Virus record (IMG/VR): IMGVR_UViG_3300009610_000033
Coordinates: 1 to 57,368 of that record
Source of the DNA: a virus
Length of the DNA stretch: 57,368 nt
Strand: one strand, 5' to 3'
Shown here: piece by piece, positions 1-57,368 of the stretch
How positions within the stretch are numbered: the first letter of the stretch is position 1
Layout: each line of letters starts with the position of its first letter
Program-made: the position numbers and the translations under genes
The notes under the pieces: generated by a model
The model's database searches: none
What the model saw: only the letters and a program-made list of their open reading frames with translations
What the model was told of the DNA's origin: nothing

Positions 1-33
1 AGAGATGCGGCACATGGTGACTGGGGGTCGGCC

Positions 34-1881
34 ATGAGAATGGGGCCCCACGTCATGAGCCGGCTGGTGCCGGGCAGCCGGGCCTACGAGCTCTTCAAGC
101 TCTGGATCCTGCGCGTCCGCCCGCCGGTTGTGAAGTGGTGCCGCCAGAGCTTCGACCCGGAGCTGATGGCCTGGACCCGCGCGCAGGGCTGCAAGAACGT
201 CGGCCGCTGGGTGGAGGGCGACTGGCGCGAGCCGGGCCGCACCCTCGACGAGCTCCTCCAGTTTGCCGACTACCTGGATTTCGTGGAGTTCGGCAACGAG
301 GAGGAGCAGGGCAAGGACAACCCCCGCGAGTGGGCGCGCTTCTGTGGCAAAGGTCTGGAGTTCGCGCGGGATCTGGACGAACGCAACCGGCGCGCCGGCC
401 GGCAGGGCCCGAAAGCCTGCATCGCCAACACCAGCGTCGGACAGCCGGAGATCGCGCGCTGGGAGATGCCGGAGTGCCTGGACCTGGCCCGCTACATGGA
501 TGTCAACGGCCACGTCTGGGGCGTGCACGAGTACTACAAGCCCGTCCCCTGGGCGATGATCGAGGGCGACAAGGCAGCCTGGGACGGCACCCCACCGGCG
601 CGCGGCTGGCTGATGCTGCGAGTGGTGCAGGCCATCGAGGTCATGCGCCGCCACGGCATCAAGTTCCGCTTCATCGTGACCGAGAGCGGGCGCGACAACA
701 TCCCCGGCCAGCCGGGCGAGGGCGGCGGGTTCCGCGACGTGCCGGGCGAGCCATTCGCCGAGCGAATGGGCCAGTACGGCAGGCACCTCTCAGCCATCCC
801 CGAGTGCGTGGGATGGGTCGATTTCGGATTCAACGCATGGGCCGGGTGGACGCAGTTCGACCTGACCCTCGACGAAGCGATGCTGCTCGCTGTGTTGGCC
901 GTGTTGGAGCGGCTGCCTGGCGCGAGCAGCCCAGGCGGTACGCCGCCACCCCTACCGGAGGTAAAGATGCTGGAAGGTATCGATGTATCGCATCACCAGG
1001 GCGTGATGAACTGGGACCAGGCGCGTGCTGCAGGTGTCGCCTTCGCACTCATCAAGGCGACCGAGGGCTGGAGCTATGTGGATCCGCAGTTCGCGCGCAA
1101 CGCCGTCGGCGCGGCGCGTGTCGGCATCCCGTGGGGGCCGTACCACTACTTCCTCAACAACCTCGATCCGATCCGCCAGGCGCGGCACCTGGCCGCGACC
1201 TGCGAGGGCATCGCCCACCAGCTGCCGCCCTGCCTCGACCTGGAGGACACTAAGACTCCGCTCGACGAGGAGGCCTTCGCCCGGTTCGCCGCGGAGGTGG
1301 AGCGGCTCATGGGTCGGCCGGTGCTCTACACCGGGGCATGGTTCCTGGATGCCTACGTGGACCGGGACATCTCGTGGGCGTCGCGGCTTCCGCTGTGGCT
1401 GGCCGCCTACAGCACCAACCCGGCGTGGCCGAAGGCGCCGCGGCCGTGGGGTGAGGTGGCAGTCTGGCAATACACGAGCCGCGCGCCGGGCCCGGCCTTC
1501 GGCGCACAGTCGCAGGGAATCGACCGCAACCGTTTCCGTGGCAACCGCGAGCAGCTGCTGGCGCTGAGGATTCCGGCGGCGCCGGCGCCCGCACCAGACG
1601 GCGGCATGGACTGGGCCGGGCTGTGGCAACACGCCGAGCACGAGCAGGAGCGGCGTGGCGTCCACATCAACCCGGAGTCAGCCCTGCTTCGCACAGTGAA
1701 GGACGACGCCCGCGACGAGGAGCGCGAGCTGCAGGTGGTGCTCGGCGAGACGACCTACCCCGGCCCGAACGGCCAGGCCCGCACCTACATCGTTGCCCAG
1801 TCCTGGGACCGGAAGCGAAAGGTGCTGTTGGTCTGGAACGACAAGGAGGGCCGCGTGGAGACGCAGGAGCGTGCGGCATGA
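34..1881 (+). CDS. Endolysin: N-terminal glycosidase-like barrel plus GH25 lysozyme
   Basis: Predicted 615-residue cell-wall hydrolase. Residues about 312-515 form a GH25 (Chalaropsis-type) muramidase, which cuts the MurNAc-GlcNAc beta-1,4 bond. The GIDVSHHQG motif near residue 315, the LDLED motif near 404 and a late WQY motif are visible. Residues about 30-300 resemble a clan-A type TIM-barrel glycosidase, with candidate catalytic glutamates E89 (in FGNEE) and E217 (in VTESG); this assignment is weaker. A 90-residue charged tail follows and could bind the wall. Two barrels in one endolysin is unusual. The start ATG overlaps, as ATGA, the stop of the gene that enters from the other end if the map is circular. 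The gene overlaps the next one by ATGA. Alternative starts lie at 40 and 55. Confidence 0.85.
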   Translation: MRMGPHVMSRLVPGSRAYELFKLWILRVRPPVVKWCRQSFDPELMAWTRAQGCKNVGRWVEGDWREPGRTLDELLQFADYLDFVEFGNEEEQGKDNPREWARFCGKGLEFARDLDERNRRAGRQGPKACIANTSVGQPEIARWEMPECLDLARYMDVNGHVWGVHEYYKPVPWAMIEGDKAAWDGTPPARGWLMLRVVQAIEVMRRHGIKFRFIVTESGRDNIPGQPGEGGGFRDVPGEPFAERMGQYGRHLSAIPECVGWVDFGFNAWAGWTQFDLTLDEAMLLAVLAVLERLPGASSPGGTPPPLPEVKMLEGIDVSHHQGVMNWDQARAAGVAFALIKATEGWSYVDPQFARNAVGAARVGIPWGPYHYFLNNLDPIRQARHLAATCEGIAHQLPPCLDLEDTKTPLDEEAFARFAAEVERLMGRPVLYTGAWFLDAYVDRDISWASRLPLWLAAYSTNPAWPKAPRPWGEVAVWQYTSRAPGPAFGAQSQGIDRNRFRGNREQLLALRIPAAPAPAPDGGMDWAGLWQHAEHEQERRGVHINPESALLRTVKDDARDEERELQVVLGETTYPGPNGQARTYIVAQSWDRKRKVLLVWNDKEGRVETQERAA

Positions 1882-2549
1882 CCCGCTCGGCGATCGCCAT
1901 CCTCGTCGTCCTGGCCGGCCTGCTCGCCTTCGTGGCGTGCGGGCGTGATGCTGGCGCCGGCGCCAGCCACGCGTCATTCATCTACGGTGACCGGCGAGCT
2001 CCGATCGGCGCCATACCTGAAACGACAAGACCACAACCCCTTCGCTGGCCCGCCCAGCCGATCACCGCGACGGCGACGCTGACCGCCACGATCACGGTGA
2101 CCCCGACTGTGGCCACGCCGACCGCGACCAACACCCCGTCGGCGCCAGGTCCGCTGGTCATGTCGTTCGTGGGCGAGGGCCGCTGGCTGTGGATCACCCG
2201 GCGCAAGGTGGACGCCCCACCCGGCAGCACACCCGAATTCGTGCTGTTCATCGAAGGCTCGCAGGCTGGGGGGACCCGCTACGAAGACGGCTACGACTAC
2301 TTCCAGGACATCCCCGGGCCGACCGCCACCATGTTCGGCGCAGAGACCGACGAGCCGACCGCGACAGACACGCCCACGCCAGCGCCGACGCAGACCCCGT
2401 GGCTTGTTGTGACCGTGATCGTGGTGACGGCCACGCCCGAGCCGACCGCCACGGCGCCACCTACGGCGTCAGCGACGGCGACGCGGGTGCTGCTGTTGCC
2501 CATCACCGTGCGCGGCTTCCGGCGGTGGGAATGGTGGCTGCGGCGATGA
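1878..2549 (+). CDS. Exported PT-rich protein, possible lipoprotein
   Basis: 223 residues. It begins with a positively charged start and a hydrophobic stretch (residues 4-20) ending in VAC (C21), a weak lipobox-like site, so it is probably exported or membrane-anchored. Two Pro/Thr/Ala-rich linkers (about residues 55-90 and 155-205) flank a small unrecognised domain. Such linkers, and the LLLP-type hydrophobic patch near the C-terminus, are typical of secreted Chloroflexota proteins. It sits directly behind the endolysin (ATGA overlap), so a spanin-like or envelope role in lysis is possible but unproven. The start is set by that overlap; the open frame extends further upstream inside the lysin gene and was not used. 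Confidence 0.7.
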   Translation: MTRSAIAILVVLAGLLAFVACGRDAGAGASHASFIYGDRRAPIGAIPETTRPQPLRWPAQPITATATLTATITVTPTVATPTATNTPSAPGPLVMSFVGEGRWLWITRRKVDAPPGSTPEFVLFIEGSQAGGTRYEDGYDYFQDIPGPTATMFGAETDEPTATDTPTPAPTQTPWLVVTVIVVTATPEPTATAPPTASATATRVLLLPITVRGFRRWEWWLRR

Positions 2550-2722
2550 CCACCTGGACCGCCGACCTGCCGCTGCGCCACGTCCACAGTGGCCACCCGT
2601 GCACCGTCACCGGGCTGGTGGTCGTCGACTCGCCGCACTACGGCCCGCGGATGTACTACCGCACCACGACCGGTGAGCTGGTGCCGGTGGGATACCCGGT
2701 GCGCCAGCTGGGGCCGCGCTGA
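2546..2722 (+). CDS. Small hypothetical protein
   Basis: 58 residues, starting at an ATGA overlap with the preceding exported protein. It has the look of a small beta-rich (SH3-like) fold, with a run of Tyr, Val and Gly residues and no cysteine pair or membrane segment. No family is recognised. The longer frame that opens at 2189 inside the upstream gene is taken as out-of-frame reading, because the coupled start agrees with the style of the rest of the genome. Confidence 0.55.
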   Translation: MTTWTADLPLRHVHSGHPCTVTGLVVVDSPHYGPRMYYRTTTGELVPVGYPVRQLGPR

Positions 2723-2809
2723 CCATGCCGCTGCAGCTGCTCGGCGCCGCCGAGCTCGACGAGTACCGCGACGCCGGCCACCCGGGCCGGCGCGAAGAGG
2801 AGGACTCAG

Positions 2810-3019
2810 ATGGACCAGGACCTGACGGAGCGGAACTTCACCTACCACCCACCGAAGCCCGGGCAGCCGGAGAAGTACGAGCGGCTGCGCGAGGAGGCGA
2901 AGGCGCTGGCGCGGAGCATCGAGGAGCTGTGCCCGTCCAGCCGTGAGCGCAGCCTCGCCATGACGAACCTGGAGCAGGCCGTCATGTGGGCCAACGCGGC
3001 GATCGCCCGCAACGAGTAG
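2810..3019 (+). CDS. Acb2/Tad1-type cyclic-nucleotide sponge (anti-CBASS)
   Basis: 69 residues matching from memory the Acb2/Tad1 hairpin-domain family. The N-terminal FTYHPPKPGQ stretch (residues 10-19) is followed by one long helix and then a second helix with the signature SRERSLAMTNLEQAVMW (44-60) and an IARN end. Known members assemble into hexamers and bind the cyclic di- and trinucleotides made by CBASS and related immune synthases, so the effector is never activated. An AGGAGG ribosome site 6-8 bases upstream fixes the start. The gene lies between the lysis genes and the holin candidate and is followed by a hairpin at 3031-3055. The family call is strong; binding activity is inferred and the ligand-contacting residues should be checked by alignment. 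Confidence 0.85.
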   Translation: MDQDLTERNFTYHPPKPGQPEKYERLREEAKALARSIEELCPSSRERSLAMTNLEQAVMWANAAIARNE

Positions 3020-3030
3020 CTGGCAGCACA

Positions 3031-3055
3031 ACGCCCCCGCTGTGGGCAGGGGCGT
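3031..3055 (+). terminator. Hairpin after the Acb2-like gene
   Basis: ACGCCCC (3031-3037) can pair with GGGGCGT (3049-3055) around an 11-base loop. There is no T-run after it, so this may be a weak terminator or an RNA-stabilising hairpin between the sponge gene and the membrane protein gene. Confidence 0.4.
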
Positions 3056-3125
3056 GCGCTGAACATTCGGAACCACCCGGCATTGTACCCGGGGCCGGCA
3101 GTTCTATCAACAGGAGGATACGATC

Positions 3126-3632
3126 ATGATCCGACGTCTCAAGGGTCTGCGGACCCGAACCAAGGCGGCGCTGTGCGCCGCCATCACGCTCTTCGTGCTC
3201 GGCCTCGTCGCGCCGGCGACGACCCTCGCCGCGTCGCCGGCGATCCGCGTGGCCCAGGAGGTCCCGCTGCCCGACAACATCGAGCAGCTCGTCGCGGCCT
3301 TCCTCACCATCTCGGCGGGGGTGGCCACGGTGATCGGCCTGACCGGTCTCGGCAAGTGGCTCGCGAAGATCAGCGGCCGCGAGATCGGCGGCAACCAGGT
3401 GCGCGCGGTGCTGGGGGTCGCCGCGGTGGGGACGAGTGTGGTCTACGCCTCACTGTGCGCGTGCGCCGGCGTGGTCGCGTTCCCCGTCGGCGGCGACCAG
3501 AGCGAGATGCTGCGCTGGCTGTGGGCGAGTTCGGGCACGCTGATCCTGTTGTCCATGGCCGTGTGGAAGAAGTTCGTGCGCCAGGAGCCGGAGATCATCG
3601 AGCTGCCGGCGGTGTTCGGCTCGACGCAGTAG
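3126..3632 (+). CDS. Four-helix membrane protein, holin candidate
   Basis: 168 residues with four hydrophobic segments at about 13-36, 56-76, 93-118 and 131-148. The first could be a cleavable signal or signal anchor. A short charged tail (KKFVRQEPE) follows. Such a protein next to an endolysin is a natural holin or membrane-pore candidate that would release the lysin, although an XhlA-like lysis helper is also encoded at 56895. An AGGAGG site at 3113-3118 supports the ATG. It is the last gene of the rightward structural/lysis transcript and is followed by a strong bidirectional hairpin. No sequence family was recognised. Confidence 0.6.
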   Translation: MIRRLKGLRTRTKAALCAAITLFVLGLVAPATTLAASPAIRVAQEVPLPDNIEQLVAAFLTISAGVATVIGLTGLGKWLAKISGREIGGNQVRAVLGVAAVGTSVVYASLCACAGVVAFPVGGDQSEMLRWLWASSGTLILLSMAVWKKFVRQEPEIIELPAVFGSTQ

Positions 3633-3660
3633 GCGACGGAGCGAGGGAGTGGGGAAGAGC

Positions 3661-3689
3661 GAGGCCCCCGGTGACGAGCCGGGGGCCTC
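3661..3689. terminator. Bidirectional terminator between convergent genes
   Basis: A perfect 11-bp stem, GAGGCCCCCGG (3661-3671) with CCGGGGGCCTC (3679-3689), and a 7-base loop. It lies exactly between the end of the rightward transcript (3632) and the end of the leftward one (3703). The T-run is poor, as is common in high-GC genomes. Confidence 0.7.
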
Positions 3690-3702
3690 TGAGCTAGCTA
3701 TG

Positions 3703-4236
3703 TCATTGATCCTTTGCCGCCCGAGATGCCTCGGTGCTTGCGCCCTTGTCCACCTTCTCATCTGAGCGCCCCATGTAGGCGGTGGCGATGGTAGCTAGTG
3801 CCGGGATGAGGGCTACCAGTGATGCAACCGGCATTCCCATCAGAATTAGGCCGGTAGTGGCAGCCAGCGACAGGACAGCTATGGTTGCAGAGAGCCACTG
3901 GCCGCGACGAGTTATCAGCAATTCCTCGCGCTGGAGATCTAACTGCTGTTCCTGCAAGTCCTGCTGTCGCTCCATGAACCGGTGGCGGTGTTCCTGCTCG
4001 CGCTTGGCCATGAGAACGATTTCGGCCGGAGCGTCTGCCCACACGCGACCATACGCCGCGAGCTCGTCTGCGGGCGGCAGGGGGCCTGCGTGAAACTCGT
4101 GCTTCTCGATCTCAACTCGCGCCTCTCCCCAGCCATCACCGCCAATGGCGGCGTCCCCGTCATGGTCGAGATTGGACTGTGCGTCGGTCCGACGACGGGC
4201 AGATACTATTGGGCGCCGCGCCCTGCTCTTCGTCAC
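3703..4236 (-). CDS. DUF2335-family membrane protein
   Basis: 177 residues from a GTG start at 4236. After an acidic N-terminal region it carries the DUF2335 pattern GPLPPADELAAYGRVW, a Glu/Gln-rich helix likely to be a coiled coil, and two adjacent hydrophobic segments near the C-terminus (ATIAVLSLAATTGLILMG and the following stretch), ending in a short cytoplasmic-type tail. The function of the family is unknown. The start was chosen because the GTG lies 5 bases after the stop of the upstream gene; the same frame is open to 4548, but there the other frame is the better coding frame. It is the second gene of a two-gene cassette with its own promoter, so a lysogenic-conversion or superinfection-exclusion role is a reasonable guess only. 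Confidence 0.65.
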   Translation of the reverse strand: MTKSRARRPIVSARRRTDAQSNLDHDGDAAIGGDGWGEARVEIEKHEFHAGPLPPADELAAYGRVWADAPAEIVLMAKREQEHRHRFMERQQDLQEQQLDLQREELLITRRGQWLSATIAVLSLAATTGLILMGMPVASLVALIPALATIATAYMGRSDEKVDKGASTEASRAAKDQ

Positions 4237-4241
4237 GCGAC

Positions 4242-4490
4242 CTAAAGGCCATCCATCCCGGTCAACCGCTGTTGCATGGGCAACTGGCGGCGCTCGGCCT
4301 CGGCTGGAAACTCCGAGAAGGCCTTCCGGAAGTAGCCGCCAACGCACACCCAGTCGTAATACTGCGACAGAAGCGGGAGTGGCTGGATGGAACGTCGCTT
4401 GGGGGTATGAACACCGTACAGATCGTAGGCCCGAAACATCCCGGCGACGAAGATGGAACGGCGGCGGCGACCGACGTGATGAATTTCCAT
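4242..4490 (-). CDS. Small hypothetical protein of the DUF2335 cassette
   Basis: 82 residues, basic near the N-terminus and rich in aromatic residues in the middle (LSQYYDWVCVGGYFRKAF). The ATG at 4490 lies only 6 bases after the -10 box of a good promoter, so the messenger is probably leaderless. No family is recognised and there is no signal peptide or membrane segment. It is followed after 5 bases by the DUF2335 gene. The pair with its private promoter looks like a moron expressed from the prophage. Confidence 0.55.
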   Translation of the reverse strand: MEIHHVGRRRRSIFVAGMFRAYDLYGVHTPKRRSIQPLPLLSQYYDWVCVGGYFRKAFSEFPAEAERRQLPMQQRLTGMDGL

Positions 4491-4496
4491 AGCGCG

Positions 4497-4526
4497 AGTA
4501 TAGGCTCCTACGTTTTGTGACGTCAA
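4497..4526 (-). promoter_or_regulatory. Promoter of the DUF2335 cassette (leaderless start)
   Basis: On the minus strand TTGACG (4526-4521) is followed after 18 bases by TATACT (4502-4497). The predicted transcription start falls on or next to the ATG at 4490, so translation would begin at the 5' end of the messenger. A TGACGTCA palindrome (4518-4525) overlaps the -35 box and could be an operator. Confidence 0.7.
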
Positions 4527-4548
4527 ACCGTTTCGGAAAAGTGCCCAC

Positions 4549-5007
4549 TCACCCCGTCAGCAGCCGCACCGGCATCTTCCCCGACTCGTACGCCAGCGCC
4601 ACAGCGGGCAGCGCGTGGTCGCCCACCGTCAACCCGTCGGGCATCACCAGGTAGGCGAGCCACTCCGAGTCGAACGTGGCGATGCCGCTCTCCACGGCCT
4701 CAAGCTTCGCCTTGACCACAAGGGCCAGCGCCCGCCACCGCTGCTTCACGGCCTGTTCGTAGGCGCCGGCCGCCGAGCTCGCCGTGCGCAGCCGCCCCGT
4801 CTCGGTGTGCGTGAACTCGTCGTCCTCGGGATCCGGCAGCGGCACGACGATGCGCACCTGGCGGCCAGCCATGCGGAAGCCGACCATGCCCCGGGTGCCC
4901 TCCTCGCCGAACATGAAGCCGTCCGCACCGTAGCGGCGCAGGGTGGCACGGATCTCGGTTATGCTGCGGTCCTGGCTCACGGCCGTGTCGGCGGCGTAGC
5001 GTGCCAT
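4549..5007 (-). CDS. Conserved phage protein of unknown function
   Basis: 152 residues starting MARYAADTAV. The pattern is one often seen in tailed phages: an N-terminal RSITEIRATLRRYGADGF region, a short beta-rich middle with an acidic loop, then KQRWRALALVVKAKLEAVESGI and a C-terminal PDG..VGDHALP segment. Function is unknown. The start ATG overlaps the TGA of the upstream membrane-HTH gene by one base, which favours it over the in-frame ATG at 5025. It is the last gene of the leftward operon before the independent DUF2335 cassette. Confidence 0.7.
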   Translation of the reverse strand: MARYAADTAVSQDRSITEIRATLRRYGADGFMFGEEGTRGMVGFRMAGRQVRIVVPLPDPEDDEFTHTETGRLRTASSAAGAYEQAVKQRWRALALVVKAKLEAVESGIATFDSEWLAYLVMPDGLTVGDHALPAVALAYESGKMPVRLLTG

Positions 5008-5765
5008 CAGGTTGCGACCTCCCATCCTTGCCCATTCCGGTGCAGCTCCCCTGCCTCGATCATCCGCGCCACCGTCGTCGGGCTGGTCTCCGCCCGCCGG
5101 GCGAGCTCCCGCTGTGACACGCTCGGGTGCACCGCTGCAACGCCCCTGACACGCTCGCGCGGATCGGTGACCACCTGGTGCTCCACCTGATCGGCCACCG
5201 TTGCGGGGCGTTCCACCGGGGCCGGCACTGTGGCCACCAGGTCCGACGCGGGTAGCGCCTCCTGCTCCACCACCGGTGCGGGCGGTGCAACAGCCCCCCG
5301 CTCCGTGGCCGCCGATGTCTCCAGCACGCGGGCCAGGTAGAGCGCCAGCAACGGCAGCGTGGCGGACAGGGCGATCAGCTTTAGCTGGGAGTAGCGGGTG
5401 AGCGCGACGAAGGTGGCCACACCGCTAGCGTCGCCGGGACCAGCCACCACAGACAGGGCATGGTCGAAGTTGGCCAGAGCCGAGAGCGCCGCGAACACCG
5501 CCACGCCTGCCCACAGGTCGCGTGCCGGCTTCCCAGCGCGTGCCCGGGCCCCGACTCCCCACGCCAGGGCAATCAGGCCCACGTCCACCGCAACGGCCGC
5601 CATCGGCGCCGTGATCGGGGCGAGTGACCGCAGCCAGGCCGGGGCGCCGCCGTGCTCCAGCGTGCCGAACGTGCCGGCCACGTGTGCCCAGGACGCGACA
5701 AGCACGGTGGCCAGGGCCAGCCACAAAGCGTTTGCAGGCGTTGCGTAGCGTTGCAGGCGTTGCAT
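5007..5765 (-). CDS. Four-helix membrane protein with C-terminal HTH domain
   Basis: 252 residues. Hydrophobic segments at about 12-33, 50-73, 84-103 and 129-148 suggest four membrane helices. A Pro/Ala/Val-rich linker (155-205) leads to a helix-turn-helix at 212-243 (VSQRELARRAETSPTTVARMIEAG). A membrane-tethered DNA-binding protein next to an FtsK-type ATPase recalls Spd/Tra partners of actinobacterial conjugative plasmids, but homology is not shown. The start at 5765 has a GAGGG site 4-5 bases upstream and lies 7 bases after the previous stop; ATGs at 5795 and 5846 would overlap the previous gene. Confidence 0.65.
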   Translation of the reverse strand: MQRLQRYATPANALWLALATVLVASWAHVAGTFGTLEHGGAPAWLRSLAPITAPMAAVAVDVGLIALAWGVGARARAGKPARDLWAGVAVFAALSALANFDHALSVVAGPGDASGVATFVALTRYSQLKLIALSATLPLLALYLARVLETSAATERGAVAPPAPVVEQEALPASDLVATVPAPVERPATVADQVEHQVVTDPRERVRGVAAVHPSVSQRELARRAETSPTTVARMIEAGELHRNGQGWEVAT

Positions 5766-5772
5766 CTTTCCC

Positions 5773-6162
5773 TCACTCTCCAAACGCACGGCCATTCTCC
5801 TCCCACGTCGGTCCCGGCTGGTCCACCACGTCCGGCGTCGGCACACCGCTCAGCATCGCTGCCAGGTAGTTGGACGCGTCCGGTGCTGCCTGCCCGGTCA
5901 TCCCCTTCGTCAGTGCCATTGCCCGCATGGCGATCAGGTCTGCCTCGATCTGCAGGCGCAGCGCTGTGGCCCTGGCTTCCATCGCTTCACGGAAGCGCCG
6001 GAAGTCGATGCCGATCAACCACAGGACGAGGCACAGCAGACAGCCGCCGATGACGACCCAGGTGAGCCGGTCATCCAGGTACACCCGGTGAGCCATGAGC
6101 AGCACGGCGCCGGCGACGCCCACGCCGCCCATCACGCCGCCCGCCCGGAGCGCGCCGTCCAC
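5773..6162 (-). CDS. Two-helix membrane protein
   Basis: 129 residues with two hydrophobic segments (about 9-24 and 33-52) separated by a short charged loop, then a long amphipathic helix with Arg/Glu repeats (FRRFREAMEARATALR) and a Pro-rich tail. No family is recognised. It stands between the HNH-FtsK gene and the membrane-HTH gene in the same leftward operon, so the three may form one membrane-associated complex. The start follows a 70-base gap that contains a palindrome. Confidence 0.55.
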   Translation of the reverse strand: MDGALRAGGVMGGVGVAGAVLLMAHRVYLDDRLTWVVIGGCLLCLVLWLIGIDFRRFREAMEARATALRLQIEADLIAMRAMALTKGMTGQAAPDASNYLAAMLSGVPTPDVVDQPGPTWEENGRAFGE

Positions 6163-6201
6163 TCAGTCTACCGCCCGCCCACTGAACGGGAGGGTATGTA
6201 G

Positions 6202-6216
6202 TAGGCTAGTAGCCTA
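6202..6216. promoter_or_regulatory. Palindrome upstream of the two-helix membrane protein
   Basis: TAGGCT-AGT-AGCCTA (6202-6216), set in further TAGTAG repeats (6197-6220), is located in the only intergenic gap of the leftward operon. It may be an operator or internal control site; no clear promoter hexamers go with it. Confidence 0.4.
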
Positions 6217-6232
6217 GTAGGGGTGGGTGAAG

Positions 6233-7648
6233 TCATGCGACGGCCAGAGCTTGCAGGGCAGCGTCTCGACGGCGACGGGCGGCGTCCATCGCGCCACCGA
6301 ACTCGCGTTGGATGGCGGTGGCGGACGGCGGCAGACCTTCGCTCACGGCTCGCTCCACCGCCCAGCGGACCGCCTCATCGTCAGGCTTGCGCACGTTGCG
6401 AGTGTCGGTGACCACGGAGACCGGCGCCGCGGCCGGTTCCGCCTCGAGCTTCGCCAGCATGGCCCAGTCCGCCGGCCCGCCTAGCGCCGCCTGGATCCGC
6501 ACCGCACGGCCACCGCCGACGAGGATCATGTCGCCCTTCCCGGCCAGCCACTGCGCGCCGGTCTGGTCGATGATGACCCTGGAGCCCGCGGAGTCCTTCA
6601 CCTTGCCGGCGATTGACCAGGTCAACTGGTCCGTCAGCACCTTCGGCAGGTAGTCCCTCGTTGGCCGGTGCGTGGCCACGACCAGCTGCACGGCCCGCTT
6701 CCGACCGCGCTTGGCGATGTCGATGATCACGTCGCGCGTGGCGGCGTCCAGCATGTGGACCTCGTCGACGGCCACGACGAGCGGTCGCTGCCGGGGGTCG
6801 ATCGGGCGGGCGTCCATCAGCTGGCGCGCGTACAGGACGGCGTCCCTCGCCGCATCGACGTCGCGGGCGATCGCGCAGCGCAGCCTGGCTGCCCGGGCGA
6901 AGGGCTCGAACGTCTCCCCGTCGGCGTCAATCAGCACGAGCTCGGCGCCTACGGTATGCAGCTGGAAGACGATCACCTGCAGCATGGTGCTCTTGCCGCT
7001 CTGGGTGGCGCCGGCGATCAGCATGTGCGGCGAGGCGCCCAGGTCGACCATCGCCACCCGGTTCTCCGCGTCCACGCCCACGCCGAACCGGAGGCCCTGC
7101 CGGGGCATCGACGCCAGCGGCACGTCCCGCCGCGGCGACCGCGGGATCTCCACGCGCAGCTCGTCGCCGTAGGTATAGACGCGCGCCCGCGGATGCTTCG
7201 CTGCGGCCCGGGCTTCGGCCAATGCCTTGACGTCGATGTGCGCGTGGCCGATCGCCGGCTGCAGGCGCAGGGTCACGACGTGTGGGGCGATCGTCGGCGG
7301 CAGGGGCGAGGTGACGGTGCCGACGCGGAGGACGCGGGCCCACACGTGCAGCGTCTGCAGGACGGCGCGGCGGTATGGGCCTTCGGGGAGGGTGGTGATC
7401 CGGTTCGACTTCACCATGTTGCACCGAGCGCACAGCGCGCGAACGTTCGCCGGCACGTCGGGGCCCGGAGCGATGCGCGGGTCGCGAGGGTGCCGCGGCA
7501 GGATGTGGTCGCCGTGCATTGTCTCCAGGGTCAGCGTCGCCGGGCACTGGCCTTCGTGCCCCCCGCAGTCGCCGTAGCACTGGCAGCGGCCACCAGAGCG
7601 GCGGAAGGCGCCGCGGCGCAGGGCCTGCCAGCGGGGGGAGGTGATCAT
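6233..7648 (-). CDS. HNH endonuclease-FtsK/SpoIIIE ATPase fusion
   Basis: 471 residues with two domains not usually joined. Residues about 8-83 are a zinc-stabilised HNH nuclease: cysteines 22, 24, 28, 35, 73 and 76, the HGDHILPRH core (45-53), and NVRALCARCN (68-77). Residues about 180-400 are an FtsK/HerA-type DNA-pumping ATPase with Walker A GATQSGKST (213-221), Walker B VVAVDEVH (291-298) and a sensor-like VVATHRPTRD (323-332). The last 60 residues resemble a small helical DNA-recognition tail (AIQREFGGAMDAARRRRDAAL). An ATPase that tracks on DNA and carries its own nuclease could act in DNA transfer, partition or defence. It is the central gene of an operon that also encodes two membrane proteins. 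The start overlaps the upstream gene by ATGA. Confidence 0.8.
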   Translation of the reverse strand: MITSPRWQALRRGAFRRSGGRCQCYGDCGGHEGQCPATLTLETMHGDHILPRHPRDPRIAPGPDVPANVRALCARCNMVKSNRITTLPEGPYRRAVLQTLHVWARVLRVGTVTSPLPPTIAPHVVTLRLQPAIGHAHIDVKALAEARAAAKHPRARVYTYGDELRVEIPRSPRRDVPLASMPRQGLRFGVGVDAENRVAMVDLGASPHMLIAGATQSGKSTMLQVIVFQLHTVGAELVLIDADGETFEPFARAARLRCAIARDVDAARDAVLYARQLMDARPIDPRQRPLVVAVDEVHMLDAATRDVIIDIAKRGRKRAVQLVVATHRPTRDYLPKVLTDQLTWSIAGKVKDSAGSRVIIDQTGAQWLAGKGDMILVGGGRAVRIQAALGGPADWAMLAKLEAEPAAAPVSVVTDTRNVRKPDDEAVRWAVERAVSEGLPPSATAIQREFGGAMDAARRRRDAALQALAVA

Positions 7649-8139
7649 GCGGGCTCAGGTTCCATCAGCCGGCGCGCAGCAGCATACTCGCCGTCTGGGT
7701 CCAGCCACTTCAACCGTCGGCGAAGCTGTGAGACCTGGGCCTCCGCCGAGCGGATCATCTCGGCGCCCTGGACGTTGGCCTCCACGCCGCTCTGGTACGC
7801 GCCAAAGTAGAAGTCGCGTTCGTCGCGCAGCCGCCGCACCTCGGCCACCAGCGTCAGCACTTCTGCAGGGTTCGCGGCGGCGATGAAGGAGGCGTTGGCG
7901 TGCCGCTCATCGTAGTCAATGATTGTGCTGGCTCGGGTACCCGCCACCATGACACCTGCCGGGGAGAACGGCGACCGCTTCCGCGGCATGGGGGCATGGA
8001 GAGGGTCGCGGGCCGCAGACGCATGGATCGTGGGGTAGGTCGCAAGGGCGCTATGCGCCACCTTCCACGGCCCCGGCGTTGCTTCCCCCGCCAGCCGTTC
8101 CAGCTCCGCCAACTGCGCCTCGCTCAGCGGCTCAGGCAT
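7645..8139 (-). CDS. Ea22-like phage protein
   Basis: 164 residues. The N-terminus has the ATPGPWK motif (about 18-24) typical of Ea22-like accessory proteins of tailed phages; the middle contains repeats of NASFIAAANPAEVLTLVAE type and the C-terminal half is a long charged helix. Function in the family is not settled. The start at 8139 overlaps the upstream stop by 8 bases and was preferred to the far ATG at 8244, which lies inside the DUF4326 gene. Confidence 0.65.
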   Translation of the reverse strand: MPEPLSEAQLAELERLAGEATPGPWKVAHSALATYPTIHASAARDPLHAPMPRKRSPFSPAGVMVAGTRASTIIDYDERHANASFIAAANPAEVLTLVAEVRRLRDERDFYFGAYQSGVEANVQGAEMIRSAEAQVSQLRRRLKWLDPDGEYAAARRLMEPEPA

Positions 8140-8497
8140 TGGCCACCTCCAGCAGCACATCAGCGTGGCACGGCTCGCCCTCGCGGCAGAAGCACGCCAG
8201 GTCGCGGCCGCGCAGCTCGGAGCGGGCCAGCTCGAAGGGGTCACACTTGAACCGGGCCCGCCAGTGAAGGTGCAGCTCGTAGGCCTCGCTGTAACGCTCG
8301 TTGCTCTGAAGGTGCAGCAGGGCAGGCGACCAGTCGCCGCGCAGGGTGTTCCGGTACAGGGCGATCGCCAGCTCGGCGCCCCAGACCTCCACGCGGTACG
8401 GGTTGCCCCACTTGGACGGGCGCGTGACGCTGACCGCGCCCTCGGGCATCCGCCAGCCGCGCGTGCGCTTGCGCTGGATGCGGCGCGGCTCAGCCAT
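8132..8497 (-). CDS. DUF4326-family protein
   Basis: 121 residues. It shows the two signatures of the family: VTRPSKWGNPYRV near residue 24-36 and LRGRDLACFCREGEPCHADVLL near the C-terminus, whose Cys/His pairs may bind metal. DUF4326 proteins are frequent in phage and mobile-element genomes and have no proven activity. The start at 8497 overlaps the previous stop by 8 bases, like its neighbours. Confidence 0.75.
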   Translation of the reverse strand: MAEPRRIQRKRTRGWRMPEGAVSVTRPSKWGNPYRVEVWGAELAIALYRNTLRGDWSPALLHLQSNERYSEAYELHLHWRARFKCDPFELARSELRGRDLACFCREGEPCHADVLLEVANA

Positions 8498-8714
8498 TGC
8501 CCACCTCGAACGACAGCGCCTCAATGCGGTCCGCCCAGTGCTGCAGTCCCGCCGGCCGCATCATCACACACCGCGTGCCATCGGACTCGAACACGTCACG
8601 GGTCCGGTCAGCAGCCATCGCCCGCAACTCGTCGGCGATCTCGACCAGCCTCACGGACGGGGGACGGATACGGACGGCGAGGTTACTCGTCTGGGCTGTC
8701 GTCGGCTTCGGCAT
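8490..8714 (-). CDS. Small hypothetical protein
   Basis: 74 residues with a conserved-looking helix VRLVEIADELRAMAADRTRDV and a C-terminal QHWADRIEALS segment. No motif is recognised. It overlaps the ribbon-helix-helix gene upstream by 32 bases and the DUF4326 gene downstream by 8 bases, so it is probably translated as part of the operon. Confidence 0.5.
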   Translation of the reverse strand: MPKPTTAQTSNLAVRIRPPSVRLVEIADELRAMAADRTRDVFESDGTRCVMMRPAGLQHWADRIEALSFEVGNG

Positions 8715-8880
8715 CGGCGGGCTCCTGTTGGTCTGGTAGGAGGATGCCGCGTAGCCGTAGCTGCCGGAGCGCCATTCTGAGCACCGCGGTCGGCGAGATG
8801 CCGAGGTTCCGGACGTAGTGATCGACCGTCGCCTGTTCCTCGTCTGTGAGCCTGATGCTCATCGGTGCGCGCTTCGCCAT
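8683..8880 (-). CDS. Ribbon-helix-helix (CopG-like) regulator
   Basis: 65 residues. PMSIRLTDEEQATVDHYV forms the beta-ribbon and first helix, and NLGISPTAVLRMALRQLRLRG the second, which is the pattern of ribbon-helix-helix DNA-binding dimers; an acidic tail follows. As first gene of the leftward operon it is likely the autoregulator of the promoter 31-59 bases upstream, where inverted GCAGCGCAT/ATGCGCTGC half-sites overlap the -35 region. The start at 8880 follows CCGAGG; an ATG at 8904 is the alternative. Confidence 0.7.
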   Translation of the reverse strand: MAKRAPMSIRLTDEEQATVDHYVRNLGISPTAVLRMALRQLRLRGILLPDQQEPADAEADDSPDE

Positions 8881-8910
8881 CCTCGGGAGTGTAGCGGCAT
8901 TCACGGCGGG

Positions 8911-8939
8911 ATTCTAGCGCGAAGCGCAGCGCATGTCAA
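8911..8939 (-). promoter_or_regulatory. Leftward promoter of the accessory operon
   Basis: On the minus strand TTGACA (8939-8934), a 17-base spacer and TAGAAT (8916-8911) form a near-consensus sigma-70 promoter. The -35 box lies inside the inverted repeat 8926-8947. Confidence 0.85.
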
Positions 8940-8947
8940 TGCGCTGC
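8926..8947. promoter_or_regulatory. Inverted-repeat operator between divergent promoters
   Basis: GCAGCGCAT (8926-8934), a 4-base centre and ATGCGCTGC (8939-8947) form a perfect 9-bp inverted repeat; a third half-site TGCGCTGG lies at 8955-8962. The repeat covers the -35 box of the leftward promoter and abuts that of the rightward one. The adjacent ribbon-helix-helix gene is the natural candidate for the binding protein. Confidence 0.7.
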
Positions 8948-8948
8948 A

Positions 8949-8977
8949 TTGCACTGCGCTGGACGACCGCGTATCAT
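8949..8977 (+). promoter_or_regulatory. Divergent rightward promoter
   Basis: TTGCAC (8949-8954), a 17-base spacer and TATCAT (8972-8977). It would transcribe the 9.0-9.3 kb region, which holds a strong hairpin, a direct repeat and one small possible gene. Its spacer carries one operator half-site. Confidence 0.6.
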
Positions 8978-9001
8978 TCCGTCGCCGCATGGGAGGGAGA
9001 T

Positions 9002-9033
9002 GGGCCGCCGGCAGGGTGCACTGCCGGCGGCCC
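9002..9033. terminator. Perfect 12-bp stem-loop downstream of the divergent promoter
   Basis: GGGCCGCCGGCA (9002-9013) and TGCCGGCGGCCC (9022-9033) pair around an 8-base loop, about 20 bases into the rightward transcript. There is no T-run. It may be an attenuator, the body of a short RNA, or a terminator for leftward transcripts from 9058. Confidence 0.45.
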
Positions 9034-9037
9034 GGTC

Positions 9038-9097
9038 GGGGAGATCACTCGCCGACACCTCCAAATAATAGCACGGGCGTTCTGTGGGGAGATCACT
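9038..9097. repeat. 12-base direct repeat around an SOS-like operator
   Basis: GGGGAGATCACT occurs at 9038-9049 and again at 9086-9097, 48 bases apart, on either side of the GCACGGGCGTTC operator at 9071-9082. It may be a second regulator's binding site. Confidence 0.5.
9065..9082 (-). promoter_or_regulatory. SOS-box-like operator and -10 box, leftward promoter (site 1)
   Basis: Minus strand: GAACGCCCGTGC (9082-9071) is followed immediately by TATTAT (9070-9065). The same operator/-10 arrangement precedes int and the LexA-like gene. No good -35 box is seen. A transcript from here would run as a roughly 180-base leader into the ribbon-helix-helix operon. Confidence 0.6.
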
Positions 9098-9287
9098 AAG
9101 CAGGCCCGCTGCGCGCCGGCGCCGGTCCGTGCCGCCAGACGACGAGGCCGATGTCGAGGGCCTCGGCGAGTTCCTGCGACGGGTAGAGGAAGCCGAGGCC
9201 GAGGACCCGGACGAGCCTGGGCGCTGGGCGGCGTTCTTCGCGCGGCTGTCGCGGCTCATCCCAGGCCGCGAAGACCCGACGGAGTGA
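9084..9287 (+). CDS. Small acidic hypothetical protein (uncertain start)
   Basis: Up to 67 residues; the convincing part is the acidic helix EGLGEFLRRVEEAEAEDPDE followed by RWAAFFARLSRL. A GTG at 9129 would give a 52-residue product without the Arg-rich N-terminus. No ribosome site is evident for either start. It is the only plausible gene that the rightward promoter at 8949-8977 could serve. Confidence 0.35.
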   Translation: MGRSLSRPAARRRRSVPPDDEADVEGLGEFLRRVEEAEAEDPDEPGRWAAFFARLSRLIPGREDPTE

Positions 9288-9370
9288 GGCTCAGCGGCGT
9301 GTCGCGGGTACCCATCCTGTACCCTAGTTGCGGCTGACGGCGGCCCGTGCCGGCTGACAAATGCAGGCAT

Positions 9371-10705
9371 TTAGGCCGCGTTTACACTGTCGGAATGACC
9401 ATCATCGGTGGCCTCTGACGACGGGTGGCCCGCCTCCAAATCCGCAGGTTGCAGGTTCGAGTCCTGTCCCTCCTGCCACGAAGTTCCCTTTTGGAGAGGG
9501 CCGTCAGCGTCGAAGCTGGCGGCCCTTCGTGTTTCGTACCCTACGCCTACCCTAGTTGACTCTGGCGAGGCCTCCGCGGGGTCGAGTCCGAGGGCCGCGT
9601 CGAGCTTGCCGATCATACTGTCCAGCGCGCCCGGAACCACGTACGCATAGGTCTCCGTGACCCGCAGCTCGCAGTGGCCCATGAGATCCCGGATCACCAC
9701 CAGCGGCACCCCCTGGTCCTGCAGCAGCGCGGCGAAGACGCGACGCAGCGCGTGCCACCGGATGGGCTTCAGGCCGTGGGACTTCAGGATGATCTTGAAG
9801 TTGTTGGTCAACGACGTGCCGTCCCGCATCCCGCCGGTTGGGTTGGCGAAGACGAACTCGCCGCCTTCCCAGGCGTCGCCGGCGAGGATGCGGTCCTCCT
9901 CCATCTGCTGTCGCCGTAGCGCGAGCGCTTGGATGGCGAGGGCAGCGAGCGGGATTGGTCGCTGGCTCTTCGCGGTCTTGGGGCGGCCGAGCACTCGCTT
10001 CCCGTCCCGGACGTCAACCGCGTGCCGCACGTTGACCTGGCCGCGGGCCTCGTCGACGTCCTGCCACCGAAGGCCGAGCTGCTCGCCCTGGCGCATGCCG
10101 GTAGCGATGGCAAACATGATGACCGGCAGATGGCGGCTGTCCTTGAAGGCGTCGAGGATCTGCCGCGCGTCCGCCGGCGTGAGGACCTCGCGCTCGAACA
10201 CCGGTCGCTCGCCCTTGGGCATCTTGGCGAGGGACGCGGCGTTGGTGGGCAGCCCGTAGTCGATCTGGGCCTGCTTAAGCGCGCCGGACAGGGTCGCCCT
10301 GGCGTTGCGGACGGTGGACTCGGAGAGCCCGCGGGAAAGGAGCTTGGCCAACATCCGCGTCACATGGCCGGGCACCAGGTCGACTAGCTTTAGCTTGCCG
10401 ATCGCCGGGTTGATGTAGTCGGTGACGTGCTGCGAGTAGCTCCGGAAGGTGCGCGAGCGCACGGATCCCTTGGCGTGTAGCTCCAGCCAGTCGGTGAGGT
10501 ACTCTCCGACCGTAACGCCGTCCCGCGGCTTGGACATGCCACGCTCGGCGTCGGAGCGGGCTGCCCGGGACTTGGCCATGGCGCCGGACTTGGTGTCGGC
10601 GTAGAAGGAGCACTGCCGGCCGTCGACGACGACCCGTGCCTCCCAGAAGGTCGAGCCATCCTTTCGTGTCCGCTGCCGGATGCTGCCTTCCCCACGTCCT
10701 CGCAT
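9371..10705 (-). CDS. int: Tyrosine integrase
   Basis: 444 residues. It has an N-terminal three-strand arm-binding domain (about 1-60), a SAM-like core-binding domain (65-165) and a catalytic domain (172-365). Catalytic residues are visible: R205 (ATGMRQGEQLGLRW), K246 in TAKSQR, H318 and R321 (HALRR), H344 (GHCELR) and nucleophile Y353 (TETYAYV). It catalyses site-specific integration and excision at the attachment site. The final 35 residues (from QEGQDSNLQPADLEAG) are encoded by the reverse of the tRNA-like att core, so integration will replace the C-terminal tail; the catalytic domain is untouched. An AGGAGGTG site precedes the ATG, and an SOS-like operator/-10 element sits 25-42 bases upstream. 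Confidence 0.93.
   Translation of the reverse strand: MRGRGEGSIRQRTRKDGSTFWEARVVVDGRQCSFYADTKSGAMAKSRAARSDAERGMSKPRDGVTVGEYLTDWLELHAKGSVRSRTFRSYSQHVTDYINPAIGKLKLVDLVPGHVTRMLAKLLSRGLSESTVRNARATLSGALKQAQIDYGLPTNAASLAKMPKGERPVFEREVLTPADARQILDAFKDSRHLPVIMFAIATGMRQGEQLGLRWQDVDEARGQVNVRHAVDVRDGKRVLGRPKTAKSQRPIPLAALAIQALALRRQQMEEDRILAGDAWEGGEFVFANPTGGMRDGTSLTNNFKIILKSHGLKPIRWHALRRVFAALLQDQGVPLVVIRDLMGHCELRVTETYAYVVPGALDSMIGKLDAALGLDPAEASPESTRVGVGYETRRAASFDADGPLQKGTSWQEGQDSNLQPADLEAGHPSSEATDDGHSDSVNAA
9434..9478 (+). other. attP: attP core: 3' half of a tRNA-Trp gene
   Basis: The segment reads as a tRNA 3' half: anticodon loop CTCCAAA (9434-9440, anticodon CCA), stem TCCGC, variable AGGTT, T-arm GCAGG-TTCGAGT-CCTGT (9451-9467), acceptor strand CCCTCCT, G and encoded CCA (9476-9478). 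The 5' side does not complete the anticodon stem, so this is not a whole tRNA. It is the expected identity segment by which a prophage restores the host tRNA gene on integration. It lies within the 3' end of int. Confidence 0.85.
9497..9526 (+). terminator. Hairpin just beyond the tRNA-derived core
   Basis: AGGGCCGTCAGC (9497-9508) pairs with GCTGGCGGCCCT (9515-9526) with one G-T pair and a 6-base loop, then TCGTGTTT. After integration it would lie about 20 bases after the restored tRNA-Trp and could end its transcript. Confidence 0.55.
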
Positions 10706-10729
10706 GGTGCACCTCCTCGCTGGACGGGG

Positions 10730-10747
10730 ATTGTAGCACGGGCGTTC
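10730..10747 (-). promoter_or_regulatory. SOS-box-like operator and -10 box of int (site 2)
   Basis: Minus strand: GAACGCCCGTGC (10747-10736) directly followed by TACAAT (10735-10730). The predicted start is about 20 bases upstream of the int ATG. The -35 region is poor. A second GTTCCGAAC palindrome (10744-10752) overlaps the operator. Confidence 0.65.
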
Positions 10748-10802
10748 CGAACGGGTGAGCGGAAGGCTTGCCGATGCAGGCGACGCGGTCCATCATTGGC
10801 CC

Positions 10803-10991
10803 ATGCCCCCCTTCCCCGCTCCCGTCCCCGACGACGAGCTCGACGCCCCACCCCCGTCGTCCGCCCTCCCCGACCCGTCCGCCGCCATCGACGCGCTCGA
10901 GGCTTGGCTCGCCACCGCCACAGTCGATGAGATCAGCGAGTTCTACCGGGCCAGGCGCGAGGGGCGGCTGTGGCCGGAGGAGGAGCGGTGA
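10803..10991 (+). CDS. Small hypothetical protein
   Basis: 62 residues from the ATG at 10803: a Pro-rich N-terminus, then AAIDALEAWLATATVDEISEFYRARREGRLW, which looks like a real helical pair. A GTG at 10755 would add 16 residues. No clear ribosome site or family. It precedes the methyltransferase by 66 bases and may be cotranscribed. Confidence 0.45.
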   Translation: MPPFPAPVPDDELDAPPPSSALPDPSAAIDALEAWLATATVDEISEFYRARREGRLWPEEER

Positions 10992-11057
10992 GCCGGTCCG
11001 CTTGACCACGCTGGTATCATCCCGCGCAACCCAGCCAGCCAGGTCGGAGCGAGCCTC

Positions 11058-12665
11058 GTGGACAACACCCTCTACTACGGCGACAACCTCGACATCCTCC
11101 GACGGTACATCCCCGACGAGTCCGTCGACCTGGTGTACTTGGATCCCCCGTTCAACTCCAACGCCACGTACAACGTCCTGTTCGGCGACGCCAAGGGCGC
11201 GATGTCGACGGCGCAGATCCAGGCGTTCGACGACACGTGGCACTGGGACCACAGCGCTGCTGAGGCGCTCGACGATGTGCTGCAGTACGGCGGCCGGCCT
11301 GCGGAGGCGATGCGGGCGTTCGAGCTCCTGCTCGGCCATGGGGACATGCTGGCGTACCTGTCGATGATGGCGCCGCGGCTGATCGAGCTGCGGCGGGTGC
11401 TGAAGCCGACGGGTAGCATCTACCTGCACTGCGACACTACGGCAAGCCACTACCTGAAGGTGTTGATGGACGCGGTGTTTGGGCCGGCGCAGTTCCGGAA
11501 TGACATCGTATGGCAGCGGACCGGGGCGCATAACGATGCACGCCGCTTCGGTCGTGTCACCGACACCATCCTGTACTACACCAAGGGTGCCGACTGCACG
11601 TTCCATCCGCAGTACGAGGTGTACGACCCAGCCTACATCGAGAAGCGCTACAGATATCTCGATCCTGACGGCCGTCGCTTTTGGGCGAACACCGCGACGA
11701 GTCCCAACCCGAGGCCGAACATGATGTACGAGTGGAAGGGTCAACCAAGCCCGCCAAATGGTTGGCGCTTTGAGCGTGCCACGATGGAGCGCATGGAACG
11801 GGAGGGCCGACTCTACTACTCTAAGTCGGGCATGGTCTACGTGAAGAACTACCTGGACGAACAGAAGGGGCGCCCAGCGCAGAATCTGTGGACCGACATT
11901 GTGATGTCGAAGTCCGGTGCCGAACGCCTCGGCTACCCCACCCAGAAGCCGCTCGCCCTCCTGGAGCGCATCATTGCCGCCAGCTCCAACGAGGGCGATG
12001 TCGTCCTCGACCCCTTCTGTGGGTGCGGCACCGCCGTGGTCGCCGCGCAGAAGCTCGGCCGGCGGTGGATCGGCATCGACCTCACGCATCTGGCCATCAA
12101 CCTCATGCGCACGCGGATCAAGGACACGTTCGGCGAAGAGGTGAAGTTCAAGGTGGTGGGAGAGCCGACGACGGAGCAGGAAGCGGCAGAGCTCGCCCGC
12201 ACCGACCCGTACCAGTTCCAGTTCTGGGCCCTGGGCTTGGTGGGCGCGCGGCCGGCGGAGCAGAAGAAGGGTGCGGACCAAGGCATTGACGGCCGGCTGT
12301 ACTTCCGCGACGACCCGAAGGCGCCGTCGAAGCAGGTGATCATCAGCGTGAAGGCGGGCAAGCTGCAGGCCGGCTACGTGCGCGACCTGGTCGGGGTGAT
12401 CGCCCGGGAGAAGGCAGCCATCGGCGTGCTGATCTCGATGGGTGAGCCGACCAAGCCCATGCGCGAGGAGATCGCCAGCCACGGGTTCTACGAGAGCCCG
12501 TGGGGCACGCGCCACCCGCGCATGCAGATGCTCACCATCGAGCAGCTCATGGCCGGCAAGCGCATCGACTACCCGGCGAGCGGGCAGCGTAGCGAGACGT
12601 TCCGGCAGGCGCCGCGGGCGTCGGGGGATGCGGGGCGGCAGGGCGAGTTGTTCGGGGAGGAGTAG
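11058..12665 (+). CDS. DNA methyltransferase fused to a nuclease-like domain
   Basis: 535 residues from a GTG start. Residues 1-370 are an amino-methyltransferase of the beta (type III/Mod-like) order: catalytic DPPF at 29-32 and the SAM-binding DPFCGCGT at 318-325, transferring a methyl group to adenine N6 or cytosine N4. Residues about 385-500 carry a restriction-endonuclease-like fold signature: GADQGIDGRLYF, then QVIISVKAGK near 430, reminiscent of Mrr-type PD-(D/E)XK enzymes, but the residue before VK is Ser where Glu or Gln is usual. It could be a one-protein modification-restriction enzyme or a methylase with an inactive recognition module. It lies alone between int and the repressor, the usual place for lysogeny-module cargo. 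Confidence 0.85.
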   Translation: MDNTLYYGDNLDILRRYIPDESVDLVYLDPPFNSNATYNVLFGDAKGAMSTAQIQAFDDTWHWDHSAAEALDDVLQYGGRPAEAMRAFELLLGHGDMLAYLSMMAPRLIELRRVLKPTGSIYLHCDTTASHYLKVLMDAVFGPAQFRNDIVWQRTGAHNDARRFGRVTDTILYYTKGADCTFHPQYEVYDPAYIEKRYRYLDPDGRRFWANTATSPNPRPNMMYEWKGQPSPPNGWRFERATMERMEREGRLYYSKSGMVYVKNYLDEQKGRPAQNLWTDIVMSKSGAERLGYPTQKPLALLERIIAASSNEGDVVLDPFCGCGTAVVAAQKLGRRWIGIDLTHLAINLMRTRIKDTFGEEVKFKVVGEPTTEQEAAELARTDPYQFQFWALGLVGARPAEQKKGADQGIDGRLYFRDDPKAPSKQVIISVKAGKLQAGYVRDLVGVIAREKAAIGVLISMGEPTKPMREEIASHGFYESPWGTRHPRMQMLTIEQLMAGKRIDYPASGQRSETFRQAPRASGDAGRQGELFGEE

Positions 12666-12672
12666 CAGCCCC

Positions 12673-12702
12673 TTGACCTCCACCGAACGCCCGTGCTATC
12701 CT
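12673..12702 (+). promoter_or_regulatory. Promoter and SOS-box-like operator of the LexA-like gene (site 3)
   Basis: TTGACC (12673-12678), an 18-base spacer that ends in GAACGCCCGTGC (12685-12696), and TATCCT (12697-12702). The operator fills the spacer, so bound repressor would block RNA polymerase: autorepression. Confidence 0.75.
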
Positions 12703-12745
12703 CCTGCCCGTAGCCTGACGTAGCCCCATACCCTCAGCGGCCATT

Positions 12746-12784
12746 GAGCCCGGAGCCGACCATTGCGGTCGGCGTGCCGGGCTC
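12746..12784 (+). terminator. Leader terminator of the LexA-like gene
   Basis: Outer stem GAGCCCGG (12746-12753)/CCGGGCTC (12777-12784), inner stem GCCGACC (12755-12761)/GGTCGGC (12767-12773), 5-base loop, then TTTT. It is a textbook intrinsic terminator lying between the promoter and the gene, so read-through or antitermination must set expression. Confidence 0.75.
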
Positions 12785-12808
12785 TTTTCGTTTCGCCTGG
12801 AGGGACCG

Positions 12809-13096
12809 ATGGAACTGACCGAGCGGCAGCAGACGATCCTCTCCTACGTCCGCGGCTACCTGGCGCAGCACGGCAAGTCGCCGACGATGCGCGAGATCCG
12901 GGACTCGACGGGCACGAGCTCGACGTCCATCGTGGCGTACAACCTCCGGCACCTCGAGCGGCGTGGCCTGCTGCACATGCCCACCGACCGCACCGTCCGC
13001 GGGCTACGCCTGCCTGGCCAGCGGCTGGTGTGGCCCGGCTCCGAGGTCCGCGTCCGCGTTGGCGACCAGGTCTTCGCCGGCGAGCTGGTGGCGTAG
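12809..13096 (+). CDS. LexA-like repressor lacking the peptidase domain
   Basis: 95 residues. Residues 1-66 match the LexA DNA-binding winged helix: LTERQQTILSYVRGYLAQHG, SPTMREIRDSTG, STSIVAYNLRHLERRGLL and RGLRL in order. LexA proper continues for about 130 residues with an S24 self-cleaving domain; here only a 28-residue beta-like tail (GSEVRVRVGDQVFAGELVA) remains, with no Ser-Lys dyad. It should therefore bind SOS-type boxes without being inactivated by RecA. Matching boxes occur at its own promoter, at int, upstream of the leftward operon and at the main rightward promoter. A GGAGGG site precedes the ATG. It may be the lysogeny repressor, induced indirectly or by competition with host LexA; this is inference. 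Confidence 0.85.
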   Translation: MELTERQQTILSYVRGYLAQHGKSPTMREIRDSTGTSSTSIVAYNLRHLERRGLLHMPTDRTVRGLRLPGQRLVWPGSEVRVRVGDQVFAGELVA

Positions 13097-13141
13097 TCGT
13101 GGGCGGACGCGAGTTATCCACAGGCTGTGGACGGCCGGTCC

Positions 13142-13170
13142 TTGACACTAGAACGGACGTTCTATATACT
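13142..13170 (+). promoter_or_regulatory. Main rightward promoter with palindromic SOS-type operator (site 4)
   Basis: TTGACA (13142-13147), 17 bases, TATACT (13165-13170): almost consensus. The spacer holds AGAACGGACGTTCT (13150-13163), a full GAAC-N4-GTTC palindrome of the Gram-positive LexA-box kind. It faces the early genes and looks like the lytic switch promoter. Confidence 0.9.
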
Positions 13171-13254
13171 GGCCCGACCCACATAGACGGCGAAGCGCGG
13201 GGAGGTGGTGCTCCCCGCGCCCCTGCCTCACCAGTTCCGGTCAAGGAGATCCTG

Positions 13255-13428
13255 GTGAAGTGTGTTAATTGTGCGCCCCCTGTTGCCGGGCGTCAACCCC
13301 TCAGTCCCCGTCCTACCGCCTCCGAGCTGCGCGACGCGTACGCCGACGTGCTGCTGCGCGACGAGGCCTGCATGCACGGCGTCTCGTTCATGCGCCGGTG
13401 CGTGGACTGCGACGAGGCAGAGTCGTGA
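13255..13428 (+). CDS. Small zinc-binding-type protein, first early gene
   Basis: 57 residues from a GTG with AAGGAG 7 bases upstream. Cys pairs at the N-terminus (KCVNC) and C-terminus (RRCVDCDE) suggest a small zinc finger; the middle is a short helix. It is the first gene after the operator-controlled rightward promoter. No family recognised. Confidence 0.6.
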   Translation: MKCVNCAPPVAGRQPLSPRPTASELRDAYADVLLRDEACMHGVSFMRRCVDCDEAES

Positions 13429-13571
13429 GCCGGCTCGCGGCCACCCTCCGTCGTCTGCGTGCACGGCTGTGGCGCCGCCGGGTTGGCGTCTGCCTGACCT
13501 GCGGCCGGGCGCTATGTCCAGGGTGCACGTACCGGTGGCCGCCGCGCAGGCCGGACGGATGGGCGCCGTGA
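13425..13571 (+). CDS. Small Arg-rich zinc-finger-like protein
   Basis: 48 residues, starting at a GTGA overlap with the preceding stop. A strongly basic helix (RRLRARLWRRRVG) is followed by CLTCGRALCPGC, a compact CxxC...CxxC zinc site. It could bind nucleic acid. The frame is open further upstream but only in the wrong frame of the previous gene. Confidence 0.5.
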   Translation: MSRLAATLRRLRARLWRRRVGVCLTCGRALCPGCTYRWPPRRPDGWAP

Positions 13572-13585
13572 GCGGGATGGTGGGG

Positions 13586-14569
13586 CTACTTGCCGAGCGT
13601 GGCGGCCTTGATACGCGCTGCCCATGGCTGCGCGTTAGGCGGCAATGGTCCGGCAGCCGGCGCGACGAATCCGGAGCGCGTGCATACGGTGAGCGATACA
13701 TCGTCGATGAACCACCAGCTGTTGTCCAGAGCATCGTTGCTAACAGAGAACACGGCGTGCATGTCCCGGCGGTTTGTGCGCATGTAGCTGGTGACGTCCA
13801 GCTGGCTGTTAGTCCAGTGGCTGACCGCGTTCTGGTTCCAAAAGAACTTGATGAACAGGCTGTCGTCGCCGGTGTCGTTCGGGTCCAGCAACCCATACCC
13901 GTATCCGTCGCTGGTGGCCTCGTGGTCCAGCGTGATCGCGTACCACCAGAACCAGAGGGTGGCCTTCGTCAGATTGGCCGGATTGCCGGTGAACTTGTTG
14001 CTGACCATGACGGATGTCTCGTCTTCGAATGGATGCATTTCACCCATCCACTCGCCCCCATGAGGGGTTACGCCGCTGCTTCCTTTGGTGAAGCGAACGA
14101 TGCCCTCATCGCCAGCCCGGCGCCATGGCCCGTCGGTGTTGGCTTCGAATCCGCCGTCTTGCACGACGTTGGTGCACGTCTCCTGACCGGGGTCCTGTGT
14201 CGGCGTGGGCGTTCGGGTGTCCGTGGGCAGGATCGGTCGTCGTGTCGAGGTTGCGGTAGCCGTCGGCGTGTATGTCGGCTCCGGTGTCGGAGTTGGCGCG
14301 CTGGCCGTCAGAGTGCCAGCGATGGCAGTGCCGACCACATCAGGAGTCGGAGCCAGCGCAGTCCGAGCAGCGAACGTGGCGGCGATGGACGTTGCCACCA
14401 GGTCGGGGGTCTGCGTGGCGCTGGGCTCAGCGGTGATGCGCAGTGGGGATCCGTTGGCCAGCAGCGCTGGCAGGGCGACTTTGTAGGGCAGCTGCTGTGC
14501 GCGGGCAGCCAGGGCGGACCCCAGCGAGACAGCGGCGACGAACGACGCGGCGGCGATGATGCGGCGCAT
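13586..14569 (-). CDS. Exported PT-rich protein with jelly-roll-like C-terminal domain (moron)
   Basis: 327 residues transcribed against its neighbours. Residues 1-25 are a signal peptide (hydrophobic core, AARAQ cleavage region). A Pro/Thr/Ala-rich linker spans about 35-125, and residues 130-300 look like a carbohydrate-binding or beta-sandwich module, beginning NVVQDGGFEA, a common opening of such domains, with many aromatic residues. The product is likely exported by the host and could modify or shield the lysogen surface. It has its own promoter (14628-14600) and an AGGGGGA ribosome site. Composition of the linker resembles Chloroflexota secreted proteins, suggesting acquisition from a host. 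Confidence 0.75.
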   Translation of the reverse strand: MRRIIAAASFVAAVSLGSALAARAQQLPYKVALPALLANGSPLRITAEPSATQTPDLVATSIAATFAARTALAPTPDVVGTAIAGTLTASAPTPTPEPTYTPTATATSTRRPILPTDTRTPTPTQDPGQETCTNVVQDGGFEANTDGPWRRAGDEGIVRFTKGSSGVTPHGGEWMGEMHPFEDETSVMVSNKFTGNPANLTKATLWFWWYAITLDHEATSDGYGYGLLDPNDTGDDSLFIKFFWNQNAVSHWTNSQLDVTSYMRTNRRDMHAVFSVSNDALDNSWWFIDDVSLTVCTRSGFVAPAAGPLPPNAQPWAARIKAATLGK

Positions 14570-14599
14570 GGATTCCCCCTGATAGTGACGCTTCGCCGC

Positions 14600-14628
14600 A
14601 TTGTAACAGCAGCGTTTCCGCCGCGCAA
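14600..14628 (-). promoter_or_regulatory. Promoter of the exported-protein moron
   Basis: Minus strand TTGCGC (14628-14623), 17 bases, TACAAT (14605-14600), about 25 bases before the ATG at 14569. A CGTATACG palindrome lies upstream at 14655-14662, between this gene and the divergent wHTH gene. Confidence 0.65.
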
Positions 14629-14707
14629 TGGAACAACCGTTCGGCTTCCCGACCCGTATACGTATGGCAGTCAGAGGGTGCCCCATGCTCCACGGAGCTT
14701 TTCAGCG

Positions 14708-14713
14708 TACAAT
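14708..14713 (+). promoter_or_regulatory. -10 element for a leaderless wHTH messenger
   Basis: TACAAT lies 7 bases before the ATG at 14721, so the messenger should begin at or within a base or two of the start codon. No convincing -35 box is present, which fits an activator-dependent or weak promoter. Confidence 0.5.
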
Positions 14714-14720
14714 CGAGACA

Positions 14721-14993
14721 ATGCCCCAGTGGGACGCCGCGCAGAAAGCGCGGAGAGACCAGGGCGAGCCGGTGAGAATGGCAATCCTGCGAGAGACGCT
14801 GCGACGCCGCAACGAACGCGAACCGTCGTCGACGTGGGCGGAGCTGGGCTCGGCAGTCGGCGTGGCTGGGGAGACGGCGAAGTATCACTGCCGCGTTCTG
14901 CGTCGCCGGGGCTGGGTAGACTTCCAAGACGGTCGCCCGCGCACTCTCGTGTTGACCGAAGCCGGCGAAGCCGCCATCCAGCCCGAAGGTTAA
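14721..14993 (+). CDS. Winged-helix regulator
   Basis: 90 residues. RMAILRETLRRRNE, TWAELGSAVGVAGETAKYHCRVLRRRGWV and RTLVLTEAGEAA form a winged helix-turn-helix with a C-terminal wing strand, similar in layout to LexA-N or MarR-type regulators. It lacks any effector domain. The ATG at 14721 is chosen for its position after a -10 box; the frame is open to 14628. Divergent to the exported moron and upstream of the early promoter at 15030, so it may control either. Confidence 0.65.
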   Translation: MPQWDAAQKARRDQGEPVRMAILRETLRRRNEREPSSTWAELGSAVGVAGETAKYHCRVLRRRGWVDFQDGRPRTLVLTEAGEAAIQPEG

Positions 14994-15029
14994 GTTACTG
15001 TCACGGGCCGGAGAGGGCCTCGTGGACGC

Positions 15030-15058
15030 TTGACAGTTTCTTAGTTGCTGGCTATACT
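15030..15058 (+). promoter_or_regulatory. Early rightward promoter of the replication region
   Basis: TTGACA (15030-15035), 17 bases, TATACT (15053-15058): identical hexamers and spacing to the 13142 promoter but without the GAAC-N4-GTTC operator, so it is not under the same repressor by sequence. Confidence 0.88.
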
Positions 15059-15086
15059 CTACCCACGTTACCAGTTCCATATGACA

Positions 15087-15121
15087 GCCAGCCGCCCGGC
15101 GTAGAGCACCGGACGGCTGGC
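15087..15121 (+). terminator. Stem-loop in the leader of the early transcript
   Basis: GCCAGCCG (15087-15094) pairs with CGGCTGGC (15114-15121), with an inner CCGG/CCGG pair (15096-15099 and 15109-15112). There is no T-run; this is more likely an attenuation, antitermination or stability element than a full terminator. Confidence 0.5.
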
Positions 15122-15150
15122 ACAGGCGATCACGAAAGGAGAGCTTTCTG

Positions 15151-15696
15151 ATGAACGCCACCACGCAGTATAACCTCACCGCCCGGCCGGCGCCCAACGC
15201 CGACCCCGCCACGATCGCGGCGATTCTCGCCCGGTCGCTCCCCGCGGGCCACCCGTACATAGTGGTCGACGCGGACCCGCTGGCCCGCCTGGTGCCGCTG
15301 ACGGACGCGCAGCGCCTCGAGCTGGCAGCCCAGCGCGAGGCGATGGAGGCCGCCGAGTACGAGCGGCTCACGCGCCGGGCACGACGCCACCAGAACGGGC
15401 TCAAGGCGTACAAGGCTCGTCAGGCCCGCAGCCAGGCCAACTCCATGAGCTGGAGCTGGTGGAAGGCCGAGGCGTACCGCATGCGCCGCGAGAATGCCCA
15501 GGTCCTTGTGGCCTCGGCAGCGGCCGGCGAGACGCGCACCCCGATCTGTCCGAGCTGCGGCGACGAGATCCTCATCGGCCGCAACTGGGCCGGCGGCAGC
15601 GACTACCTGTGCGCGGACTGCTACGCCGAGTTCGAGCGCGACATGGCCGAGCAGGATGCCATGGTCGCGTCGGTGGAAGCGATGGTAGCGGCATGA
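15151..15696 (+). CDS. Zinc-ribbon protein of unknown function
   Basis: 181 residues. A long charged helix (about 55-120) is followed by a zinc ribbon with CPSCGDE near residue 133 and CADCYAE near 154, then an acidic helix. Such layout suggests a DNA- or protein-binding adaptor. AAAGGAG lies 8-9 bases before the ATG. It is the first gene of the transcript from 15030 and overlaps the next by ATGA. Confidence 0.65.
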   Translation: MNATTQYNLTARPAPNADPATIAAILARSLPAGHPYIVVDADPLARLVPLTDAQRLELAAQREAMEAAEYERLTRRARRHQNGLKAYKARQARSQANSMSWSWWKAEAYRMRRENAQVLVASAAAGETRTPICPSCGDEILIGRNWAGGSDYLCADCYAEFERDMAEQDAMVASVEAMVAA

Positions 15697-16283
15697 TGGC
15701 ACCCGACACCGTCCTGCCCACCCTGACCCTCGTCGGCGGCCGCGTGATGGCCGCCGAGACCGGCGAGGTCCTCGACGTCGAGGATCCCGAGGTCGCCACC
15801 GAGCTGTTCGGCGAGACGCTCGAGACCTTCGCTCGCGCCCGCATCGAAGCCGACGCGCTGCAGATGCAGCTGGAGGACATCGAGGCCATGGCGCTGTCGA
15901 CGGCACGCGCCACCGAGAAGTACAAGCAGATTACTGCGCGGCACCAGGTGGCGCGCGACACGATGGCCCGCATCGAGGCGACTCTCGACGGCATGTTCGG
16001 CGAGCGTGACGCCAAGGTGAGCATCGACACCGGCCGGGTGCTGGTGACGTGGGGCAAGCCAAGGGAAACCTGGTCGCTGGCCAAGCCGGCGAGCTGGTAC
16101 GCGACGGGAAAGGCGCGGTACGGGTTGCAGCAACTCCTTGCCGGGTATCTCAACGCGGAGGGCGATGAGCCCTTCATCGTGGCCACCGCAAACGCGGTTC
16201 TCAACTGGCTCGCCCCGACCGCGAAGGTCAGCGAGCCCGGCGCGCCGAGCATCACGGTGCGGGCGAATGGGGCAGGGCGATGA
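15693..16283 (+). CDS. Early helical protein, Gp157-like candidate
   Basis: 196 residues. A helix-rich middle (EADALQMQLEDIEAMALS through MARIEATLDGMFGE, about 45-108) is followed by a strand-rich segment KVSIDTGRVLVTWGKPRETW. The layout, with coiled helices then a short beta segment and a Trp-containing loop, recalls Siphovirus Gp157-type proteins of recombination modules, but the similarity is weak. The start overlaps the preceding stop by ATGA; the longer frame upstream is not used. Confidence 0.55.
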   Translation: MMAPDTVLPTLTLVGGRVMAAETGEVLDVEDPEVATELFGETLETFARARIEADALQMQLEDIEAMALSTARATEKYKQITARHQVARDTMARIEATLDGMFGERDAKVSIDTGRVLVTWGKPRETWSLAKPASWYATGKARYGLQQLLAGYLNAEGDEPFIVATANAVLNWLAPTAKVSEPGAPSITVRANGAGR

Positions 16284-16477
16284 CGACCATCGACCCGCGC
16301 GACATCATCGTCGCCGCCACCGACCGCAGCGAAGGCCGGGCGCCCGGCACGCTGGAGGTGATCGAGTACCGACGGGGAGACGGCGCTGCCATTCGCCGGG
16401 CCCTCCTGATCCGGGACGTTGAAGGGCTGCTCACGGCCGCCGGGATGACTCGGCTGGATGAAGGGGAGGACGACTGA
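16280..16477 (+). CDS. Small hypothetical protein
   Basis: 65 residues, ATGA-coupled to the preceding gene. Contains a mixed alpha/beta pattern (LEVIEYRRGDGAAIRRALLIRDVEG in two parts) and an acidic end. No family or motif is recognised. Confidence 0.55.
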   Translation: MTTIDPRDIIVAATDRSEGRAPGTLEVIEYRRGDGAAIRRALLIRDVEGLLTAAGMTRLDEGEDD

Positions 16478-16478
16478 C

Positions 16479-17585
16479 ATGCCAATCCAAGGAATGACGG
16501 GAGAGTACCGGTGGCCGCGGTTGGGCTCAATCCGGAAGGGCGAGGCCAAGCCCAACGACCGGCAGCCAGGCAAGGACCTGGGTGACGAACTCCGCTTCGT
16601 GGGAGTGGACGACGGGGTCACCGCCGACTGGGTCGCAACCTTTGGCGCAGCCAAGGTCGACGAGATCCTCATCCGGCTGCCTTTCCCAACCGTCGACGAG
16701 AACTGGCAGGCTTGGATGGAGAGCTATGTCGCTGGCGGACTGGTCCATCGCTGCGATCGGCGCACCGTGGTCCTGCAGCTGAAGCCCGATGGCACCTACG
16801 ACGACACGCCGCGGCCCTGTGACGGGCGATGCGGGGCGAAGCCGGTGGGGCGGCTCGAGGTGTTCGTGCCCGCCTTCCAGCGGATGGGCACGGTCACAGT
16901 GCACACCACCAGCATTCACGACATCATGAACCTCGACGGCTGCCTGCGATCGCTGGCGGTCCTGGTGGGGGACCTGACACGGGTGCCCTTCACTTTGAAG
17001 CGCGTGCAGCGTCCGATCTCCACGCCCGGCAGCGATGGGAAACGAGCCCGCCGGCCGGCCTGGCTGCTCCACATCGAGCCTGCGCCGGATTGGGTGCGAG
17101 CCATCACTGCCGGCGGGCAGGCGCTCGCCGAGCTCGCGGGCCCCGAGGTCCTCGCGTTGCCAGCCCCATCGCCGGCACAGCTCCCCGAGCACCAGGTGGT
17201 AGTAACCACCCCCACTGGCGAGATCATCGACGGCGATGCCAGCAAGGTGCAGAACGGATTCCGGGCCCGCATCGAGGCCTGCACGACGCTCGAAGAACTC
17301 CGTGCCCTGTGGCCGGACATCGTCGCGATCGAAGAGGCCGCCTACAAGGCCAACGTCATCGCGCTCTGGCGAGTCCAGGCGGTGGTGATCATGCGCGCCA
17401 TGATCCCGGGCTCGGACGTCGAGACGCGGGGCGCGCTGGCCCAGCGGCTGGAGCAGCTGCCGGACACCACGCCGGGCCGGGACGAGGCGCTGCGCGAGAT
17501 CGAGGACATCAACTGGGCGGACAGCATCCAGGCGGGACAGCGCCAGCGCCAGGCGGCGATGCTCGCCGAGTCGGTGCCCGCATGA
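16479..17585 (+). CDS. RDF-like (phiC31 gp3-type) protein
   Basis: 368 residues. The order GSIRKGEA, ELRFVGVDDG, EILIRLPFP, VVLQLKPDGTYDDTPRPC, GRLEVFVPAF, GTVTVHTTSIHDI and LGDL/VPFTLKRV-like strands follows the pattern of the recombination-directionality-factor-like family, whose phiC31 member redirects a serine integrase. Many relatives occur in phages with tyrosine integrases, where their role may be in replication or recombination. Residues 260-340 form a helical domain. Start at 16479 is preferred over 16458 for its AGGGGAGG site at 9-base spacing and because it follows the previous stop. Confidence 0.55.
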   Translation: MPIQGMTGEYRWPRLGSIRKGEAKPNDRQPGKDLGDELRFVGVDDGVTADWVATFGAAKVDEILIRLPFPTVDENWQAWMESYVAGGLVHRCDRRTVVLQLKPDGTYDDTPRPCDGRCGAKPVGRLEVFVPAFQRMGTVTVHTTSIHDIMNLDGCLRSLAVLVGDLTRVPFTLKRVQRPISTPGSDGKRARRPAWLLHIEPAPDWVRAITAGGQALAELAGPEVLALPAPSPAQLPEHQVVVTTPTGEIIDGDASKVQNGFRARIEACTTLEELRALWPDIVAIEEAAYKANVIALWRVQAVVIMRAMIPGSDVETRGALAQRLEQLPDTTPGRDEALREIEDINWADSIQAGQRQRQAAMLAESVPA

Positions 17586-17902
17586 TGACACCCGACGTGC
17601 TCCGCGTCGCCGCCCAGGTGACCATCGACGGCCAGAGCGTGCGAGCGGTCGCGCTGCTCAAAGCGCACGGGCTCGGCTCGCCCGACAACAAGGTCCTGTG
17701 CGCCGGTGCGTGGCAGGAGATCTCTGACCTCGCCGGCGCGACGACGAACGACGTCGTGAAGCTGATGCGATCCATCCGCGCCGATGACCAGGTGGTTCCG
17801 ACCATCGGGCGCCAGGCGCAGGTCATCTACCAGGCGATCGCCGCGGCCTACGTCATGGGCCGAAAGGCGGGCGCCGCAGGAGGAACGATTCCGACGCAGT
17901 AG
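17582..17902 (+). CDS. Hypothetical early protein
   Basis: 106 residues, ATGA overlap with the RDF-like gene. Helical, with CAGAWQEISDLAGATTNDVVK resembling an HTH (helix, turn, helix) and a hydrophobic final helix. Could be a small DNA-binding factor, but the similarity is only in pattern. A 12-bp hairpin follows. Confidence 0.5.
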   Translation: MMTPDVLRVAAQVTIDGQSVRAVALLKAHGLGSPDNKVLCAGAWQEISDLAGATTNDVVKLMRSIRADDQVVPTIGRQAQVIYQAIAAAYVMGRKAGAAGGTIPTQ

Positions 17903-17916
17903 GCTGCGATCCATGT

Positions 17917-17946
17917 GCCGGCGGGGGGCTGCAACCCCCCGCCGGC
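17917..17946 (+). terminator. Perfect 12-bp stem-loop between early genes
   Basis: GCCGGCGGGGGG (17917-17928) and CCCCCCGCCGGC (17935-17946) around CTGCAA. No T-run follows. It separates two operonic blocks and may partially terminate or protect the upstream messenger. Confidence 0.55.
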
Positions 17947-17970
17947 CAACAACACACGGGAGAGTCACCC

Positions 17971-18513
17971 ATGCTCACACAGGATATCGCGGTGCCGGAC
18001 ACCGCGCCAACCAACAGAATATTTCGGGGCGAGATGCCCCGACGGCTGTACCGCATCCCGGAGGCGGCCGACCTGGTCGGCTGCAAGCTGGCGGGGATCT
18101 TTACCCGCATCGACGACGGCGAACTGCCGGTGCTTCGCCTGCCGTCGCTGGCCGGCAACAAGACCAGGCTGCCGCGCCGTGTCCCGGCCGCCTGGCTGGA
18201 CCACTGGCTCGACATGATGGACCGGTCGAACCCGATCCGCACCGACGCGGCGTTGGTACTGGCGGCCGCGGCGGGGCCGCACTACCTGACCGTGCGCAAG
18301 GCCGCCGAGGCCCTGTCTGTGAGCCACGACTGGCTCTACAAGGCCATCCTGTCCGGTGAGTTCCCGGAGCCCACCGTGGTCGGGAAGCACTACCGGATCC
18401 GCCGCGCGGTGCTGGACGCTTGGGTGCTCGACCTGATCACCAGGGGCGAGGCCGAGTGGTACGGTCAGCGCGCGGTGGCGCGGCTGGTGGAGCCACTGGA
18501 GACCGCACGATGA
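17971..18513 (+). CDS. Tandem excisionase-like HTH protein
   Basis: 180 residues with two MerR/excisionase-type helix-turn-helix units. The first is RLYRIPEAADLVGCKLAGIFTRIDDGEL (about 25-52) and the second, clearer, YLTVRKAAEALSVSHDWLYKAI (about 105-126) followed by VGKHYRIRRAVLDAWV. Each would bind a half-site, so the protein may grip two adjacent sites without dimerising. Possible excisionase for the tyrosine integrase or a transcription factor. GGGAG lies before the ATG. Confidence 0.7.
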   Translation: MLTQDIAVPDTAPTNRIFRGEMPRRLYRIPEAADLVGCKLAGIFTRIDDGELPVLRLPSLAGNKTRLPRRVPAAWLDHWLDMMDRSNPIRTDAALVLAAAAGPHYLTVRKAAEALSVSHDWLYKAILSGEFPEPTVVGKHYRIRRAVLDAWVLDLITRGEAEWYGQRAVARLVEPLETAR

Positions 18514-18701
18514 GCCGCCGACGCTGCGACAGCTGCCAGGGGCGGTGCTTCACCCCGGACGGCCCGTGCCACGAGTGCTGCGGCACGGGCGATGACCTCA
18601 GCGTGGCGAGCGACCTGAGCAACGTCGGGCTCATCGTGCTCGTGCTGTGTGCCATCGCGATCGTGTCGGTGTGGGTAGCGGCGGCGGGAGGCATGCAATG
18701 A
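18510..18701 (+). CDS. Zinc-finger plus membrane-anchor miniprotein
   Basis: 63 residues. The N-terminal half has CDSCQGRC and CHECCGTG, like a single DnaJ-type zinc repeat; the C-terminal half is one membrane helix (VGLIVLVLCAIAIVSVWVAA). This combination would put a zinc finger on the membrane surface. ATGA overlap with the gene before. Confidence 0.6.
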   Translation: MSRRRCDSCQGRCFTPDGPCHECCGTGDDLSVASDLSNVGLIVLVLCAIAIVSVWVAAAGGMQ

Positions 18702-18949
18702 ACGCCGTGTTCTGCGTGCCGTGCTCGCGGCGGATGATGCCGCACCGGATCGGTATCGACGTCCTGACGTATGCCTCTACCGACCGCCCGTACCAGCTGT
18801 TCTCGGGCGACCAATTGAAGTGCCCGGAGTGTGGTGCACTCTCAGTGCTGGTGGCGGGTGGCAAGCCCATTGAGCACTTCGACAGCCGGTTCGGCGGCTT
18901 TGTGGAGGCAGCTCGGGCTGCCGGGACGCTGCTGGAGATCCTGCCATGA
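18698..18949 (+). CDS. Zinc-ribbon protein
   Basis: 83 residues with CVPC near residue 7 and CPEC near 44, the paired ligands of a zinc ribbon, then a GGKPIEHF loop and a helical end. ATGA overlap on the left, four-base overlap on the right. Function unknown. Confidence 0.55.
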   Translation: MNAVFCVPCSRRMMPHRIGIDVLTYASTDRPYQLFSGDQLKCPECGALSVLVAGGKPIEHFDSRFGGFVEAARAAGTLLEILP

Positions 18950-19440
18950 CGGCCCGTGACCCCGTTGCCGTCAACCTCGAGCGCTACCACGGCTGGCACC
19001 AGGACTTCAACGGACGGTGGGTCCACAAGCAGCTGGCACCGAACGGCGTGGCCACGCTGCAGAAGGCCATGGACGTCCAGCGGGAAGCCGACCGCAAGGC
19101 CTCCGAGTCCGCGCGCGACATCGACATCCGCCGCGCGGACACCGACGACGAGTACCGCGAGCGGGCCCTGGCAGCGATCCGCCGGGTGGCCGAGCGCGAG
19201 GCCGAGTTCACCACCGACGCGGTCCTCGACGAGGATCCGGCGCTCGCCGGCACCCGCTCGCTGGGGCCGGCCATGCTGCACGCCTCTCGCGAGGGGTGGG
19301 TGGTCAGCACCGACCGGATGGGCAAGAGCTCAACGAAGGCTTCGCACGCGCGGATGAAGCGGGTGTGGCGCTCGCTGATCGTCGGCGGGCAGCCTGGCGC
19401 CGCGGTGCCGACGATGGCGCTGTCGGAGGTGGTGAGCTGA
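18946..19440 (+). CDS. Conserved early phage protein with wHTH-like C-terminus
   Basis: 164 residues. A charged helical N-terminal part leads to FTTDAVLDEDPALAGTRSLGPAMLHASREGWVVSTDR, in the layout often seen in phage proteins beside replication genes (helix, ...LG..M..A...G.I..T..., then a Trp near the end). It suggests a degenerate winged helix. Function not known. ATGA overlap with the zinc-ribbon gene. Confidence 0.55.
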   Translation: MTARDPVAVNLERYHGWHQDFNGRWVHKQLAPNGVATLQKAMDVQREADRKASESARDIDIRRADTDDEYRERALAAIRRVAEREAEFTTDAVLDEDPALAGTRSLGPAMLHASREGWVVSTDRMGKSSTKASHARMKRVWRSLIVGGQPGAAVPTMALSEVVS

Positions 19441-20171
19441 TGGCCACCAAAGAACGTCAGGTCCTCGACGCCAAGAAGGTGGCCAAGCTCATCTGCGGGA
19501 CATGGTGGTTCATCAAGGGCCGGAGCCAGGGCGTGCCGCTGCAGGTCCTCGATGGAGACGAGGGCGTGTGGTGCGGCGACGGGTTCTGCGGCTGGCACTT
19601 GCGCGGAACGAAGGCGCAGTGGATGACGCTGTTCCTCGCTGCGGACACAGTCGATAACGGTGGCATCGGCCAGGCTGATGTCGACTTCGCCAAGCTCGTA
19701 GCCGAAGCCAAGGACGGCGCCGTGGCCATCAGTGCCACCAACCTGCTCTTGCGGGTGGGCGACCAGGGGACGTGCCGCATGTTCGTCGGACCGGACAACA
19801 GCGTCGCCTGGGTCGATGAAGACATCCTCAAGCCCCTTGGCGACGTGATGTCGCTGCTCTGGTGGACCACGGAGACCGGGCCGCGGCCCATCGTCGGCGG
19901 CACCCTCACAGAGAACTTGTGCGTGGTGATGCCCATGTACATCCCTGGCCAGCATAAGGCGCTAGCGCGAGCGTGGCGCAGCTGGAACGGGGAGGACTTG
20001 CTCGACGATGACTCGGACGGACGACTGCAGCCGGCGCTGGTCCCGGACGCGGGAGGTCTGGCACCCGATGACGCTGCGCCTGGGCTGAACCTGGCCTGGG
20101 CGGAGACAGACAGCGATCCCAACGCGGAAGTCACAATCGGCGATGTGACCTTCAAGAAGGTATGGCCATGA
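19440..20171 (+). CDS. Hypothetical early protein
   Basis: 243 residues starting one base before the previous stop ends. Mixed alpha/beta with Trp-rich N-terminal region (GTWWFIK, VWCGDGFCGWHL) and an acidic, Pro-rich C-terminus. No catalytic motif is recognised. It may be a single-strand-binding or nucleotide-handling accessory, but nothing in the sequence proves it. Confidence 0.5.
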   Translation: MATKERQVLDAKKVAKLICGTWWFIKGRSQGVPLQVLDGDEGVWCGDGFCGWHLRGTKAQWMTLFLAADTVDNGGIGQADVDFAKLVAEAKDGAVAISATNLLLRVGDQGTCRMFVGPDNSVAWVDEDILKPLGDVMSLLWWTTETGPRPIVGGTLTENLCVVMPMYIPGQHKALARAWRSWNGEDLLDDDSDGRLQPALVPDAGGLAPDDAAPGLNLAWAETDSDPNAEVTIGDVTFKKVWP

Positions 20172-20401
20172 CTGACACGCTGCACCCAGGCGACCGCGTC
20201 GTCGTGACCCAGCAGGACGTGCCCGGGCGCGAGCACTGGGTCGGCATGCCGGGGACCGTCCAGTCAGTGGACGACCCCGTCGAGGACCTGTACCCGGTGC
20301 TGGTGAAACTCGACTCGCTGGCGCTGCCGTTCCACTTCGCGGGCGACGAGCTCCGGCTGCTGTACGCGGCGGGCGAGCTGGTGGGGGTGGCCCGTGGATG
20401 A
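20168..20401 (+). CDS. Small SH3/KOW-like protein
   Basis: 77 residues. LHPGDRVVVTQQDVPGREHWVGMPGTV and PVLVKLDSLALPFHFAGDELRLL have the alternating strands and GDRV/PGTV turns of KOW- or SH3-like barrels. Start chosen at the ATGA overlap rather than the ATG at 20162. Confidence 0.5.
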   Translation: MTDTLHPGDRVVVTQQDVPGREHWVGMPGTVQSVDDPVEDLYPVLVKLDSLALPFHFAGDELRLLYAAGELVGVARG

Positions 20402-20600
20402 CACCTCCAGCAGCAACATGTCCATCCCAAAGTGCGGCACCTGTGGCGCGCCGATCGTCTGGGTGCGCACTGCCAGCGGCAAGGCGATGCCCGTCGACGC
20501 GTCGTCGGCCACAGTCGGCGACCTGATGTACATCCACGGCAAGCACGTCTCACACTTCTCGACGTGCCCGAACGCTTCGAAGCACCGGAGGCCGAGATGA
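20394..20600 (+). CDS. Zinc-finger-like phage protein
   Basis: 68 residues from a GTG. CGTCGAPIVWVRTASGKAMPVDA and GKHVSHFSTCPNA provide three to four zinc ligands (C14, C17, H, C). This pattern (CxxCgapI.WvrT..GK.MPvD) is common among small phage proteins of unknown function. Confidence 0.6.
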   Translation: MDDTSSSNMSIPKCGTCGAPIVWVRTASGKAMPVDASSATVGDLMYIHGKHVSHFSTCPNASKHRRPR

Positions 20601-20866
20601 GCCGCCGTGCACCTGCCTTCAATGCGGTGCCGGACACGACCGTCACCGGGCCCGTCCTCACCGTCCTCGCCTGCGGCTGCCGCATAGATCCCGACGGGGC
20701 GTTGTGGTACCCGTGCCCTGCAATCTACGGCACCTACGGCGCAGCGCGATACCTGACGAGCGCCGGCCGGCGCAGCGAGATGCTGGCGCGGTGCGAGGCC
20801 CGCATCCGAGCGCACATCGCCCAGCAGCAGCCGGCGGCGAGCGGGCATCAGGCGGTGTTGCTGTGA
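20597..20866 (+). CDS. Small hypothetical protein
   Basis: 89 residues, ATGA-coupled. CGCRIDPDGALWYPCP contains three cysteines; the C-terminal half is a basic helix (RRSEMLARCEARIRAHIA). No family recognised. Confidence 0.5.
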   Translation: MSRRAPAFNAVPDTTVTGPVLTVLACGCRIDPDGALWYPCPAIYGTYGAARYLTSAGRRSEMLARCEARIRAHIAQQQPAASGHQAVLL

Positions 20867-21069
20867 CCGTCCTGGAGATCGCCCCCATGGTCCTTGCCCC
20901 GCGGAAGGTCGTCGGCCGCTGCCTGGTGTGCGACTGCCGGCTCGTGACGCCGCGCGAGGCTGTGCGCTGCGAGCCGTGCCAGGAGCGGGGCGCGTGGCCG
21001 CCGTGGATGGCGGCGGAGCTTGAGGCGGTGGTGGCCGAACCGGCGGACGAGGGGAGCGAAGCGCCATGA
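20863..21069 (+). CDS. Small zinc-binding protein
   Basis: 68 residues from a GTG overlapping the previous stop. CLVCDCRLV and VRCEPCQE give four cysteines spaced for one zinc. It directly precedes the replication initiator with a four-base overlap. Confidence 0.5.
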   Translation: MTVLEIAPMVLAPRKVVGRCLVCDCRLVTPREAVRCEPCQERGAWPPWMAAELEAVVAEPADEGSEAP

Positions 21070-22181
21070 GCGTACACGTCTCTGCCCGCGTCTGGGACCA
21101 GTGCCAGCAGAATGGCGAGGCCTTGCTGGTGATGCTAGCGCTTGCCGACCACAGCAACGACGCCGGGGAGTGCTGGCCGAGCTTGGACCGCATCGCCGAC
21201 ATGGCGCGAGTAGAGAAGCGTTCCGCCATCCGCATCCTCAAGCGGCTTGAGGATGCGGGCGAAGTCGAGGTCGAGCGGGGCGGCGGACGGGGCCACACCA
21301 ACCGCTACTCCCTACCGAAGTATGCCCGGGCGGGTACCCCAAACGGTGACCGAGTGACATCCATTCCACTAGAAACAGTGACCGCGGAGTCACCGTTAGC
21401 GGCGGTAAACGGTGTCCCAACGTCACCGAATGGCGGTCCAGAAAGGGTGACTTTGGAGCCACAAACGGTGACCGCGGTGCAAGAAAGGGTGACCCTGATG
21501 CACGAAAGGGTGACCGGGGGGTCACCCGAACCATTAGAACCATCAAAGAACCATCAAGGGGAACCGTCAGAAGAAAATTCACCGCGCGACGATCAGCGGA
21601 TGTTCGACTCGCTGTGCGGGGTCTACGGCACCACGGCGGCAGCGATCGTCGGCAGCGCCCGCGGTCGGATGAACAAGGCGATCGCCGAGTGGCGTGCCGA
21701 AGGGGTATCGCCAGAGCAACTCGACATCGCGGTCGGGATCTACCGGGAGTCGTTCAAGGGCAGGCAGGGCGAGCGACCTAGCCGAGCAGACCTCGACGAT
21801 GCCATCGGGCAAGCGAGGGCAGGCCGCGTCGCGGAGTCCGCAGCCATCGACCAGGTCATCGCCGAGGGCATGGCGGACGTCGAGGCGCGGCTCGAAGCCT
21901 CGCCACGTGCACCAGCCGACGCCGACCGGCTGTGGCGCGAGGTCCACGCCGGCCTCGCCCTGCGCATGCCATCCGCTACGCTCAAGGCGTGGGTCGACCC
22001 GGTGCAGGTGGCGTCGTTCGACGGCCAGACGCTCACGCTCGTGGCGCCGACCGCCGCGGTGCACTCATGGCTGACGCAGCGATTGGCACGCGAGCTCGAC
22101 GAGGCGCTGGCGGACGTGGCGCCTGGGTCACGGGTGGTGGTGCTGGCGCCCGAGGCGGCAGTGGAAGGGCGGGCGGCATGA
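21066..22181 (+). CDS. Replication initiator: HTH domain plus DnaA-N-like domain
   Basis: 371 residues. Residues 1-88 are a winged HTH of the phage replication-protein kind (ALADHSNDAGECWPSLDRIA, VEKRSAIRILKRLEDAGEVEV, GHTNRYSL). Residues about 92-155 are low in structure and are encoded by a repeat array that looks like the origin. Residues about 285-355 resemble DnaA domain I (LWREVHAGLALRMPSATLKAWV, LTLVAPTAAVHSWL), the part of DnaA that contacts DnaB helicase. The protein should bind the origin and recruit host or phage-usable helicase. No primase or helicase gene is seen nearby, so the host replisome is probably borrowed. Confidence 0.8.
   Translation: MSVHVSARVWDQCQQNGEALLVMLALADHSNDAGECWPSLDRIADMARVEKRSAIRILKRLEDAGEVEVERGGGRGHTNRYSLPKYARAGTPNGDRVTSIPLETVTAESPLAAVNGVPTSPNGGPERVTLEPQTVTAVQERVTLMHERVTGGSPEPLEPSKNHQGEPSEENSPRDDQRMFDSLCGVYGTTAAAIVGSARGRMNKAIAEWRAEGVSPEQLDIAVGIYRESFKGRQGERPSRADLDDAIGQARAGRVAESAAIDQVIAEGMADVEARLEASPRAPADADRLWREVHAGLALRMPSATLKAWVDPVQVASFDGQTLTLVAPTAAVHSWLTQRLARELDEALADVAPGSRVVVLAPEAAVEGRAA
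21341..21556 (+). other. ori: Candidate replication origin: iterons and unwinding repeats inside the initiator gene
   Basis: Seven 11-base direct repeats close to AAA(C/G)GGTGACC at 21341, 21373, 21407, 21442, 21463, 21484 and 21505, with inverted partial copies at 21389-21397, 21421-21428 and 21521-21527. They are followed by three AT-richer GAACCAT(T/C)A repeats at 21528-21536, 21537-21545 and 21548-21556, which could be the unwinding element. The plan matches lambda, whose origin lies inside gene O. Confidence 0.8.
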
Positions 22182-22441
22182 GCAACGCCATTCTGCGCTG
22201 GATTGTCTCGCGATATGGCCCGGTGACGTTGACCGGAACCGGGACGGGGATTGTCGCCAAAGTGCCGGTCATGGGTGGAACGTGCATCGGAATCGGATAC
22301 AGCATCGAAATTGCGCTGCGTGAATTGCTCGCGGACCTGACCGTCAACACCGACGATCTCTTGACTGCCCTGTTCGAGGGCACGGACGGAAGTGAGTGGC
22401 CCGGAGTGCGGGTGCCCGAAGCTGACCGAGGTAAGGCATGA
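22178..22441 (+). CDS. Small hypothetical protein
   Basis: 87 residues, ATGA-coupled to the initiator. RYGPVTLTGTGTGIVAKVPVM is a strand-rich region, followed by an amphipathic helix IEIALRELLADL and an acidic end. Function unknown. Confidence 0.5.
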   Translation: MSNAILRWIVSRYGPVTLTGTGTGIVAKVPVMGGTCIGIGYSIEIALRELLADLTVNTDDLLTALFEGTDGSEWPGVRVPEADRGKA

Positions 22442-22755
22442 GCGCCACGCAGCTGGGCCTCGACCTGACGCCAATCGGTGCGGTGGCCGTGGGCGACCGC
22501 GTACGGATACTGCCGACCTGCGGGGCGACTGAAGAGTTACTGCCCGGCTGGCGCCATCTCGTGACGGCTGGCGAGATGTGCACGGTGATCGCCGTGCGCC
22601 CATCCCGCGGGAAATTCGGATCGACATGCCACCCTGTCGTCGTGCTGATGGACGAACCGGGGGACTCGGGGCGAAGGCGCGAGTATGCCTTCGAGCACGA
22701 GGACCTGGAGCCGGTCCTCGACGACGCCGTCGCGGTCGATGGACGGGCAGCATGA
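22438..22755 (+). CDS. Small hypothetical protein, SH3-like
   Basis: 105 residues with AVGDRVRILPTCG and MCTVIAVRPSRGKFG strands typical of a small barrel, and an acidic EHEDLEPV end that also resembles such domains. ATGA overlap on both sides. Confidence 0.5.
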   Translation: MSATQLGLDLTPIGAVAVGDRVRILPTCGATEELLPGWRHLVTAGEMCTVIAVRPSRGKFGSTCHPVVVLMDEPGDSGRRREYAFEHEDLEPVLDDAVAVDGRAA

Positions 22756-22940
22756 CCTACCCGCTCATCTACCGCTTCCGGTCTGGCCCACCCGCCGGCT
22801 ACGCCAACCCCGTCCGCGCGGCGCTGTATGGTCGCCGGTGCCGTGTGGTGTGCCGGGGGCGGATGAACAGCTGCCTCATCGAATTCGAGGATGGCACGCG
22901 CGTCGTGAGCAGCCGCAACGCGGTGCGGAGGGCGTCGTGA
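22752..22940 (+). CDS. Small basic protein
   Basis: 62 residues, basic, with ALYGRRCRVVCRGRMNSCLIEFEDGTRVV, a beta-rich segment holding three cysteines, and a C-terminal SRNAVRR. Possible RNA- or DNA-binding role. ATGA overlap with its neighbour. Confidence 0.5.
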   Translation: MTYPLIYRFRSGPPAGYANPVRAALYGRRCRVVCRGRMNSCLIEFEDGTRVVSSRNAVRRAS

Positions 22941-23068
22941 TCCGGAACGCCGCGCGCTGGCTCGTCTGGGCGGCGCTGGCGCTGGTCGCCGTGCTGTGGA
23001 GCGCTGGGGTTGAGTTCTTCACCGACGACGAGGGCGTGGTGGACGGGCTGATCGGAGATGACCGTTGA
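22937..23068 (+). CDS. Single-pass membrane miniprotein
   Basis: 43 residues from a GTG overlapping the previous stop. One hydrophobic segment (ARWLVWAALALVAVLWSAGV, residues about 6-25) with a short acidic tail. Too small to assign. Confidence 0.45.
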   Translation: MIRNAARWLVWAALALVAVLWSAGVEFFTDDEGVVDGLIGDDR

Positions 23069-23090
23069 ACGAACCAAGGAGGGTACCGAA

Positions 23091-24479
23091 GTGAAGCAGC
23101 GAACCGAAGGCCGGCTGATGTACTCGTTATCCCAGCTCCAGGCGTGGAAGCGCAACTACAACCGCGGCGACGTCCACGCGATCGCCGCCAGCATCCAGCG
23201 CTGGGGATTCAACGGCGCGCTCCGTGTGTGGTCCGGCGACGATAGCCAGGCGCCCACGGTGATCGCCGGCAACCACACGTACCTCGCGCTCCTGCAGCTG
23301 AAGGACGAGGGCGCCGATCCACCCGTGCACGTCGACGTCGCCCCGGACGGTAGCTGGCAGGTGGCGTGCGTCGACGTCTCCCACCTGGCCTACCACGAGG
23401 CCGAAGCGTTCGCCATCGCCGACAACCGCGTCGCATCCCTGGCCACGCACGACGACGAGAAGCTCGCGCTACTCCTGCGCGAGATCTCCGATCAGAACCC
23501 GGAGGACCTCGCGGCCATCGGGTACGACCTGGACGACATCGAGAACCTGCTCCGCCGCCTTGGCGACCTGGACGACGATCGCCCCGCCGCGCCGGAAGCA
23601 CGCCTCGACCGGCTCAAGGAGCTGAAGGAGGAGTGGGGCACGGCAGCCGGCCAGCTGTGGGTCATCCCCAGCGCCACGTGCCCGGGCAAGGAGCACCGCA
23701 TCGTCTGCGGCGACGCCACCGACGGTGCGACAGTCGCCCGGCTGATGGCCGGCGAGCGCGCGGTGCTCTTCGCCACCGACCCGCCCTATCTGGTCGACTA
23801 CGATGGCACCAACCACCCACAGGCCAAGGGCACCGGCGCACGTGAGAAGAGGATCGCCAACAAGGACTGGGACGAGGTCTACGACGACAAGTGGGACGAC
23901 GCCTCGCAGGGCGCCGACCTCTACCGCGGCTTCATTCAGGCGGCCATCGAACACGCCATCACCGAGGACGCCGCCTGGTACTGCTGGCACGCGTCGCGGC
24001 GCCAGGCAATGCTCGAGGGCGTATGGGAGGAGTTCGGCGCGTTCGTGCACCAGCAGATCATCTGGGCAAAGAGCCGGGGCGTGCTCACGCGCAGCTGGTA
24101 CCTGTGGAGCCACGAGCCGTGCTTCTTCGGCTGGATCCGCGGCCAGAAGCCCAAGCGCGTGGCGGACAACCACCCAGGCAGCGTCTGGCAGGTGGCCACG
24201 GCCGACGCCGACACCACCGGCGATCACCCGACGTCGAAGCCCACCGCGCTCTGGGAGCTGCCCATCGAGCAGCACACCAGCCGCGGCGACCTGATCTACG
24301 AACCCTTCAGCGGCAGCGGCACCGCGCTCGTGGCGGCCGAGCGCACCGGCCGCATCGCGTACGCCTGCGAACTCCAGCCCGCGTTCGTCGCCGTTGCCCT
24401 CGACCGGCTCGCGCAGATGGGCTTGGAGCCTCGGCTGGAGAGTGCCGAAACAGTGACCGAGACCGTGACCGAACAGTAG
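23091..24479 (+). CDS. ParB-like/DNA methyltransferase fusion
   Basis: 462 residues. Residues about 10-120 are a ParB/RepB N-terminal domain (YNRGDVHAIAASIQRWGF, VIAGNHTYLALLQLK, AFAIADNRVASLA). Residues about 195-445 are an amino-methyltransferase with catalytic DPPYLVDY near 236 and the SAM-binding EPFSGSGTA motif near 407. Such fusions are frequent in phages and methylate adenine or cytosine, perhaps to protect DNA from host restriction; CTP or DNA binding by the ParB part is unproven. A GTG at 23091 with AAGGAGGG 8 bases upstream is preferred over the ATG at 23058. Confidence 0.9.
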   Translation: MKQRTEGRLMYSLSQLQAWKRNYNRGDVHAIAASIQRWGFNGALRVWSGDDSQAPTVIAGNHTYLALLQLKDEGADPPVHVDVAPDGSWQVACVDVSHLAYHEAEAFAIADNRVASLATHDDEKLALLLREISDQNPEDLAAIGYDLDDIENLLRRLGDLDDDRPAAPEARLDRLKELKEEWGTAAGQLWVIPSATCPGKEHRIVCGDATDGATVARLMAGERAVLFATDPPYLVDYDGTNHPQAKGTGAREKRIANKDWDEVYDDKWDDASQGADLYRGFIQAAIEHAITEDAAWYCWHASRRQAMLEGVWEEFGAFVHQQIIWAKSRGVLTRSWYLWSHEPCFFGWIRGQKPKRVADNHPGSVWQVATADADTTGDHPTSKPTALWELPIEQHTSRGDLIYEPFSGSGTALVAAERTGRIAYACELQPAFVAVALDRLAQMGLEPRLESAETVTETVTEQ

Positions 24480-24561
24480 GCTTCCTCTAAGCTTCCTCAC
24501 TACTTTCGATGGTAATGTGTGACACAAGACGGGCAACCGAACACCACGAAAGGAACAGGAG

Positions 24562-24813
24562 ATGACGAACGAAGTGACGGACCAGGAGCGGGCGGATGCG
24601 GTGCGAGCGGCGCAGGAGCTGATCTTCGAAGCGATCGAGAAGATCGAGTGGGCGATCCGCGACCACGGCTGCGAGGACAACGTGGACGCCTACGTGGTGG
24701 CCCACCTCAAGATCCTGGCGGGGAGCGGCCACGGCTACATCACCCGCGACCAGAACCTCGACGACGTGATCAGGAAGCTGGACCCGAGCAGCGACAACGA
24801 GTTGGACTACTGA
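24562..24813 (+). CDS. Small hypothetical protein
   Basis: 83 residues, all-helical and acidic, ending DNLDD-type repeats (QNLDDVIRKLD). AAAGGAACAGGAG precedes the ATG. The 82-base gap upstream has no clear promoter, only a GCTTCCTC repeat. No family recognised. Confidence 0.5.
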   Translation: MTNEVTDQERADAVRAAQELIFEAIEKIEWAIRDHGCEDNVDAYVVAHLKILAGSGHGYITRDQNLDDVIRKLDPSSDNELDY

Positions 24814-24906
24814 CGGTTGCCCGATGGGGTGGCGGGTTCGCCCGCCACCCCCGGGGCGATCGGATCCGCGATATCCGCACGCACACACGAGAAACGGAGC
24901 ACGAAG

Positions 24907-25263
24907 ATGATGACGGTCACGGTAGAGGCGAAGGTGGAACTGGTCCCGGCTCGATGGGAGGAACTCACTGGCGGGCTGATCGGCTACCTGGACGCGACGT
25001 ACGAAGAGCTCGTCGCCCACTTGGGTGAGCCCGAGCGGTATGACCAGCCAGGCGACAAGGTCGACGTCGAGTGGCGGCTGAAGGACGCCGCTGGAATGTT
25101 CGGAGGCTTCAGGCTCTACAACTACAAGGATGGGCCGAACTACCTCGGGCGCGACGGGACGCCGGTCGAGAAGATCACCGACTGGCACGTCGGAGGGCGC
25201 CGCAACGAGAGCTTGAAGTTGCTCCAGGCGATCTTCGGCGAACGGGCTCGGACAGCTTGGTAG
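24907..25263 (+). CDS. Conserved accessory phage protein
   Basis: 118 residues. YLDATYEELVAHLGEPERYD, VDVEWRLKD, GFRLYNYKDGPNYLG and ITDWHVGGR in order resemble a widespread small phage protein with a short alpha/beta fold; no function is assigned to that group to my knowledge. The ATG at 24907 follows GGAGCACGAAG; the longer frame from 24817 reads through the intergenic spacer. A hairpin terminator follows. Confidence 0.6.
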   Translation: MMTVTVEAKVELVPARWEELTGGLIGYLDATYEELVAHLGEPERYDQPGDKVDVEWRLKDAAGMFGGFRLYNYKDGPNYLGRDGTPVEKITDWHVGGRRNESLKLLQAIFGERARTAW

Positions 25264-25270
25264 AAACAGT

Positions 25271-25298
25271 CGGCGGCGCTCGACGCTGGGCGCCGCCG
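25271..25298 (+). terminator. Hairpin terminator
   Basis: CGGCGGCGC (25271-25279) pairs with GCGCCGCCG (25290-25298) over a 10-base loop, just after the gene ending at 25263. Confidence 0.5.
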
Positions 25299-25302
25299 GC
25301 CG

Positions 25303-25340
25303 GATCAGGCGCCACCCCCTATAGGGGCTGGCGTCTGATC
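25303..25340. repeat. 38-base near-perfect palindrome
   Basis: GATCAGGCGCCA (25303-25314) is mirrored by TGGCGTCTGATC (25329-25340) with one mismatch, and CCCCT/AGGGG fills the centre. It is directly upstream of a TTGACA (25353-25358), so it may be a terminator cruciform or a large operator. Confidence 0.6.
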
Positions 25341-25367
25341 ACAGTTCGTATCTTGACAGAAATCCGC

Positions 25368-25397
25368 TTGCTATCGTGCGTCGTGTATGGCTATATG
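25368..25397 (+). promoter_or_regulatory. Weak candidate promoter before the DUF6900 gene
   Basis: TTGCTA (25368-25373), 18 bases, TATATG (25392-25397). A perfect TTGACA at 25353 has no -10 at proper spacing (TATCGT is only 13 bases away). A promoter here is likely given the terminator upstream, but the exact boxes are uncertain. Confidence 0.35.
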
Positions 25398-25441
25398 GTG
25401 TCACCAAACACGCACGCGCGAACGCGCAGGAGGGCAACCAA

Positions 25442-25861
25442 ATGAAACTGACGACGACGGCACTTCGGAACGGATGGACGACGCAGGACGACGACACGGT
25501 GGAGAAGCTGGGGAACATCAGCATGGCGGACACGGACCTGCTGGTGGCGGCCGCGAAGGGCGAGGTGGACTTGAACGAGATCGCACGGTGGGTGCTGGCC
25601 TCGCGAGGGATCGGGACCAACGGTGCATGGGTGGGCTTCCCCGAGGCGAAGCGGCAGATGGCGGAACTGAGCAAGCCGATCGACGCCGACAAGGCGATCG
25701 CCGAGCTTGCGACGACGAAGCTTGGGATTGAGACGCTGGACACGCGCAAGAGCGACTCGCTCGACTTCCACGAGCTGGCGGTCTGGACGCTGCGGGCAGC
25801 CCTGGCGGCGGCCTACGAAGCTGGCGCAGCAGCGCAGCGCGCCGAGCTGGTGGCGGCCTGA
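25442..25861 (+). CDS. Protein with C-terminal DUF6900-like domain
   Basis: 139 residues. The N-terminal part is TTTALRNGWTTQDDDT and a helical segment; the C-terminal part LGIETLDTRKSDSLDFHELAVWTLRAAL with a following AAYEAGAAA helix matches the DUF6900 pattern found in phage and plasmid proteins. Function unknown. GCAGGAGG sits 8 bases before the ATG. Confidence 0.6.
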   Translation: MKLTTTALRNGWTTQDDDTVEKLGNISMADTDLLVAAAKGEVDLNEIARWVLASRGIGTNGAWVGFPEAKRQMAELSKPIDADKAIAELATTKLGIETLDTRKSDSLDFHELAVWTLRAALAAAYEAGAAAQRAELVAA

Positions 25862-25889
25862 GCCGCGGACGGACGAAGGAGACACGACG

Positions 25890-26084
25890 ATGGCATGCGC
25901 GACAATGGTGGTAACGCCCTACGGACGCCGACTGCAGATCACAGTGGAGTACGGCGAGGACTGGATCGAGATGGAGGAGGTCGTGGCCTTGGACGGAAGC
26001 GAAGACATAGCGGACAACGAAGTCGATGCCGCGGTCAGCGCTGCAGACGCGCGCCTGCGGGCGCCCATCGAGGAAGGAGAATGA
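25890..26084 (+). CDS. Small hypothetical protein
   Basis: 64 residues: strand pair RLQITVEYGEDWIEMEEVVAL followed by an acidic helix (VDAAVSAADARL). ATGA-coupled to the next gene. GAAGGAG lies upstream. Confidence 0.5.
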   Translation: MACATMVVTPYGRRLQITVEYGEDWIEMEEVVALDGSEDIADNEVDAAVSAADARLRAPIEEGE

Positions 26085-26284
26085 CGGTGATCCCGCACTG
26101 CGAGTGCTGCGGCGGCAGGAACCCAACGACCGACGACGGCTACACGACCTGCTGCAACGAGCTCGTCTGCTACGGAGACGACCAGGTCTGGACGAACGGA
26201 GAGAAGCGCGTGACCGCCTGCTGCAGCGCCGAGCTCAGCACCAAGCTTCACGGAGCAGTGGGGGGCTACTGGCTGGCAAGATGA
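26081..26284 (+). CDS. Cysteine-rich small protein
   Basis: 67 residues with nine cysteines (CECCGG, TTCCNELVC, TACCSAEL), enough for two zinc sites, and a final GAVGGYW. Last gene before the packaging genes; probably a zinc-binding regulator or adaptor. Confidence 0.5.
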   Translation: MTVIPHCECCGGRNPTTDDGYTTCCNELVCYGDDQVWTNGEKRVTACCSAELSTKLHGAVGGYWLAR

Positions 26285-26318
26285 GCGGGCGGACGGTCTG
26301 ACGACCGCGCCACAGAAC

Positions 26319-26353
26319 CAAGCCACAGGGCGACACGAGCGCCTTGTGGCTTG
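26319..26353 (+). terminator. 14-bp stem-loop upstream of the terminase genes
   Basis: CAAGCCACAGGGCG (26319-26332) and CGCCTTGTGGCTTG (26340-26353) pair with one G-T pair around a 7-base loop. It ends the early block. It could also be part of the packaging start site, since it adjoins the small terminase gene. Confidence 0.6.
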
Positions 26354-26379
26354 CTCCGGTGGTCGAGGAGGAGTCAGCC

Positions 26380-26412
26380 ATGCCATGCGAACGTAGCGAT
26401 GCCAAGCGATGA
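26380..26412 (+). CDS. Ten-codon leader ORF coupled to the small terminase
   Basis: ATG at 26380, behind a strong GAGGAGGAG site, encodes MPCERSDAKR and stops at TGA 26410-26412, overlapping the terminase start as ATGA. The terminase ATG has no ribosome site of its own and the frame is closed just upstream by TAG, so translation of this leader probably loads its ribosomes. Confidence 0.5.
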   Translation: MPCERSDAKR

Positions 26413-27080
26413 GTGGAGAGCCAAAGCGATGTGGAGCCAAGACCAGGAGCGGCAAGCCGTGCCAGCAGTGGGCGGTGACCGGCCGCGAGCGCTGCCGCAT
26501 GCACGGCGGTCGGCAGCCGCGTGGCCTGGCGCACCCAGCCACCAAGCACGGGCGCTTCTCCAAGGACCTGCCGGTGCGGCTGCTGGCGGACTACGAGGCG
26601 GCGCTCAAGGATCCGGACCTGGTGGCGCTGCACGAGGAGATGGCGCTCGTCCAGGCGCGCGAGGCGGACCTGGTGCGCCGCGTCAGCACGCGGGAGGCGG
26701 GCGAGAGCTGGGGCGACGTGCGCGCGGCGATGGCAGCGTTCCGGAAGGCCCAGCGCGACGACGACGCACCGGCGGCGGCCGCGGCGCTCAAGAGGATGGA
26801 GGCGGCGCTTGCCGAGGGCGAGGACGACTACGCGGCATGGGCCGAGCTCCTGGCAACCATCGAGCAGCGCCGCAAGCTGGCCGACACCGAGCGGCGCCGG
26901 CTCGAGGCGCTGGAGCAGAACATCAACCGACAGCAGGCGCTGGTGCTCGCGGCCGCGCTGCAGGACGCGGTGAGGCGCCATGTCCCTGACCCAGCAGTCC
27001 TATCAGCCATCGGCCTTGAGCTCGGTCGCATCCTCGCTCACAACGGGGCTGTTCGCCGAGATGGTGGCGGCGATGGTTGA
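26409..27080 (+). CDS. terS: Terminase small subunit
   Basis: 223 residues. The N-terminus CGAKTRSGKPCQQWAV...CRMHGG, followed by a HG-rich loop, is the cysteine/histidine signature of many phage small terminases; the rest is a long helical region with a coiled-coil segment (WAELLATIEQRRKLAD, ERRRLEALEQNINRQ). It recognises the packaging site and stimulates the large subunit. It overlaps the large subunit by about 100 bases. Confidence 0.75.
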   Translation: MSGEPKRCGAKTRSGKPCQQWAVTGRERCRMHGGRQPRGLAHPATKHGRFSKDLPVRLLADYEAALKDPDLVALHEEMALVQAREADLVRRVSTREAGESWGDVRAAMAAFRKAQRDDDAPAAAAALKRMEAALAEGEDDYAAWAELLATIEQRRKLADTERRRLEALEQNINRQQALVLAAALQDAVRRHVPDPAVLSAIGLELGRILAHNGAVRRDGGGDG

Positions 27081-28794
27081 CGGCATGGCGCAGTCAGAGC
27101 GACGGACCACGGCGCCGCCGGCGTGGCAGTGGATCGCCGAGAACTTCCAGGTGATCGATGCCGAGACCGGGAAGGCGCGGCCCTTCATCGTCTGGCCCTG
27201 GATGGTGCGGGTGCTGCTCGACACGCTGCCGGAAGGCGAGGACCTGCCGTACAGCCTGCTCCTGTACAGCACGATCAAGAAGGCTGGCAAGACGGCGTTC
27301 AACGCGGCCATCTGCGCCGAGCTGATGTTCAACCGCGCACCCGACGGCGCCGAGCTCTACAACTTCGCCAACGCCAAGGAGCAGGCGTCGGGCCGCGTCT
27401 ACCGCGCCGTGAAGTACGCGATCGAGCATAACCCGGCGTTGCTCGCTCGCTGCAGCAGCGCCCCGTTGGAGACCATCACGCGCCTGCGAGGCGGCACGAC
27501 CCTGCAGGCGATGGCGGCCATGCACGCCAACATCGCCGGCGCCAACCCGTTCTACTCCGGATGGACCGAGCTCTGGGGCTACGAGCACGAGAAGGAGCTC
27601 AGGGCCTGGGCCGAGATGACGCCGCCGCCAACCATCCGCAACAGCCTGCGGGTGGTAGACACGTACGCCGGCTACGAGGGCGAGAGCGGGCTCCTGAACC
27701 AGCTGGAGGACCAGCTGAAGGCCTCGCCGCGGCTGCACGTCGACGGCTTTGAGCTGCCAGCCGAGTATCGCGCCTACGCCCACCAGGTCGCCGCACAGCA
27801 GCCGGAGCTGGCCGAGTACCTTCTCCCGGCCGACGACGCCGGAAGCGGGCCGGTGCAGTTCGACTACGGGCTACCGATCTACGCCGACGTCGAGTCGCGC
27901 CTCTACGGATTCTGGGACGAGGGCGAGCAGGCCCGGCGTGTGCCATGGCAGCGGGGTGTCCGCGGCCTCGGCTACTACGCGGCGGAGGCGCGCTCGCTCC
28001 TGCCACAGCAGTACCGCCGGCTGCACCTGAACATGCGCGCCAAGCGGGGCGGCCAGTTCGTGGGCATTGAGGTGTGGAACGCCCTGCCGCGCGTCACCGC
28101 CTGGAGCACCGGCGACATCGACGCGGTGGTGCTGGCCGTGGACGCGGCGACGAAGGACGACCACATGGCCCTCGTTGGCGTCAGGGTCCGCGACCGCCGC
28201 GCCGAGGAGTGCTTCGTCAAGGAGTGGTTGCCAGAGGCCGACGAGCGAGCCGGCGGCGCCCTGGTGCTGGATCCGCGGGCCGTGCGCACAGAGGTACTCA
28301 GGCTGCGCGACGAGGGCATGCGCATCCTGGCGATCGGCTTCGACCCGTACCAGTTCCACGCCACGTACCTGGAGCTGGCCGCCGACGGGTTCAACATGGT
28401 CGAGATCACCCAGGGTCAGCCGCGGTTGGAGTCCGACACGCTGCTCTGGACTCTGATCCGCGACGGCCGCATCGCGCATACCGGGCACGGCGCACTCCGG
28501 GTCGCCGTCGAGAACGCCAACGCCCTCGCTGAGACGGGCAAGACAGGCGACGAGCGGCGGCTCCGGATTGTGAAGGGTAGCGGGAAGGTCGACCCGCTGG
28601 TGGCGTTGTCGATGGCGACGTGGGTGGCGCTCAACCCGCCGAAGGAGCGCGATGCGTCGGTGGGCGTCGCCCCGGGTTCGGGCCTACTCGCAGGCGCCGG
28701 TAGCAGCAGCGGCACGCGAGACAGGGCGTCGGGCGGCAGGCTGCCCACGCGGCAGGGCGGGGCGGCGCAACGGTTCAAGAGGGTGCAGAGGTAG
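26980..28794 (+). CDS. terL: Terminase large subunit
   Basis: 604 residues. The ATPase part has a Walker A variant STIKKAGKT at 97-105 and a Walker B-like segment ahead of GWTELWGYEHEKEL (about 188-201). The RNase H-like nuclease part has acidic residues in VVLAVDAATKDDHMAL (about 383-398), AIGFDPYQFH (about 447-456) and KVDPLVALSMATW (about 530-542). It pumps DNA into the prohead and cuts it. An ATG at 27061 would reduce the overlap with the small subunit to 20 bases and is an alternative start. Confidence 0.92.
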   Translation: MSLTQQSYQPSALSSVASSLTTGLFAEMVAAMVDGMAQSERRTTAPPAWQWIAENFQVIDAETGKARPFIVWPWMVRVLLDTLPEGEDLPYSLLLYSTIKKAGKTAFNAAICAELMFNRAPDGAELYNFANAKEQASGRVYRAVKYAIEHNPALLARCSSAPLETITRLRGGTTLQAMAAMHANIAGANPFYSGWTELWGYEHEKELRAWAEMTPPPTIRNSLRVVDTYAGYEGESGLLNQLEDQLKASPRLHVDGFELPAEYRAYAHQVAAQQPELAEYLLPADDAGSGPVQFDYGLPIYADVESRLYGFWDEGEQARRVPWQRGVRGLGYYAAEARSLLPQQYRRLHLNMRAKRGGQFVGIEVWNALPRVTAWSTGDIDAVVLAVDAATKDDHMALVGVRVRDRRAEECFVKEWLPEADERAGGALVLDPRAVRTEVLRLRDEGMRILAIGFDPYQFHATYLELAADGFNMVEITQGQPRLESDTLLWTLIRDGRIAHTGHGALRVAVENANALAETGKTGDERRLRIVKGSGKVDPLVALSMATWVALNPPKERDASVGVAPGSGLLAGAGSSSGTRDRASGGRLPTRQGGAAQRFKRVQR

Positions 28795-28843
28795 GGAGAA
28801 CCGGGGCCGCGTCGCGGTGCCCGTCAACGATAGGGAGACGAAC

Positions 28844-29095
28844 ATGGTGAAGCTGGGCGACCGAGGGCAGGATGCAATCACGGGCTTTGAGGGCATCGTG
28901 ACGGCCAGGGTGGAGTACATCAGCGGGTGTGTGCAGGTGTGTGTAACGCCGGGAGGGCTGGACGAAAAAGGCCAGATCCGGAAGGGAGAGTACTTCGATA
29001 TCCAGCGGGTGCATGTGGTCAACGCTGGTGCGGTGGTGCTGGACAACGGCGCGACGCCTGGCGGACCGCAGCGCGACGCACCGCCGGCCCGATAG
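28844..29095 (+). CDS. Conserved small phage protein
   Basis: 83 residues. VKLGDRGQDAITGFEGIVTARVEYISGCVQVCV and GEYFDIQRVHVV follow a pattern common in phages of many hosts (LGDk..DkiTGfEGI........GC..v.v). It is a small beta-barrel of unknown role. GGGAGACGAAC precedes the ATG; the longer frame overlaps the terminase gene. Confidence 0.65.
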   Translation: MVKLGDRGQDAITGFEGIVTARVEYISGCVQVCVTPGGLDEKGQIRKGEYFDIQRVHVVNAGAVVLDNGATPGGPQRDAPPAR

Positions 29096-29124
29096 CCGCC
29101 ACACCGTAGGGGGAGGGAGGCGCC

Positions 29125-29322
29125 ATGCAGCCACGACGGCCGCCCAGACGCCAAGAGCGCGCAGCGGACGAGACCGTCATCATCGTGGATAGGGAGTATG
29201 CATTGCAGGAGATTCGCAGCCTGACCATGCAGCTGAACATGTGGCGCCGCCTGGTCGGGCTGGCGCCAGCTGTCGTTGAGCGTAGGGTCGAGTCACTTGA
29301 CGCGCCCGGGGATCAGGCTTAG
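29125..29322 (+). CDS. Small hypothetical protein
   Basis: 65 residues. Basic, Pro/Arg-rich start, then a helix IVDREYALQEIRSLTMQLNMWRRL. GGGAGGGAGG lies upstream of the ATG. Its last codons overlap the promoter of the head operon. Confidence 0.5.
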   Translation: MQPRRPPRRQERAADETVIIVDREYALQEIRSLTMQLNMWRRLVGLAPAVVERRVESLDAPGDQA

Positions 29323-29325
29323 ACT
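29297..29325 (+). promoter_or_regulatory. Promoter of the head operon
   Basis: TTGACG (29297-29302), 17 bases, TAGACT (29320-29325). Followed by a roughly 150-base leader that contains an intrinsic terminator (29433-29452) before the portal start. Confidence 0.75.
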
Positions 29326-29432
29326 ACTACCCGTTGTGGTGGCCAGCACGGCACCAACCGAATAGCAGGGCCGCAACTGTGTGAACACACCGCAGTCCCG
29401 CCCGTCGTCCGTGGCCGCTCGCCCCAACAGGC

Positions 29433-29452
29433 GCCCGCCAGGGATGGCGGGC
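29433..29452 (+). terminator. Leader terminator before the portal gene
   Basis: GCCCGCCA (29433-29440) and TGGCGGGC (29445-29452) pair over GGGA, followed by TCTTTTGCTTT. The arrangement promoter, hairpin, CTCTT/TTTA tract, GGCCACGG and start codon recurs at 53079-53177. Confidence 0.75.
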
Positions 29453-29479
29453 TCTTTTGCTTTAGGCCACGGGGACGGA

Positions 29480-31933
29480 ATGACGCCAACCCGCAGGGAA
29501 CTGATCGCCGACGAGGCGCGGGCCGAACTGGCCGCGCTGGCTGGCGCTACCCGGCGAGCGGTGACCAAGCCCGCTACCACCCGCGTCACCCCCACCGCCG
29601 CCCAGCCGTCCGCCGCGCCGACCTACGAGCCCGGGCTGCCGTCGCTCCTGGCCGGCGCCGGGAAGGACCAGTTCGCTGCCGCCGGCCGCCGCACCATCGA
29701 CCGGCCCACCTACACCCAGGAGCAGGTCTACGCAGCGCTGGATGCGGCGTTGGACTACAACCCCGACGCGTCCTACGCCGCCTGGGTGTACAAGCTCCTG
29801 GGCCTGCGCGACTGGGACCTGGTGGTCGAAGGCGAAGACGGTGAGCCCGACGAGCTCGTCACCGACGAAGCCCTCGCGTTCACCGAGCGCTGCTGCCTGG
29901 CCTACGGTGGCGGGATCGATGCGATGCTCGCGGTGGGGATGGAGTCGCTGTTCCGCCGCGGCGCCATCGCCGGCGAGCTCGACGTGGCCGACAGCCTCGA
30001 CGAGGTCCTCGACGTGGCGTTCGTGGATCCGGCCTACGTCGACTTTGAGCCGATCACGGACGGCAATCACAAGAGCCTGCGCCCCGTGTACCTGCCGTCG
30101 ACCGGCGGCGATCCGGTGCCGTTCAACCAGCACCAGTTCACCTACATCTCGCATGGTGCGCGGGTAGATCTGCCGTACGGCAAGTCCCCGTTCCTGCCGC
30201 TGGTCGACGCTGCCTACCCCTACGCCGAGCTGCGGGACGGGCTGCAGCGGGTGGTCAAGGGCCAGGGCTTCAGCAAGATGGCCTTCATCTACGACTACGA
30301 CCAGGTGGTCAGGACCGCGCCACCAGACGCCGTCCAGTTGTCCGCCGAGGGCGGGGTGAAGGTCCTCGACTGGAACAAGCTCAAGGCGCACCTCGACGCG
30401 TTCGTGGAGGACCTCCAGGACGAGATCGAGGAGATGTACGACGACGATCGGTGGGTGCTGCCCGACATGGTGAAGCCAGGCAGCGTCGGCGCCAACCACG
30501 CGACTGAGTCGATGGACTTCGCAAAGATCGCGCAGCTGTTCGACCAGGACGCCATCGTGGCCACCAAGAGCCAGCCGGCTATCCACGGCCGGCAGTGGGG
30601 CTCCGACCTGTCGTCGACTGGCTCTGTGCAGTGGACGGTGCAGGCGCTGGGCATTGAGGCCATGCGCGACTACGTGCGCCGCTTCGTGGAGTTCGTGGTC
30701 GACGGCTGGCTCACCGTCACTGGGCGCCGCGGCGCGGCTCGCCTGGTGTTCCCGCCACTCCGTAAGGAGGACCGGAAGGCCGAGGCTGAGGCCGACAAGC
30801 TCGTCACTGAAAACGCGATCCTGCTCCGCGATGCCGGTGCGATCGACAACGACGAGATGGCCGAGATGACGGTCGGCCACCCGGCCACCGGTGCGCCGGC
30901 TACGGTCGACGTACCGCCTGCACCGTTCGCCAACGGCCGCACGACTCCCGCGCGCCAGCTGCCGCTGCTGGTCGGTGACCAAGGCTCGCGCGCCGACCCC
31001 TTCACCCCAGAGGTGACGGACGCGGCCGGGCCCGTCGAGATGGAGAACGAACAGCAACCGCCCGGCGAGGTTGATGCTCGCCGGGTGGTGCGTGCCTTCG
31101 ATGAGTGGGCACGCGACGAGGCTGAGAGCTTCGACGGATTGCTCGACGCCGTGGTCGTCACCTCGGCGCCTGAAGCCAGCAATGGCCGCGCGAAGTCCAA
31201 CGGCAACGGCCACGCGCGCGCACTGTCGGCGCCGGCCGGGCGCTGGCAGTGGGACGCCACCGTGGCCCGCTGGCGCTACCCGTCCGATACGCCCAACCGC
31301 CTGGGCCGCCTGCTGCCGCCAGAGCGCGCCGACGAGATATTCGAGCGCCGCATGGCTGCCAGGAAGGCCGAAGCGGTTGCCCTCGCCGAGCGCTTCACGG
31401 CGGGCCGGATGACGACCCGCGAGTTCCAGGACGCCTGGGCGAGGGTGGCGAAGGACGCCCACCTGGAGGCCCGCATGATCGCGGCCGGCGGGAAGAACGC
31501 CATGACGCCCACGCACTACGGTGCGGTTGGTGGCCGTGCCGGCACCGAGTACCGCGTGATCGGCAGCCTCGGCAAGCAGATCGAGTCGGGCGAGCTGTCG
31601 GCCGCGCAGATCCGCCAGGCTGTGGCGCGCCGCTTCGATGCCCCGGTGCGAGAGACGTACCGCCGCGGGCGCGAGTATGTGCACAGCCGAGCCGGGTACA
31701 TGGAGGAGCGCAACCACCTGGAGCCGGGCGCCATGCACTGCCCGGGCTGTGAGGCCGAGGCCGGCCGCGGCTGGGTGGCGCTGGGGAGCATCAAGCCCGT
31801 GGGGCAGCGCGACTGCTCGACCGGCTGTGCGTGCCACATCGAGTTCCGCGTGAGTGCCGAGCAGGCCATGCCGGCGCACCGGGCCGCGGGGACTGTCGAC
31901 GTGTACCGCACGATGTACGAGGTGCCAGCGTGA
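29480..31933 (+). CDS. Portal protein fused to a MuF-like head-morphogenesis domain
   Basis: 817 residues. Residues about 60-480 are a portal of the DUF935/SPP1-like order, with conserved-looking VYKLLGLRDWDLVVEGEDG, an acidic loop, LPYGKSPFLPLVDAAYPYAEL and a long C-terminal helix. Residues about 620-800 are a MuF/SPP1 gp7-type domain ending HCPGCEAEAGRGWV and CSTGCACHIEF, whose Cys pairs are typical. Portal and MuF are usually separate genes; fusion is known in some phages. It forms the dodecameric ring at the capsid vertex. Start at 29480 follows GGGGACGG; an upstream in-frame ATG at 29381 lies in the leader before the terminator. Confidence 0.85.
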   Translation: MTPTRRELIADEARAELAALAGATRRAVTKPATTRVTPTAAQPSAAPTYEPGLPSLLAGAGKDQFAAAGRRTIDRPTYTQEQVYAALDAALDYNPDASYAAWVYKLLGLRDWDLVVEGEDGEPDELVTDEALAFTERCCLAYGGGIDAMLAVGMESLFRRGAIAGELDVADSLDEVLDVAFVDPAYVDFEPITDGNHKSLRPVYLPSTGGDPVPFNQHQFTYISHGARVDLPYGKSPFLPLVDAAYPYAELRDGLQRVVKGQGFSKMAFIYDYDQVVRTAPPDAVQLSAEGGVKVLDWNKLKAHLDAFVEDLQDEIEEMYDDDRWVLPDMVKPGSVGANHATESMDFAKIAQLFDQDAIVATKSQPAIHGRQWGSDLSSTGSVQWTVQALGIEAMRDYVRRFVEFVVDGWLTVTGRRGAARLVFPPLRKEDRKAEAEADKLVTENAILLRDAGAIDNDEMAEMTVGHPATGAPATVDVPPAPFANGRTTPARQLPLLVGDQGSRADPFTPEVTDAAGPVEMENEQQPPGEVDARRVVRAFDEWARDEAESFDGLLDAVVVTSAPEASNGRAKSNGNGHARALSAPAGRWQWDATVARWRYPSDTPNRLGRLLPPERADEIFERRMAARKAEAVALAERFTAGRMTTREFQDAWARVAKDAHLEARMIAAGGKNAMTPTHYGAVGGRAGTEYRVIGSLGKQIESGELSAAQIRQAVARRFDAPVRETYRRGREYVHSRAGYMEERNHLEPGAMHCPGCEAEAGRGWVALGSIKPVGQRDCSTGCACHIEFRVSAEQAMPAHRAAGTVDVYRTMYEVPA

Positions 31934-32130
31934 TCGCCGACGCCGTGCTCTGCCCCGTCTGCCGGCGGCGCGCCTCCTCGGTGCGCCAGGAGATCGACGG
32001 CAACACCCGCACGCGCGTGTGGGTCCACACGGGCTACAGCTGCCGGGCGCAGGACACGGTTGTCCCTGCGGAGATCGACCGGGCGGAAGCGGCCAAGAAC
32101 CTGGATCCGCGGATCGGGAGGGGAGCATGA
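31930..32130 (+). CDS. Small zinc-binding protein
   Basis: 66 residues from a GTG overlapping the portal stop. CPVCRRRASSVRQEIDG and YSCRAQD supply three cysteines plus nearby His, a small zinc ribbon. ATGA overlap with the protease gene. Confidence 0.55.
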   Translation: MIADAVLCPVCRRRASSVRQEIDGNTRTRVWVHTGYSCRAQDTVVPAEIDRAEAAKNLDPRIGRGA

Positions 32131-33647
32131 GCAACCAGAAGCCCGAGTTCTACCACTACGCCGAGGCCCGCCAGGTGGTGGTCCGCGCTGAGGGTGACGA
32201 TGCCGTTGGGCGCGTCACCGGCCAGCCGAGCGACAAGCAGCTGGCGATCATCAACGCCCGCTGCGCCCTCGTGCCCCAGCGGGCCGAGGACCTGTTCGTG
32301 TGGGACATCGAGATCAGCAACAACCACGTAGACAGCCACGGCACGTGGATGGACGACGCCACGTCCCTGGTCAACTACGAACGCCAGGCCAACAGCGGCC
32401 GCGGCATCCCCTACCTGCGCCACCACGACACCCGCTCCGACGAGTGGGGCCGGGTGTATGCCGGGCTGCTGGAGGATGCGCCTGCACCCGAGCGGGTGCC
32501 ACGTGCGGCCGGCTCGCCGGCCCTGGCGCGTGACCTATTCCGCGACACGGCCACGCCCATGCGGTTGGTCGAGTCGGTGTTCACCCGCCGCGACATCGCG
32601 CCCGAACTGATCAGCCGCCTGGAGTCTGGCATCAGCGCCAGCAACAGTATCGGCTTCTCGGTCTACACCCCGGCCGACCCCGGCTCGATGCTGGAGTGCG
32701 ACATCTGCGGGGTGGACATCTTCCTGATGGACGCGGGCGGGTTCGTCTGCAAGCACATGCCCGGCTTCGAGTACATCGAGCCGCTGGGCCAGGGCGACGA
32801 CGCCGAGCAGGTGCAGGTGATCGCCACGGCCAAGGTCGTGGGCGCCAGTCAGCGCGAGGCCTCGGGCGTGTACCTGGGCTCGACGCCTGGCACCTACACG
32901 CTCGCCGACCGCGTGGCGGCACTCTACCACGCCGGCCAGGTCGGCGAGGGCGAGGCGCGCCGCTACGAGGAAGTGCACCGCCTGGAGCGGGGCTACGTGG
33001 TGGGCGACCGCCGCACGATGTTCGACATGGGTGGTACCAAGACGGTGACTCCACCGGTTCTCGACGCCGGTGTCACGACAGGCCAAGACGCCTCCGAGCG
33101 CGAATCTGATGGAGGTGATCCGAGCATGGATCCGAAGCAACTGCTCGAACGCGTCCGCGCGCTCTTGGGCGTCGACCAGGACCGGGTCGCCGCGTTCGAG
33201 CTGGCGGACGGCGAGAAGGACCCGATCACCGCGATGCACCGGGTGCTGGTCGATGAGGTCGACCGGGAGCGCAAGGCCGTGACCGCAGCCAATGGGCAGG
33301 TCGAGGCGCAGCGCCGCACGGTGGCAGAGCGGCTGGGTGCGACCGAGGGCGAGAGCCTGACCGACGCGCTCGACCGGGTCATGGCCCTGGCGAAGCTGGG
33401 CGAGGGGGCGCGTGATCGCCTCGTCGACGAGCTCCTCAGCCAGATGACGCGGGCCGGTATCAAGTACGAGGCCGAGGCGCAGCGAGCGATCGCAGTGCGC
33501 ATGACGCCCGACGAGATCGAGGCCCAGACCAAGATGTTCAAGGCGACTGCCGACAGCCGGTTCACGGCGGGCACCGTCTCCGATCCCGCCGTCGAGCCCC
33601 GCGCCGCCACCGGTGTGCGCCGGCCCGACCCGGCCCTCGTGGGCTAG
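32127..33647 (+). CDS. Prohead protease fused to scaffold
   Basis: 506 residues. The N-terminal half has the S78-type layout: a strand-rich core, GIPYLRHHDTRSDEWGRV (catalytic His near 98) and ISRLESGISASNSIGFSV (nucleophile Ser near 170), with an inserted zinc-ribbon-like CDICG...CKH. The C-terminal 173 residues are a charged, helical scaffold-like segment. It matures the capsid by cleaving scaffold and itself. A start codon with a near-perfect ribosome site lies inside the gene at 33126. Confidence 0.8.
   Translation: MSNQKPEFYHYAEARQVVVRAEGDDAVGRVTGQPSDKQLAIINARCALVPQRAEDLFVWDIEISNNHVDSHGTWMDDATSLVNYERQANSGRGIPYLRHHDTRSDEWGRVYAGLLEDAPAPERVPRAAGSPALARDLFRDTATPMRLVESVFTRRDIAPELISRLESGISASNSIGFSVYTPADPGSMLECDICGVDIFLMDAGGFVCKHMPGFEYIEPLGQGDDAEQVQVIATAKVVGASQREASGVYLGSTPGTYTLADRVAALYHAGQVGEGEARRYEEVHRLERGYVVGDRRTMFDMGGTKTVTPPVLDAGVTTGQDASERESDGGDPSMDPKQLLERVRALLGVDQDRVAAFELADGEKDPITAMHRVLVDEVDRERKAVTAANGQVEAQRRTVAERLGATEGESLTDALDRVMALAKLGEGARDRLVDELLSQMTRAGIKYEAEAQRAIAVRMTPDEIEAQTKMFKATADSRFTAGTVSDPAVEPRAATGVRRPDPALVG
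33126..33647 (+). CDS. Nested scaffold protein (internal start)
   Basis: In-frame ATG at 33126 preceded by GGAGGTGATC (33111-33120), an almost full match to the anti-Shine-Dalgarno sequence, 5 bases upstream. It would yield the 173-residue scaffold domain alone (MDPKQLLERVRALLG onward) in excess over the protease fusion, as in lambda C/Nu3. Confidence 0.7.
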   Translation: MDPKQLLERVRALLGVDQDRVAAFELADGEKDPITAMHRVLVDEVDRERKAVTAANGQVEAQRRTVAERLGATEGESLTDALDRVMALAKLGEGARDRLVDELLSQMTRAGIKYEAEAQRAIAVRMTPDEIEAQTKMFKATADSRFTAGTVSDPAVEPRAATGVRRPDPALVG

Positions 33648-33662
33648 GAGGACCACCACACA

Positions 33663-34097
33663 ATGAGCGATCCGCGACTCACGTTGGACTTCCAGGGTCA
33701 GAACGCCGAGTTCCTGACCTTCGCCATCGACAACTCCCAGATCACCTACAGCGCGACGGCGGCCAAGGGTAGCAGCCAGGTTGGCCTGGCCGTGACCATG
33801 TCCGCCGACGACACGATCAAGCTGACCGAGGATGGCGAGGGGATCCTCGGTGTCCTGGTGCTGGTGACCCACGACAACTACGCCACCGTGCAGGTCAGCG
33901 GTGCGATGAAGTTGCCGAAGGGCAGCGGCGCCACGATCACCCGCCTGAAGAAGCTGGTGGGCGCCTTGGGCGCGGCCAGCGCGAAGGGCTACGTCCGCGA
34001 CGTGGCCACCGGCACGGCCGCAGAACTGGGCGTTGCCCGGGGCTTCACGGTCCGTGCCACCGCCGACTCCGCCGGCTTGATCGCCGCGGTGCTGTAG
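33663..34097 (+). CDS. Capsid decoration protein
   Basis: 144 residues, all-beta, with DDTIKLTEDGEGILGVLVLV and a GVARGFTVRATADSAG end that fits lambda gpD/SHP- or DUF2190-like capsid cement proteins. Its position just before the major capsid gene is diagnostic. AGGAGG precedes the ATG. Confidence 0.75.
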   Translation: MSDPRLTLDFQGQNAEFLTFAIDNSQITYSATAAKGSSQVGLAVTMSADDTIKLTEDGEGILGVLVLVTHDNYATVQVSGAMKLPKGSGATITRLKKLVGALGAASAKGYVRDVATGTAAELGVARGFTVRATADSAGLIAAVL

Positions 34098-34110
34098 GAG
34101 GCATGACACG

Positions 34111-35346
34111 ATGACCATTCTCTTCAAGGACTTTACGCCGAACCGTGCCATGCCGGAGCGCTCGCTCCAGCTGGCAAAGAACATCGACGACGGCATCTAC
34201 GACACCCACGACGAGGAGGAGGGGCGCACCCTCACCGCGCTGGAGGTGTTGGAGCGCGAGGACCCGAGCGACGACCAGCCCGACTGGCTGCGCGGCACTA
34301 CCGCGCTCCAGCGCTCGTTCATGGCGATGAACGTGCGGACCCGGGACGACCACCAGCGCGGTATCCGCGCCTCGACGGTCGGTCAGCTGTTCGACGCCGG
34401 CGGCGGCCGCGGCGCTGTGCTGTTCCCTCTGTGGATCGAGCAGTCCTGCCGTGACCGGCAGGCGGCCATCTTCGAACGCTTCTACTCGTCCAACCAGGTG
34501 GGTGACGGCAACAACGCATTGCGCCCGCACAACCTCGCCGCGCAGATCACGGGCGATGCGTTGCGGCAGTCGCTCCTGCCGCTCCTGGTGGGCTCGCAGG
34601 AGCTGGGCGACGGGCGGCCGTACACGTCGTTCCACATGAGCGAGGACTCGACGAAGACGACCATGCGTCGTCGCACCGAGTTCGCGCCGTCGGCAGTGTA
34701 CAGCCTGACGGCGTCGGAGCGGACGCATAAGCTGGAGGAGTTCGGGATCCAGCTGGAGATCAGCTACAAGGCCATGCGCGAGTACGCGCTGCCGGCCTTG
34801 CAGCAGCACCTCAACTGGATCGCCCAGCGGAACGACCTCACGAAGGAGCAGGTCGCCTACGAGGTGCACATGTCGGGCGACGGCAGTTCGGCTGCCGCGA
34901 CCAACACGAACGTCTCGAGCCTGACCGGCGGTGTGGCCGGCGCGATCACCCTGCCTCAGCTGCTGGAGTTCCTGCGGCTGTACGAGGGCGACGGCAACTA
35001 CGCTCCCTCGATCATGATCGGCACGAGCGCTGTGCTGACGGTGTTCGATGCGTCGACGTTCGGCAGCGCCGAGCACCCGACGTTCGGCCCCCTGGGCCTT
35101 GCCATGCTCGGCCAGGCGTCGCGCCCTGAGGCGCGGTCGGTTCCGCCGATGTACTCCCGGAGCTACGCCACGGCGAACAAGGGAGGCTTCTTCGACCGGG
35201 CGACGCTGCGCATGGTCTACACCCCGCTCCTCGTCGAGCGGGACAAGGTCATCACGGGCAAGTTCGACGTGATCGTGATCTCCGAAGAGACGAACTTCGA
35301 TCACCTGCGTGACGGTGGCCGGCGCACGCTCGACGTGAACAACTAG
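34111..35346 (+). CDS. Major capsid protein (HK97 fold)
   Basis: 411 residues. N-terminal helical scaffold-like part (about 1-70), an E-loop region, then the P- and A-domain pattern, including EEFGIQLEISYKAMREYALP and a C-terminal KVITGKFDVIVISEETNF. Length and position (protease, decoration, capsid) fit the HK97-type lattice protein. AGGAGG lies 7-8 bases before the ATG. Confidence 0.85.
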   Translation: MTILFKDFTPNRAMPERSLQLAKNIDDGIYDTHDEEEGRTLTALEVLEREDPSDDQPDWLRGTTALQRSFMAMNVRTRDDHQRGIRASTVGQLFDAGGGRGAVLFPLWIEQSCRDRQAAIFERFYSSNQVGDGNNALRPHNLAAQITGDALRQSLLPLLVGSQELGDGRPYTSFHMSEDSTKTTMRRRTEFAPSAVYSLTASERTHKLEEFGIQLEISYKAMREYALPALQQHLNWIAQRNDLTKEQVAYEVHMSGDGSSAAATNTNVSSLTGGVAGAITLPQLLEFLRLYEGDGNYAPSIMIGTSAVLTVFDASTFGSAEHPTFGPLGLAMLGQASRPEARSVPPMYSRSYATANKGGFFDRATLRMVYTPLLVERDKVITGKFDVIVISEETNFDHLRDGGRRTLDVNN

Positions 35347-35358
35347 GAGCGTCGCGAG

Positions 35359-36162
35359 ATGAAGATCAACAATCGCACGTTCCTGGCGTTCATCCTTCTC
35401 CTCGTCGTGGCGGGGGTGGCTTCGGCCATCCTCGTCCCGTCGGCCCCGGCCACTGGCGCGCCCGTCCAGCAGAACCGGTTCAACTACCGGGTGCAGGTCC
35501 GCGCCAGCAGCACCGAGCCGGCCCTGTGGGTGCGCCAGAGCGGCGCAGGGAAGGCGTTCGAGGTCCAGGCGGTGCCGACCAACACCGGCACGCCAGGCGT
35601 CAACGGGACGCCGGTGACGGCTCTGTCGGTGGCGAAGTCCGGGGTGACTACCTTCAACCTGCCACTGGCGGTTCCGACCGCCGGTGGCCTGACCCTGGGC
35701 GGCGTGGTCACCAACGCGGTCAACGTCGAACACCGGAACTTCCCGACGTACGCGACGACCAGCTTCACCTACACGGCGGCGGCCGGCGGCACGGTGCCGC
35801 TGTTCACCATCGCGGCGGGTGAGGAATGGGTGGTGCACGGGTTGTGGTTGGAAGTCACTTCCAACTTCAACGCCACCGGCGATGACGTCACCATGCTCAT
35901 CGGCGACGGCAACGACACCGACGGATTCTGTGTGCTCGCCGACGCGGAGTTGCAAGCCGCCGATACCGAGGGCACGGGGTGGAGCGCTGGCTGGCAGTGC
36001 CAGGTGGCTGCTACCAGGGGCGTGTACCAGGACGGGACCGGCGGGTTCATCTACGACGAGGCGTCGACCGAGACGATCGACGCGATCATCGGCGAGACGT
36101 CGGGCACCACCCTCAGTGGTGGCGCCGCGACGGCGCACATCCTCTACACACGGATCGACTGA
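35359..36162 (+). CDS. Exported or anchored protein within the head operon
   Basis: 267 residues. Residues 8-25 form a hydrophobic signal or anchor (FLAFILLLVVAGVASAIL), after two Lys/Arg. The rest is beta-rich, Gly/Thr/Val-heavy, with two cysteines (GFCVLA, WQCQVA) and repeated DGNDTDGF-like turns; it resembles a surface or head-fibre jelly-roll. A signal sequence in a capsid gene block is odd: either the product is exported to the host surface, or it is a virion protein whose leader is a capsid-binding helix. Confidence 0.6.
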   Translation: MKINNRTFLAFILLLVVAGVASAILVPSAPATGAPVQQNRFNYRVQVRASSTEPALWVRQSGAGKAFEVQAVPTNTGTPGVNGTPVTALSVAKSGVTTFNLPLAVPTAGGLTLGGVVTNAVNVEHRNFPTYATTSFTYTAAAGGTVPLFTIAAGEEWVVHGLWLEVTSNFNATGDDVTMLIGDGNDTDGFCVLADAELQAADTEGTGWSAGWQCQVAATRGVYQDGTGGFIYDEASTETIDAIIGETSGTTLSGGAATAHILYTRID

Positions 36163-36172
36163 CGGTGATCAC

Positions 36173-36202
36173 GCGGCGGGCGGTCTCGACGACGCCCGCC
36201 GC
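36173..36202 (+). terminator. Stem-loop between head and connector genes
   Basis: GCGGCGGGCG (36173-36182) and CGCCCGCCGC (36193-36202) pair over a 10-base loop. Probably attenuates transcription after the highly expressed capsid genes. Confidence 0.5.
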
Positions 36203-36237
36203 GGCAGTGCTTATCCGAGAGTCCACAGGAGGCCATG

Positions 36238-36777
36238 ATGTCTGACGGTACGATCTTTGTCGCAGCGCCGCGGAAGCACCCGTTCGACCACCTGGACCCG
36301 GGCAGCCGCCTCGTGTTCAGCGAGTGGGATCGGCGCCACCCGGCCAACCCTGCCTACGCCTCGCCGGCCGCGGAGGTCTGCATCAGCGAGGGCGACGGTG
36401 TCGCGGGCGATCCCGCCCGTGCCAACAACCCGCGCGGCAACCCACCGTGGGAAGTGTGGCCGACGCCAGCCGTGGTCGGGAAGATCACCAGCGGCGACCT
36501 GGTCCGCGTCGAGAAGGGCGAGGACACGAGCGACCTGCAGCTGGACGACAACCAGCTGGCGAGCCTGAACTCGCTGACCGACCGGCAGGTGGCCGGCCTG
36601 ACGAAGCGCGGCTTCGAGACCGTGGAGGACCTGGCCGACAAGATCGGCCGCTCCGACGATCCGCTGGCGATGCTACAGGGCCAGCGCGGCAAGGCCGGCT
36701 CGATGTCCGAGGGAGTCGCGCGGGACCTGCTCAACGAGCTGGTGGCCCGCGGCGCCATCGAGGCCACGGGCTTCTAG
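36238..36777 (+). CDS. Head-region protein of unknown function
   Basis: 179 residues. The N-terminal half has Pro-rich loops and strands; the C-terminal half LNSLTDRQVAGLTKRGFETVEDLADKIG resembles a helix-hairpin-helix-type repeat, as found in some connector-region proteins. AGGAGG precedes two adjacent ATGs (36235 and 36238); the second has better spacing. Confidence 0.5.
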   Translation: MSDGTIFVAAPRKHPFDHLDPGSRLVFSEWDRRHPANPAYASPAAEVCISEGDGVAGDPARANNPRGNPPWEVWPTPAVVGKITSGDLVRVEKGEDTSDLQLDDNQLASLNSLTDRQVAGLTKRGFETVEDLADKIGRSDDPLAMLQGQRGKAGSMSEGVARDLLNELVARGAIEATGF

Positions 36778-36786
36778 GCACAGGCA

Positions 36787-37341
36787 ATGGCGTACACCCC
36801 GGTGATCGTCGGCACCGCCGACTACGGTGACATCCGTCTGGCGCTCGGCTTCGCGGCCAGCGCCACGACGGACGTTCCCGATACCCTCGTCGAGGGGCGC
36901 AGCTTCCTGCGCTTCGTCGAGGGCAGGGTGCAGGTGGACGTGCCAACGTACGCCACGATCCTCGACACCGGTGATGCCGACTACAGCGCCCAGCGGGCGG
37001 ACGCTCTGAAGAACGGCGTGGTGCTCTGGACGGCCAGCCGCATCGCGGCACTGTGGTTCGGTGCTCGGCAGGGCGAGGAGATCGTCCGCGAGGCCCTCGG
37101 GCCGGCGTCGGTGCAGTTCCGCGAGGGCCCCGGTTGGCAGGAGCTCGCCGAGCGCCTGGCGCAGGAGGCGGCCGGTGAACTGGCGGTGGTCGACCACTGG
37201 GGCGAGACGGCACCGCGAATGGTGCTGTTCGGGAAGTCCGGCCCGACCCGCAAGGCGGCAGACGATGCGGCCGTGGTGGGCACTACGACGTGGCGCGAGC
37301 GATTGTGGCCGCCCGTCGTGAAGGATCGGGACTACCCCTGA
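36787..37341 (+). CDS. Head-tail connector (adaptor) protein
   Basis: 184 residues. Helical, with NGVVLWTASRIAALWFGARQGEEI and QELAERLAQEAAGEL helices, in the position of the HK97 gp6/adaptor protein. Its ring would bind under the portal. It overlaps the next gene by one base. Confidence 0.6.
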   Translation: MAYTPVIVGTADYGDIRLALGFAASATTDVPDTLVEGRSFLRFVEGRVQVDVPTYATILDTGDADYSAQRADALKNGVVLWTASRIAALWFGARQGEEIVREALGPASVQFREGPGWQELAERLAQEAAGELAVVDHWGETAPRMVLFGKSGPTRKAADDAAVVGTTTWRERLWPPVVKDRDYP

Positions 37342-37667
37342 TGCCACGAGGAAGCGGGCTGGGAAGCGTCGTGACCGACCTGGTCGACCGCCGTGGCCAG
37401 AGCGTGGTGCTCGTGCGCGCCGGAGCCGCGCTCGGCGCCCAGGACATGGTGCTGGACGTCTACGTCCTGGGCGCCGGCGAGGTGGCGATGATCGAGGCGG
37501 CCAGTGGCCAGGCTGGACTGACGTCGCTGAAGATCATCGGCGGCACGGACCTGGACATCGACCGCGGCGATCAGTTCGTGGCCGGCGACCTGCAGTACCG
37601 GGTGGTGCTGGTCAGCCCACCCGACGGCGTGCAGCGCATCGCCTACGCCCAGGGGCTGGAACACTGA
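37341..37667 (+). CDS. Head-closure (stopper) protein
   Basis: 108 residues, beta-rich (QSVVLVRAG, MVLDVYVLGAGEV, DRGDQFVAGDLQYRVVLVSPP), fitting the small barrel of SPP1 gp16-like stoppers. Position between adaptor and tail-completion genes supports it. Coupled by TGATG overlap on both sides. Confidence 0.6.
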   Translation: MPRGSGLGSVVTDLVDRRGQSVVLVRAGAALGAQDMVLDVYVLGAGEVAMIEAASGQAGLTSLKIIGGTDLDIDRGDQFVAGDLQYRVVLVSPPDGVQRIAYAQGLEH

Positions 37668-38302
37668 TGAAGGTGATCGTCGTCACCGGCCACACTGGTG
37701 AGGGGTGGGATGCCATCGCTGCAATCACCTACCCAGGCCTGGCTGCCTACTGCGACCGGCACGGGTATGACCTGACCCGGGCGCCGCTGGCCTCGTGTTC
37801 CGAGGGAAGGCCGGCGTCCTGGGGGAAGGTGCCGGCGCTCATGGCGGCACTGCGCCACGCCGACGTTGCCGTGTGGATCGACGCCGACGCCGTGATGTAC
37901 CCGGTGGCGCCGCCGATCCACGAGGCACTGAAGCACGACGCCTGGCAGGCGATGGTGGTGCACCAGACGCCGGAGGGCACGGTGCCCGGCTGCGGCGTGT
38001 GGGTGGTGACGCGCCCTATGGTGCCCGTGCTGCGCCTGGCGTGGGCGGACTACCGTGACCACCGGTGGTGGGAGCAGGCGGCCATGCAGCGGCTCATGGG
38101 CTTCGAGCCGGACGCGCTGCCGGTGACGCAGCGGCTCGACACAGTAGTGTGGCGACACACTGCACTGCTGGACGCGCGCTGGAGCGTACTGCCGGGCGAC
38201 GATCGCCCGGATCCGTACATGCGCCACGCACCGGGCGGACGGCCGCTGGTGATGCGTGAGGCCATGCTGCGCGAGTGGGCCAGAGAGGCGGTGCCCGCGT
38301 GA
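37667..38302 (+). CDS. Glycosyltransferase (GT34/GT-A-like) in the connector block
   Basis: 211 residues. MKVIVVTGHTGEGW and SWGKVPALMAALRHADVAVWIDADAVM (in two parts) carry the DXD motif D72-A-D74 for metal-sugar-nucleotide binding, and WWEQAAMQRLM replaces the usual acidic DQ..L motif. The layout matches the galactosyl/alpha-hexosyl transferase family. It could add sugar to virion or host surface structures. The enzyme gene lies between head-closure and tail genes, in register with coupled TGATG starts, so it is cotranslated with virion proteins. Confidence 0.8.
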   Translation: MKVIVVTGHTGEGWDAIAAITYPGLAAYCDRHGYDLTRAPLASCSEGRPASWGKVPALMAALRHADVAVWIDADAVMYPVAPPIHEALKHDAWQAMVVHQTPEGTVPGCGVWVVTRPMVPVLRLAWADYRDHRWWEQAAMQRLMGFEPDALPVTQRLDTVVWRHTALLDARWSVLPGDDRPDPYMRHAPGGRPLVMREAMLREWAREAVPA

Positions 38303-38700
38303 TCCGCCCCAAGCTCACCTACAAGACCGCCCCACCGACGCGCGCTATCGCGTCCGTCATTCGCATCCCGGACGATGTGAACAAGGCCGTGAACGAGGAG
38401 ATGTCCGCGATCGCGCGCGACATGCAGGTGTATGCCAAGGACAGCCATCCCTGGCAGAACCGCACCGGACGCGCCGAGGAGGGTCTCACCGGATACAGCG
38501 GCGCCTACGGTGGAGCGGTCGCTGGCCCGGGTCGCAAGGTGTTCTACGCGGCGCTCCGGCATGGCAAGGACGTCTTCTACGGCATCTTCCTGGAGGTGAA
38601 GCACGGCGGCCGCTGGGGGATCATCCAGCGCACGCTGGAGGCGTTCGTCGGCCAGATCCCTGGGCGCATCGTGAACGCGATCAACGAGGCGGTGCGCTGA
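38299..38700 (+). CDS. Neck/tail-completion protein (HK97 gp10-like)
   Basis: 133 residues from a GTG overlapping the previous stop. MQVYAKDSHPWQNRTGRAEEGL then strand-rich FYAALRHGKDVFYGIFLEVKHGG and the final WGIIQRTLEAF helix follow the HK97 gp10 pattern. Confidence 0.7.
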   Translation: MIRPKLTYKTAPPTRAIASVIRIPDDVNKAVNEEMSAIARDMQVYAKDSHPWQNRTGRAEEGLTGYSGAYGGAVAGPGRKVFYAALRHGKDVFYGIFLEVKHGGRWGIIQRTLEAFVGQIPGRIVNAINEAVR

Positions 38701-39197
38701 TGGGTGCCACCCTCGCCGAGACGATCCGCGAGCTGCTCGTTGCTGACACGTCCTACGCGACGAAGCTGCCAGGTGGGCTGTACCTGGCCGATGAATCCAC
38801 GTACGCCGAGGTCGGAGCTGGTGCCCAGCAGCACCCGATCAACCCGACCGACACGCCGAACGCCTACGTGGCCATCGACGGCACGACGGTGAAGAAGCTC
38901 ACGTGCTGCGGGCTGATCATGACCAGTTCCGAGCCGACGACGAACCGCGGGCAAGGTCGGTCAACGTTCGTCCGCATCTACTTCTACGACTGCATCGGCT
39001 ACGCCCGCACCCGCGCCGCGCGCGAGTGGGCCCGCGGCATCCTCCACGACCGCAAGGTGCTGGCCGGTGGGAAGGGCGTCGAGCTGATGCACTTCACCGA
39101 CCTGACGAACAGCGGTGACGAGAGCCTGCAGGGCGGCGACGGGAAGCGACCGCCGTCGATGGAGCAGAGCACCTATGAAGGGCGAGGTCGATGGTAG
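38700..39197 (+). CDS. Tail terminator/completion protein
   Basis: 165 residues. ETIRELLVADTSYATKLPGGLYL and STFVRIYFYD with a C-terminal LMHFTDLTN fit the small alpha/beta tail terminator (gpU-like) fold in position after gp10. It shares 7 bases with the glycosyltransferase that follows. Confidence 0.6.
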   Translation: MGATLAETIRELLVADTSYATKLPGGLYLADESTYAEVGAGAQQHPINPTDTPNAYVAIDGTTVKKLTCCGLIMTSSEPTTNRGQGRSTFVRIYFYDCIGYARTRAAREWARGILHDRKVLAGGKGVELMHFTDLTNSGDESLQGGDGKRPPSMEQSTYEGRGRW

Positions 39198-40417
39198 CGC
39201 CGGTCGAGCTCTCCTGGTCGGTGGACCCCGGCGCTGGCGGACTGGCCCGTCTGGACGGTCTGCCCTACGACCCGTTCAAGTCCAATGCTGCCGGCTACGG
39301 GAACATGCGCGCCGGCATCTGCCGCGGCTTGGAGGCGCTGGGTGTTGAGTACCGGATCATCCCGGCGCCGTCGTTCCTCGAACGCCTGGTGTCGTGCGAC
39401 CTAGACATGCCCGACGAGTGGCGCGACCGGCCGCACCCGGGCGGCACCCGCTGGCGCCAGCAGTGCCGCGTCACTGAGGTGCGCTCGGAGCCGATCCCCG
39501 ATCTGGTGACACGCCCTGACGTGACCCGCATCTGCATCGGCACCCCTGAGACGTGGACGTGGGGTGGAGCCGGCCGCCGCATTGGCATGACCATGTGGGA
39601 GTCGAGCGCCCTACCCGACGGCCGCAACAGCTGGGTCCCGTGGTTGGAGGACGCCGACGAGGTCCTCGTGCCCTGCGAGCACAACGCCGCGCTGGTGCGG
39701 CGCCAGTCGGCCGCCAGCGTGCGCGTGGTGCCGCTGGCGCTGGACCCGGCAGAGTGGCCGCTGGCGGACCGCACGCGGCGCCCTGGCGCCCCGTTCGTGT
39801 TCCTGCTGTCCGGCCAGCTGTCCTACCGCAAGGGCTGGCTGCACGCCTACCAGGCCTTCATGCTTGCGTTTGGGCGTGATCCGCGGTTCCGCCTGGTGCT
39901 GAAGACGTCGAGCCGATCAGAGCTGTGCGCGCTCGACTCCAAGGACCGGAGCCGCTACGCCTTCTGGTTCGAGGATCCGAACGTCACGGTGCTGCGCAGC
40001 TTCTACAGCCACGCCGGCATGCTGGAGCTGTACCGCCGGGCCGACGCCTTCGTCTGGCCCAGCCTCGGCGAGGGCTACGGCCTTCCGCCACGTGAGGCTG
40101 CGCTGACGGGGCTGCCGGTGATGTCGACGGACAACACAGGTCTGGCCGATGCCGCTGCCTGGGCGTGGCGCACGGTGCGGTCTGAGGAGGCCGCCGGCGT
40201 CGCGGCCATCTTCGGCCCATGGGGCTACTGCGGTCAGTGGGCACAGTTGGACACGGGCGACCTGGCCGCGGCGATGATCGAGATGGTGCAGGAGCGTGAG
40301 CAGGCGGCCGAGTGGACGAGGGACGTCGCGCGGCCGTACCTGAGCGAGCGTAGTTGGACCGACGTGGCGCGGGAGATCCTCGCGCCTCAAACAGCGAGGG
40401 AGGTGCTGTGTGCCTGA
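39191..40417 (+). CDS. GT4-family glycosyltransferase in the tail block
   Basis: 408 residues. A GT-B fold is indicated by the N-terminal domain (GYGNMRAGICRGLEALGVEY), SGQLSYRKGWLHAYQAF near residue 215, and PSLGEGYGLPPREAAL near 290 with the two donor-binding glutamates seven residues apart. The best match is family GT4 (retaining). Together with the GT-A-like enzyme at 37667 it forms a two-enzyme set inserted among tail genes, a likely virion- or receptor-glycosylation system. Confidence 0.85.
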   Translation: MVAPVELSWSVDPGAGGLARLDGLPYDPFKSNAAGYGNMRAGICRGLEALGVEYRIIPAPSFLERLVSCDLDMPDEWRDRPHPGGTRWRQQCRVTEVRSEPIPDLVTRPDVTRICIGTPETWTWGGAGRRIGMTMWESSALPDGRNSWVPWLEDADEVLVPCEHNAALVRRQSAASVRVVPLALDPAEWPLADRTRRPGAPFVFLLSGQLSYRKGWLHAYQAFMLAFGRDPRFRLVLKTSSRSELCALDSKDRSRYAFWFEDPNVTVLRSFYSHAGMLELYRRADAFVWPSLGEGYGLPPREAALTGLPVMSTDNTGLADAAAWAWRTVRSEEAAGVAAIFGPWGYCGQWAQLDTGDLAAAMIEMVQEREQAAEWTRDVARPYLSERSWTDVAREILAPQTAREVLCA

Positions 40418-40655
40418 AGATGCGAAGGTATTAGGCGGCGACAACCAGGCGCCGAAGGCAGCGCCGGCGACGGTGCCGGTGGTCATGACGGCCGGTCGAC
40501 CGTGGGCGGTCGGAGAGTCGATCGGGCTGTCGAAGGGCTACGCCTTCGAGCCCGGCGTCCCGATCGACGTGAGCAGCGCGGACGCCAAGATCCTCTGCAA
40601 CAAGGACGGGTGGGATGGTCGGCACTTCGAGCGATGTGGCGACGGTAGCCAGTAG
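40410..40655 (+). CDS. Small hypothetical protein
   Basis: 81 residues from a GTG with GGGAGG upstream, overlapping the glycosyltransferase by 8 bases. Ala/Pro-rich start, then SIGLSKGYAFEPGVPIDVSSADAK. Possibly a tail-associated small protein. No family recognised. Confidence 0.5.
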   Translation: MPEDAKVLGGDNQAPKAAPATVPVVMTAGRPWAVGESIGLSKGYAFEPGVPIDVSSADAKILCNKDGWDGRHFERCGDGSQ

Positions 40656-40992
40656 GCTGCCGGGCGTCGAGGTCATCGAGGTCCGGTGTGAAACCGGGGC
40701 TCTGGCGACGCGCGTCCGCCGCCGGATCGGGGCAGAAGCCCTCGACGGCGAGCGGGCGCTGACTGAGCACTGGTGCCGGAAGTGTCGCGACGTCATCCTG
40801 CGGACGCCAGCCTATCACCGGCTGGAGCGATCGGAGGTGGCGGTCTACCACTATGTGGATCCGGTAGAGGCGCGCGTGGTCGAGACACGGGCGATTCTAT
40901 ACCCGCGGTCCGGGTCGCAGGACCTGAACCACGGGGGCCGGCAGGTGCCGCGCGAGACGTTCGAGGCGGCGCTGAAGCTGGCAGGTTACTAG
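40615..40992 (+). CDS. Small Cys-containing hypothetical protein
   Basis: 125 residues, overlapping its predecessor by 41 bases. HWCRKCRDVIL gives a CxxC pair; the rest is alpha/beta with several His and Tyr. Start codon uncertain. Lies just before the tail tube gene. Confidence 0.5.
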   Translation: MVGTSSDVATVASRLPGVEVIEVRCETGALATRVRRRIGAEALDGERALTEHWCRKCRDVILRTPAYHRLERSEVAVYHYVDPVEARVVETRAILYPRSGSQDLNHGGRQVPRETFEAALKLAGY

Positions 40993-41044
40993 GTCATGGA
41001 GCGGAGAGCCCTGAGCGGCCGGATGTGTCAGGAGGCTTTCTGCC

Positions 41045-41629
41045 ATGGCGAAGGACGTCGTCTACGCCGTGGGGCTGCGGGACGTGGGGCTCTATGCCGT
41101 CACGTCTCTCTCGACCCCAACCTATGCAAACAAGGTGGACATGCCCGCCGCGGCCACCATGGAGATCAGCGGCACCTTCACGTCGATCGAGGCGAACGGG
41201 GACGACACCACGGTGTCGACCTGGTCGCTCCCGAACGGTGCGGAGTGGACGCTGGAGCAGAGCACCGCGCTCGATGCGCGTGTGCTGGAGGTGCTGCTGG
41301 GCGGGACGGCGCTGGACTCGAACTCGGGTGCCAGCGAGGTGACGTACTGGGACTTCAAGTCGAATGTCGAGGTCCCGTACTTCGGCTTCATCGGCAAGGC
41401 CATCGACGCGGAGTCGGACGGGGACGTGCACGTGATCGCCTACAAGGCGCGCGTGAACTCGGGCCCGGGCGGCGCGTTCGCGTACGGGGCCTACAAGCCG
41501 GTGAACTGGGGTGGGCGCTGTCTGCCCGACCCGTACGGCAACAACAAGATCTTCCGGATCTTGAACCACGCCACGGAGACGGCTCTGCCGACTGCGTTCC
41601 CGGGCGAGGCGCCGTACACCACGCCGTAG
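41045..41629 (+). CDS. Major tail tube protein
   Basis: 194 residues, almost all beta, with the tail-tube pattern ATMEISGTFTSIEANGDD, WTLEQSTALDARVLEVLLGG and a C-terminal variable loop. An AGGAGG site 10 bases upstream and a strong terminator-like hairpin downstream suit a highly expressed structural protein placed before the tail chaperones. Confidence 0.82.
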   Translation: MAKDVVYAVGLRDVGLYAVTSLSTPTYANKVDMPAAATMEISGTFTSIEANGDDTTVSTWSLPNGAEWTLEQSTALDARVLEVLLGGTALDSNSGASEVTYWDFKSNVEVPYFGFIGKAIDAESDGDVHVIAYKARVNSGPGGAFAYGAYKPVNWGGRCLPDPYGNNKIFRILNHATETALPTAFPGEAPYTTP

Positions 41630-41651
41630 TTACGACAACCCAATGACCCCG

Positions 41652-41686
41652 GGGCGGGTGGTGACCACTTCTCCCACCACCCGCCC
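41652..41686 (+). terminator. Hairpin after the tail tube gene
   Basis: GGGCGGGTGGTG (41652-41663) pairs perfectly with CACCACCCGCCC (41675-41686), 11-base loop, then CTCTCTTC. A partial terminator here would lower the downstream chaperone and tape-measure output. Confidence 0.7.
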
Positions 41687-41707
41687 ACCTCTCTTCAGGA
41701 GTGCAAG

Positions 41708-42547
41708 ATGCCCAAGAGCACGAGCCGCAAGGATCAGCTGATCGCTGATTGCGTCCGTCTCGCTACGATCGTTGGCCGCCTGGCCCGCGATGGAACTGAT
41801 GTCGAATACCGTGCCCGGCTCGGCGCGATGTCGCTGCCCGCGATCGAGAAGGAACGCGGGCAGCTGGAACTCGAAAAGCGCCGCCGCTACACCGCCACCC
41901 CCGACAGCCTAGTGCGTAGCGCCGGCCCGGGCGTGGTGGACCTGCACCTGCGCGATGTTGGACTGATCGTTTTCCTGCAGCGGGTCGACCTGCTGGAGGT
42001 TGTGCTGAACGGCGGCGTAGTGCCTGAGCCGCTGCACCAGCGCGTGCTGGAGATGATCGACGCCGACGACGCCACGGACGAGATGATGGCCGCGTCGAAG
42101 ATGGCCGAGTCCATGCAGGCCATGCGTGCGATTGCCTGCGCGGTGTGTGTGGTGCCGCCAGCGCAGTACTTCGCCGACCCCAACTTCGGTGTGGACCAGA
42201 TGACCGAGCCGCACACCTACGCGCGGCAGTTCGTCATGCCTGGGCAGCCGTGCAAGGACGGTCAGCTGCCGATCTACGTGCCGGAGCTAGAGCCGCGGGC
42301 AGACGGGTGGCGCGGGCTGAAGAAGAACGACCTGCGCTCGATCGTCAAGGCGACGATCGACAACGGACCGGGGGCGATGCTTTCCTTTCGTCTCCGACAG
42401 GAAGACGCTGTGGCGCTGGCACACGACGGCGCAGACGACGGGCCAGCGCCCGAGCCAGCTGTTGGGGATCCCGTACCCGTGGGTGGCAATCGACCTCGAT
42501 CGCGCGGTAAGCGCCTTCGGGTCGTGGGTGGAGGGCAAGATGGCTGA
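41708..42547 (+). CDS. Tail assembly chaperone (gpG-like), unshifted frame
   Basis: 279 residues if the frame is read to its own stop. The reliable part ends near residue 227. It is helical, with VDLHLRDVGLIVFLQRVDLLEV, an acidic DADDATDEMMAAS loop and a Trp/Lys-rich end. After about 42390 its codons lose the strong G/C third-base bias (28 of 51), while another frame gains it, so most real coding continues by frameshift into the segment ending 42722. Such chaperones coat the tape measure during tail assembly. Confidence 0.75.
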   Translation: MPKSTSRKDQLIADCVRLATIVGRLARDGTDVEYRARLGAMSLPAIEKERGQLELEKRRRYTATPDSLVRSAGPGVVDLHLRDVGLIVFLQRVDLLEVVLNGGVVPEPLHQRVLEMIDADDATDEMMAASKMAESMQAMRAIACAVCVVPPAQYFADPNFGVDQMTEPHTYARQFVMPGQPCKDGQLPIYVPELEPRADGWRGLKKNDLRSIVKATIDNGPGAMLSFRLRQEDAVALAHDGADDGPAPEPAVGDPVPVGGNRPRSRGKRLRVVGGGQDG

Positions 42548-42722
42548 GGCCGCCGAGGGCGTTCGCGGCAAGAAGGGAGTCACGTCCAGCCAGATCCAGT
42601 CCGCGCGGACGACTGCGTTCCAGGCCTGCGTGAACGGGGAAGTGCGCGCGACTCGCAAGCGGAGCAAGGACCCGGCGCAGGTGCAGGCGGCCCTCGTGAT
42701 GTTGGCGAGGGCCAAGGGATGA
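42390..42722 (+). CDS. Tail chaperone extension (gpGT-like) reached by frameshift
   Basis: Frame reading from about 42390: VSDRKTLWRWHTTAQTTG then PSQLLGIPYPWVAIDLD, and a basic C-terminus (SKDPAQVQAALVMLARAKG). 48 of the first 52 codons end in G or C. No start with a ribosome site fits an independent gene; a TTG at 42462 is the nearest. It should be joined to the upstream chaperone by a +1 (or -2) shift near 42371-42390, where CTT TCC TTT C and a G-run are found. Confidence 0.7.
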   Translation, partial: VSDRKTLWRWHTTAQTTGQRPSQLLGIPYPWVAIDLDRAVSAFGSWVEGKMAEAAEGVRGKKGVTSSQIQSARTTAFQACVNGEVRATRKRSKDPAQVQAALVMLARAKG

Positions 42723-43051
42723 TCGCCTACATCGTGGTGAAGGTGGCCGAGTCGGACGAGGGTGGAGCTCGGATCGTGGCGACACTTGAGCAGTTCGGGC
42801 CGTCGGTCTATTGGGAGTTCGAGGACGACCGCATCCTGTTCTCCGCTCCGGTGGACATTGGCAAGTTGGTCGACGACTACCGAGCACGCGAGGCCGAGGA
42901 CAAGGCGGCCGCGAAGGTGCACGCCGCGGAGATGGGAAGGCTGACCAGAGCAGCGCAGGCGGAGGCCGAACTGCATGCCGAGCGGATGGGCAGTGCCGTC
43001 CGTGGCCCAGCGGCACTGGCGGCGTTGGGCGCAGCGAAGGGAGTGGCGTGA
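42719..43051 (+). CDS. Small tail-region protein
   Basis: 110 residues, ATGA-coupled to the chaperone extension. N-terminal alpha/beta part (IVVKVAESDEGGARIVATLEQFG), then a long charged helix. Unknown function; may also assist tail assembly. Confidence 0.5.
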   Translation: MIAYIVVKVAESDEGGARIVATLEQFGPSVYWEFEDDRILFSAPVDIGKLVDDYRAREAEDKAAAKVHAAEMGRLTRAAQAEAELHAERMGSAVRGPAALAALGAAKGVA

Positions 43052-43305
43052 TGTGGTCGGACTGGTTGATCGAGCATGTGCCGGCGTTGCGAGCTGCAGC
43101 CGACCGTAGGCACGCGGCCGGGCTGATGAGCGGTGCGATGGACGATGCCGGTGTCACCCTCGGCGAGGTGTCCGCAGCGGTGCGGACCCTCACGGCGCCG
43201 CCGTCTGCCGGCATCGACGAGCCCGAACGTCGCGCCAAGCATTCCGCCCGCGTCGCCGAGGCGATGGAGAAGGACGCCGCGGCGAAGTATCGGAGGCTGC
43301 CATGA
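43051..43305 (+). CDS. Small tail-region protein
   Basis: 84 residues, helical, rich in Ala/Arg/Glu (LRAAADRRHAAGLMSGAM and ARVAEAMEKDAAAKYRR). Start overlaps the previous stop by one base. No family recognised. Confidence 0.5.
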   Translation: MWSDWLIEHVPALRAAADRRHAAGLMSGAMDDAGVTLGEVSAAVRTLTAPPSAGIDEPERRAKHSARVAEAMEKDAAAKYRRLP

Positions 43306-43796
43306 ACATCGCAGAGCGCTATCCGAGCGAGTCGCCCCACCGCGCTCTGGCCGAATGGCTGGACTCGTGGGCCACCCAGGACTGGGACCGGATGGTGATG
43401 GCAAACGTCCCGACATGGCGCAACCGCCAGGAGGATCCACGTGGTGCCCTGGTAGGTGCGTACGAACACTTGCGCCTAGTGGGGTGGTCCGTTCCGATGA
43501 AGAAGCCGGTGCCCGTCGCACGGGTGGACAACCCGATGCTGTCCGATGGGCGGCCGTTCATCGTGTTCTGCGACGTGCCCTGCCGTGCTCGGTTCGTGGT
43601 GATGGGCGTAGGAGAGGACGGCGAGCCAGTGGCGATCAAGGAAGTGGCCACCACGATCGTTGCGCGGCTCGTGCGCGAGACCGTGGACGGACTGCCAGCT
43701 GAGCGCGACAACCCGGCCGGCCGCTGGTGGGTGAACCCGGTGTCGATGACGAGGGGTGATCCTGCCCGAACCAAGGTTCGGACGCTGGCAGCGTAG
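43302..43796 (+). CDS. Hypothetical tail-region protein
   Basis: 164 residues, ATGA-coupled. Trp-rich N-terminal part (LAEWLDSWATQDWDRMV), then strands (PFIVFCDVPCRARFVVMGVG). Located directly before the tape measure. Function unknown. Confidence 0.5.
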   Translation: MNIAERYPSESPHRALAEWLDSWATQDWDRMVMANVPTWRNRQEDPRGALVGAYEHLRLVGWSVPMKKPVPVARVDNPMLSDGRPFIVFCDVPCRARFVVMGVGEDGEPVAIKEVATTIVARLVRETVDGLPAERDNPAGRWWVNPVSMTRGDPARTKVRTLAA

Positions 43797-43865
43797 TCCA
43801 CAGGTAGCACCCAGGCCATAGCGCGCATGACGCCCGGCCGCGAGAAGCGGAAGGGCGTTGGCGCA

Positions 43866-46800
43866 ATGGGCCTCGAACCGATCATCGGGCAGGTAGCCTA
43901 CGAGACCGACACCACCGAGGTAATGGACCTGGTGTCGGCTCTCCGCGCCCTGGAAAAGCAGTCTGCATCGCTGGCTGACGGGCTCGAGGGGACCGGCGCC
44001 GCGGCGTCCAAGACCGACAAGGTGTTCGACGGTACGGCCAAGCGAACCCTTGAAATGAATCAGGCCCTGGAGAAGACCAGCGAGGTCCTCGGCGGGCTGA
44101 CGGCGTTGTACTCCGACGCCCTGTCCAAGAGCACGGCGTTCGGGCAGTCGATGGGTCAGGTCGCAACCCTGTCGACCGAGGTGTCGAACGACCTGGCGTC
44201 GTACAACCAGCAGGTGCTGACGCTGTCCGCCAGCATGGGCGTCGAGGCAACCCAGGCCGCCGATACCTTCTACGAGGCCCTGTCGAGCGGCGCAGCGTCC
44301 GACGCTGCCGGTGGTCTGAAGATCACCGAGGTCGCCATGAAGGCGGCCGTCGGCGGCGCCACTGAAGCCAGCGTGGCGGTCGACGGAATCACCACCGCCC
44401 TCAACGCGTGGAAGCTCGGCAGCGACCAGGCCGGCCGCGCCTCGGACGTCATGTTCAAGGCCGTCGCCGCCGGCAAGATGACCTTCGGCGAACTGTCAGG
44501 GGCCATGTTCCAGGCCGGGCCGCTGGCGTCATCGCTGGGCATCTCGCTCGAAGAGGTCGCTGCAGCGTCGGCTACTCTGACCAAGAGCGGTACCCCCGTC
44601 TCCGCGGCGATGACCCAGATCCGCGCCAGTATGACAGCGCTGATCAACCCCAACGCCGAGATGCAGGTCATCCTCGACCGACTCGTCCAGAAGTTCCCCG
44701 AGATGGGGGCCGCGACTGGACAAGCCGCTCTCGACGCGTTCGGGTACCACAAGGCCATGCAGCTCATCGTGGCCGAGAGCAACGAGGCCGGGTCAGCCCT
44801 GCCCAAGGTGCTGGGCTCGGTCGAGGCGGTAGGGGCAGCGCTGGGCGTCAGCGGCCAGAACGCTCAGGGTGCGATGGCCGACCTCGACGCGATGAACAAC
44901 AGCGCGGGTGAGACCCAAAGGGCCTACGACGAGATGGCCAACACCTTCGGCTTCGCCAGCAACCAGCTGAAGGAGACGTCGAACGCCGTTCTGATCGAAC
45001 TCGGCACTACCCTCGGTCAGATGCTGGTGCCGATGCTGCAGAAGACCACCGAGATCCTGTCCGGAATGCTCGAGGGGTGGAACGGCCTCGACGATGGGAC
45101 CAAGCAGGCGATCGTCACCGTCGGCGGGCTCGTGGCCCTCATCGGCTCTGGCATCGGTGTCTTCCTCAGTCTGCAGATGACCGTGGCTGCTCTCGGTCCG
45201 CTGTTCACCACGGCGACTGGTGGGGCCGGCGTGTTCGGCGCAACGCTGGGGGCGGCAATCCTGCCGATCACCGCGGTGGTCGCGGCCATCGGGCTCTTGG
45301 TGAAGGGCGCCCATGACCTGGGCTCGGCCTACGATGCCCAGTACGAGAAGGTATCCAAGACCAGCGGCGGCTACGAGCAGTACTACCAGGCCACCCTGAA
45401 GGCGCAGGAGAGCGCCAGTGGGCTGGGCAAAGTGTTTGCCTTCGTGAATCAGGAGTCGATCCGTCAGGATCTGCAGATCCAGAAGGCCGGGCAGGCGTTC
45501 CTGGAGCACGGCCTGAGCGTCGATAAGGCGGTGCTGTCGAGCGCCAAGTTCCAGCAGGCGCAGTTCGCCCTGTCGCAAGAGGCGGCCCGCACGGGCATGT
45601 CAACCGAGGCTTACCAGGCGCAGCTGGTGGCGCTGGCGGATCAGTACTCGATGGCCGCTGGCAAGGGCCATGTCCTGACCGAAGAGCAGGCGAAGCAGTC
45701 GGCTGCGTTCGTCGACAGCACCATCAACGTACAGGCGCACGCGGCCGGCATCAGCGATGCGACGATCCAGAGCGAGGCGTTCGCGGCCCAGGCCAAGGTC
45801 TTCGGGGATGAGGTGGCCTCGGGCGGGATGACCGTAGCCCAGGCGACCGAGAAGCTCCTTGGCTATGGGCAGGGGCTGGACGCCATCGCAGCCAAGACAG
45901 CCGAGACAGCGGCAGCCCAGGGCGTGGCGTCCGGGGCGCTGAAGAGCTACAGCGACGACTTCAAGGCGCTCTTCGATGCCGGGTCCAAGTGGACCTCCGA
46001 CGTCGGCCAGCAGAACGCCCAGGTCGAGGCGGCGTGGACGTCGCTGTCGCAGGGCGTGCAACAGAACCTGAACGACCAGTGGGCCGGGTACCAGAAGTAC
46101 CAGGAGGACCTGGCGGCTGCCCGGCAAGCGGACGCCGAGGCGGCGGCCGCGGCTGTCTCGAAGCGGGGGGAGATCGAGGCGGCGGGCGCCCAGAAGCTGG
46201 TCGACCTGAACACCCGCCTGGAGGATGCGAAGACCGACAAGCAGCGGGCCAGCGCCGAGGCGGCGATCGCCAAGGAGAACGAGAAGCTGGCCGGCATGCT
46301 GGCCGCGACCGAGAACATCGGCGGCGCCAACGTTGCCAAGGTGCAGGAGCAGTACAACCAGCAGGTGGCAGCCCAGCGCGAAGCCCTCGCTCAGATGATC
46401 GTGGACCACGTCAACAGCATGGTGTTGATGGGTGAGACGAGCGCAGAGACTGCCAAGACAATCTTCGCCACACTGCGCACCGCGTACCCTGGCGTCGAGG
46501 TCCTGTCCCCGGTGGCCGATGCTCACGCCGAACTGATGGGCACCATCCGAGACGCGACCGACGAGTCGAGCGCCAGCCAGGTCGAGAGCATCGCCAAGCT
46601 GCCGACCGCCCTGGAGGGCGCCGTCGGAACCATGCAGGACAAGGCGGCCGAGTACGGCGCGACCATGGACTCGTGGGCCACTGCCGAGGAGCAGCTCGCC
46701 GGCACCCACCGCGCCGCGGCCGACTCCCGTATGGCCACCGACACCGAGCTGGCCGAGAGCGGCTCGGCGAGCGCTGACCAGCTGGCGCTGAAGAATGAGG

Positions 46801-49800
46801 AGCTCGCCACCAGCGGGCAGAACCGCGCGGCTCTGTTGGCCGAAGCCGCGGCCCAGGAGTCGGACGCCCGCACCACCGCGGCCGACGAGACCGAGACGGC
46901 CGATAGCCGGATCCGTGACTCCAGCGGCCAGTTGACGAACCAGGTGTCGGCCGACGCGCAGTCGATTGAGGGCAGCAGCGGGCTGATTGGGGCAGGCTAC
47001 AGCATGGCCGCCGACGAGGTGGCTGATGCTGCGAACCGCATCGCTGGCGGCATGTCGTCGATCTCGTCTGGCGCCACCAACCTGACCTCGTCGACGGCGG
47101 ACCTCGGCACCAAGATGGCCGGTGGCTTCCGAGCCATGCTGCCCGAGCTGGAGGGCTTCGAGCGGGGCGTGAGGGCCAGCGAGACGAGCGTGAAGGGGAT
47201 GAAGTCTGCCGGCGAGGAGATGGGCCGCAGCCAGGAGCGATCGTTCGGCACCGCCGGCAGCGCGGCATCCGACGCGGGGTCGAACATCACCGGCGCGATG
47301 GACGACAGCAAGCGCGGCATGGGTGAGGCTCGGACGTCGGCCGAAGAGCTGACCGTCGCCATGACCGAGATCCCCGACATCGTCCAGACCGAGATCGTGC
47401 TGCTCGGCGTGAAGGAGGCGCTGGGCGACCTGGCTCACCTGATGCAGCTGATGGCAGCGCTGCGGAACAGCGCGCCGCCGGTGCCAGGTGAGCCTGATCC
47501 GGGTCTACCCGATGTTCCAAAAGAATCCACCGGGTCGAGCAGTGGCGACCAGGGTCAGGCCCAGCCGGGTGACCCCGGCTACGTGACGATCATCGAGCCC
47601 CCGCCTCCTGGTGACTGGGACGAGTTCACCACCGCCGTCTCCGAGGCCGACTCCGCCGTCGCTGCGTTCTACAACACCGTCGGTGACGGCACCGTCCTGA
47701 CCGCCGCGTACCAGCCGGAGTCGCCGGCGATGGAGATGTCCGGCGACGGTCTGCGCGTCATGTGGGCGCTGGAGGATCTGTACACGGCGACCGAGGACCC
47801 GTTCGTCATCGTGGGCATCTTCGACGACACGGACTTCCAGCGCCGCATTGATGTGGCCAAGAGCGGGATTGAAGGGCTGTCGGCCGAAGCCGAGCGCTTG
47901 GCCGGCAAGCTGCAGGCAGCGCTCAACGTGTTCTTCGACGGTGGCGCGGGCGACGAGGGCAGCCTCGCTTGGCTGTTCTCGAAGTGGCAGGGCGAGGGTG
48001 CGATGCCCGACCTGGCCAAGATGTTCGAGGACCTGAACCTGCCCGTCAAGGACATGCAGGAGTTCAACCAGTACTTCGACGCCCACGGCCCTGAAGAGCA
48101 GATGGTCATCTGGAAGCGCCTGTACGACGAACTGCGCCGGCAGGAGAACGACCGCTGGGAGCAACGGCAGGCGAACCTCAAGGCCGAGATCGAGGCGCTC
48201 AAGGCCGGCAACCACGACACCACGGCGCTCGACACCCAGATGAAGGCGGAGAAGGCTGCGCACGACGAGCGCATGGACCAGCTCGAAGAGCGCAACCGGC
48301 TGATAAACCGCCAGTTCGGCTACTACCGCGACGGCGTCAAGGACGTGACCGAGGCGACCCGCGACCTCGCTGCCCTGGAAAAGGAGATGGACCGGGCTCG
48401 CGCCGAGTACCAGCGCGCCCAGGTCGAGCGCCTGAAGGCCGAGCAGAAGCTCGCTGAGGACTACGACACCACCGCCCACGACCGGGTGCTGGAGATGCTA
48501 GACGAGGAGGAGGAGCGGCTGAAGTCGAAGCACCTCCTGGAGCTCCAGCAGATCGACGAGCTCCTGAGCGCCGAAGAGCGCAGGCACCAGGCCGTTGTCG
48601 ACGGGCTGGCCGACGAGGCCGGCGACATCAAGGACTACATCGACGAGCAGGAGAAGGCGCTCCGGCTGTCGAAGCTGGACCTGGAGGAGTGGGTCGCGAG
48701 CCTCGGCCTGGACGACCTGAAGGCCGACTTGAAGGACATCAACGACGCTATCCGCGACCTGCCCAGCGGGCGCGACCTGGCGGGCGGCGGGCGTGAGCGA
48801 GCCAAGCCGGAGGACATGACCCGCGTCACGGTAACCGAGGGCCAGCGCGACGTTCTCCAGCAGGCGCTGGGGGCTGGCGTGTTCGGCGAAGAGGACGCAG
48901 CACGGGCGCGCATCGCGCTGGGCCAGGGCAAGCTGCGATTGGACTACCTGCGCCAGCTGCTGACTCTCACCCAGAAGTACTACCAGAACCAGGTCTCGAA
49001 TACCGAGGACGAGGTGGACGCCAGAAAGGCGGAATTCGAGGCAGCCGACCGCCGGTGGAAGCGGGAGAAGGAAGGGCTCGACGACCAGCTCAAGGGCATC
49101 GAGGAGCGCCGCAAGGCCGAGGACGAGTACTACGGCGCCACCAAGACCCGCCTGGAGGGCGAGCGCACCGCCCTGGAGCTGAAGCAGAAGGGCGAGCTGG
49201 ACGCGGTCGAGGCCCTGCGCGGCGCCGAGGAGCGCCGGCACGACGCCCGCATGAAGCAGCTGGAGGAGGAGTACGCCATGGCGATCATGATCGCCGAGGG
49301 CGTGACGCCGGCCGAGGCTGCCCGCCGGATCGCTGAGCTGCGCGACAACGTCCGCCGAGCGATGGAGGACGCGGCCAAGCTGCTGGAGGAGCTGAGGAAG
49401 AACACGGGCAGCACGGCCCCCGGTGCCGGCGGCGGTTCGGCAGGACCGATCGCGCCAGGCCAGCCTGTGCCACCGCCGGGCGGTATCGCCCCACCACCGA
49501 AGGGCGCAACCGGCATGATGACCGGCACCGGCTCGCAGACGGACGGCACCAGCGAGACCAACCCCTGGCGCTACGCCGAGACGAACCCGTGGCGGTATGC
49601 GAAGGGCAATACGCCCGGTGATCCGCTGTGGGTGGCCATCGCCGAGGGAACGATCGGCGGAGCGCCCCGCCCACCGGGTAGTGATCCGACCGAGGGAGAT
49701 CCTGGCATGACGCTCTCCGACTTCCTCGGCATGCTGCCCAGCGACACGGCGCCGGGGCGCGGTGCAGCCGGTGGCGGTGGCGCGCTGTTCACTGCAGGCG

Positions 49801-49913
49801 ACACCGTCAACACCCAATTCTGGGGGCCGGTCTACATCGAGGAGGGCACCGAGCCCGACCGGCTCCTGCGCAAGAGCCTCGGCGGCGGCTGGGGCACGAG
49901 AGGGACACCGTAA
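43866..49913 (+). CDS. Tape measure protein
   Basis: 2015 residues from the ATG at 43866 (an ATG at 43827 would add 13). Residues about 100-350 match the TP901 tape-measure core (LASYNQQVLTLSASMGVEA, TFGELSGAMFQAGPLASSLG, TKSGTPVSAAMTQIRASM). Hydrophobic segments lie at about 416-440 and 470-487. Long coiled coils occupy about 750-850 and 1430-1880, and a Pro/Gly-rich tail ends the protein, including a tandem duplication NPWRYAET/NPWRYAKG. By the usual rule of about 0.15 nm per residue the tail would be near 300 nm, which is long. Confidence 0.93.
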   Translation: MGLEPIIGQVAYETDTTEVMDLVSALRALEKQSASLADGLEGTGAAASKTDKVFDGTAKRTLEMNQALEKTSEVLGGLTALYSDALSKSTAFGQSMGQVATLSTEVSNDLASYNQQVLTLSASMGVEATQAADTFYEALSSGAASDAAGGLKITEVAMKAAVGGATEASVAVDGITTALNAWKLGSDQAGRASDVMFKAVAAGKMTFGELSGAMFQAGPLASSLGISLEEVAAASATLTKSGTPVSAAMTQIRASMTALINPNAEMQVILDRLVQKFPEMGAATGQAALDAFGYHKAMQLIVAESNEAGSALPKVLGSVEAVGAALGVSGQNAQGAMADLDAMNNSAGETQRAYDEMANTFGFASNQLKETSNAVLIELGTTLGQMLVPMLQKTTEILSGMLEGWNGLDDGTKQAIVTVGGLVALIGSGIGVFLSLQMTVAALGPLFTTATGGAGVFGATLGAAILPITAVVAAIGLLVKGAHDLGSAYDAQYEKVSKTSGGYEQYYQATLKAQESASGLGKVFAFVNQESIRQDLQIQKAGQAFLEHGLSVDKAVLSSAKFQQAQFALSQEAARTGMSTEAYQAQLVALADQYSMAAGKGHVLTEEQAKQSAAFVDSTINVQAHAAGISDATIQSEAFAAQAKVFGDEVASGGMTVAQATEKLLGYGQGLDAIAAKTAETAAAQGVASGALKSYSDDFKALFDAGSKWTSDVGQQNAQVEAAWTSLSQGVQQNLNDQWAGYQKYQEDLAAARQADAEAAAAAVSKRGEIEAAGAQKLVDLNTRLEDAKTDKQRASAEAAIAKENEKLAGMLAATENIGGANVAKVQEQYNQQVAAQREALAQMIVDHVNSMVLMGETSAETAKTIFATLRTAYPGVEVLSPVADAHAELMGTIRDATDESSASQVESIAKLPTALEGAVGTMQDKAAEYGATMDSWATAEEQLAGTHRAAADSRMATDTELAESGSASADQLALKNEELATSGQNRAALLAEAAAQESDARTTAADETETADSRIRDSSGQLTNQVSADAQSIEGSSGLIGAGYSMAADEVADAANRIAGGMSSISSGATNLTSSTADLGTKMAGGFRAMLPELEGFERGVRASETSVKGMKSAGEEMGRSQERSFGTAGSAASDAGSNITGAMDDSKRGMGEARTSAEELTVAMTEIPDIVQTEIVLLGVKEALGDLAHLMQLMAALRNSAPPVPGEPDPGLPDVPKESTGSSSGDQGQAQPGDPGYVTIIEPPPPGDWDEFTTAVSEADSAVAAFYNTVGDGTVLTAAYQPESPAMEMSGDGLRVMWALEDLYTATEDPFVIVGIFDDTDFQRRIDVAKSGIEGLSAEAERLAGKLQAALNVFFDGGAGDEGSLAWLFSKWQGEGAMPDLAKMFEDLNLPVKDMQEFNQYFDAHGPEEQMVIWKRLYDELRRQENDRWEQRQANLKAEIEALKAGNHDTTALDTQMKAEKAAHDERMDQLEERNRLINRQFGYYRDGVKDVTEATRDLAALEKEMDRARAEYQRAQVERLKAEQKLAEDYDTTAHDRVLEMLDEEEERLKSKHLLELQQIDELLSAEERRHQAVVDGLADEAGDIKDYIDEQEKALRLSKLDLEEWVASLGLDDLKADLKDINDAIRDLPSGRDLAGGGRERAKPEDMTRVTVTEGQRDVLQQALGAGVFGEEDAARARIALGQGKLRLDYLRQLLTLTQKYYQNQVSNTEDEVDARKAEFEAADRRWKREKEGLDDQLKGIEERRKAEDEYYGATKTRLEGERTALELKQKGELDAVEALRGAEERRHDARMKQLEEEYAMAIMIAEGVTPAEAARRIAELRDNVRRAMEDAAKLLEELRKNTGSTAPGAGGGSAGPIAPGQPVPPPGGIAPPPKGATGMMTGTGSQTDGTSETNPWRYAETNPWRYAKGNTPGDPLWVAIAEGTIGGAPRPPGSDPTEGDPGMTLSDFLGMLPSDTAPGRGAAGGGGALFTAGDTVNTQFWGPVYIEEGTEPDRLLRKSLGGGWGTRGTP

Positions 49914-51937
49914 TGGCAGCCACACCGCTGCGGCTTCGAGACATGGACGGCAACGTGCTGCACACGTTCGCCAGCGAGAGCTTCATCCTGGAGGCCAAGC
50001 TCCGACAGGGCAGCGTCCGCGGCCGAACCCGCACGACCCAGACCAACGTGGTCGCGCGCTCTGGCCGCTCGCCGGCGTGGGGCGGGCGCTCGTGGTCAGC
50101 CGATCAGCTGCTCGTCGACTACTGGATCGACCCGTCCAACGTGAGCACGCACGAGACGTACCTGTCGCAGCTCGAGGCGGTGTTCCCGCAAGACGACGAG
50201 GACGACCTCGGGCAGGTGTGGTTCGAGATCACCGAGGATGGCGTCGAGAAGCGCTGCCTGGCATCCATCGAGCGCCTGCAGCCGAGCGACTCCTCCGACC
50301 ACGATCAGCGCCTCGGACACTTCGTCGGCGTGTTCAGCATGCTCGGCTCGCGCTGGTACAGCGCCACGGCGGCCTCGGTGTCGGCTGCATCGGGCACAAG
50401 CCCGCTCGCCCGGTCGGTCACCGGCGGTGATCAGAAGTCCGAGGAGATCAGCCTGACCGTGAAGCCGACGGCCGCCAAGAGCGCAGCCAACGGGCAGCGG
50501 TACCTGGCGCACGTGAACCTGAAGTGGGAGAACCAGTGGTCGGCGAACCAGCTGCCGGTGGACATCACGGGCGGCGGTTGGGCGCACGCCACTGAGGTGA
50601 CTGCGACGCGCTCGCTGTCCACCGGCAACGACGTCGAGGTGCGGTGGAAGGGGCTGCGCACCAGCAGGTGGTCGGACAACTGGAACGCGGCAGGCACCAA
50701 GGTCTGGTGCGTGCTGGACTTCCCCGCAGCCCGCTACTGGACCTTGAAGGCAGCGACCACCAACAGCGACACAACCTGGTACTTCACCGAGGACCTGGTC
50801 AACATGCCGACGCTGCCGCACTACGCATGGGTAGACAACGAGGTGGTGCTCGTCACGGCGATCGACACTGTGGCTCGCACCTGGACCGTGGACCGCGCGG
50901 AGCGCAGCACGTCGGGCGCGATCCATGCAGCAGCAGGCAAGGTGTACTGGCTGCCGGCCGCACAGATGGTTGACCTGGTGTGGGGCTACACCGGGGCGGC
51001 GGCGCCGGACTACCTCGACGCCACGATCAAGCCAATGATCAACCTGTCCTCGTCGACCAACGGCTCCTTCGTGCTGGCCGACTTCCAGGAGGTGCGGGAC
51101 TCCGGATCCACGCAGGCGCGCTACCCGCGAGCAATGAGCGCCTACACGCTCGACGTCGTAGACCGGGGCGAGGACTTCCTGTACCAGAACTACGTGCCCT
51201 ACACCGGCACCATCAACGCCTCGCCCTCGGACGCAACCCCGGCGACGAAGATGTGCATCGCGTACCGGTCTGCCGGAGCCAAGACCGGCCACCCGCTGCA
51301 GACCGCATGGGGCATCCGCTGCGACGTGGGGATCAGCCAGGTCGACTACACCTACTGGATGAACATCCTCTACCACCTGACCGCGCCGGCCCGTGAGGCG
51401 CGACTCTTAGTGACGGCGATCGATGGCGACGGCAACCGATCGGTGCTGCGCACCATCGCGATCACCAGCGGCTCGGGACCACAGACCGCATCGCTGTCCG
51501 ATGCGATCAGCCCTCCAGCTCGGGAGGTCCGATGGGAGATCGAGGCCTGGCGGACACCCTCACCCAACGAGCCGTCCGACGGTGACGGCTTCGAGATCGA
51601 CGGCGTCACCTTCACGCTCTCGACGAGCCAGGATGTGGGCGTGCTGTTCGGGTCGCGACAGGACGCCTACGAGTTCGGCAGACCAACGGCGCCAATGACG
51701 ATCGCCAACGGTGATGGCAAGACGCTGAAGCTCAACATGGTGGTGAAGCTCAACGACACCATCACGATCAACGTCGGCGAGCGCTCGATCACCACGCCCG
51801 ACGGCATCGGCCAGTCTCACCTGATGAGCGGCGACTGGCCGTACCTTCCCGACGGGTCGAGCAACTACACACTCACCGAGACCAACAGCGGCACGCTGGA
51901 GTTGGGCGTGTCCTCGTACCGCAAGGGTTGGGCGTAG
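49913..51937 (+). CDS. Distal tail (Dit-like) protein with inserted beta-sandwich
   Basis: 674 residues. The first 130 residues fit the Dit N-terminal domain; a large central insertion (about 270-590) is beta-rich with many Trp/Tyr and could be a carbohydrate-binding module; the C-terminal 80 residues return to the Dit-like fold (DTITINVGERSITTPDG). It would link tail tube to baseplate and may touch host sugars. ATG overlaps the tape measure stop. Confidence 0.6.
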   Translation: MAATPLRLRDMDGNVLHTFASESFILEAKLRQGSVRGRTRTTQTNVVARSGRSPAWGGRSWSADQLLVDYWIDPSNVSTHETYLSQLEAVFPQDDEDDLGQVWFEITEDGVEKRCLASIERLQPSDSSDHDQRLGHFVGVFSMLGSRWYSATAASVSAASGTSPLARSVTGGDQKSEEISLTVKPTAAKSAANGQRYLAHVNLKWENQWSANQLPVDITGGGWAHATEVTATRSLSTGNDVEVRWKGLRTSRWSDNWNAAGTKVWCVLDFPAARYWTLKAATTNSDTTWYFTEDLVNMPTLPHYAWVDNEVVLVTAIDTVARTWTVDRAERSTSGAIHAAAGKVYWLPAAQMVDLVWGYTGAAAPDYLDATIKPMINLSSSTNGSFVLADFQEVRDSGSTQARYPRAMSAYTLDVVDRGEDFLYQNYVPYTGTINASPSDATPATKMCIAYRSAGAKTGHPLQTAWGIRCDVGISQVDYTYWMNILYHLTAPAREARLLVTAIDGDGNRSVLRTIAITSGSGPQTASLSDAISPPAREVRWEIEAWRTPSPNEPSDGDGFEIDGVTFTLSTSQDVGVLFGSRQDAYEFGRPTAPMTIANGDGKTLKLNMVVKLNDTITINVGERSITTPDGIGQSHLMSGDWPYLPDGSSNYTLTETNSGTLELGVSSYRKGWA

Positions 51938-53058
51938 TGGCTACCAAGGTCAGATGCCTGGTGTTCAACGGCGAGAGCGGTGAGTTCCTGCACGAGTGGC
52001 CGCACTTCGGTGACGACCTGCAGCTGGGCTGGGACCTCACCGGGCCAGTCGCCGCGGGCTCGACGGTGCCGTGGGGGTCGTCGCACTTCGGTATCACCAA
52101 GCTCCAGCCTGGCGGCGTCCCGGTGGTGGTGGAGATCGACGCGCGCGGCCGCGGTGTGCCCGAAGTGTGGACCGGGCAGTTCAGCGGAGTCGACGTGGCG
52201 TCGGGGCGAGGTGCCCGCGGCGTGTCGTTCGAGGGCCCGTCATCGTGGCTCGACAGCGAGGACGCGGTGGTGCGCAGCCGCGAGACGGCGCAGGCATCGC
52301 CGGGCCCGTTCATCGCGGGGCTCCTGTCCACGTACCCGCTAGATCTACGCCTCGACATCGGCACTGATATCTTCCAGGGGCCGGGGCTGCCCATCGCGCT
52401 CAACGGCCAGTCAGTCGCAGGGCTCATGTCCGAGGTAGCAGGGATGACGGGCGAGGAGCCGGTGCTCACCGCGCGCCCCGGTACCGGCCGCCTGTGGTTC
52501 GGATGGTCGTCCGCGTTCGCCCCGCTGGACCAGACACCGGTGGTGGCGCTGGGCGAGGGGCGGCACGTGGAGTGGTCGTACACCGGCGCGGTGCTGGCTC
52601 GCTCCGAGCTCACCGTCATGGGCCAGAGTTTCGACGCCGGCAACCGGGTGCGCTCGGTCGCCGCTCGCGCCGTGGGCGGCCGCGTGCTGGGCCGTAAGGC
52701 GGCGCTGGCGGCGGTGCTGGAGGAGTACGGAACTCGGCAGCCGGCCGGCCTGAAGGACGGCTCAGGCGCGATCGTGGACCCGCTGGAAGGTGCGACGGCT
52801 GCGTTGCGGTCCATGGTCATGACGAACCTGCGCCGCTGGATCACGCCGCGCTACCCGATCGTGATCACCCTCACCGACCGTGACGTGTGGCCGCTTATCC
52901 AGCGGGGGTGTCTGCTGCGCGTGCAGTTCCCGTCCGACGACTACGGCATCTACCAGGACGCCGTGGTGCGCGTGCAGACCAGGAGCTGGAAGCTGGGCGG
53001 CGGACAGGTGTGTGAGATCGGGGCGGAACTGTGGGAAACGTCGGCGTCCTACGGGTAG
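51937..53058 (+). CDS. Baseplate hub / tail-associated protein
   Basis: 373 residues from a GTG sharing one base with the previous stop. The series LVFNGESGEFLHEW, VPVVVEIDARGRG, GRGVSFEGPSSWLDSEDA-like segments and GCLLRVQFPSDDYGIYQDA fits the tail hub (gp27/Siphovirus ReqiPepy6 Gp37-like) family that follows Dit. Exact family uncertain. Confidence 0.6.
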   Translation: MATKVRCLVFNGESGEFLHEWPHFGDDLQLGWDLTGPVAAGSTVPWGSSHFGITKLQPGGVPVVVEIDARGRGVPEVWTGQFSGVDVASGRGARGVSFEGPSSWLDSEDAVVRSRETAQASPGPFIAGLLSTYPLDLRLDIGTDIFQGPGLPIALNGQSVAGLMSEVAGMTGEEPVLTARPGTGRLWFGWSSAFAPLDQTPVVALGEGRHVEWSYTGAVLARSELTVMGQSFDAGNRVRSVAARAVGGRVLGRKAALAAVLEEYGTRQPAGLKDGSGAIVDPLEGATAALRSMVMTNLRRWITPRYPIVITLTDRDVWPLIQRGCLLRVQFPSDDYGIYQDAVVRVQTRSWKLGGGQVCEIGAELWETSASYG

Positions 53059-53075
53059 CGGAGCATTCGGGTTTC

Positions 53076-53084
53076 TGATATACT
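53076..53084 (+). promoter_or_regulatory. Extended -10 promoter of the fibre operon
   Basis: TGATATACT (53076-53084) is an extended -10 (TGn-TATACT). No matching -35 is present, which is acceptable for extended -10 promoters. A leader with an intrinsic terminator follows. Confidence 0.6.
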
Positions 53085-53118
53085 TTCGAGCGCAACCCCA
53101 TACGAACGCGAGAGCCCC

Positions 53119-53145
53119 AAGAGGCCGGATTGATGCCGGCCTCTT
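53119..53145 (+). terminator. Leader terminator before the fibre genes
   Basis: AAGAGGCCGG (53119-53128) pairs with CCGGCCTCTT (53136-53145) over a 7-base loop, then GTTCTTTA. Thirty-five bases from the -10 box and about 30 bases before the next ATG: another promoter-terminator-gene unit like those at 12673 and 29297. Confidence 0.75.
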
Positions 53146-53176
53146 GTTCTTTAGCGGTCGGCCACGGCGAGGCAGC

Positions 53177-53629
53177 ATGACCGTCGTTGGCGCTGGTGGG
53201 TTGGCAGAGCTGTACGCCCTGGGGCGGCTGCATCCGGTGAACCGGGTGAGCGCTCTGGAAGAGCGCGTGGATCGCATCGCGCGTGCTCTGGTGTACGCCT
53301 ACCGTGGGCACCGCCGCATCCGGCTCAACGGGCCGGACGGCGACGAGATCGCCTTCAGCGACCCCGAGGGCGAGTACGTGCTCACCTCCGAGGACGGCAG
53401 CGTGGTGCTGTCGCTGGGCACCGACCATCCGACGCGCACCAACGTGATCGACCTCAGCGCCCAGCCTGCCGAGACGTGCTTCGAAGTGTGCGCCAGCCCA
53501 ACCGAGATTGGTCCGGCAATCTGGGTGAAGCACTGCGCCGTCGTCGCGGGCAACGAGGTCTGCCTCACGTGGCAGGCGCGGACCTGTGGCGACGCGGACT
53601 GCAGCGGCACGCCGGCGGAGGATCCGTGA
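53177..53629 (+). CDS. Small tail-associated protein
   Basis: 150 residues. A helical N-terminus with NRVSALEERVDRIARALVYAY (coiled coil, trimer-like), then strands NGPDGDEIAFSDPEGEYVL and several cysteines. Probably a short baseplate spike or fibre connector. First gene after the terminator leader. Confidence 0.55.
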   Translation: MTVVGAGGLAELYALGRLHPVNRVSALEERVDRIARALVYAYRGHRRIRLNGPDGDEIAFSDPEGEYVLTSEDGSVVLSLGTDHPTRTNVIDLSAQPAETCFEVCASPTEIGPAIWVKHCAVVAGNEVCLTWQARTCGDADCSGTPAEDP

Positions 53630-53687
53630 CACCACTTTGCGATTCCCCACGCGATAGTGCCGGCTCTGCCGGCGGGAGGATGACGAC

Positions 53688-53942
53688 ATGGCCCTGACTG
53701 CCGAACAGGAACGGGTACTGGCCGCGATCGCTGACGGCTACATCGCCCAGGGACAGGACGGAGAGGTACTGCTGGCCGTCCAGGGCCTGCGTGCCAAGCG
53801 GGACGCACGGGTGGCCGAGCGCAACAAGCTCGGTGAGGCGCGGCAGGCGTCGATCAACGATTTCGACAGCCAGATCGCCCAGGCCAGCCAGGACATCGCG
53901 GCGCTCGACGCGGCCATTGACGAAGCGCTGGCGGGTAAGTAG
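53688..53942 (+). CDS. Small coiled-coil protein
   Basis: 84 residues, a single long helix (ALTAEQERVLAAIADGYI and a heptad pattern through IAQASQDIAALDAAIDE). GGGAGGATGACG precedes the ATG. Perhaps a chaperone or connector for the fibres that follow. Confidence 0.6.
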   Translation: MALTAEQERVLAAIADGYIAQGQDGEVLLAVQGLRAKRDARVAERNKLGEARQASINDFDSQIAQASQDIAALDAAIDEALAGK

Positions 53943-53946
53943 TTAG

Positions 53947-55035
53947 GTGGCAGCCCGAACCGCCGTAGCGACCGGCAATTGGTCCAACCCCGCGATTTGG
54001 GACGGGGGTGTTTCTGTGCCCGGCGTCGGTGACACGGCGGACTCCAACGGGTTCACCGTCACCATCGACACGGACGTCACCTGCACGTCGCTGATCAATA
54101 CTCATGCCAGCGCGGGCAGCTTCTCCGTCACGGCGACCGGCCGCACGATCAATGCGAACATCGTGGCGACGGGCCGATTCGTTCTCGCCATTGGCACAGG
54201 CAGTCCGGGCAACCTGACCACGATCAACGGCAACGTGACTGGTGGCAGCTCCAGTGGCGTGGTTGGGATCAGCTATACCGGGTTTGGAAACGTCACGATC
54301 AATGGCAACGTGACCGGCGGCAGCGCCTCCAGCGGCCACGGCATGAACGTGCAGGGCGCCGCCGCCATGACCGTCACCGTCAATGGCAATGTGTTGGGCG
54401 GCTCAGGTGTTGGCGCCAATGGCATCGACGGCGACCGAAACAACACATGGATCGTTAGCGGAACAGTAACGGGCGGGAGCAATACGAACGCGGTAGGCTT
54501 GAATGCCCGAAGCGCCGGATGCATCGTAACCGTCGGCGGCGCAATTTCCGGGGGAGGTGCCGCCGGGGCCTCCGGGGTAGCAATGATCTCTAGTGGCTTA
54601 CTCACGGCCAATGGCCCCGTTCTTGGGGGCACCAACGCCACCGCCTACGGGATCAGTCGAACTGGCAATGGCCTGAGCATCGTGAATAACACGGTGACAG
54701 GTTCGGCCAACGCACACGGCATCAACTTGGCGGCGTTGCTCTCCGCGTCCGTGACGGTGGTGGGCGCGGCGATCACGGGTGGGTCGGCCGCCAATGTCTG
54801 CGGGATCAACAACGCGGGCACCGGCTCGATCCAGACCACGAGCAACATCGTCGGCGGCAGCGCGGCGGGCGCCTATGGCGTGGCCAACGCCTCCACCGGG
54901 CCGGTGATCCTGCTGGGCACAGCAACCAACAACACCGCCAACGCCATCAACCACGCTGGTGCCGGGGTGACCTACAGCTGTGGGGTCTCCAGCTCCGGCG
55001 GCGGGCGGGGCATGTTTCCGGGGGTAATGGGATAA
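53947..55035 (+). CDS. Beta-helix tail fibre / receptor-binding protein
   Basis: 362 residues from a GTG. More than ten imperfect repeats of about 20-25 residues with the core GNVTGGS...GI or GAITGGSAA..GI (for example near residues 100, 120, 145, 175, 200, 225, 275 and 300) indicate a right-handed beta-helix of stacked Gly/Asn/Thr turns. Such solenoids in fibres bind or degrade surface sugars. No catalytic acid pair is obvious, so binding is the more careful call. Confidence 0.7.
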   Translation: MAARTAVATGNWSNPAIWDGGVSVPGVGDTADSNGFTVTIDTDVTCTSLINTHASAGSFSVTATGRTINANIVATGRFVLAIGTGSPGNLTTINGNVTGGSSSGVVGISYTGFGNVTINGNVTGGSASSGHGMNVQGAAAMTVTVNGNVLGGSGVGANGIDGDRNNTWIVSGTVTGGSNTNAVGLNARSAGCIVTVGGAISGGGAAGASGVAMISSGLLTANGPVLGGTNATAYGISRTGNGLSIVNNTVTGSANAHGINLAALLSASVTVVGAAITGGSAANVCGINNAGTGSIQTTSNIVGGSAAGAYGVANASTGPVILLGTATNNTANAINHAGAGVTYSCGVSSSGGGRGMFPGVMG

Positions 55036-55039
55036 CACC

Positions 55040-56599
55040 ATGCGCCTCCTGGAAACCGATTCGCTCTCAAACCAGAACATTTCCAGCGCGCTGGAAATCG
55101 GCTCCTACACAGCGGACGCGGCCCGGCACGTCCTGGCGCGCGTCTGCGTTGACCAGGTGGCCGGCGCGGGCGATTACATCGTCTACGCCACGATCCAGCG
55201 CGGTGGCACCGGCTCGGCCTACCGATTGCATCCGACCACGACGGCCACCGTTGCTAGCGGCGTGACGGCCATCGCCTTTGTGTCCGTGTCGATCCCGGTC
55301 AGCACGAGCGACGTGGTGAAGATCTACGTCGACGGACTGGCCGGCGACACCACGACCCCCGACCCGACAGTGGAGTGGTTTGAAGTAGACACCCTGCGGC
55401 CGACGACGGCTGACCGGACGGTGTTGGTGGACGCCAATGGCAACGTCAGCCTCGGCGCCATCCTCGGAACGGCGCTCACTGAGGGCGCTGCCGGCCGCAT
55501 TGCAGCCGCGTTCCAGACCATGCTCAACATCGCGGCGCCGGTGTTCACGGTCGCCAGCGTCAACCAGACGGGCGACTCCTTCGGCCGCATCGGGGCCAAC
55601 GGCGCCGGCCTTACTGCGCTCGCCCTGGCATCGGACGTGGCGACCATCCTGGCGGCCCTTACGACGATCGCCGGCTACCTGGACACCGAAGTGGCCGCCA
55701 TCCTGGCGGCGGTCGACACCGAGGTCGCGGCGATCAAGCTGAAGACCGACAACCTGCCGGTCGACCCGGCCGACGCATCCGAAGTCGCCGCACTCATCGC
55801 CACGGCACAGGCGAGCCTGACGACCATCGCCGGGTACACCGACACCCTGGAGGCCAGCGCGACGGCACTGGCTGCCGCGCTGGCCCTGGTGCAAGGCTAC
55901 ACGGACCAGGTAGAGGGGTACACAGACACCGTCGAGGCGGGGCAGACGACGATCCTGTCGAAGCTCCTCAAGTACGTCCAGCTCATGACGCGCAAGGATG
56001 CCGCAATAGCCGCCGACAACGCCACCGAGCTGGCTGCGATCAACGCCAACGGGGGCAGCGGGGCGGGCGCGTTCGTCTCGACGACGGACAGCCAGGAGGG
56101 CATCCGCGACGCCATCAGCGCCGGCAGCGCGTCGGCCGCCGACATCGCCGCTGAGCTGGCCGCTGCCGGCTACACCGTCGTCGACACCGACAGCGTGAGC
56201 AGCAGCGCCGTCAGCAAGCGCCGCGGTGACCTGTGGACGGTGGCGTTCACCGACCTTGGAGCTCTGGGTACCTGGACGAAGCTGTGGCTGACGATCAAGT
56301 CCGGCTACAGCGATCCTGACACAGCAGCCACCGTGCAGATCCTACTCACCAACCCGGGGGCCGTCGGCGATGGCCTGCAGCGGCTCAACGGAGCGGCGGC
56401 TACCGCTGCCCAGGGTGGCATCGTGGTGGATGACTCGGCAACCGGAGACCTCACGTTCACGGTCGCCGCTGTTGCCACCGCTCAGCTTGCCCCAGGACAG
56501 TACTACTTCGACGTCCAGATCCTTCGCGCTGACGGCACGACCACGCTCGCAGAGGGAACCTGGACCGTGAGGCCTGACGCCACGAGGGCCACCAGCTGA
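55040..56599 (+). CDS. Coiled-coil tail fibre protein
   Basis: 519 residues. N-terminal beta domain (about 1-120), then a helical stalk (about 205-330) built from repeats of TTIAGYLDTEVAAI/AGYTDTLEASATAL type with KTDNLPVDPADAS between, typical of phage fibre stalks, and a C-terminal beta domain (about 395-510). It probably trimerises and carries a receptor-binding tip. Confidence 0.65.
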   Translation: MRLLETDSLSNQNISSALEIGSYTADAARHVLARVCVDQVAGAGDYIVYATIQRGGTGSAYRLHPTTTATVASGVTAIAFVSVSIPVSTSDVVKIYVDGLAGDTTTPDPTVEWFEVDTLRPTTADRTVLVDANGNVSLGAILGTALTEGAAGRIAAAFQTMLNIAAPVFTVASVNQTGDSFGRIGANGAGLTALALASDVATILAALTTIAGYLDTEVAAILAAVDTEVAAIKLKTDNLPVDPADASEVAALIATAQASLTTIAGYTDTLEASATALAAALALVQGYTDQVEGYTDTVEAGQTTILSKLLKYVQLMTRKDAAIAADNATELAAINANGGSGAGAFVSTTDSQEGIRDAISAGSASAADIAAELAAAGYTVVDTDSVSSSAVSKRRGDLWTVAFTDLGALGTWTKLWLTIKSGYSDPDTAATVQILLTNPGAVGDGLQRLNGAAATAAQGGIVVDDSATGDLTFTVAAVATAQLAPGQYYFDVQILRADGTTTLAEGTWTVRPDATRATS

Positions 56600-56898
56600 T
56601 GATCCGCTCCCTCCGCCGCCGACTGGCCGGCCAAGCCTACGCACTCGCACGTCACCTCGACGACCTCGCGCGCTGGCTGGCCGCACCGTACATCCCGCCC
56701 CGCGACCCGGACGCTGTGGCAGCCGGCCGAGCTGCGTTTCTCGACGCTGGTGCCGCCAACTTCGGCGAGGGCCAGGCGCGCAAGCAGCTGGCGGCGGGAC
56801 TCATTGCCGAGGATCTGGCTACCGGTGCGAAGGTAGGACGACGCACCAACGGGAACGGGCACCACATCGACAACACCATGACGGACGACGACCAATGA
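56599..56898 (+). CDS. Small hypothetical protein near the lysis genes
   Basis: 99 residues. Basic, amphipathic N-terminal helix (SLRRRLAGQAYALARHLDDL) then a flexible Asn/Asp-rich end. ATGA overlap with the next gene; could be a small assembly or lysis factor. Confidence 0.5.
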   Translation: MIRSLRRRLAGQAYALARHLDDLARWLAAPYIPPRDPDAVAAGRAAFLDAGAANFGEGQARKQLAAGLIAEDLATGAKVGRRTNGNGHHIDNTMTDDDQ

Positions 56899-57188
56899 CC
56901 ATCAACGAAGCCAAGGAGGCCGCCATGGGAATGACCGGTCCGGACCTGTGGAAGCTGGCGCTGGGTGGCCTGTTGACCATGTTGTTTGCGCTGGTCGGAA
57001 TCCTCGCGACAGACGGCCGTGCCCGCATGGACCGGCTCGACCGTCAGGTCGACGCGATCTCCTCGCAGCGCCAGGAGGACGCCGGCGACATCCGGGAGCT
57101 GAAGACCAACATCGCGAATATCGCGTGGCGGCTGGATCGCATCGACGCCAAGCTCGACCAGGCGCTGGACAGGGACGAAAGGCCATGA
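56895..57188 (+). CDS. XhlA-like lysis helper / holin
   Basis: 97 residues: one membrane helix (LWKLALGGLLTMLFALVGILA, about 18-38) followed by a long coiled coil (RMDRLDRQVDAISSQ through RELKTNIANIAWRLDRIDAKLDQAL). This topology matches XhlA/hemolysin-type partners of holins. It adjoins the endolysin if the map is circular. Confidence 0.65.
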   Translation: MTINEAKEAAMGMTGPDLWKLALGGLLTMLFALVGILATDGRARMDRLDRQVDAISSQRQEDAGDIRELKTNIANIAWRLDRIDAKLDQALDRDERP

Positions 57189-57368
57189 GGAATCTAATGC
57201 CCAGACTACCACGCTTCGAGACCTTCCATGGCGCCGATCGCCAGTGGTACTGGCGGCTGGTCGCCAGCAACGGCCAGGTCGTGGCCATCGGCGGCGAGGG
57301 CTTCACGCGCCCCGAGGATGCGCTGCGGGCGGCCCGGAGCGTTGGGCGCGCGGCGGTTGTGGCAGAGA
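57185..57368 (+). CDS. YegP/DUF1508-like protein, runs off the right end
   Basis: 61 codons are present. RFETFHGADRQWYWRLVASNGQVVA and EGFTRPEDALRAARSVGRAA fit the YegP/DUF1508 repeat. If the last five bases (AGAGA) are the same as the first five, the frame continues for ten more codons and ends at TGA 35-37, overlapping the endolysin ATG; without the overlap it would end at 18-20. Confidence 0.7.
   Translation, partial: MRNLMPRLPRFETFHGADRQWYWRLVASNGQVVAIGGEGFTRPEDALRAARSVGRAAVVAE

What the first reader, a model, noticed from the sequence alone, without database searches (positions are those of the whole stretch)
6233..7648. HNH nuclease fused to an FtsK-type ATPase
One open frame joins a zinc-bound HNH domain (HGDHILPRH, six cysteines) to a full FtsK/HerA motor (Walker A GATQSGKST, Walker B VVAVDEVH). 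The combination of a DNA pump and a nicking or cutting module in one chain is not part of any standard phage packaging or replication set. It may be a transfer, partition, plasmid-state or anti-competitor system.
Basis: partly seen in the sequence, partly recalled or inferred. Interest (0 to 1): 0.82.

Follow-up and report, generated by a model that had tools for sequence, protein, structure and literature searches.

The report
Phage DNA pump with HNH nuclease
A bacterial virus carries one protein that joins a DNA-cutting domain to a DNA-pulling motor, probably a motor-driven cutter that the dormant virus uses against rival DNA, an arrangement for which no close relative was found.

Summary
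Residues 1-83 are an HNH nuclease domain that keeps all 16 columns invariant in 27 viral HNH domains. Residues about 86-412 fold as an FtsK motor (VIA-align Z 31.1; HerA about 19). The C-terminus weakly resembles FtsK gamma. The record encodes its own terminase, portal, head protein and integrase: a temperate tailed phage, so this is not its packaging motor. The gene lies in a leftward operon headed by a near-consensus promoter-like site, between a lysin gene and an attP-like site. No relative with both domains was found in phages, plasmids, viral contigs or the genomes sampled; one contig has an HNH frame running into FtsK, possibly two genes. At least 12 viral FtsK relatives carry another nuclease (PD-(D/E)XK) instead, six with a RecT gene upstream. 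Best reading (45%): a captured FtsK pump driving an HNH cutter on invading DNA. Rivals: recombination or DNA-end processing, host-DNA attack, a structural or accidental HNH, DNA transfer. No activity or expression was tested. New variant of a known kind.

The parts
6233..7648 (-). HNH-FtsK fusion gene, 471 aa
7400..7648 (-). HNH nuclease domain, residues 1-83 (D47 H48 ... N68 ... C73 C76 N77 K80)
   Evidence: alignment with 27 viral HNH domains; model; fold matches
7133..7393 (-). FtsK alpha-like region, residues about 86-172
   Evidence: structural alignment to FtsK 2iut spans model 86-412; low pLDDT there; not recognised by Pfam FtsK_alpha; 12 of 200 shuffles as good
6434..7132 (-). FtsK RecA-like motor domain, residues 173-405
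   Evidence: Pfam, alignment, pLDDT above 90 over most of it, VIA-align
6986..7012 (-). Walker A GATQSGKST, residues 213-221
6755..6778 (-). Walker B VVAVDEVH, residues 291-298
6236..6373 (-). C-terminal helices, residues 426-471, resembling the FtsK gamma domain (weak)
   Evidence: cellular FtsK matches reach residue 463; pairwise alignment; 3 of 200 shuffles as good
8911..8939 (-). promoter-like TTGACA-17-TAGAAT (11 of 12) heading the leftward operon
   Evidence: 2 such sites in 3600-9450, 0.3 expected
8926..8947 (.). perfect 8-bp inverted repeat over the -35 box, possible operator
7645..8244 (-). upstream gene, Ead/Ea22-like and DUF6221-like (weak), overlaps the fusion's start by 4 bases
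5773..6162 (-). downstream small protein with two hydrophobic segments
   Evidence: hydropathy
5007..5795 (-). downstream membrane protein (three segments over the hydropathy threshold, a fourth by eye) with C-terminal HTH-like end (weak)
4549..5025 (-). downstream gene of family phrog_17260
9371..10705 (-). tyrosine integrase
   Evidence: Pfam Phage_integrase 2.8e-20
9433..9478 (.). tRNA 3'-half-like stretch overlapping the integrase 3' end, probable attP
   Evidence: read by eye; ARAGORN finds no whole tRNA

Best explanation
This is a phage-borne, probably soluble, motor-driven nuclease: an FtsK-type double-stranded-DNA pump without a membrane anchor that carries an HNH nuclease in its place. 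Likely working, inferred: six chains ring the DNA, ATP hydrolysis reels it through, and the HNH domains on the N-terminal (alpha) face nick or cut it as it passes. Likely role, inferred: expressed from the prophage as a superinfection-exclusion or restriction factor against rival phage or plasmid DNA, with self protected by modification (two N6/N4 methyltransferase genes are in the same genome) or by timing. Shown here: domain order, intact HNH and Walker motifs, FtsK fold, operon place, promoter-like site, attP-like neighbourhood. Not shown: hexamer, activities, expression, target.
For: Fold: VIA-align Z 31.1 to 2iut_A, 322 residues, rmsd 3.1, model 86-412; Foldseek E 6.2e-22 to 6t8g_A. The 16 HNH columns that are invariant over 28 rows include C22, C28, H45, D47, H48, N68, C73, C76, N77 and K80 of this protein, and the 15 best VIA rows for the HNH model are HNH/beta-beta-alpha-metal proteins by their titles or by recall. 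Place: leftward operon with its own promoter-like site, beside an attP-like site and across it from the integrase; [quoted passage not shown] Precedent: nucleases joined to HerA/FtsK pumps in anti-invader systems (PMC10853773 and PMC12839542, passages). PADLOC best hits of the motor are mad8 1.3e-17 and SspH 8.1e-14, though plain FtsK relatives hit the same models too.
Against: No relative with both domains was found whose neighbours could support defence. Partners described for capture systems in PMC10853773 (Orc/CDC6, D5 helicase, DndFG) were not seen among the 28 window proteins scanned with Pfam (not all ORFs). The nearest nuclease-FtsK chains in viruses often have RecT upstream, which points to recombination. 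An HNH fold can be non-catalytic: 2 of the 15 best VIA rows are DotN or its complex (identity of the second by recall). Expression in lysogens is not shown. The phrog_17260 neighbour is a poor marker of integrases: 12 of 80 loci gave an integrase hit with three query integrases. The methyltransferase genes are not in the operon.
Confidence: 0.45

Rival explanations
1. A recombination or replication enzyme: the pump moves along phage DNA and HNH processes ends or branches, as PDDEXK-FtsK fusions with RecT upstream presumably do.
For: At least 12 of the 80 viral FtsK relatives kept carry an N-terminal PDDEXK_1 nuclease (30 of the 80 were given to Pfam). Of 11 upstream ORFs found for these 12, 6 are RecT by Pfam; the other 5, two of them identical, resemble one another and by eye look like annealing proteins. 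Mycobacteriophage FtsK genes lie near Ku genes.
Against: No RecT or other annealing protein was recognised among the 28 window proteins scanned, and the gene lies in the accessory operon on the int side, not among the replication genes. HNH is an endonuclease fold rather than a resection exonuclease (general knowledge).
Confidence: 0.2
2. A lytic-cycle factor that attacks or reels in the host chromosome.
For: A motor close to cellular FtsK with a gamma-like end could read host orienting sequences; HNH could then cut host DNA. All of this is inference.
Against: Place in the leftward operon between the lysin gene and attP; no evidence for host-specific targeting; the gamma match is weak.
Confidence: 0.1
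3. The HNH fold is structural or an accident: a free-standing phage HNH gene fused to an accessory FtsK, or a zinc adaptor like DotN on the DotL coupling ATPase, with no cutting.
For: Free-standing HNH proteins of this type are common in viral contigs (208 relatives among 316 candidate stretches). DotN is among the fold matches. In L098 an HNH frame runs into FtsK but an AGGAGG and ATG lie between them, so such neighbours can arise without a true fusion.
Against: All 16 columns invariant over 28 HNH rows are kept. In the window no in-frame ATG lies between residue 78 and residue 180, and the motor fold begins at about residue 86, right after HNH; GTG or TTG starts in the linker were not tested.
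Confidence: 0.15
4. A DNA-transfer or partition pump of TcpA/TraB type, HNH being the nicking function.
For: TcpA of pCW3 is the next fold after FtsK (Z 28.7); two membrane-protein genes lie just downstream.
Against: The DUF2637/Spd-type test of the neighbour failed; no relaxase or other transfer gene was recognised among the 28 proteins scanned; the record encodes terminase, portal and head protein.
Confidence: 0.08

Closest known systems
Cellular FtsK/SpoIIIE (e.g. P. aeruginosa FtsK motor, PDB 2iut, 6t8b)
   Same: RecA-like pump with FtsK motifs; alpha-like region; C-terminus resembling gamma
   Different: No N-terminal membrane domain, an HNH domain instead; a stretch of about 17 residues before Walker B is missing; at most 37% identity (34% for the same protein by BLAST)
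Phage HNH endonucleases (e.g. GVE2 HNH, PDB 5h0m)
   Same: Same motif; invariant residues kept; best VIA match
   Different: Those are small separate proteins; here fused to a motor, with two short inserts (residues 25-27 and about 33-38, the latter holding Cys35)
HerA/FtsK capture systems, including DndH/SspH (PMC10853773; SspH models of PADLOC)
   Same: A captured HerA/FtsK pump joined to an endonuclease
   Different: HNH rather than REase; a 471-aa chain with the nuclease at its N-terminus; none of the described partner genes seen in the 28 proteins scanned
Viral PDDEXK-FtsK fusions with RecT upstream (seen here)
   Same: Nuclease N-terminal to the FtsK alpha and motor domains in one viral chain
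   Different: Different nuclease superfamily; RecT not seen here
HerA-NurA, HerA-DUF4297 and HerA-SIR2
   Same: Ring pump coupled to an effector
   Different: Two proteins; HerA clade (Z about 15 to 19) rather than FtsK

Membership tests
FtsK/SpoIIIE translocase | RecA-like FtsK motor with Walker A, Walker B (DE), ATxRP and SR..I.D..GA..L.G.GDM motifs | tested here: met
FtsK/SpoIIIE translocase | FtsK alpha domain | tested here: inconclusive
   structural alignment spans it, but low pLDDT there, Pfam FtsK_alpha does not match, 12 of 200 shuffles as good
FtsK/SpoIIIE translocase | gamma winged helix | tested here: inconclusive
   matches extend to residue 463, 3 of 200 shuffles as good; Pfam FtsK_gamma not reported for this protein; model shows two helices without a wing
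FtsK/SpoIIIE translocase | N-terminal membrane domain | tested here: not met
   the only hydrophobic stretch over threshold is 222-240, inside the motor
HNH endonuclease | HNH motif residues and Cys pairs | tested here: met
   PHROG 2.9e-6; Pfam just under its cut-off
HNH endonuclease | beta-beta-alpha-metal fold | tested here: inconclusive
   model has the elements and its best matches are HNH-type structures, but mean pLDDT is 68.5, best Foldseek E is 3.6e-3 and best Z is 6.2: consistent, not decisive
HNH endonuclease | DNA cleavage | not testable with these tools
   needs an assay
HerA/FtsK capture systems | HerA/FtsK pump joined to a nuclease | tested here: met
HerA/FtsK capture systems | described partners (Orc/CDC6, D5-type helicase, DndFG, DUF4007 and the like) | tested here: not met
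   none among the 28 window proteins scanned with Pfam; not every ORF was scanned
Conjugative FtsK-type pumps (TraB, TcpA) with Spd/DUF2637 membrane partners | DUF2637-type partner gene | tested here: not met
   PF10935 no match at E 10; hhalign probability 0.1 against a shallow profile of four near-identical sequences
Phage packaging ATPase | is the packaging motor of the virus | tested here: not met
   a terminase large subunit is encoded at 26980-28794 (PHROG 1.4e-31)

The most novel reading that the evidence does not exclude
One-chain HNH-FtsK is a new class of motor-driven nuclease, and nuclease-FtsK chains (HNH here, PD-(D/E)XK with RecT upstream elsewhere) are a recurrent, unnamed viral toolkit in which a captured chromosome pump supplies processivity to a phage nuclease for DNA warfare or recombination.
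Probability: 0.3. Interest if true: 0.75.

Novelty: new variant of a known kind. Interest (0 to 1): 0.5.

Why it matters
If it works as proposed, a temperate phage has built a two-step DNA weapon, pump plus cutter, into a 471-residue chain, simpler than the multi-protein systems that couple HerA/FtsK pumps to nucleases. It would be a tractable model of how a ring motor feeds a nuclease, and together with the PDDEXK-FtsK chains it would show that viruses repeatedly arm chromosome pumps.

Tried and rejected
Close relatives by exact peptide patterns: none (viral contigs: 9 stretches, none a relative; genomes: 59 stretches, none a relative). Back-translated Walker A with TCN serine codons only: 0 matches in viral contigs. 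Terminase and integrase as guides to kin: none. HNH motif expression around the FtsK loci (160 loci): 2 hits, in L165 and L170, neither in frame with FtsK; the expression also misses L098's HNH, so it is not exhaustive. FtsK homology in the 80 HNH loci: none; in the 80 phrog_17260 loci: none at a meaningful E-value. A family tree of 78 motors could not place the protein (end branch 7.26, no starred set), so its cellular or viral source is not shown by the tree. DUF2637/Spd for the neighbour: resemblance by eye, not supported. Close kin of the virus and its host were not found; a Chloroflexota host is a guess from recalled habit.

Literature: no paper in the held library bears the hyphenated names FtsK-HNH, HNH-FtsK, HNH-HerA or HerA-HNH (0 papers); 8 papers hold FtsK, HNH, fusion, phage and translocase and 10 hold FtsK, HNH, HerA and fused. 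Further searches; the six papers listed were irrelevant. Passages were seen in PMC7824862, PMC10853773 (12 of 24 places), PMC12839542 (12 of 15 places), PMC8190038, PMC5512222, PMC6563490, PMC6426596 and PMC6426606; none of the passages shown describes this chain. Other papers were seen only in search listings; most subscription papers are not held.

Full report
What is there. The frame at 6233-7648 is real but lies on the minus strand. It gives a 471-aa protein whose ATG overlaps the stop of the gene before it as ATGA, so it is probably translated by coupling; no good ribosome site precedes it (best 3 of 6 to AGGAGG). A frame this long is not impossible by chance here (8 of 200 resamples); the case rests on homology.

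HNH domain. Residues 1-83 match HNH families in PHROGs (best 2.9e-6) and Pfam just under the cut-off (20.7 against 21.4 bits). HNH proteins of phages and plasmids align with it, at weak E-values (best 3e-3). In an alignment with 27 viral HNH domains the 16 invariant columns include D47, H48, N68, C73, C76, N77 and K80 of this protein. A profile of that alignment finds the GVE2 phage HNH endonuclease, Cas9, IscB and McrA among solved structures (the profile is dominated by the other rows). The separate AlphaFold2 model is of moderate confidence (mean pLDDT 68.5) and has strand 45-48, strand 69-72, helix 74-82. Its best matches are HNH-type proteins, first 5h0m (Z 6.2, 76 residues, rmsd 3.9), with Foldseek E-values no better than 3.6e-3. 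Two of the 15 best rows are DotN or its complex with a coupling ATPase (that DotN lacks nuclease activity is recalled), so the fold alone does not prove cutting.

Motor. The full-chain model (mean pLDDT 78.8) is above 90 over most of 180-390. It matches the FtsK motor at Z 31.1 (2iut_A, 322 residues, model 86-412), then TcpA (28.7), EccC (26.7), the DndH C-domain (20.6) and HerA (19.4 or less). The alpha region is within the structural match but has low confidence, and the Pfam alpha model does not see it; in a shuffle test 12 of 200 did as well. The C-terminus aligns with the gamma domain of cellular FtsK, 3 of 200 shuffles doing as well, without Pfam support. The chain has no N-terminal membrane segment. 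Relative to cellular FtsK a stretch of about 17 residues before Walker B is missing.

Relatives. With the single sequence: none in viral contigs or genomes. tblastn gave 67 phage records and 41 plasmid records, none covering 80% of the query; all rows listed (40 and 25) match the motor only. With an FtsK alignment: 468 relatives in viral contigs, best 80 kept, at most 34% identical. Ten further genomes or records: 9 matched, from residue 118 on at the earliest. In 21 genomes of one phylum all matched, none before residue 76. In 296 genomes of the phylum of a Streptomyces, 194 matched at 1e-9 and no listed match began before residue 74; not all matches were listed and in most genomes five candidates were scored. 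The best were chromosomal-FtsK-sized frames at up to 37% identity over 185-463.

Other nuclease-FtsK chains. Among the 80 viral relatives I gave 30, picked largely for long or unusual N-termini, to Pfam together with the window protein: 12 have PDDEXK_1, ahead of FtsK alpha and motor in the two looked at singly. For 11 of the 12 an upstream ORF was found; 6 of 11 are RecT by Pfam; the other 5, two of them identical, resemble one another and by eye look like annealing proteins. I infer motorised exonuclease-annealing pairs. One contig, L098, has an HNH-like frame running into an FtsK with hydrophobic segments (HNH seen by PADLOC ZorE models at 2.6e-8, not by Pfam at 0.1), but an AGGAGG and ATG stand between the two, so it may be two genes.

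Setting. G000 is a virus record classed as linear at most. It encodes a terminase large subunit, portal and head protein, a GH25 lysin, an integrase, a recombination directionality factor-like protein and an O-like replication protein: a temperate tailed phage. TPT-rich secreted proteins suggest a Chloroflexota host (recalled habit of that phylum, not tested). A tRNA-3'-half-like stretch at 9433-9478 overlaps the integrase end, the usual look of attP. Left of it a promoter-like site (11 of 12) with a perfect inverted repeat on its -35 box heads a run of leftward genes: a weak RHH protein, an unknown, DUF4326, an Ea22-like protein (weak), the HNH-FtsK, a protein with two hydrophobic segments, a membrane protein with a weak HTH, and phrog_17260. 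In an integrated prophage this operon would lie at the end opposite the integrase (inference). In the mycobacteriophage Sbash, lysogenically expressed genes, including a defence pair, lie near the prophage ends (PMC6426596, passages). In phage MooMoo a phrog_17260 gene lies between integrase and lysis genes, but over 80 viral loci only 12 gave an integrase hit with three query integrases, so the family is no strong marker.

Reading. The simplest account is an accessory, motor-driven nuclease. Anti-invader use is favoured by place and by the reported habit of HerA/FtsK pumps being captured with nucleases for counter-invader systems (PMC10853773, PMC12839542, passages). It cannot be filed as a member of those systems: their described partners were not seen in the 28 proteins scanned. 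The RecT-linked chains make a recombination role the strongest rival. No computation here can decide; assays can.

Novelty. The exact chain was not found in the searches named, nor named in the papers searched, but the principle of a pump joined to a nuclease is known. Hence new variant of a known kind, interest 0.5: a single orphan with untested function should not score higher.

Noticed in passing
L097, L103, L116, L129, L130, L141, L147, L160, L163, L165, L168, L170: Viral PDDEXK_1-FtsK fusions (12 of 31 proteins scanned; this list of the 12 is by their N-termini); 6 of 11 upstream ORFs are RecT by Pfam. A motorised exonuclease partner of RecT would be worth its own study.
   Followed up: partly
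window 9433-9478: tRNA 3'-half-like stretch overlapping the integrase 3' end, probable attP (by eye).
   Followed up: partly
window 8926-8947: Perfect 8-bp inverted repeat GCAGCGCA-N6-TGCGCTGC over the -35 box of the operon promoter; the only exact copy in the window.
   Followed up: partly
window 11058-12665: N6/N4 DNA methyltransferase with a C-terminal Mrr/inactive-REase-like domain.
   Followed up: no
window 23058-24479: A second N6/N4 methyltransferase, with a ParB-like N-terminus by eye.
   Followed up: no
window 37667-38302 and 39191-40417: Two glycosyltransferase-like genes downstream of the head gene, the second matching GT4-conflict.
   Followed up: no
L008, L093: Mycobacteriophage FtsK-like genes lie within about 2 kb of Ku-like genes.
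   Followed up: no
window 4549-5025: phrog_17260: 501 relatives among candidate stretches in viral contigs, and 13 phage records of Mycobacterium, Leptospira and unnamed hosts; function unknown.
   Followed up: partly
window 29381-31933: Portal-like protein of 850 aa with a C-terminal phrog_24776 match.
   Followed up: no

Follow-up and report, generated by a model that had tools for sequence, protein, structure and literature searches.

The nearest described precedent for the locus analyzed here is, by analogy, the temperate phage GIL01. In GIL01, a Bacillus phage, repression is exerted by host LexA together with gp7, and a second phage protein, gp6, is a truncated LexA homologue (PMC4551915, PMC6182141) that turns on promoter P3 from the site GaCACAnnTGTGaC, the SOS boxes of the same promoter being held by host LexA (PMC6182141). 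In a literature search, with most subscription papers outside its range, the only phage found to have been described with a LexA reduced to its DNA-binding domain (DBD-only) was GIL01. For LexA boxes themselves, ChIP in Streptomyces venezuelae has defined the consensus tCGAAC-N4-GNNCGa, in which the right half is loose, and a plasmid box, TCGAACACGTGCTC, that is bound by LexA and shows 15-fold induction with mitomycin C (PMC9380542). Modulation of the host SOS response by mobile elements is also described (PMC11841131). The phage studied here shares with GIL01 a temperate lifestyle, GAAC-type SOS boxes in its promoters and a LexA reduced to the DNA-binding domain. It differs in being tailed and integrating, whereas GIL01 is a non-integrating tectivirus, in carrying boxes also at its integrase gene and at the gene of its own regulator, and in keeping the LexA-type helix.

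The analysis covered one virus record from IMG/VR, the complete 57,368 bases of which are referred to as the window. The record encodes terminase, portal, major head, tape measure, endolysin, integrase and replication genes and belongs to a temperate, tailed, integrating phage. Phage genes lie on both sides of the region holding the integrase and a tRNA half, and the record thus appears to be the genome of a free phage, with attP. The likely attP core spans the 3' half of a tRNA-Trp, from the anticodon-loop CTCCAAA to the CCA end, and overlaps the 3' end of the integrase gene; ARAGORN reported no complete tRNA. Searches with the 95-residue protein described below, the integrase or TerL returned no relatives among the viral contigs searched, and a genome collection yielded only an unrelated full-length LexA. 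A host search with the tRNA-Trp 3' half, TerL, MCP and portal gave no usable match, and the hints as to the host are actinobacterial and weak only.

Table 1. Features of the locus, with positions in the window.
Feature	Position	Strand	Details
Boxed promoter 1	9065-9082	-	Box 9071-9082, GAACGCCCGTGC; extended -10 TGC-TATTAT
Boxed promoter 2	10730-10747	-	Box 10736-10747, GAACGCCCGTGC; extended -10 TGC-TACAAT
Boxed promoter 3	12673-12702	+	TTGACC-18-TATCCT; box 12685-12696, GAACGCCCGTGC; 95-aa gene downstream
Boxed promoter 4	13142-13170	+	TTGACA-17-TATACT; box 13151-13162, GAACGGACGTTC, within spacer
Fifth candidate box	14631-14642		Perfect GAACAACCGTTC; few bases upstream of -35 TTGCGC
Terminator-like hairpin	12746-12784 (to 12795)	+	TTTTCGTTT tail; -31.9 kcal/mol, z -6.6
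LexA-type protein, 95 aa	12809-13096	+	Winged helix (residues 1-70) as sole domain; C-terminal tail without known fold
Second winged-helix protein, 121 aa	14628-14993	+	PF01726 19.5 bits, under the 23.7 cut-off
Tyrosine integrase	9371-10705	-	PF00589 E 2.8e-20; phrog_1; downstream of boxed promoter 2
Likely attP core, tRNA-Trp 3' half	9430-9478	+	Read by eye
Strong unboxed promoter, leftward operon	8911-8939	-	TTGACA-17-TAGAAT
Strong unboxed promoter, early rightward operon	15030-15058	+	TTGACA-17-TATACT

The sequence-only reading had placed a 12-base box at four positions, touching the -10 hexamer directly at three of them and lying two bases away at the fourth, and it had found a LexA winged helix devoid of the S24 self-cleavage domain in the 95-residue protein. 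All of this held up under the present analysis. The box GAACGCCCGTGC occurs exactly three times in the window, against 0.02 copies expected in second-order Markov sequence, and the fourth box is the near-perfect palindrome GAACGGACGTTC (Table 1). When box and -10 were searched together (GAACN4GT[GT]C.{0,2}TA[TC]..T), four sites were observed versus 0.006 expected, each of 500 simulations giving at most one. A PWM scan gave the four boxes at least 16.4 bits and the next-best site 13.3 bits. The hexamers TATTAT, TACAAT and TATCCT abut their boxes, and TATACT is two bases off; this placement supports the prediction that an occupied box would occlude the -10. Beyond a shared 14-mer the sequence is unlike between sites, and hence the sites are not copies of one duplicated segment. 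At three of them, the change of GTTC to GTGC in the right half of the box gives an extended -10 (TGC-TATTAT, TGC-TACAAT, TGC-TATCCT), and the dyad is intact at the fourth promoter, which combines a perfect -35 (TTGACA) with a 17-base spacer. The imperfect right half of three boxes may therefore be explained by the extended -10, on the basis of four sites only.

Boxed promoter 1 is directed at the leftward operon (ORFs from 8904 down to 4549) and is flanked by an exact 12-base direct repeat, GGGGAGATCACT, at 9038-9049 and 9086-9097. The distance from boxed promoter 2 to the integrase start is 25 bases, and two small ORFs (13255-13428 and 13426-13571) lie downstream of boxed promoter 4. The fifth candidate box is weak, as about one perfect GAACN4GTTC is expected in the record. 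It lies at the start of the winged-helix ORF 14628-14993 and next to a leftward promoter (TTGCGC-17-TACAAT, about 14622-14599) for a predicted secreted-protein gene, 13586-14569.

The assignment of the 95-residue protein rests on a PF01726 (LexA_DNA_bind) match over residues 2-58 (E 1.1e-13) and on its predicted fold, for which the best Foldseek matches were the LexA-DNA complex 3jso and the LexA DBD 1lea. Over residues 1-60 the AF2 pLDDT was 76-90, and over residues 72-95 it stayed below 50, the input being a six-sequence alignment that gives fair to good confidence for the winged helix and poor confidence for the last 24 residues. GC contents of 0.70/0.48/0.95 at codon positions 1/2/3 indicate that the ORF is a real gene. 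S24 (PF00717) had no match in six frames of the whole record and only 45 bases separate the stop codon from the next -35, which rules out an S24 domain masked by a sequencing error or frameshift, the case that the sequence-only reading had named against itself. The tail was also considered as a remnant of the LexA cleavage site (VGDQVFAGELVA versus VGRVAAGEPLLA) and rejected, as for most references its similarity to the cleavage region was no better than that of shuffled tails (p 0.04-0.79). The protein resembles bacterial LexA in its winged-helix DNA-binding domain, its GAAC-N4-GTTC-type box and the boxing of its own promoter, on which the earlier proposal of self-regulation still stands as a prediction, and differs from it in having no S24 domain, self-cleavage or recognized dimerization domain. 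The recognition helix, SSTSIVAYNLRHLERRG, belongs to the class S[TS]SSV[AH]xxL (the E. coli type is RSPNAAEEHLKAL). Among the fetched loci, four full-length LexAs of this class (L005, L006, L007, L011) have a GAACN4GTTC 110-250 bp upstream; on the pairing drawn from these four, helix class and operator class agree, and the 95-residue protein is predicted to be compatible with GAAC-N4-GTTC binding.

We put at about even the chances that host LexA acts as the damage-sensitive repressor of this regulon, and that the 95-residue protein, induced by SOS and uncleavable, follows it as a second repressor of the Cro kind on those boxes. That the two proteins bind there, with which sign they act and in what order events unfold is what we infer. 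The four boxes would be SOS-type LexA operators set into the cores of as many phage promoters. A host LexA of the GAAC-N4-GTTC class would sit on the boxes in the lysogen and block the -10; upon DNA damage, LexA self-cleavage would release expression of the integrase, both small rightward ORFs, some of the leftward operon and also the 95-residue protein. Being uncleavable, the latter would then occupy the same boxes and re-repress these promoters together with its own gene. The outcome would be a pulse followed by re-repression, with the 95-residue protein as a damage-blind occupant that perhaps helps repression to re-establish. Lambda Cro is a small repressor consisting of a DNA-binding domain only that has operators in common with CI, a larger repressor inactivated by RecA. 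The likeness lies in the proposed working of the 95-residue protein as a second repressor at shared operators, whereas Cro has another fold and family, the larger repressor would here be the host's, and there is no divergent operator region.

Several observations count against this model, among them the identical N4 of three boxes and the DBD-only loci without a box, both described below. Residue 41 of the helix is Ile where the GAAC-type LexAs compared have Ser or Thr, the LexA dimerization domain is absent from the 95-residue protein, and the terminator-like hairpin separates boxed promoter 3 from the 95-residue ORF. Given the position of the hairpin, the promoter may additionally give rise to a short transcript, or expression of the gene may be attenuated; an Rfam search around the locus found no family. 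Very stable hairpins also lie within about 15-60 bases downstream of two more boxed promoters of the window (9002-9033, z -4.1; 13195-13220, z -2.0) and likewise of the boxed promoter in an unrelated phage, L038 (13470-13560, z -3.5).

The boxes might instead serve host LexA alone, with the 95-residue protein recognizing a different site and possibly activating from it, as GIL01 gp6 does from GaCACAnnTGTGaC beside LexA-held boxes (PMC6182141). We regard this as rather unlikely. Reading of the boxes by host LexA is part of the preferred model as well, and boxed promoters are widespread in phages. With the pattern TTGACA-N2-6-GAACN4GTTC-N0-3-TATANT, a box inside the sigma-70 spacer was found in at least 120 viral contigs of IMG/VR, an order of magnitude above the roughly 5-10 expected by chance under uniform base composition. 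Of 81 promoters among the matches listed, 65 have a spacer of exactly 17 bases, which is what real promoters would show. No LexA-DBD or S24 ORF was detected in 76 of the 80 fetched loci, with flanks of 1-15 kb, so that some of the 76 phages may carry such a gene further off. The abundance of boxed promoters in phages without a LexA-like gene suggests that the boxes are read mainly by host LexA, which could explain them alone, and makes the sharing of the boxes with host LexA, as the sequence-only reading had suggested, a likely prediction. One case of a box without the protein is L038, which has an identical GAACGCCCGTGC in a TTGACA-18-TACAGT promoter and no PF01726 match in its whole 42.8-kb record. 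It was the one convincing promoter among six matches to the 18-mer GAACGCCCGTGCTAYNNT, the others being chance-like or beyond judgement; the idea that this phage is a close relative of the one studied was rejected on comparison. Since the right half of the ChIP consensus is loose, a GAAC-class host LexA like that of Streptomyces could read the window boxes unchanged, with the proviso that this consensus is the Streptomyces one and may not be that of the host. What speaks against a separate site for the 95-residue protein is that the gp6 core, CACANNTGTG, has 0 matches in the window, that the LexA-type helix motif is kept, and that no second repeated dyad is seen across the boxed promoters. Because the gp6 core is absent and the helix retained, we prefer a role as repressor at the boxes to one as activator.

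A second alternative takes the 95-residue protein as the phage's own immunity repressor, equivalent to CI, which would keep all four promoters closed in the lysogen, with host LexA at most a competitor. In its favor, six-frame searches revealed neither S24 nor HTH_3 above cut-off and no other CI-like repressor is evident, the promoters of the 95-residue gene and of the integrase are both boxed, and the spacer is identical in three boxes, suggesting one cognate regulator. The N4 is GCCC in all three GAACGCCCGTGC boxes, which also have the longer dyad GAACGNNCGTKC in common; this exceeds what a generic LexA box needs and would fit a regulator specific to the phage as the only protein reading the boxes. 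The promoter layout speaks against it. A strong unboxed promoter serves the leftward operon, and another serves the early rightward operon, which from 15151 onward encodes a recombination directionality factor, an excisionase-like HTH protein and replication functions; the four boxes hence do not amount to the whole lysogeny switch that the sequence-only reading had seen in them. Boxed promoters 3 and 4 point in the same direction, and there is no lambda-like divergent pair over shared operators. That reading had assigned the boxes to the leftward operon, the integrase, the repressor itself and the main rightward promoter; boxed promoters do precede the first three units and rightward ORFs, but the promoter at 13151 serves only the two small ORFs, after which its transcript would meet the convergent gene 13586-14569. 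Furthermore, a cleavage-proof repressor leaves induction without explanation, boxed promoters exist in phages devoid of such a protein, and the immunity regulator could be the ribbon-helix-helix (8683), winged-helix (14628) or HTH_17 (17971) protein. The first of these is encoded by a ribbon-helix-helix-like gene (8683-8904) adjoining inverted repeats at 8927-8961, which overlap the unboxed leftward promoter and are probably a separate autoregulated operator, and the second by the 121-residue ORF that adjoins the unboxed early promoter on its upstream side. A role of the uncleavable protein as main immunity repressor, as first proposed, is therefore unlikely.

Repression by the 95-residue protein at boxes shared with host LexA gains from the recurrence of such genes elsewhere. 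DBD-only LexA-like genes of 54-88 residues are common on Streptomyces plasmids, and in all eight intact operons the box runs into the -10 (8 sites, 0.0 expected), a descriptive count rather than an independent test, because the motif (GAAC-N4-[GA][ACT]TC) was defined on those loci; five further plasmid loci have no intact operon front. The plasmid genes (L013-L018, L020, L021, L029) match the 95-residue gene in domain content, in a near-identical helix (SSTSSVAYQL) and in a GAAC-N4-GNTC box that abuts the -10 of the encoding operon. They differ in being the second gene, after an 80-aa ORF, of a short-leader operon with one box and no role in integration. One of these operons, L014, is preceded by TCGAACACGTGCTC, the box known from the S. 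venezuelae ChIP. An alignment-based scan returned four loci. Four other phages combine DBD-only LexA genes with SOS boxes. In L043 (4862-5156), TTGACACTGTGGAACATATGTTCTATAAT directly precedes an 83-aa DBD-only gene that is followed by terminase genes, and the packaging genes are apparently under LexA control; in L071, a boxed promoter precedes an operon of two genes, the last of which encodes a DBD-only protein of 89 aa; in phage Wrath (L010), CGAACAAGTGTTTG overlaps the -35 of an 82-aa gene; and in Klebsiella phage Kp4865-4 (L012), the E. coli-type box CTGTTTATTTATACAG precedes a dinI-like gene that lies two genes ahead of the DBD-only gene. No GAAC-type box was found at the DBD-only loci L004, L009, L026, L027 and L028. 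The boxed arrangement is thus recurrent, not universal. In L028 (1691-1981), the DBD-only LexA of a phage with no box nearby ends in a CxxC zinc-ribbon-like tail (HRCGTCGAHL).

This recurrence under SOS boxes, on plasmids and phages alike, could also be taken to mean that the 95-residue protein, produced once damage has occurred, acts as an anti-SOS factor that mainly re-covers host LexA boxes and mutes host SOS genes, the phage boxes chiefly timing its expression. The operator class is the same as that of host SOS boxes, and mobile elements are known to modulate the host SOS response (PMC11841131), but host targets of the 95-residue protein are conjecture only, and we consider this very unlikely. 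That the repeats reflect promoter similarity or chance and carry no regulatory meaning is strongly disfavored, for although three sites could in principle derive from one promoter core, their flanks are unrelated, box and -10 coincide far above the expectation of 0.006, the fourth site differs from them as a near-perfect dyad and the same architecture recurs elsewhere.

More tentatively, and with a chance that we would place somewhat short of even, the 95-residue protein may represent a recurrent class of SOS-induced, uncleavable DBD-only LexA paralogues on phages and plasmids, each a Cro to the host's LexA that would re-cover SOS boxes (its own, the integrase's, possibly the host's) and that here would govern a four-promoter regulon. 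The class appears undescribed so far, a novelty limited by the range of the literature search. Discussion of phages that directly exploit host LexA boxes usually centers on a small number of model cases, such as GIL01. In the present data, at least 120 viral contigs have a box inside a sigma-70 spacer, and truncated LexA genes sit repeatedly under boxes in unrelated mobile elements. If boxes are indeed re-covered after damage, mobile elements would carry a brake on the SOS response that includes integrase expression.

Two further observations concern the surroundings of the 95-residue gene. Upstream of boxed promoter 3, an adenine methyltransferase (11058-12665) with a C-terminal Mrr/NA-iREase-like domain shows 43-47% identity to Microbacterium and Rhizobiales plasmid proteins. 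An exact DnaA box, TTATCCACA, followed by an inverted CTGTGGA (13114-13132), sits in the 45 bases that separate the 95-residue gene from boxed promoter 4; this is the sole exact DnaA box in the record, and the replication protein encoded at 21066 has a DnaA_N-like domain.

Follow-up and report, generated by a model that had tools for sequence, protein, structure and literature searches.

Two glycosyltransferase genes from a temperate siphovirus head-tail operon as candidates for glycosylation of the phage's own particle

The genome of a temperate siphovirus carries two intact glycosyltransferase genes within its head-tail operon, and their products probably glycosylate a protein of the phage particle. 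The window analyzed is the whole 57,368-nucleotide stretch of virus record IMGVR_UViG_3300009610_000033. One gene encodes an enzyme of predicted GT-B fold (hereafter GT-B) and lies shortly before the tail-tube gene, a slot in which glycosyltransferases recur; the other, of predicted GT-A fold (hereafter GT-A), is an accessory. Many other phages carry a glycosyltransferase in this slot, which suggests that they decorate some component of the virion with sugars. The sequence-only reading of this DNA had placed two glycosyltransferase genes among head-tail connector genes, and the open reading frames, Pfam and PHROG matches, catalytic motifs and structural models bear this out.

The two glycosyltransferase genes and their neighbours

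The features of the window that bear on the analysis are listed below; L006 is the viral contig with the nearest related operon.

9371-10705: integrase, a temperate phage marker; the glycosyltransferase genes are about 27 kb away
34111-35346, + strand: major capsid protein by its match to phrog_3922 (major head protein, E 5.3e-19); acceptor candidate after the tube protein
36235-36777, + strand: connector-region protein 1, 180 aa (37% identity to L006 3982-4434; no PHROG match)
36787-37341, + strand: connector-region protein 2, 184 aa (38% identity to L006 4459-5031)
37338-37667, + strand: stopper-position protein, 109 aa (39% identity to L006 5748-6068; phrog_4904, unknown function, E 0.0013)
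37667-38302, + strand: glycosyltransferase of predicted GT-A fold, GT34-like, 211 aa (DXD at residues 72-74); accessory, which L006 lacks
38299-38700, + strand: closure/tail-completion-like protein, 133 aa, GTG start at 38299 (43% identity to L006 6082-6480)
38700-39197, + strand: tail-terminator-position protein, 165 aa (41% identity to L006 6500-6991)
39191-40417, + strand: glycosyltransferase of predicted GT-B fold, GT4 family, 408 aa (EX7E motif spanning 294-302); holds a conserved position ahead of the tail-tube gene
40410-40655, + strand: small protein between GT-B and tube, 81 aa (34% identity to L006 8194-8472)
40615-40992, + strand: protein between GT-B and tube, 125 aa (37% identity to L006 8481-8933)
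41045-41629, + strand: major tail (tube) protein, first candidate acceptor (phrog_4971, E 1e-24; 62% identity to L006 9001-9582)

GT-A is predicted to adopt the GT-A fold with a DXD metal site. Its AlphaFold model had a pLDDT of 92.9 and a pTM of 0.90, and the four best Foldseek matches were entries of a single GT-A enzyme (best E 9.7e-12). Both aspartates of the motif, D72 and D74, were invariant in all 18 aligned sequences. The match to Pfam Glyco_transf_34 was a narrow pass (E 4.7e-5; bit score 23.7, cut-off 23), and three relatives scanned fell below that cut-off (21.6, 21.6 and 18.8).

The assignment of GT-B to family GT4 draws on several profiles. The best Pfam match was PF20706 GT4-conflict (E 1.9e-13, 50.6 bits, cut-off 26), followed by PF00534 Glycos_transf_1 (E 8.1e-9, 35.7 bits, cut-off 26.4) and PF13692 (34.6 bits, cut-off 27), and phrog_2170, a glycosyltransferase family, matched with E 2e-22. 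Residues E294 and E302 of the EX7E motif and the basic residues R213 and K214 were invariant in 22 of 22 aligned sequences; EX7E together with basic donor-phosphate residues characterizes GT4 enzymes. The model (pLDDT 76.8, pTM 0.79) fell below pLDDT 50 at residues 10-26, 63-104, 250-259 and 402-408. When compared with the PDB it retrieved the chlorovirus enzyme 3oy2 first (E 1.2e-12), barely above ordinary GT4 enzymes, and the matches listed are GT-B-type enzymes. A fold match leaves the substrate of GT-A and of GT-B unfixed.

Both genes overlap their neighbours. The gaps are -1 between stopper and GT-A, -4 between GT-A and closure, -1 between closure and terminator, -7 between terminator and GT-B, and -8 between GT-B and the next gene, and such overlaps suggest translational coupling. 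The earlier description of glycosyltransferases alternating with closure and terminator genes thus holds for the overlaps, while its names for the neighbours are weakly based. The closure name comes through the L006 homologue, which matches phrog_5 (tail completion/Neck1) at E 0.0022. The terminator name reflects position and size: neither this protein nor its L006 homologue has a PHROG match, the protein gave no PDB match, and it did not match the annotated terminators of Arthrobacter phage Kitkat and its kin.

Relatives of this operon are distant. A DNA-level search of the region against 50,697 phage records gave no match, nor did tblastn of GT-A and the capsid protein against the same set. 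In single-protein scans of viral contigs, GT-B and the capsid protein found no relative, GT-A found one distant match (L002), and the tube protein led to L006, after which alignment-based scans became productive. The GT-B alignment run against genome contigs gave two weak matches, both on bacterial contigs. L006 has a GT-B homologue of 41% identity, likewise placed ahead of its tail-tube gene, and the syntenic genes, beginning with the connectors and ending just short of the tube, are 34-43% identical, compared with 62% for the tube itself. Slot and identities show that GT-B was inherited with its block.

L006 lacks GT-A, and the GT-A profile matched none of the 192 other fetched loci (L003-L194). 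L006 has an extra gene of its own at 5034-5744, and together with the missing GT-A homologue this indicates that the block takes up inserts. The two glycosyltransferases had earlier been read as one coordinated pair. These comparisons show GT-B to be a conserved resident of its slot and GT-A an accessory insertion, an addition of the window's lineage.

Glycosyltransferases beside tail-tube genes in other phages

In the cultured phages Kitkat and Magritte the gene order is terminator, glycosyltransferase, a small gene and tube, with the terminator named in both annotations and the tube only in that of Magritte. DanielleIgnace shows the same order by homology. The slot enzymes of these three phages are distant relatives of GT-B, that of Kitkat being 22% identical. 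Among 20 glycosyltransferase loci, a tube gene lay 4-929 bases downstream of the glycosyltransferase in 13, and 7 had no tube match. A profile for PF05637 matched none of the 20 GT-B records, but it matched none of the control genomes either, so this negative carries no weight.

A second tube family, scanned with seeds taken only from glycosyltransferase-bearing loci, had a glycosyltransferase upstream in 72 of 80 loci; none was seen in 5, and 3 were cut too short. In 5 of the 80 the glycosyltransferase was present further upstream, not near the tube. The terminator directly preceded the glycosyltransferase in 58 of the 72 bearing loci, as counted with an HMM built from Kitkat, Magritte and DanielleIgnace only. 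Across 41 loci, chosen with an HMM that mixes the window's protein with Kitkat-type terminators, glycosyltransferase distances correlated better with those of the tubes (r 0.80) than with those of the terminators (r 0.59).

The association is not universal. Apart from L006, none of 79 records with the window's own tube family carried a PF00534 glycosyltransferase, and consequently the tube as such needs none. GT-B matched 135 phage records, 127 of them Streptomyces phages, and in Kenrey, the sole Streptomyces phage inspected, and in Rhodococcus phage Trina the glycosyltransferases lie away from the tube gene. Relatives of GT-B, as judged by these matches, therefore also occur outside the tube slot.

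GT4 and GT-A genes also recur as pairs by tube genes. In nine metagenomic loci (L195 and L198-L205) the gene immediately after a GT4 gene encodes a GT-A enzyme sharing 34-42% identity with that of the window, and in eight of the nine a phrog_4574-type tube gene adjoins. GT4, GT-A and tube are contiguous in 8 of 20 GT-A loci; in 11 of the 20 the profile used detected no GT4 gene next to GT-A. Unlike the window, these loci have other capsid and tube families, and their GT4 enzymes belong to another subgroup, with 17-20% identity and without the TMWE motif (five of nine aligned). The order of the two genes is also reversed relative to the window, where the closure and terminator-position genes lie between them.

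Proposed mechanism and alternatives

We consider it probable that both enzymes, made with the head-tail joining proteins, glycosylate a phage-particle protein, GT-B priming and GT-A extending with donors from the host. Cytoplasmic GT-A and GT-B would be produced late, together with the head-tail joining proteins. Most likely GT-B would place the initial sugar on one of the abundant proteins of the virion, with the tube as first choice and the capsid as second, and GT-A would then lengthen that sugar, as domain 1 of A064R (A064R-D1) does on the chlorovirus capsid glycan. GT-B, the proposed primer, occurs in relatives that have no GT-A. The sugars might shield or stabilize the particle. The earlier reading had noted that no sugar-nucleotide synthesis gene is near, and this stands for PF01370 and PF00483, the two such families searched by name, both absent from the window; their absence is consistent with donors supplied by the host.

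The tubes were also examined for a possible acceptor site. Those of the glycosyltransferase-bearing family showed no C-terminal Ser/Thr enrichment: Ser and Thr made up 0.085 of their final 10 residues (n = 80, of which 8 loci had no glycosyltransferase in view), compared with 0.265 in the tube family without glycosyltransferases (n = 79). Since C-terminal Ser/Thr is scarce in them, the C-terminal site known from mycobacteriophages would not be transferable to these tubes. The C-termini of the window and L006 tubes read PYTTP and PYTSS, a sequence proxy only.

Glycosylation of virion proteins, already raised in the earlier reading, remains the best-supported interpretation, strengthened by the slot of GT-B and by the likeness of GT-A to A064R-D1. 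Lysogenic conversion, conflict-system and DNA modification readings rank below it. The enzymes might instead glycosylate a polymer of the cell wall or surface and prevent further adsorption, through superinfection exclusion or lysogenic conversion. The phage is temperate, GT4 enzymes often make surface glycans, the profile or model of GT-B also matches PimB, PimA, MshA and WaaG, and the available text of PMC2884959 proposes such a role for phage glycosyltransferases, for example Tweety gp104. However, the genes lie well away from the integrase, within the head-tail operon, and overlap structural genes; a profile search of the window found no PF00535 (GT2, GtrB-type) match, and no membrane-like stretch occurs in either enzyme (hydropathy over 19 residues peaks at 1.13 and 0.89 in the two). 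Modification of the host surface, also raised in the earlier reading, would leave the repeated position by tube genes unexplained and fits less well; we regard it as unlikely.

Still less credible is a role at host takeover, in which host proteins or small molecules would be the targets, or the enzymes would form part of a conflict system. The best Pfam match of GT-B is indeed to the GT4-conflict family, but ordinary GT4 models match it as well, and the structural-operon location and recurrent slot point elsewhere. We give an equally low standing to the idea that the genes are cargo (morons) in an insert-tolerant operon, with an activity unrelated to their neighbours. The absence of GT-A from L006, with the extra gene there, would suit cargo; against it, GT-B-type genes hold one slot across divergent phages with a history that follows the tube, and both enzyme families retain their catalytic residues.

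Pyle et al. in 2024 reportedly described phage glycosyltransferases that act on DNA. Glycosylation of hydroxymethylated phage bases has precedents in T4 (excerpt of PMC9614988) and in Brevibacterium phage LuckyBarnes, with two glycosyltransferases and a dCMP hydroxymethylase (excerpt of PMC6588365), but it is very improbable here, as the genes are not close to replication genes and the window, a possibly incomplete record, yielded neither PF12851 (Tet/JBP dioxygenase, with a weak search control) nor PF00303 (thymidylate-synthase-type hydroxymethylase).

Beyond the favoured glycosylation of the window's own particle, we put forward a broader and more doubtful proposal. Tube glycosylation could be an old, built-in step of assembly across a broad range of siphoviruses, in which the GT4 gene stays in its fixed slot and evolves with the tube. 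Some lineages would separately have recruited a GT-A extender structurally akin to a giant-virus capsid glycosyltransferase, and this two-enzyme system would be unrelated to that of mycobacteriophages.

Comparison with known systems

Gtr-type lysogenic conversion clusters combine a GtrB-type GT2 enzyme with a flippase beside the integrase. The window differs from this arrangement: it has no PF00535 match, and about 27 kb separate its glycosyltransferase genes from the integrase.

Virion glycosylation is already known in a few mycobacteriophages, on which the reports that we found rest, and proceeds there via other enzyme families. Phage-encoded glycosyltransferases of Che8, Corndog and Myrna reportedly modify the capsid and the tail tube with sugars (available text of PMC12363180), and the glycans sit on the C-termini of both proteins (excerpt of PMC12619734). 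Like those of the window, the Corndog genes (gp36-38) lie inside the structural operon (excerpt of PMC4351075), whereas those of Che8 are at the right end of the genome. The Che8 products gp108-110 are GT2-like with a methyltransferase domain, weakly GT2-like and GT25-like, unlike the GT34-like and GT4 enzymes here. GT-A showed no relation to gp110 (BLASTP and profile) or gp109 (profile), nor GT-B to gp108 (profile), and so these Che8 comparisons gave no sign of homology to the mycobacteriophage virion-glycosylating enzymes.

A GT4-type gene is present in the Arthrobacter phages KellEzio, Kitkat and BeatusComedenti (gp28/29), in DanielleIgnace (gp21) and in the Microbacterium phage Magritte (gp31). 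The terminator-glycosyltransferase-tube region was inspected in Kitkat, DanielleIgnace and Magritte; for KellEzio and BeatusComedenti the evidence is the glycosyltransferase matches only. The position of the KellEzio gene was already remarked in 2017 (excerpt of PMC5513430). This group differs from the window in having the slot without a GT-A gene, a terminator that the window's terminator-position protein does not match, and another tube family, the unannotated phrog_36442, for which a tail-tube role is now indicated. If the proposed mechanism is true, virion glycosylation is an older, wider and enzymatically different trait, extending to Arthrobacter and Microbacterium phages and dozens of metagenomic ones, and these cultured phages are ones in which it can be tested.

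The closest structural parallel to GT-A is A064R-D1 of PBCV-1 (PDB 2p6w), the best match by fold (TM 0.72, E 9.7e-12) and also by profile (E 6.4e-7). The two are of similar length (213 and 211 residues), and both have a GT-A fold with DXD, at 15% identity in the structural alignment. Unlike GT-A, A064R-D1 is one of three domains, comes from a virus of a eukaryotic alga and extends an N-glycan with L-rhamnose; the available text of PMC9614988 describes transfer of rhamnose onto xylose of the PBCV-1 capsid N-glycan. This likeness would link the chemistry of a phage particle structurally to a giant-virus capsid glycosyltransferase.

Two glycosyltransferase genes among the head-tail genes

The window (57,368 bases, an IMG/VR virus record) has the layout of a temperate siphovirus, with genes for an endolysin, an HNH/FtsK-like protein, an integrase, methyltransferases, a replication initiator, a terminase and a portal. 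Its structural run consists of a small structural protein gene, which precedes the major capsid gene, followed by connector-region genes, tube, tape measure and tail genes. The stretch from the capsid gene (34111) to the tube gene contains two glycosyltransferase (GT) genes:

37667-38302, GT-A, 211 aa, a narrow pass for Pfam GT34 (23.7 bits against a cut-off of 23)
39191-40417, GT-B, 408 aa, assigned to GT4 on Pfam, PHROGs, motif and fold evidence
41045, tube gene, phrog_4971 major tail protein (E 1e-24)

Each ORF from the stopper-position gene through to the one that follows GT-B overlaps its neighbor, by 1, 4, 1, 7 and 8 bases, an arrangement of putatively translationally coupled genes. The presence of two GT genes among the head-tail genes, noticed in the sequence-only reading, was confirmed by Pfam, motif and fold matches together with the overlapping ORFs.

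Modeled from an alignment with 17 relatives, GT-A reached a pLDDT of 92.9. In a Foldseek search with this model the top four matches were three entries of PBCV-1 A064R-D1 (best E 9.7e-12, TM 0.72); the next protein was a xyloglucan xylosyltransferase (E 2.5e-8). A profile search again placed A064R-D1 first (E 6.4e-7), unlike a single-sequence search, which returned nothing useful. The expected catalytic residues were invariant in both the GT-A family (18/18 aligned sequences) and the GT-B family (22/22). The GT-B model was weaker than that of GT-A (pLDDT 76.8). Its best fold match was the chlorovirus enzyme B736L (3oy2); since ordinary GT4 enzymes came close behind and B736L has no known acceptor either (accessible text of PMC9614988), we give this match no weight.

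The tube-protein scan returned a sole close relative, the viral contig L006, whose tube is 62% identical to that of the window. The two head-tail blocks share one gene order (structural protein, capsid, two connector-region genes, stopper-position, closure, terminator-position, GT-B, two small genes, tube), and the gene pairs between the first connector-region gene and the last small gene, both included, are 34-43% identical. GT-B lies in this block at a similar identity (41%) and has therefore traveled with it through a long period of divergence. L006 lacks GT-A, and 10 bases separate its stopper-position and closure genes. A different, extra 236-aa gene (5034-5744, +) stands between the connector-region and stopper-position genes of L006, a place where the window has none.

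Further genes of the window were recorded as follows:

6233-7648 (-), 471 aa, a single ORF with HNH endonuclease (residues about 4-83) and FtsK/SpoIIIE (149-389) family matches
11058-12665 (+), N6/N4 DNA methylase with a C-terminal Mrr/NACHT-associated nuclease-like domain, possibly a single-chain restriction-modification or anti-restriction protein
21066-22181 (+), O-like replication initiator with a DnaA N-terminal-domain match near its own C-terminus
23058-24479 (+), DNA methylase fused to a ParB-like N-terminal domain
29381-31933 (+), portal, 850 aa, with C-terminal residues 621-831 matching phrog_24776 (function not named; E 3.9e-32)
35359-36162 (+), 267 aa, between the capsid and connector-region genes, absent from L006 at that place

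The protein encoded by the last of these has an N-terminus that resembles a signal peptide and is strongly hydrophobic (hydropathy 2.97 over 19 residues, at residue 8); its Ser/Thr content is 18% and it has no match in PHROGs. It is odd for a head operon and is possibly a surface-exposed or decoration protein.

The glycosyltransferase slot beside the tail tube

An alignment of GT-B with its L006 and DanielleIgnace (Arthrobacter phage) counterparts led to 20 viral loci, one being the L006 contig and one matching Arthrobacter phage Kitkat. The tube gene lies 4-929 bases downstream of the GT in 13 of the 20, while a tube match is absent in 7; a Kitkat-type terminator is directly upstream in 12. 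By public annotation, Kitkat and Microbacterium phage Magritte share the order tail terminator, glycosyltransferase, small gene, tube (in Kitkat by family), tail assembly chaperone and tape measure, with one more small gene ahead of the tape measure in Magritte. The Magritte tube is annotated as a major tail protein and its Kitkat family member as hypothetical. DanielleIgnace has its GT at the same place, among neighbors named hypothetical. Enzymes in this slot are 22-27% identical to GT-B (Kitkat and L015 aligned). GT-B matches 135 phage records, 127 of them Streptomyces phages. Some GT-B relatives sit outside the slot: in Kenrey (Streptomyces) and Trina (Rhodococcus), the two matched phages inspected, the GTs are at a distance from the tube gene.

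The tubes of Kitkat and Magritte belong to phrog_36442, a family without annotation in PHROGs that was matched by 8 of 10 downstream proteins scanned. This family (L113 9494-10084 and L114 9408-9986, for example) looks like a tail-tube family: the Magritte protein, annotated as a major tail protein, aligned with it, and two members match phrog_4971 weakly. The best 80 of 152 relatives from a scan of viral contigs for such tubes were retained. Within the sequence available, a GT gene was upstream of the tube in 72/80 (67 within 2.5 kb, 5 further), a fraction that holds for this lineage and not for tubes generally, since the scan was seeded solely with tubes from GT-bearing loci. Five loci had no upstream GT, and in three the upstream sequence was too short to judge. 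The terminator directly preceded the GT in 58 of the 72.

The corresponding scan with the window's tube gave 149 relatives, and again the best 80 were kept; many are fragments, and 63 include 2 kb or more of sequence ahead of the tube. A PF00534 enzyme was found in none of 79 records (49 + 30, the L006 contig left out), and the same searches were positive in all 14 control genomes. Sparcetus and Hawkeye, annotated relatives in this family, also had no GT in the stretch inspected. Among the records seen, the window and L006 are therefore GT-bearing members of an otherwise GT-less tube family.

Pairwise distances were compared across 41 dereplicated loci holding terminator, GT and tube. The correlation was highest for GT-tube (r = 0.80), followed by terminator-tube (0.69) and GT-terminator (0.59). 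The gap between the two GT values may be partly noise, because the terminators diverge most among the three genes (mean distance 0.70). By this measure, GT and tube evolve together.

GT-A and its GT4 partners

The GT-A scan yielded 20 loci, one of which repeats the L002 contig. Loci L003-L194, searched with the GT-A profile, gave no match, so the Kitkat-type slot does not include GT-A. In nine of the 20 (L195, L198-L205) a GT4 gene, of a subgroup other than GT-B's, is directly upstream of GT-A. A small tube gene adjoins the pair in eight of these nine, identified as phrog_4574 by PHROGs in L202 and L204 and by a profile built from those two in the rest. In L199 and L201-L205 the pair comes ahead of the tube gene, in L195 and L200 behind it. 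A capsid-family match is ahead of the pair in 7/8 loci (L200 being the exception), and a tape-measure-like match comes after it in six (L195, L199, L201, L202, L204 and, weakly, L205). Since the GT-A genes of L201 and L202 are identical and that of L203 is 85% identical to both, the pairs represent about six lineages, or seven counting L198. This recurrence places GT-A alongside both a GT4 gene and a tube gene in phages of more than one kind. By the profile used, an adjoining GT4 is absent in 11/20 loci, among them L207 and L208, where a GT4 is about 4 kb away. L195 also holds a third glycosyltransferase-like gene (7128-8123, +; phrog_14775, E 4.3e-7), between its capsid and tape-measure-like genes.

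Possible acceptors and known systems

Glycosylation of virion proteins, as proposed from the sequence alone, is supported in part. The structural operon, the fixed place and co-inheritance with the tube make a virion protein the most likely candidate acceptor; a C-terminal Ser/Thr test in the tubes argued against a shared C-terminal site. From adjacency, we would guess the tube ahead of the capsid. GT-B-type enzymes occur without GT-A in many phages and must therefore be able to act alone, and GT-B would attach the first sugar. GT-A, an addition, may extend the glycan, by analogy with its structural relative A064R-D1, which extends the capsid N-glycan of PBCV-1 rather than starting it, by placing L-rhamnose on xylose (accessible text of PMC9614988). 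Two sugar-nucleotide families were searched for in the window and neither was found, so the donors probably come from the host.

A conserved GT slot at the tail tube or a GT4/GT-A pair was not found described in the literature searched, which is weak evidence of absence since subscription papers were mostly outside it. What makes the finding of interest is the recurring slot together with the structural link, both testable in cultured phages. The accessible text on Arthrobacter phage KellEzio noted a GT between the capsid and major tail genes in 2017, without interpretation (PMC5513430), and for Rhodococcus phages of cluster CB, glycosylation of the virion has been suggested (PMC13313380, accessible text). 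For Corndog, whose modification genes are flanked by portal and protease, modification of the capsid was put forward in 2015 (PMC4351075, accessible text). Phage-encoded virion glycosylation has been reported for Che8, Corndog and Myrna (Freeman et al. 2023, as cited in the accessible parts of PMC12363180, PMC12619734, PMC11256854 and PMC12691614).

Follow-up and report, generated by a model that had tools for sequence, protein, structure and literature searches.

The tail assembly chaperone gene of this soil-type phage, which is of the lambda G/GT type, very probably uses a programmed +1 ribosomal frameshift at the site UUU_CGU. The phage most likely makes two versions of the chaperone, judging from the sequences compared here. 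We infer the shift of the ribosome at this site, its efficiency and the chaperone role of the products from three observations: the arrangement of the reading frames, the homology of the second frame and the conservation of the site in relatives.

Organization of the locus

The window, i.e. the whole stretch of DNA that was analysed, comprises 57,368 bases with 68% G+C, and no tRNA genes were found in it. The features that matter for the argument are the following.

41045..41629, + strand: major tail protein gene, the upstream neighbour (PHROG 4971, E=1e-24; 62% identity to contig L001)
41708..42547, + strand: ORF1, tail assembly chaperone, unshifted product of 279 aa (assigned from its position and the homologous arrangement in relatives)
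42383..42385, + strand: TCC codon before the slip codon (E site), not conserved (positions -3 to -1 carry 0.10-0.50 bits in 36 loci)
42386..42391, + strand: predicted TTT_CGT slip site, read as P-site UUU and A-site CGU, where the tRNA would re-pair on UUC at 42387-42389 (assigned from the invariance of TTTCG in relatives)
42390..42722, + strand: +1-frame extension after the predicted slip (the frame itself is open from 42321; predicted fused product 337 aa)
43827..49913, + strand: tape measure protein gene, 2028 residues, the downstream neighbour (PHROG tape measure families)

The chaperone gene pair comes after the major tail protein gene and ahead of the tape measure gene, as chaperone genes of tailed phages do. 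The tape measure protein matches PHROG 23013 and others, with the best match (E=2.8e-49) on its first 891 residues. ORF1 alone has no PHROG or Pfam match. The fused protein matches the tail assembly chaperone family PHROG 6778 weakly (E=2e-4), and ORF1 of a relative (L002) matches PHROG 4336 with E=2e-75. Three small ORFs on the + strand occupy 42719-43796, after the chaperone frame and ahead of the tape measure gene; most relatives read lack them. The last of them (43302-43796) is similar by eye to an ORF at 6724-7284 of L001 and may be a conserved tail gene. Upstream of the major tail protein gene, the head-tail block includes an ORF of 408 residues (39191-40417) that appears glycosyltransferase-like by eye.

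Relation of the two frames and the point of change-over

The second frame runs from its last upstream stop at 42318 to its end at 42722. As the sequence-only reading had claimed, it overlaps ORF1 (41708-42547) in a relation that is +1 or -2, not -1. The second frame is open only from 42321 and the ORF1 stop lies at 42545, so that any shift must fall within 42321-42545.

Codon usage narrows this interval. In ORF1 upstream of the junction, 191 of 226 codons end in G or C. Past the junction, this holds for 48/52 codons of the other frame (from 42390) and for 29/51 of the ORF1 frame (from 42392). The same reading had counted 48/52, which was borne out, and 28/51, which was recounted as given here; a Fisher test on its original figures, 28/51 against 48/52, yields P = 1.4e-5. 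A change-over likelihood built from the codon usage of 16 window genes places the frame change at 42377-42386, with the best point at the TCC codon at 42383. Relative to this point, the TTT codon at 42386 scores 3.0 log units lower and the G5 run at 42370-42374 scores 5.5 lower, which puts a shift on the G5 run 2.5 log units below the TTT codon. The preference for a switch one codon earlier, by 3 log units, counts against a slip on TTT. However, the model has no knowledge of slippage, and it avoids TTT because the TTT codon is itself rare.

The site at 42386-42391 has UUU in the zero frame followed by CGN, which permits re-pairing of tRNA-Phe on UUC. Among 17,000 codons called heuristically in the window, TTT-CGY is found only once, at 42386. 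TTT accounts for 28/390 Phe codons of the window, and the commonest Arg codon is CGC, with 636 occurrences vs 124 for CGT. On the + strand, the TTTCG at 42386 is the only copy between those at 24504 and 52629, and hence the only one within the structural gene block. The sequence-only reading had pointed to CTTTCCTTTC at 42380-42389 and to GGGGG at 42370-42374, and both are located where it had put them. The former string ends inside the key site TTT CGT.

Conservation of the junction in relatives

A megablast search of the phage collection with an 8.6 kb query found no close relative at the DNA level. Searches with tblastn using ORF1 alone or the capsid protein, and a related-locus search with ORF1 as the query, also returned nothing. 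The read-through protein, used as a tblastn query against phages, matched 77 records at E values up to 10, all of them actinobacteriophages, with Fowlmouth as the best match (E=2e-7, 43% identity). The homology to annotated tail chaperones starts at residue 227, which is the slip Phe of the TTT codon.

A first set of 11 loci consisted of the window and ten phages that were chaperone matches or tail-protein relatives. In 11/11, the second frame is in the +1 relation, and TTT CGC or TTT CGT is found in the ORF1 frame at the junction. The closest relative found is the metagenomic contig L001, with a tail protein that is 62% identical. It has TTT CGT followed by AGA GAG TAG, and the second frame is again +1. 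Its upstream codons differ from those of the window, so that the G5 run and CTT TCC are gone. Of the strings proposed at the outset, the conserved part is thus the TTT C end of CTTTCCTTTC, and CTT TCC and the G5 run are already missing from this closest relative.

A search of IMG/VR was carried out with a degenerate second-frame pattern, RPS[ED]...A..FDR, which lies 61 bases downstream and does not overlap the slip site at all. Of the 29 contigs that matched, 28 were testable, since one (L038) ends before the site. In 28/28, the second frame is +1 and the ORF1 frame has TTTCG at a constant distance of 20 codons ahead of RPS. Six phages added by domain similarity (Hawkeye, Damien, Terapin, Ranch, LuckyLeo and Konstantine) all have TTT CGC and a +1 second frame. 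L012 and L013, which are apparently Fowlmouth and Cuke again, were left out of the counts.

Among the 46 loci of these first sets, the A-site codon is CGT or CGC in 46/46, and 36 loci that differ by more than 20% over 180 bases form a non-redundant set. T-T-T-C-G are the only fully invariant columns among the 100 from -30 to +69 in the latter, so that the proposed alignment of relatives did reveal a conserved candidate slip string, in 36/36 loci. In this set CGN ends in T 23 times, in C 13 times and never in A or G, whereas the codon before TTT is nearly random. Outside the slip site, Phe is coded by TTC 306 times and by TTT 52 times in 39 genes (the 36 non-redundant ones and three chosen by tail protein). 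The invariant TTT at the junction therefore does not reflect codon preference.

For a further set of eight phages, the criterion of similarity was the major tail protein instead of the chaperone. In 6/8 of them, the second frame is +1. The other two, mu1/6 and OnionKnight, have an unrelated chaperone with a second frame in -1 and the letters GGGAAAC. Among the six +1 loci, TTT C is kept in five and TTT CGY in three (Patience, Shrew and Predator). Nocardia phage P3.1 has TTT CCT and Triscuit has TTT CTG, so CGY is not obligatory. Mycobacterium phage Leopard (L056 4199-4245) has a +1 pair with a homologous second domain and no TTT C in the overlap; our guess for its slip site is AAA AGT, with perfect AAA_A re-pairing, and GTT CTC may be another candidate.

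Overall, TTT_CGY is present at the junction in 49/52 +1 actinophage loci and TTT_C in 51/52. What stays constant is hence a codon in the P site whose tRNA can re-pair one base further on, and an A-site CGY is, as far as the compared loci tell, strongly preferred but not essential. Conservation of the CG could in part be due to the Ala or Val coded in the +1 frame. Taken together, the relatives support the earlier suggestion of a tail-chaperone frameshift in the +1 or -2 direction. A relative with a single continuous frame, which had been named beforehand as the finding that would speak for a sequencing error, did not occur among the loci examined.

Archaeal viruses

TTT-CGC in the chaperone pair of the HF1-group haloviruses was proposed in print in 2020 (PMC7230728). 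We find TTT_CGY at the same kind of +1 junction in 4/4 archaeal viruses of the Hafunaviridae, namely HF2 and three viruses selected by similarity to its second frame (HSTV-2, HRTV-25 and HJTV-2). The second-frame protein of the haloviruses has no likeness by eye to the actinophage domain. Contrary to our reading, the RefSeq notes for HRTV-25 and HJTV-2 (at L061 441-1128 and L062 432-1215) read 'putative programmed translational -2 frameshift', even though both viruses have a TTT_CGY that permits re-pairing at +1.

Proposed mechanism

A single tRNA-Phe anticodon serves both UUU and UUC, and UUC is bound better. Most ribosomes would read ORF1 to its stop at 42545 and produce the short chaperone. 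A fraction of them would pause while UUU (42386-42388) is paired with tRNA-Phe and the A site holds CGU. This tRNA would then move forward by one base to pair with UUC, and reading would resume with GUC in the +1 frame. The resulting product would have 337 residues and include the C-terminal domain (...AMLS-F-VSDRK...). If lambda is a guide, this extended form may bridge the tape measure and tail tube proteins, in a fixed ratio to the short form. Slippage in the P site fits the phage data because the pairing one base ahead is conserved and the pairing two bases back is not.

Alternative explanations

A -2 shift as in phage Mu would give a product that is one residue longer, whether it took place at the TTT_CGT site itself or on the G5 run 16-12 bases upstream. 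The frames alone do not separate it from +1, and two archaeal RefSeq records with TTT_CGY are annotated in this way. Re-pairing two bases back needs particular bases before the slip codon, yet the positions concerned, -3 to -1, are nearly random (0.10-0.50 bits in 36 loci), whereas +1 re-pairing from UUU to UUC is possible in 51/52 actinophage +1 loci. The G5 run is missing in L001 and has the worse codon likelihood. Moreover, mass spectrometry of the product of influenza UCC_UUU_CGU detected a +1 and no -2 peptide (PMC3498833). We infer the +1 direction from which of the two pairings is conserved, and regard a -2 shift as improbable. The predicted tryptic junction peptides of the window sequence are ATIDNGPGAMLSFVSDR for +1, ATIDNGPGAMLSFFVSDR for -2 and ATIDNGPGAMLSFR for no shift; the junction would read LSFVSDR in the first case and LSFFVSDR, with one extra residue, in the second.

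It is highly improbable that the second frame is translated without any frameshift, as an independent gene from a start codon within it. Several database records annotate two ORFs here, and a TTG is available at 42462. However, both the homology and the codon bias of the second frame begin at 42387-42390, the +1 frame contains no ATG, GTG or TTG between 42321 and 42462, and the first possible start is thus 75 bases past the start of the homology. A separate gene would also leave the invariant TTT_CGY in the other frame unexplained. Transcriptional slippage on a homopolymer, giving rise to mixed mRNAs, has the G5 run and the T-rich letters near the junction in its favour, but no homopolymer longer than TTT is conserved and L001 lacks the G5 run, which makes this explanation very unlikely as well. 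Finally, two frames could result if a single-frame gene had suffered a genuine frameshift mutation or been sequenced wrongly. Nothing speaks for this beyond the presence of two frames, and its chance of being correct is negligible: many phages and metagenomes, with 52 loci in all, share the +1 arrangement, and among the first 46 loci 36 are more than 20% different.

Within a frameshift, other slip sites and stimulators were considered and rejected in favour of +1 slippage on UUU. On the G5 run, GGG_G would re-pair perfectly at +1, but the run is absent from L001 and its codon likelihood is worse. CTT_T and TCC_T as slip codons are not conserved in relatives. A classic -1 signal of the form X_XXY_YYZ does not fit a +1 second frame, and mu1/6 and OnionKnight, with -1 and GGGAAAC, provide the contrast. 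A Mu-type -2 site lacks the conserved bases for re-pairing two back in the 36 loci, and the G5 run is not conserved. A +1 site of the prfB type is not supported either: in the 46 loci the A site never holds a stop codon, and the bases directly upstream show no conserved run of purines. G-rich letters are frequent at -24 to -19 and could suggest a Shine-Dalgarno element. However, their distance from the slip codon is 18 bases, they encode Gly-Gly, and the window retains them only in part. The use of CGC, the commonest Arg codon of the window, in 13/36 loci gives no support to the idea that a rare codon in the A site drives the shift.

RNAalifold predicted no consensus RNA structure for 36 ungapped loci, with an energy of 0 equal to that of the column-shuffled controls. 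Mean z-scores of the downstream fold are only -0.6 to -0.8 across loci; the 60 bases of the window have z = -2.9, which leaves room for an RNA stimulator private to this phage. A search of genome contigs with the motif-free pattern, directed at prophage copies, gave one match, to a Hymenobacter contig. The frame is interrupted by a stop codon there and TTTCG is missing from the part inspected, and the match was judged to be due to chance.

Comparison with known systems

In the lambda-type G/GT chaperones of phages, the programmed frameshift is reportedly usually -1 (attributed to Xu et al. 2004). Lambda makes a short chaperone and a scarce extended one, which starts tube assembly on the tape measure protein (PMC5009743). 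The locus described here resembles lambda G/GT in its tail tube and tape measure flanks and in the predicted pair of a short and a frameshift-extended product, but differs in the direction of the slip, +1 instead of -1, and in the three further ORFs between the chaperone and tape measure genes. With the prfB frameshift, which takes place at CUU_UGA_C with an upstream Shine-Dalgarno sequence (PMC3711429), it would share a +1 slip in the P site in bacteria. It differs from prfB in having neither a stop codon in the A site nor a conserved Shine-Dalgarno sequence next to the slip codon.

The closest parallels for the motif come from RNA viruses. The slip site of influenza A PA-X is UCC_UUU_CGU, and the +1 peptide has been sequenced (PMC3498833). 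For plant amalgaviruses, a UUU_CGN +1 motif has been proposed, with all four CGN codons in use (PMC5052127). The window contains the identical nine letters of the influenza site, TCC TTT CGT, and would use the same re-pairing from UUU to UUC in the P site. However, influenza and the amalgaviruses are RNA viruses that depend on eukaryotic ribosomes, and the proteins concerned are others. Moreover, the phages do not keep UCC and their CGN loci use only CGT and CGC. As far as these data go, the match in the E site is a coincidence. The HF1-group haloviruses share the gene pair, the +1 frame and the string, but have archaeal hosts, and their second-frame protein is without visible similarity to the actinophage domain.

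It is thus already known that chaperones may be frameshifted by +1, that UUU_CGN can serve as a motif, and that some of these phages have joined +1 chaperones. The homologous genes of Fowlmouth, Cuke, NarutoRun, Leopard and others are already joined in GenBank; the records give no slip motif, and some relatives are annotated as two separate proteins. We found no paper in the open-licence literature that names UUU_CGN for actinobacteriophages or shows it to be their invariant site, and priority is uncertain. According to the paper on PRFect, a frameshift predictor trained on SEA-PHAGES annotations, forward frameshifts still lack an identified general motif (PMC10885494). The near-invariant UUU_CGY across a large group of phage chaperones is a candidate for such a motif.

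The constancy of the motif across lineages is the interesting part. We consider it quite possible, though somewhat short of probable, that UUU_CGY serves generally as a signal for +1 recoding, with ribosomes of bacteria, archaea and eukaryotes alike. Such a signal would rest on the universal tRNA-Phe and a still unexplained effect of CGN in the A site, with no need for a structured stimulator. If so, phage chaperones would be its most widespread users, and actinophages and haloviruses would have reached the motif independently. The phages could also serve as a bacterial model, simple and accessible to genetics, of the PA-X slip of influenza, which is poorly understood. The exceptions, UUU_CCU, UUU_CUG and Leopard, can be viewed as natural experiments on the contribution of the A-site codon.

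The findings have a bearing on annotation, as several records split the gene pair and two others say -2. In Sparcetus (L010 3086-3911) and DumpTruck (L005 1380-2199), the second frames are annotated as separate hypothetical proteins despite a TTT_CGY junction, and appear to be missed joined genes.
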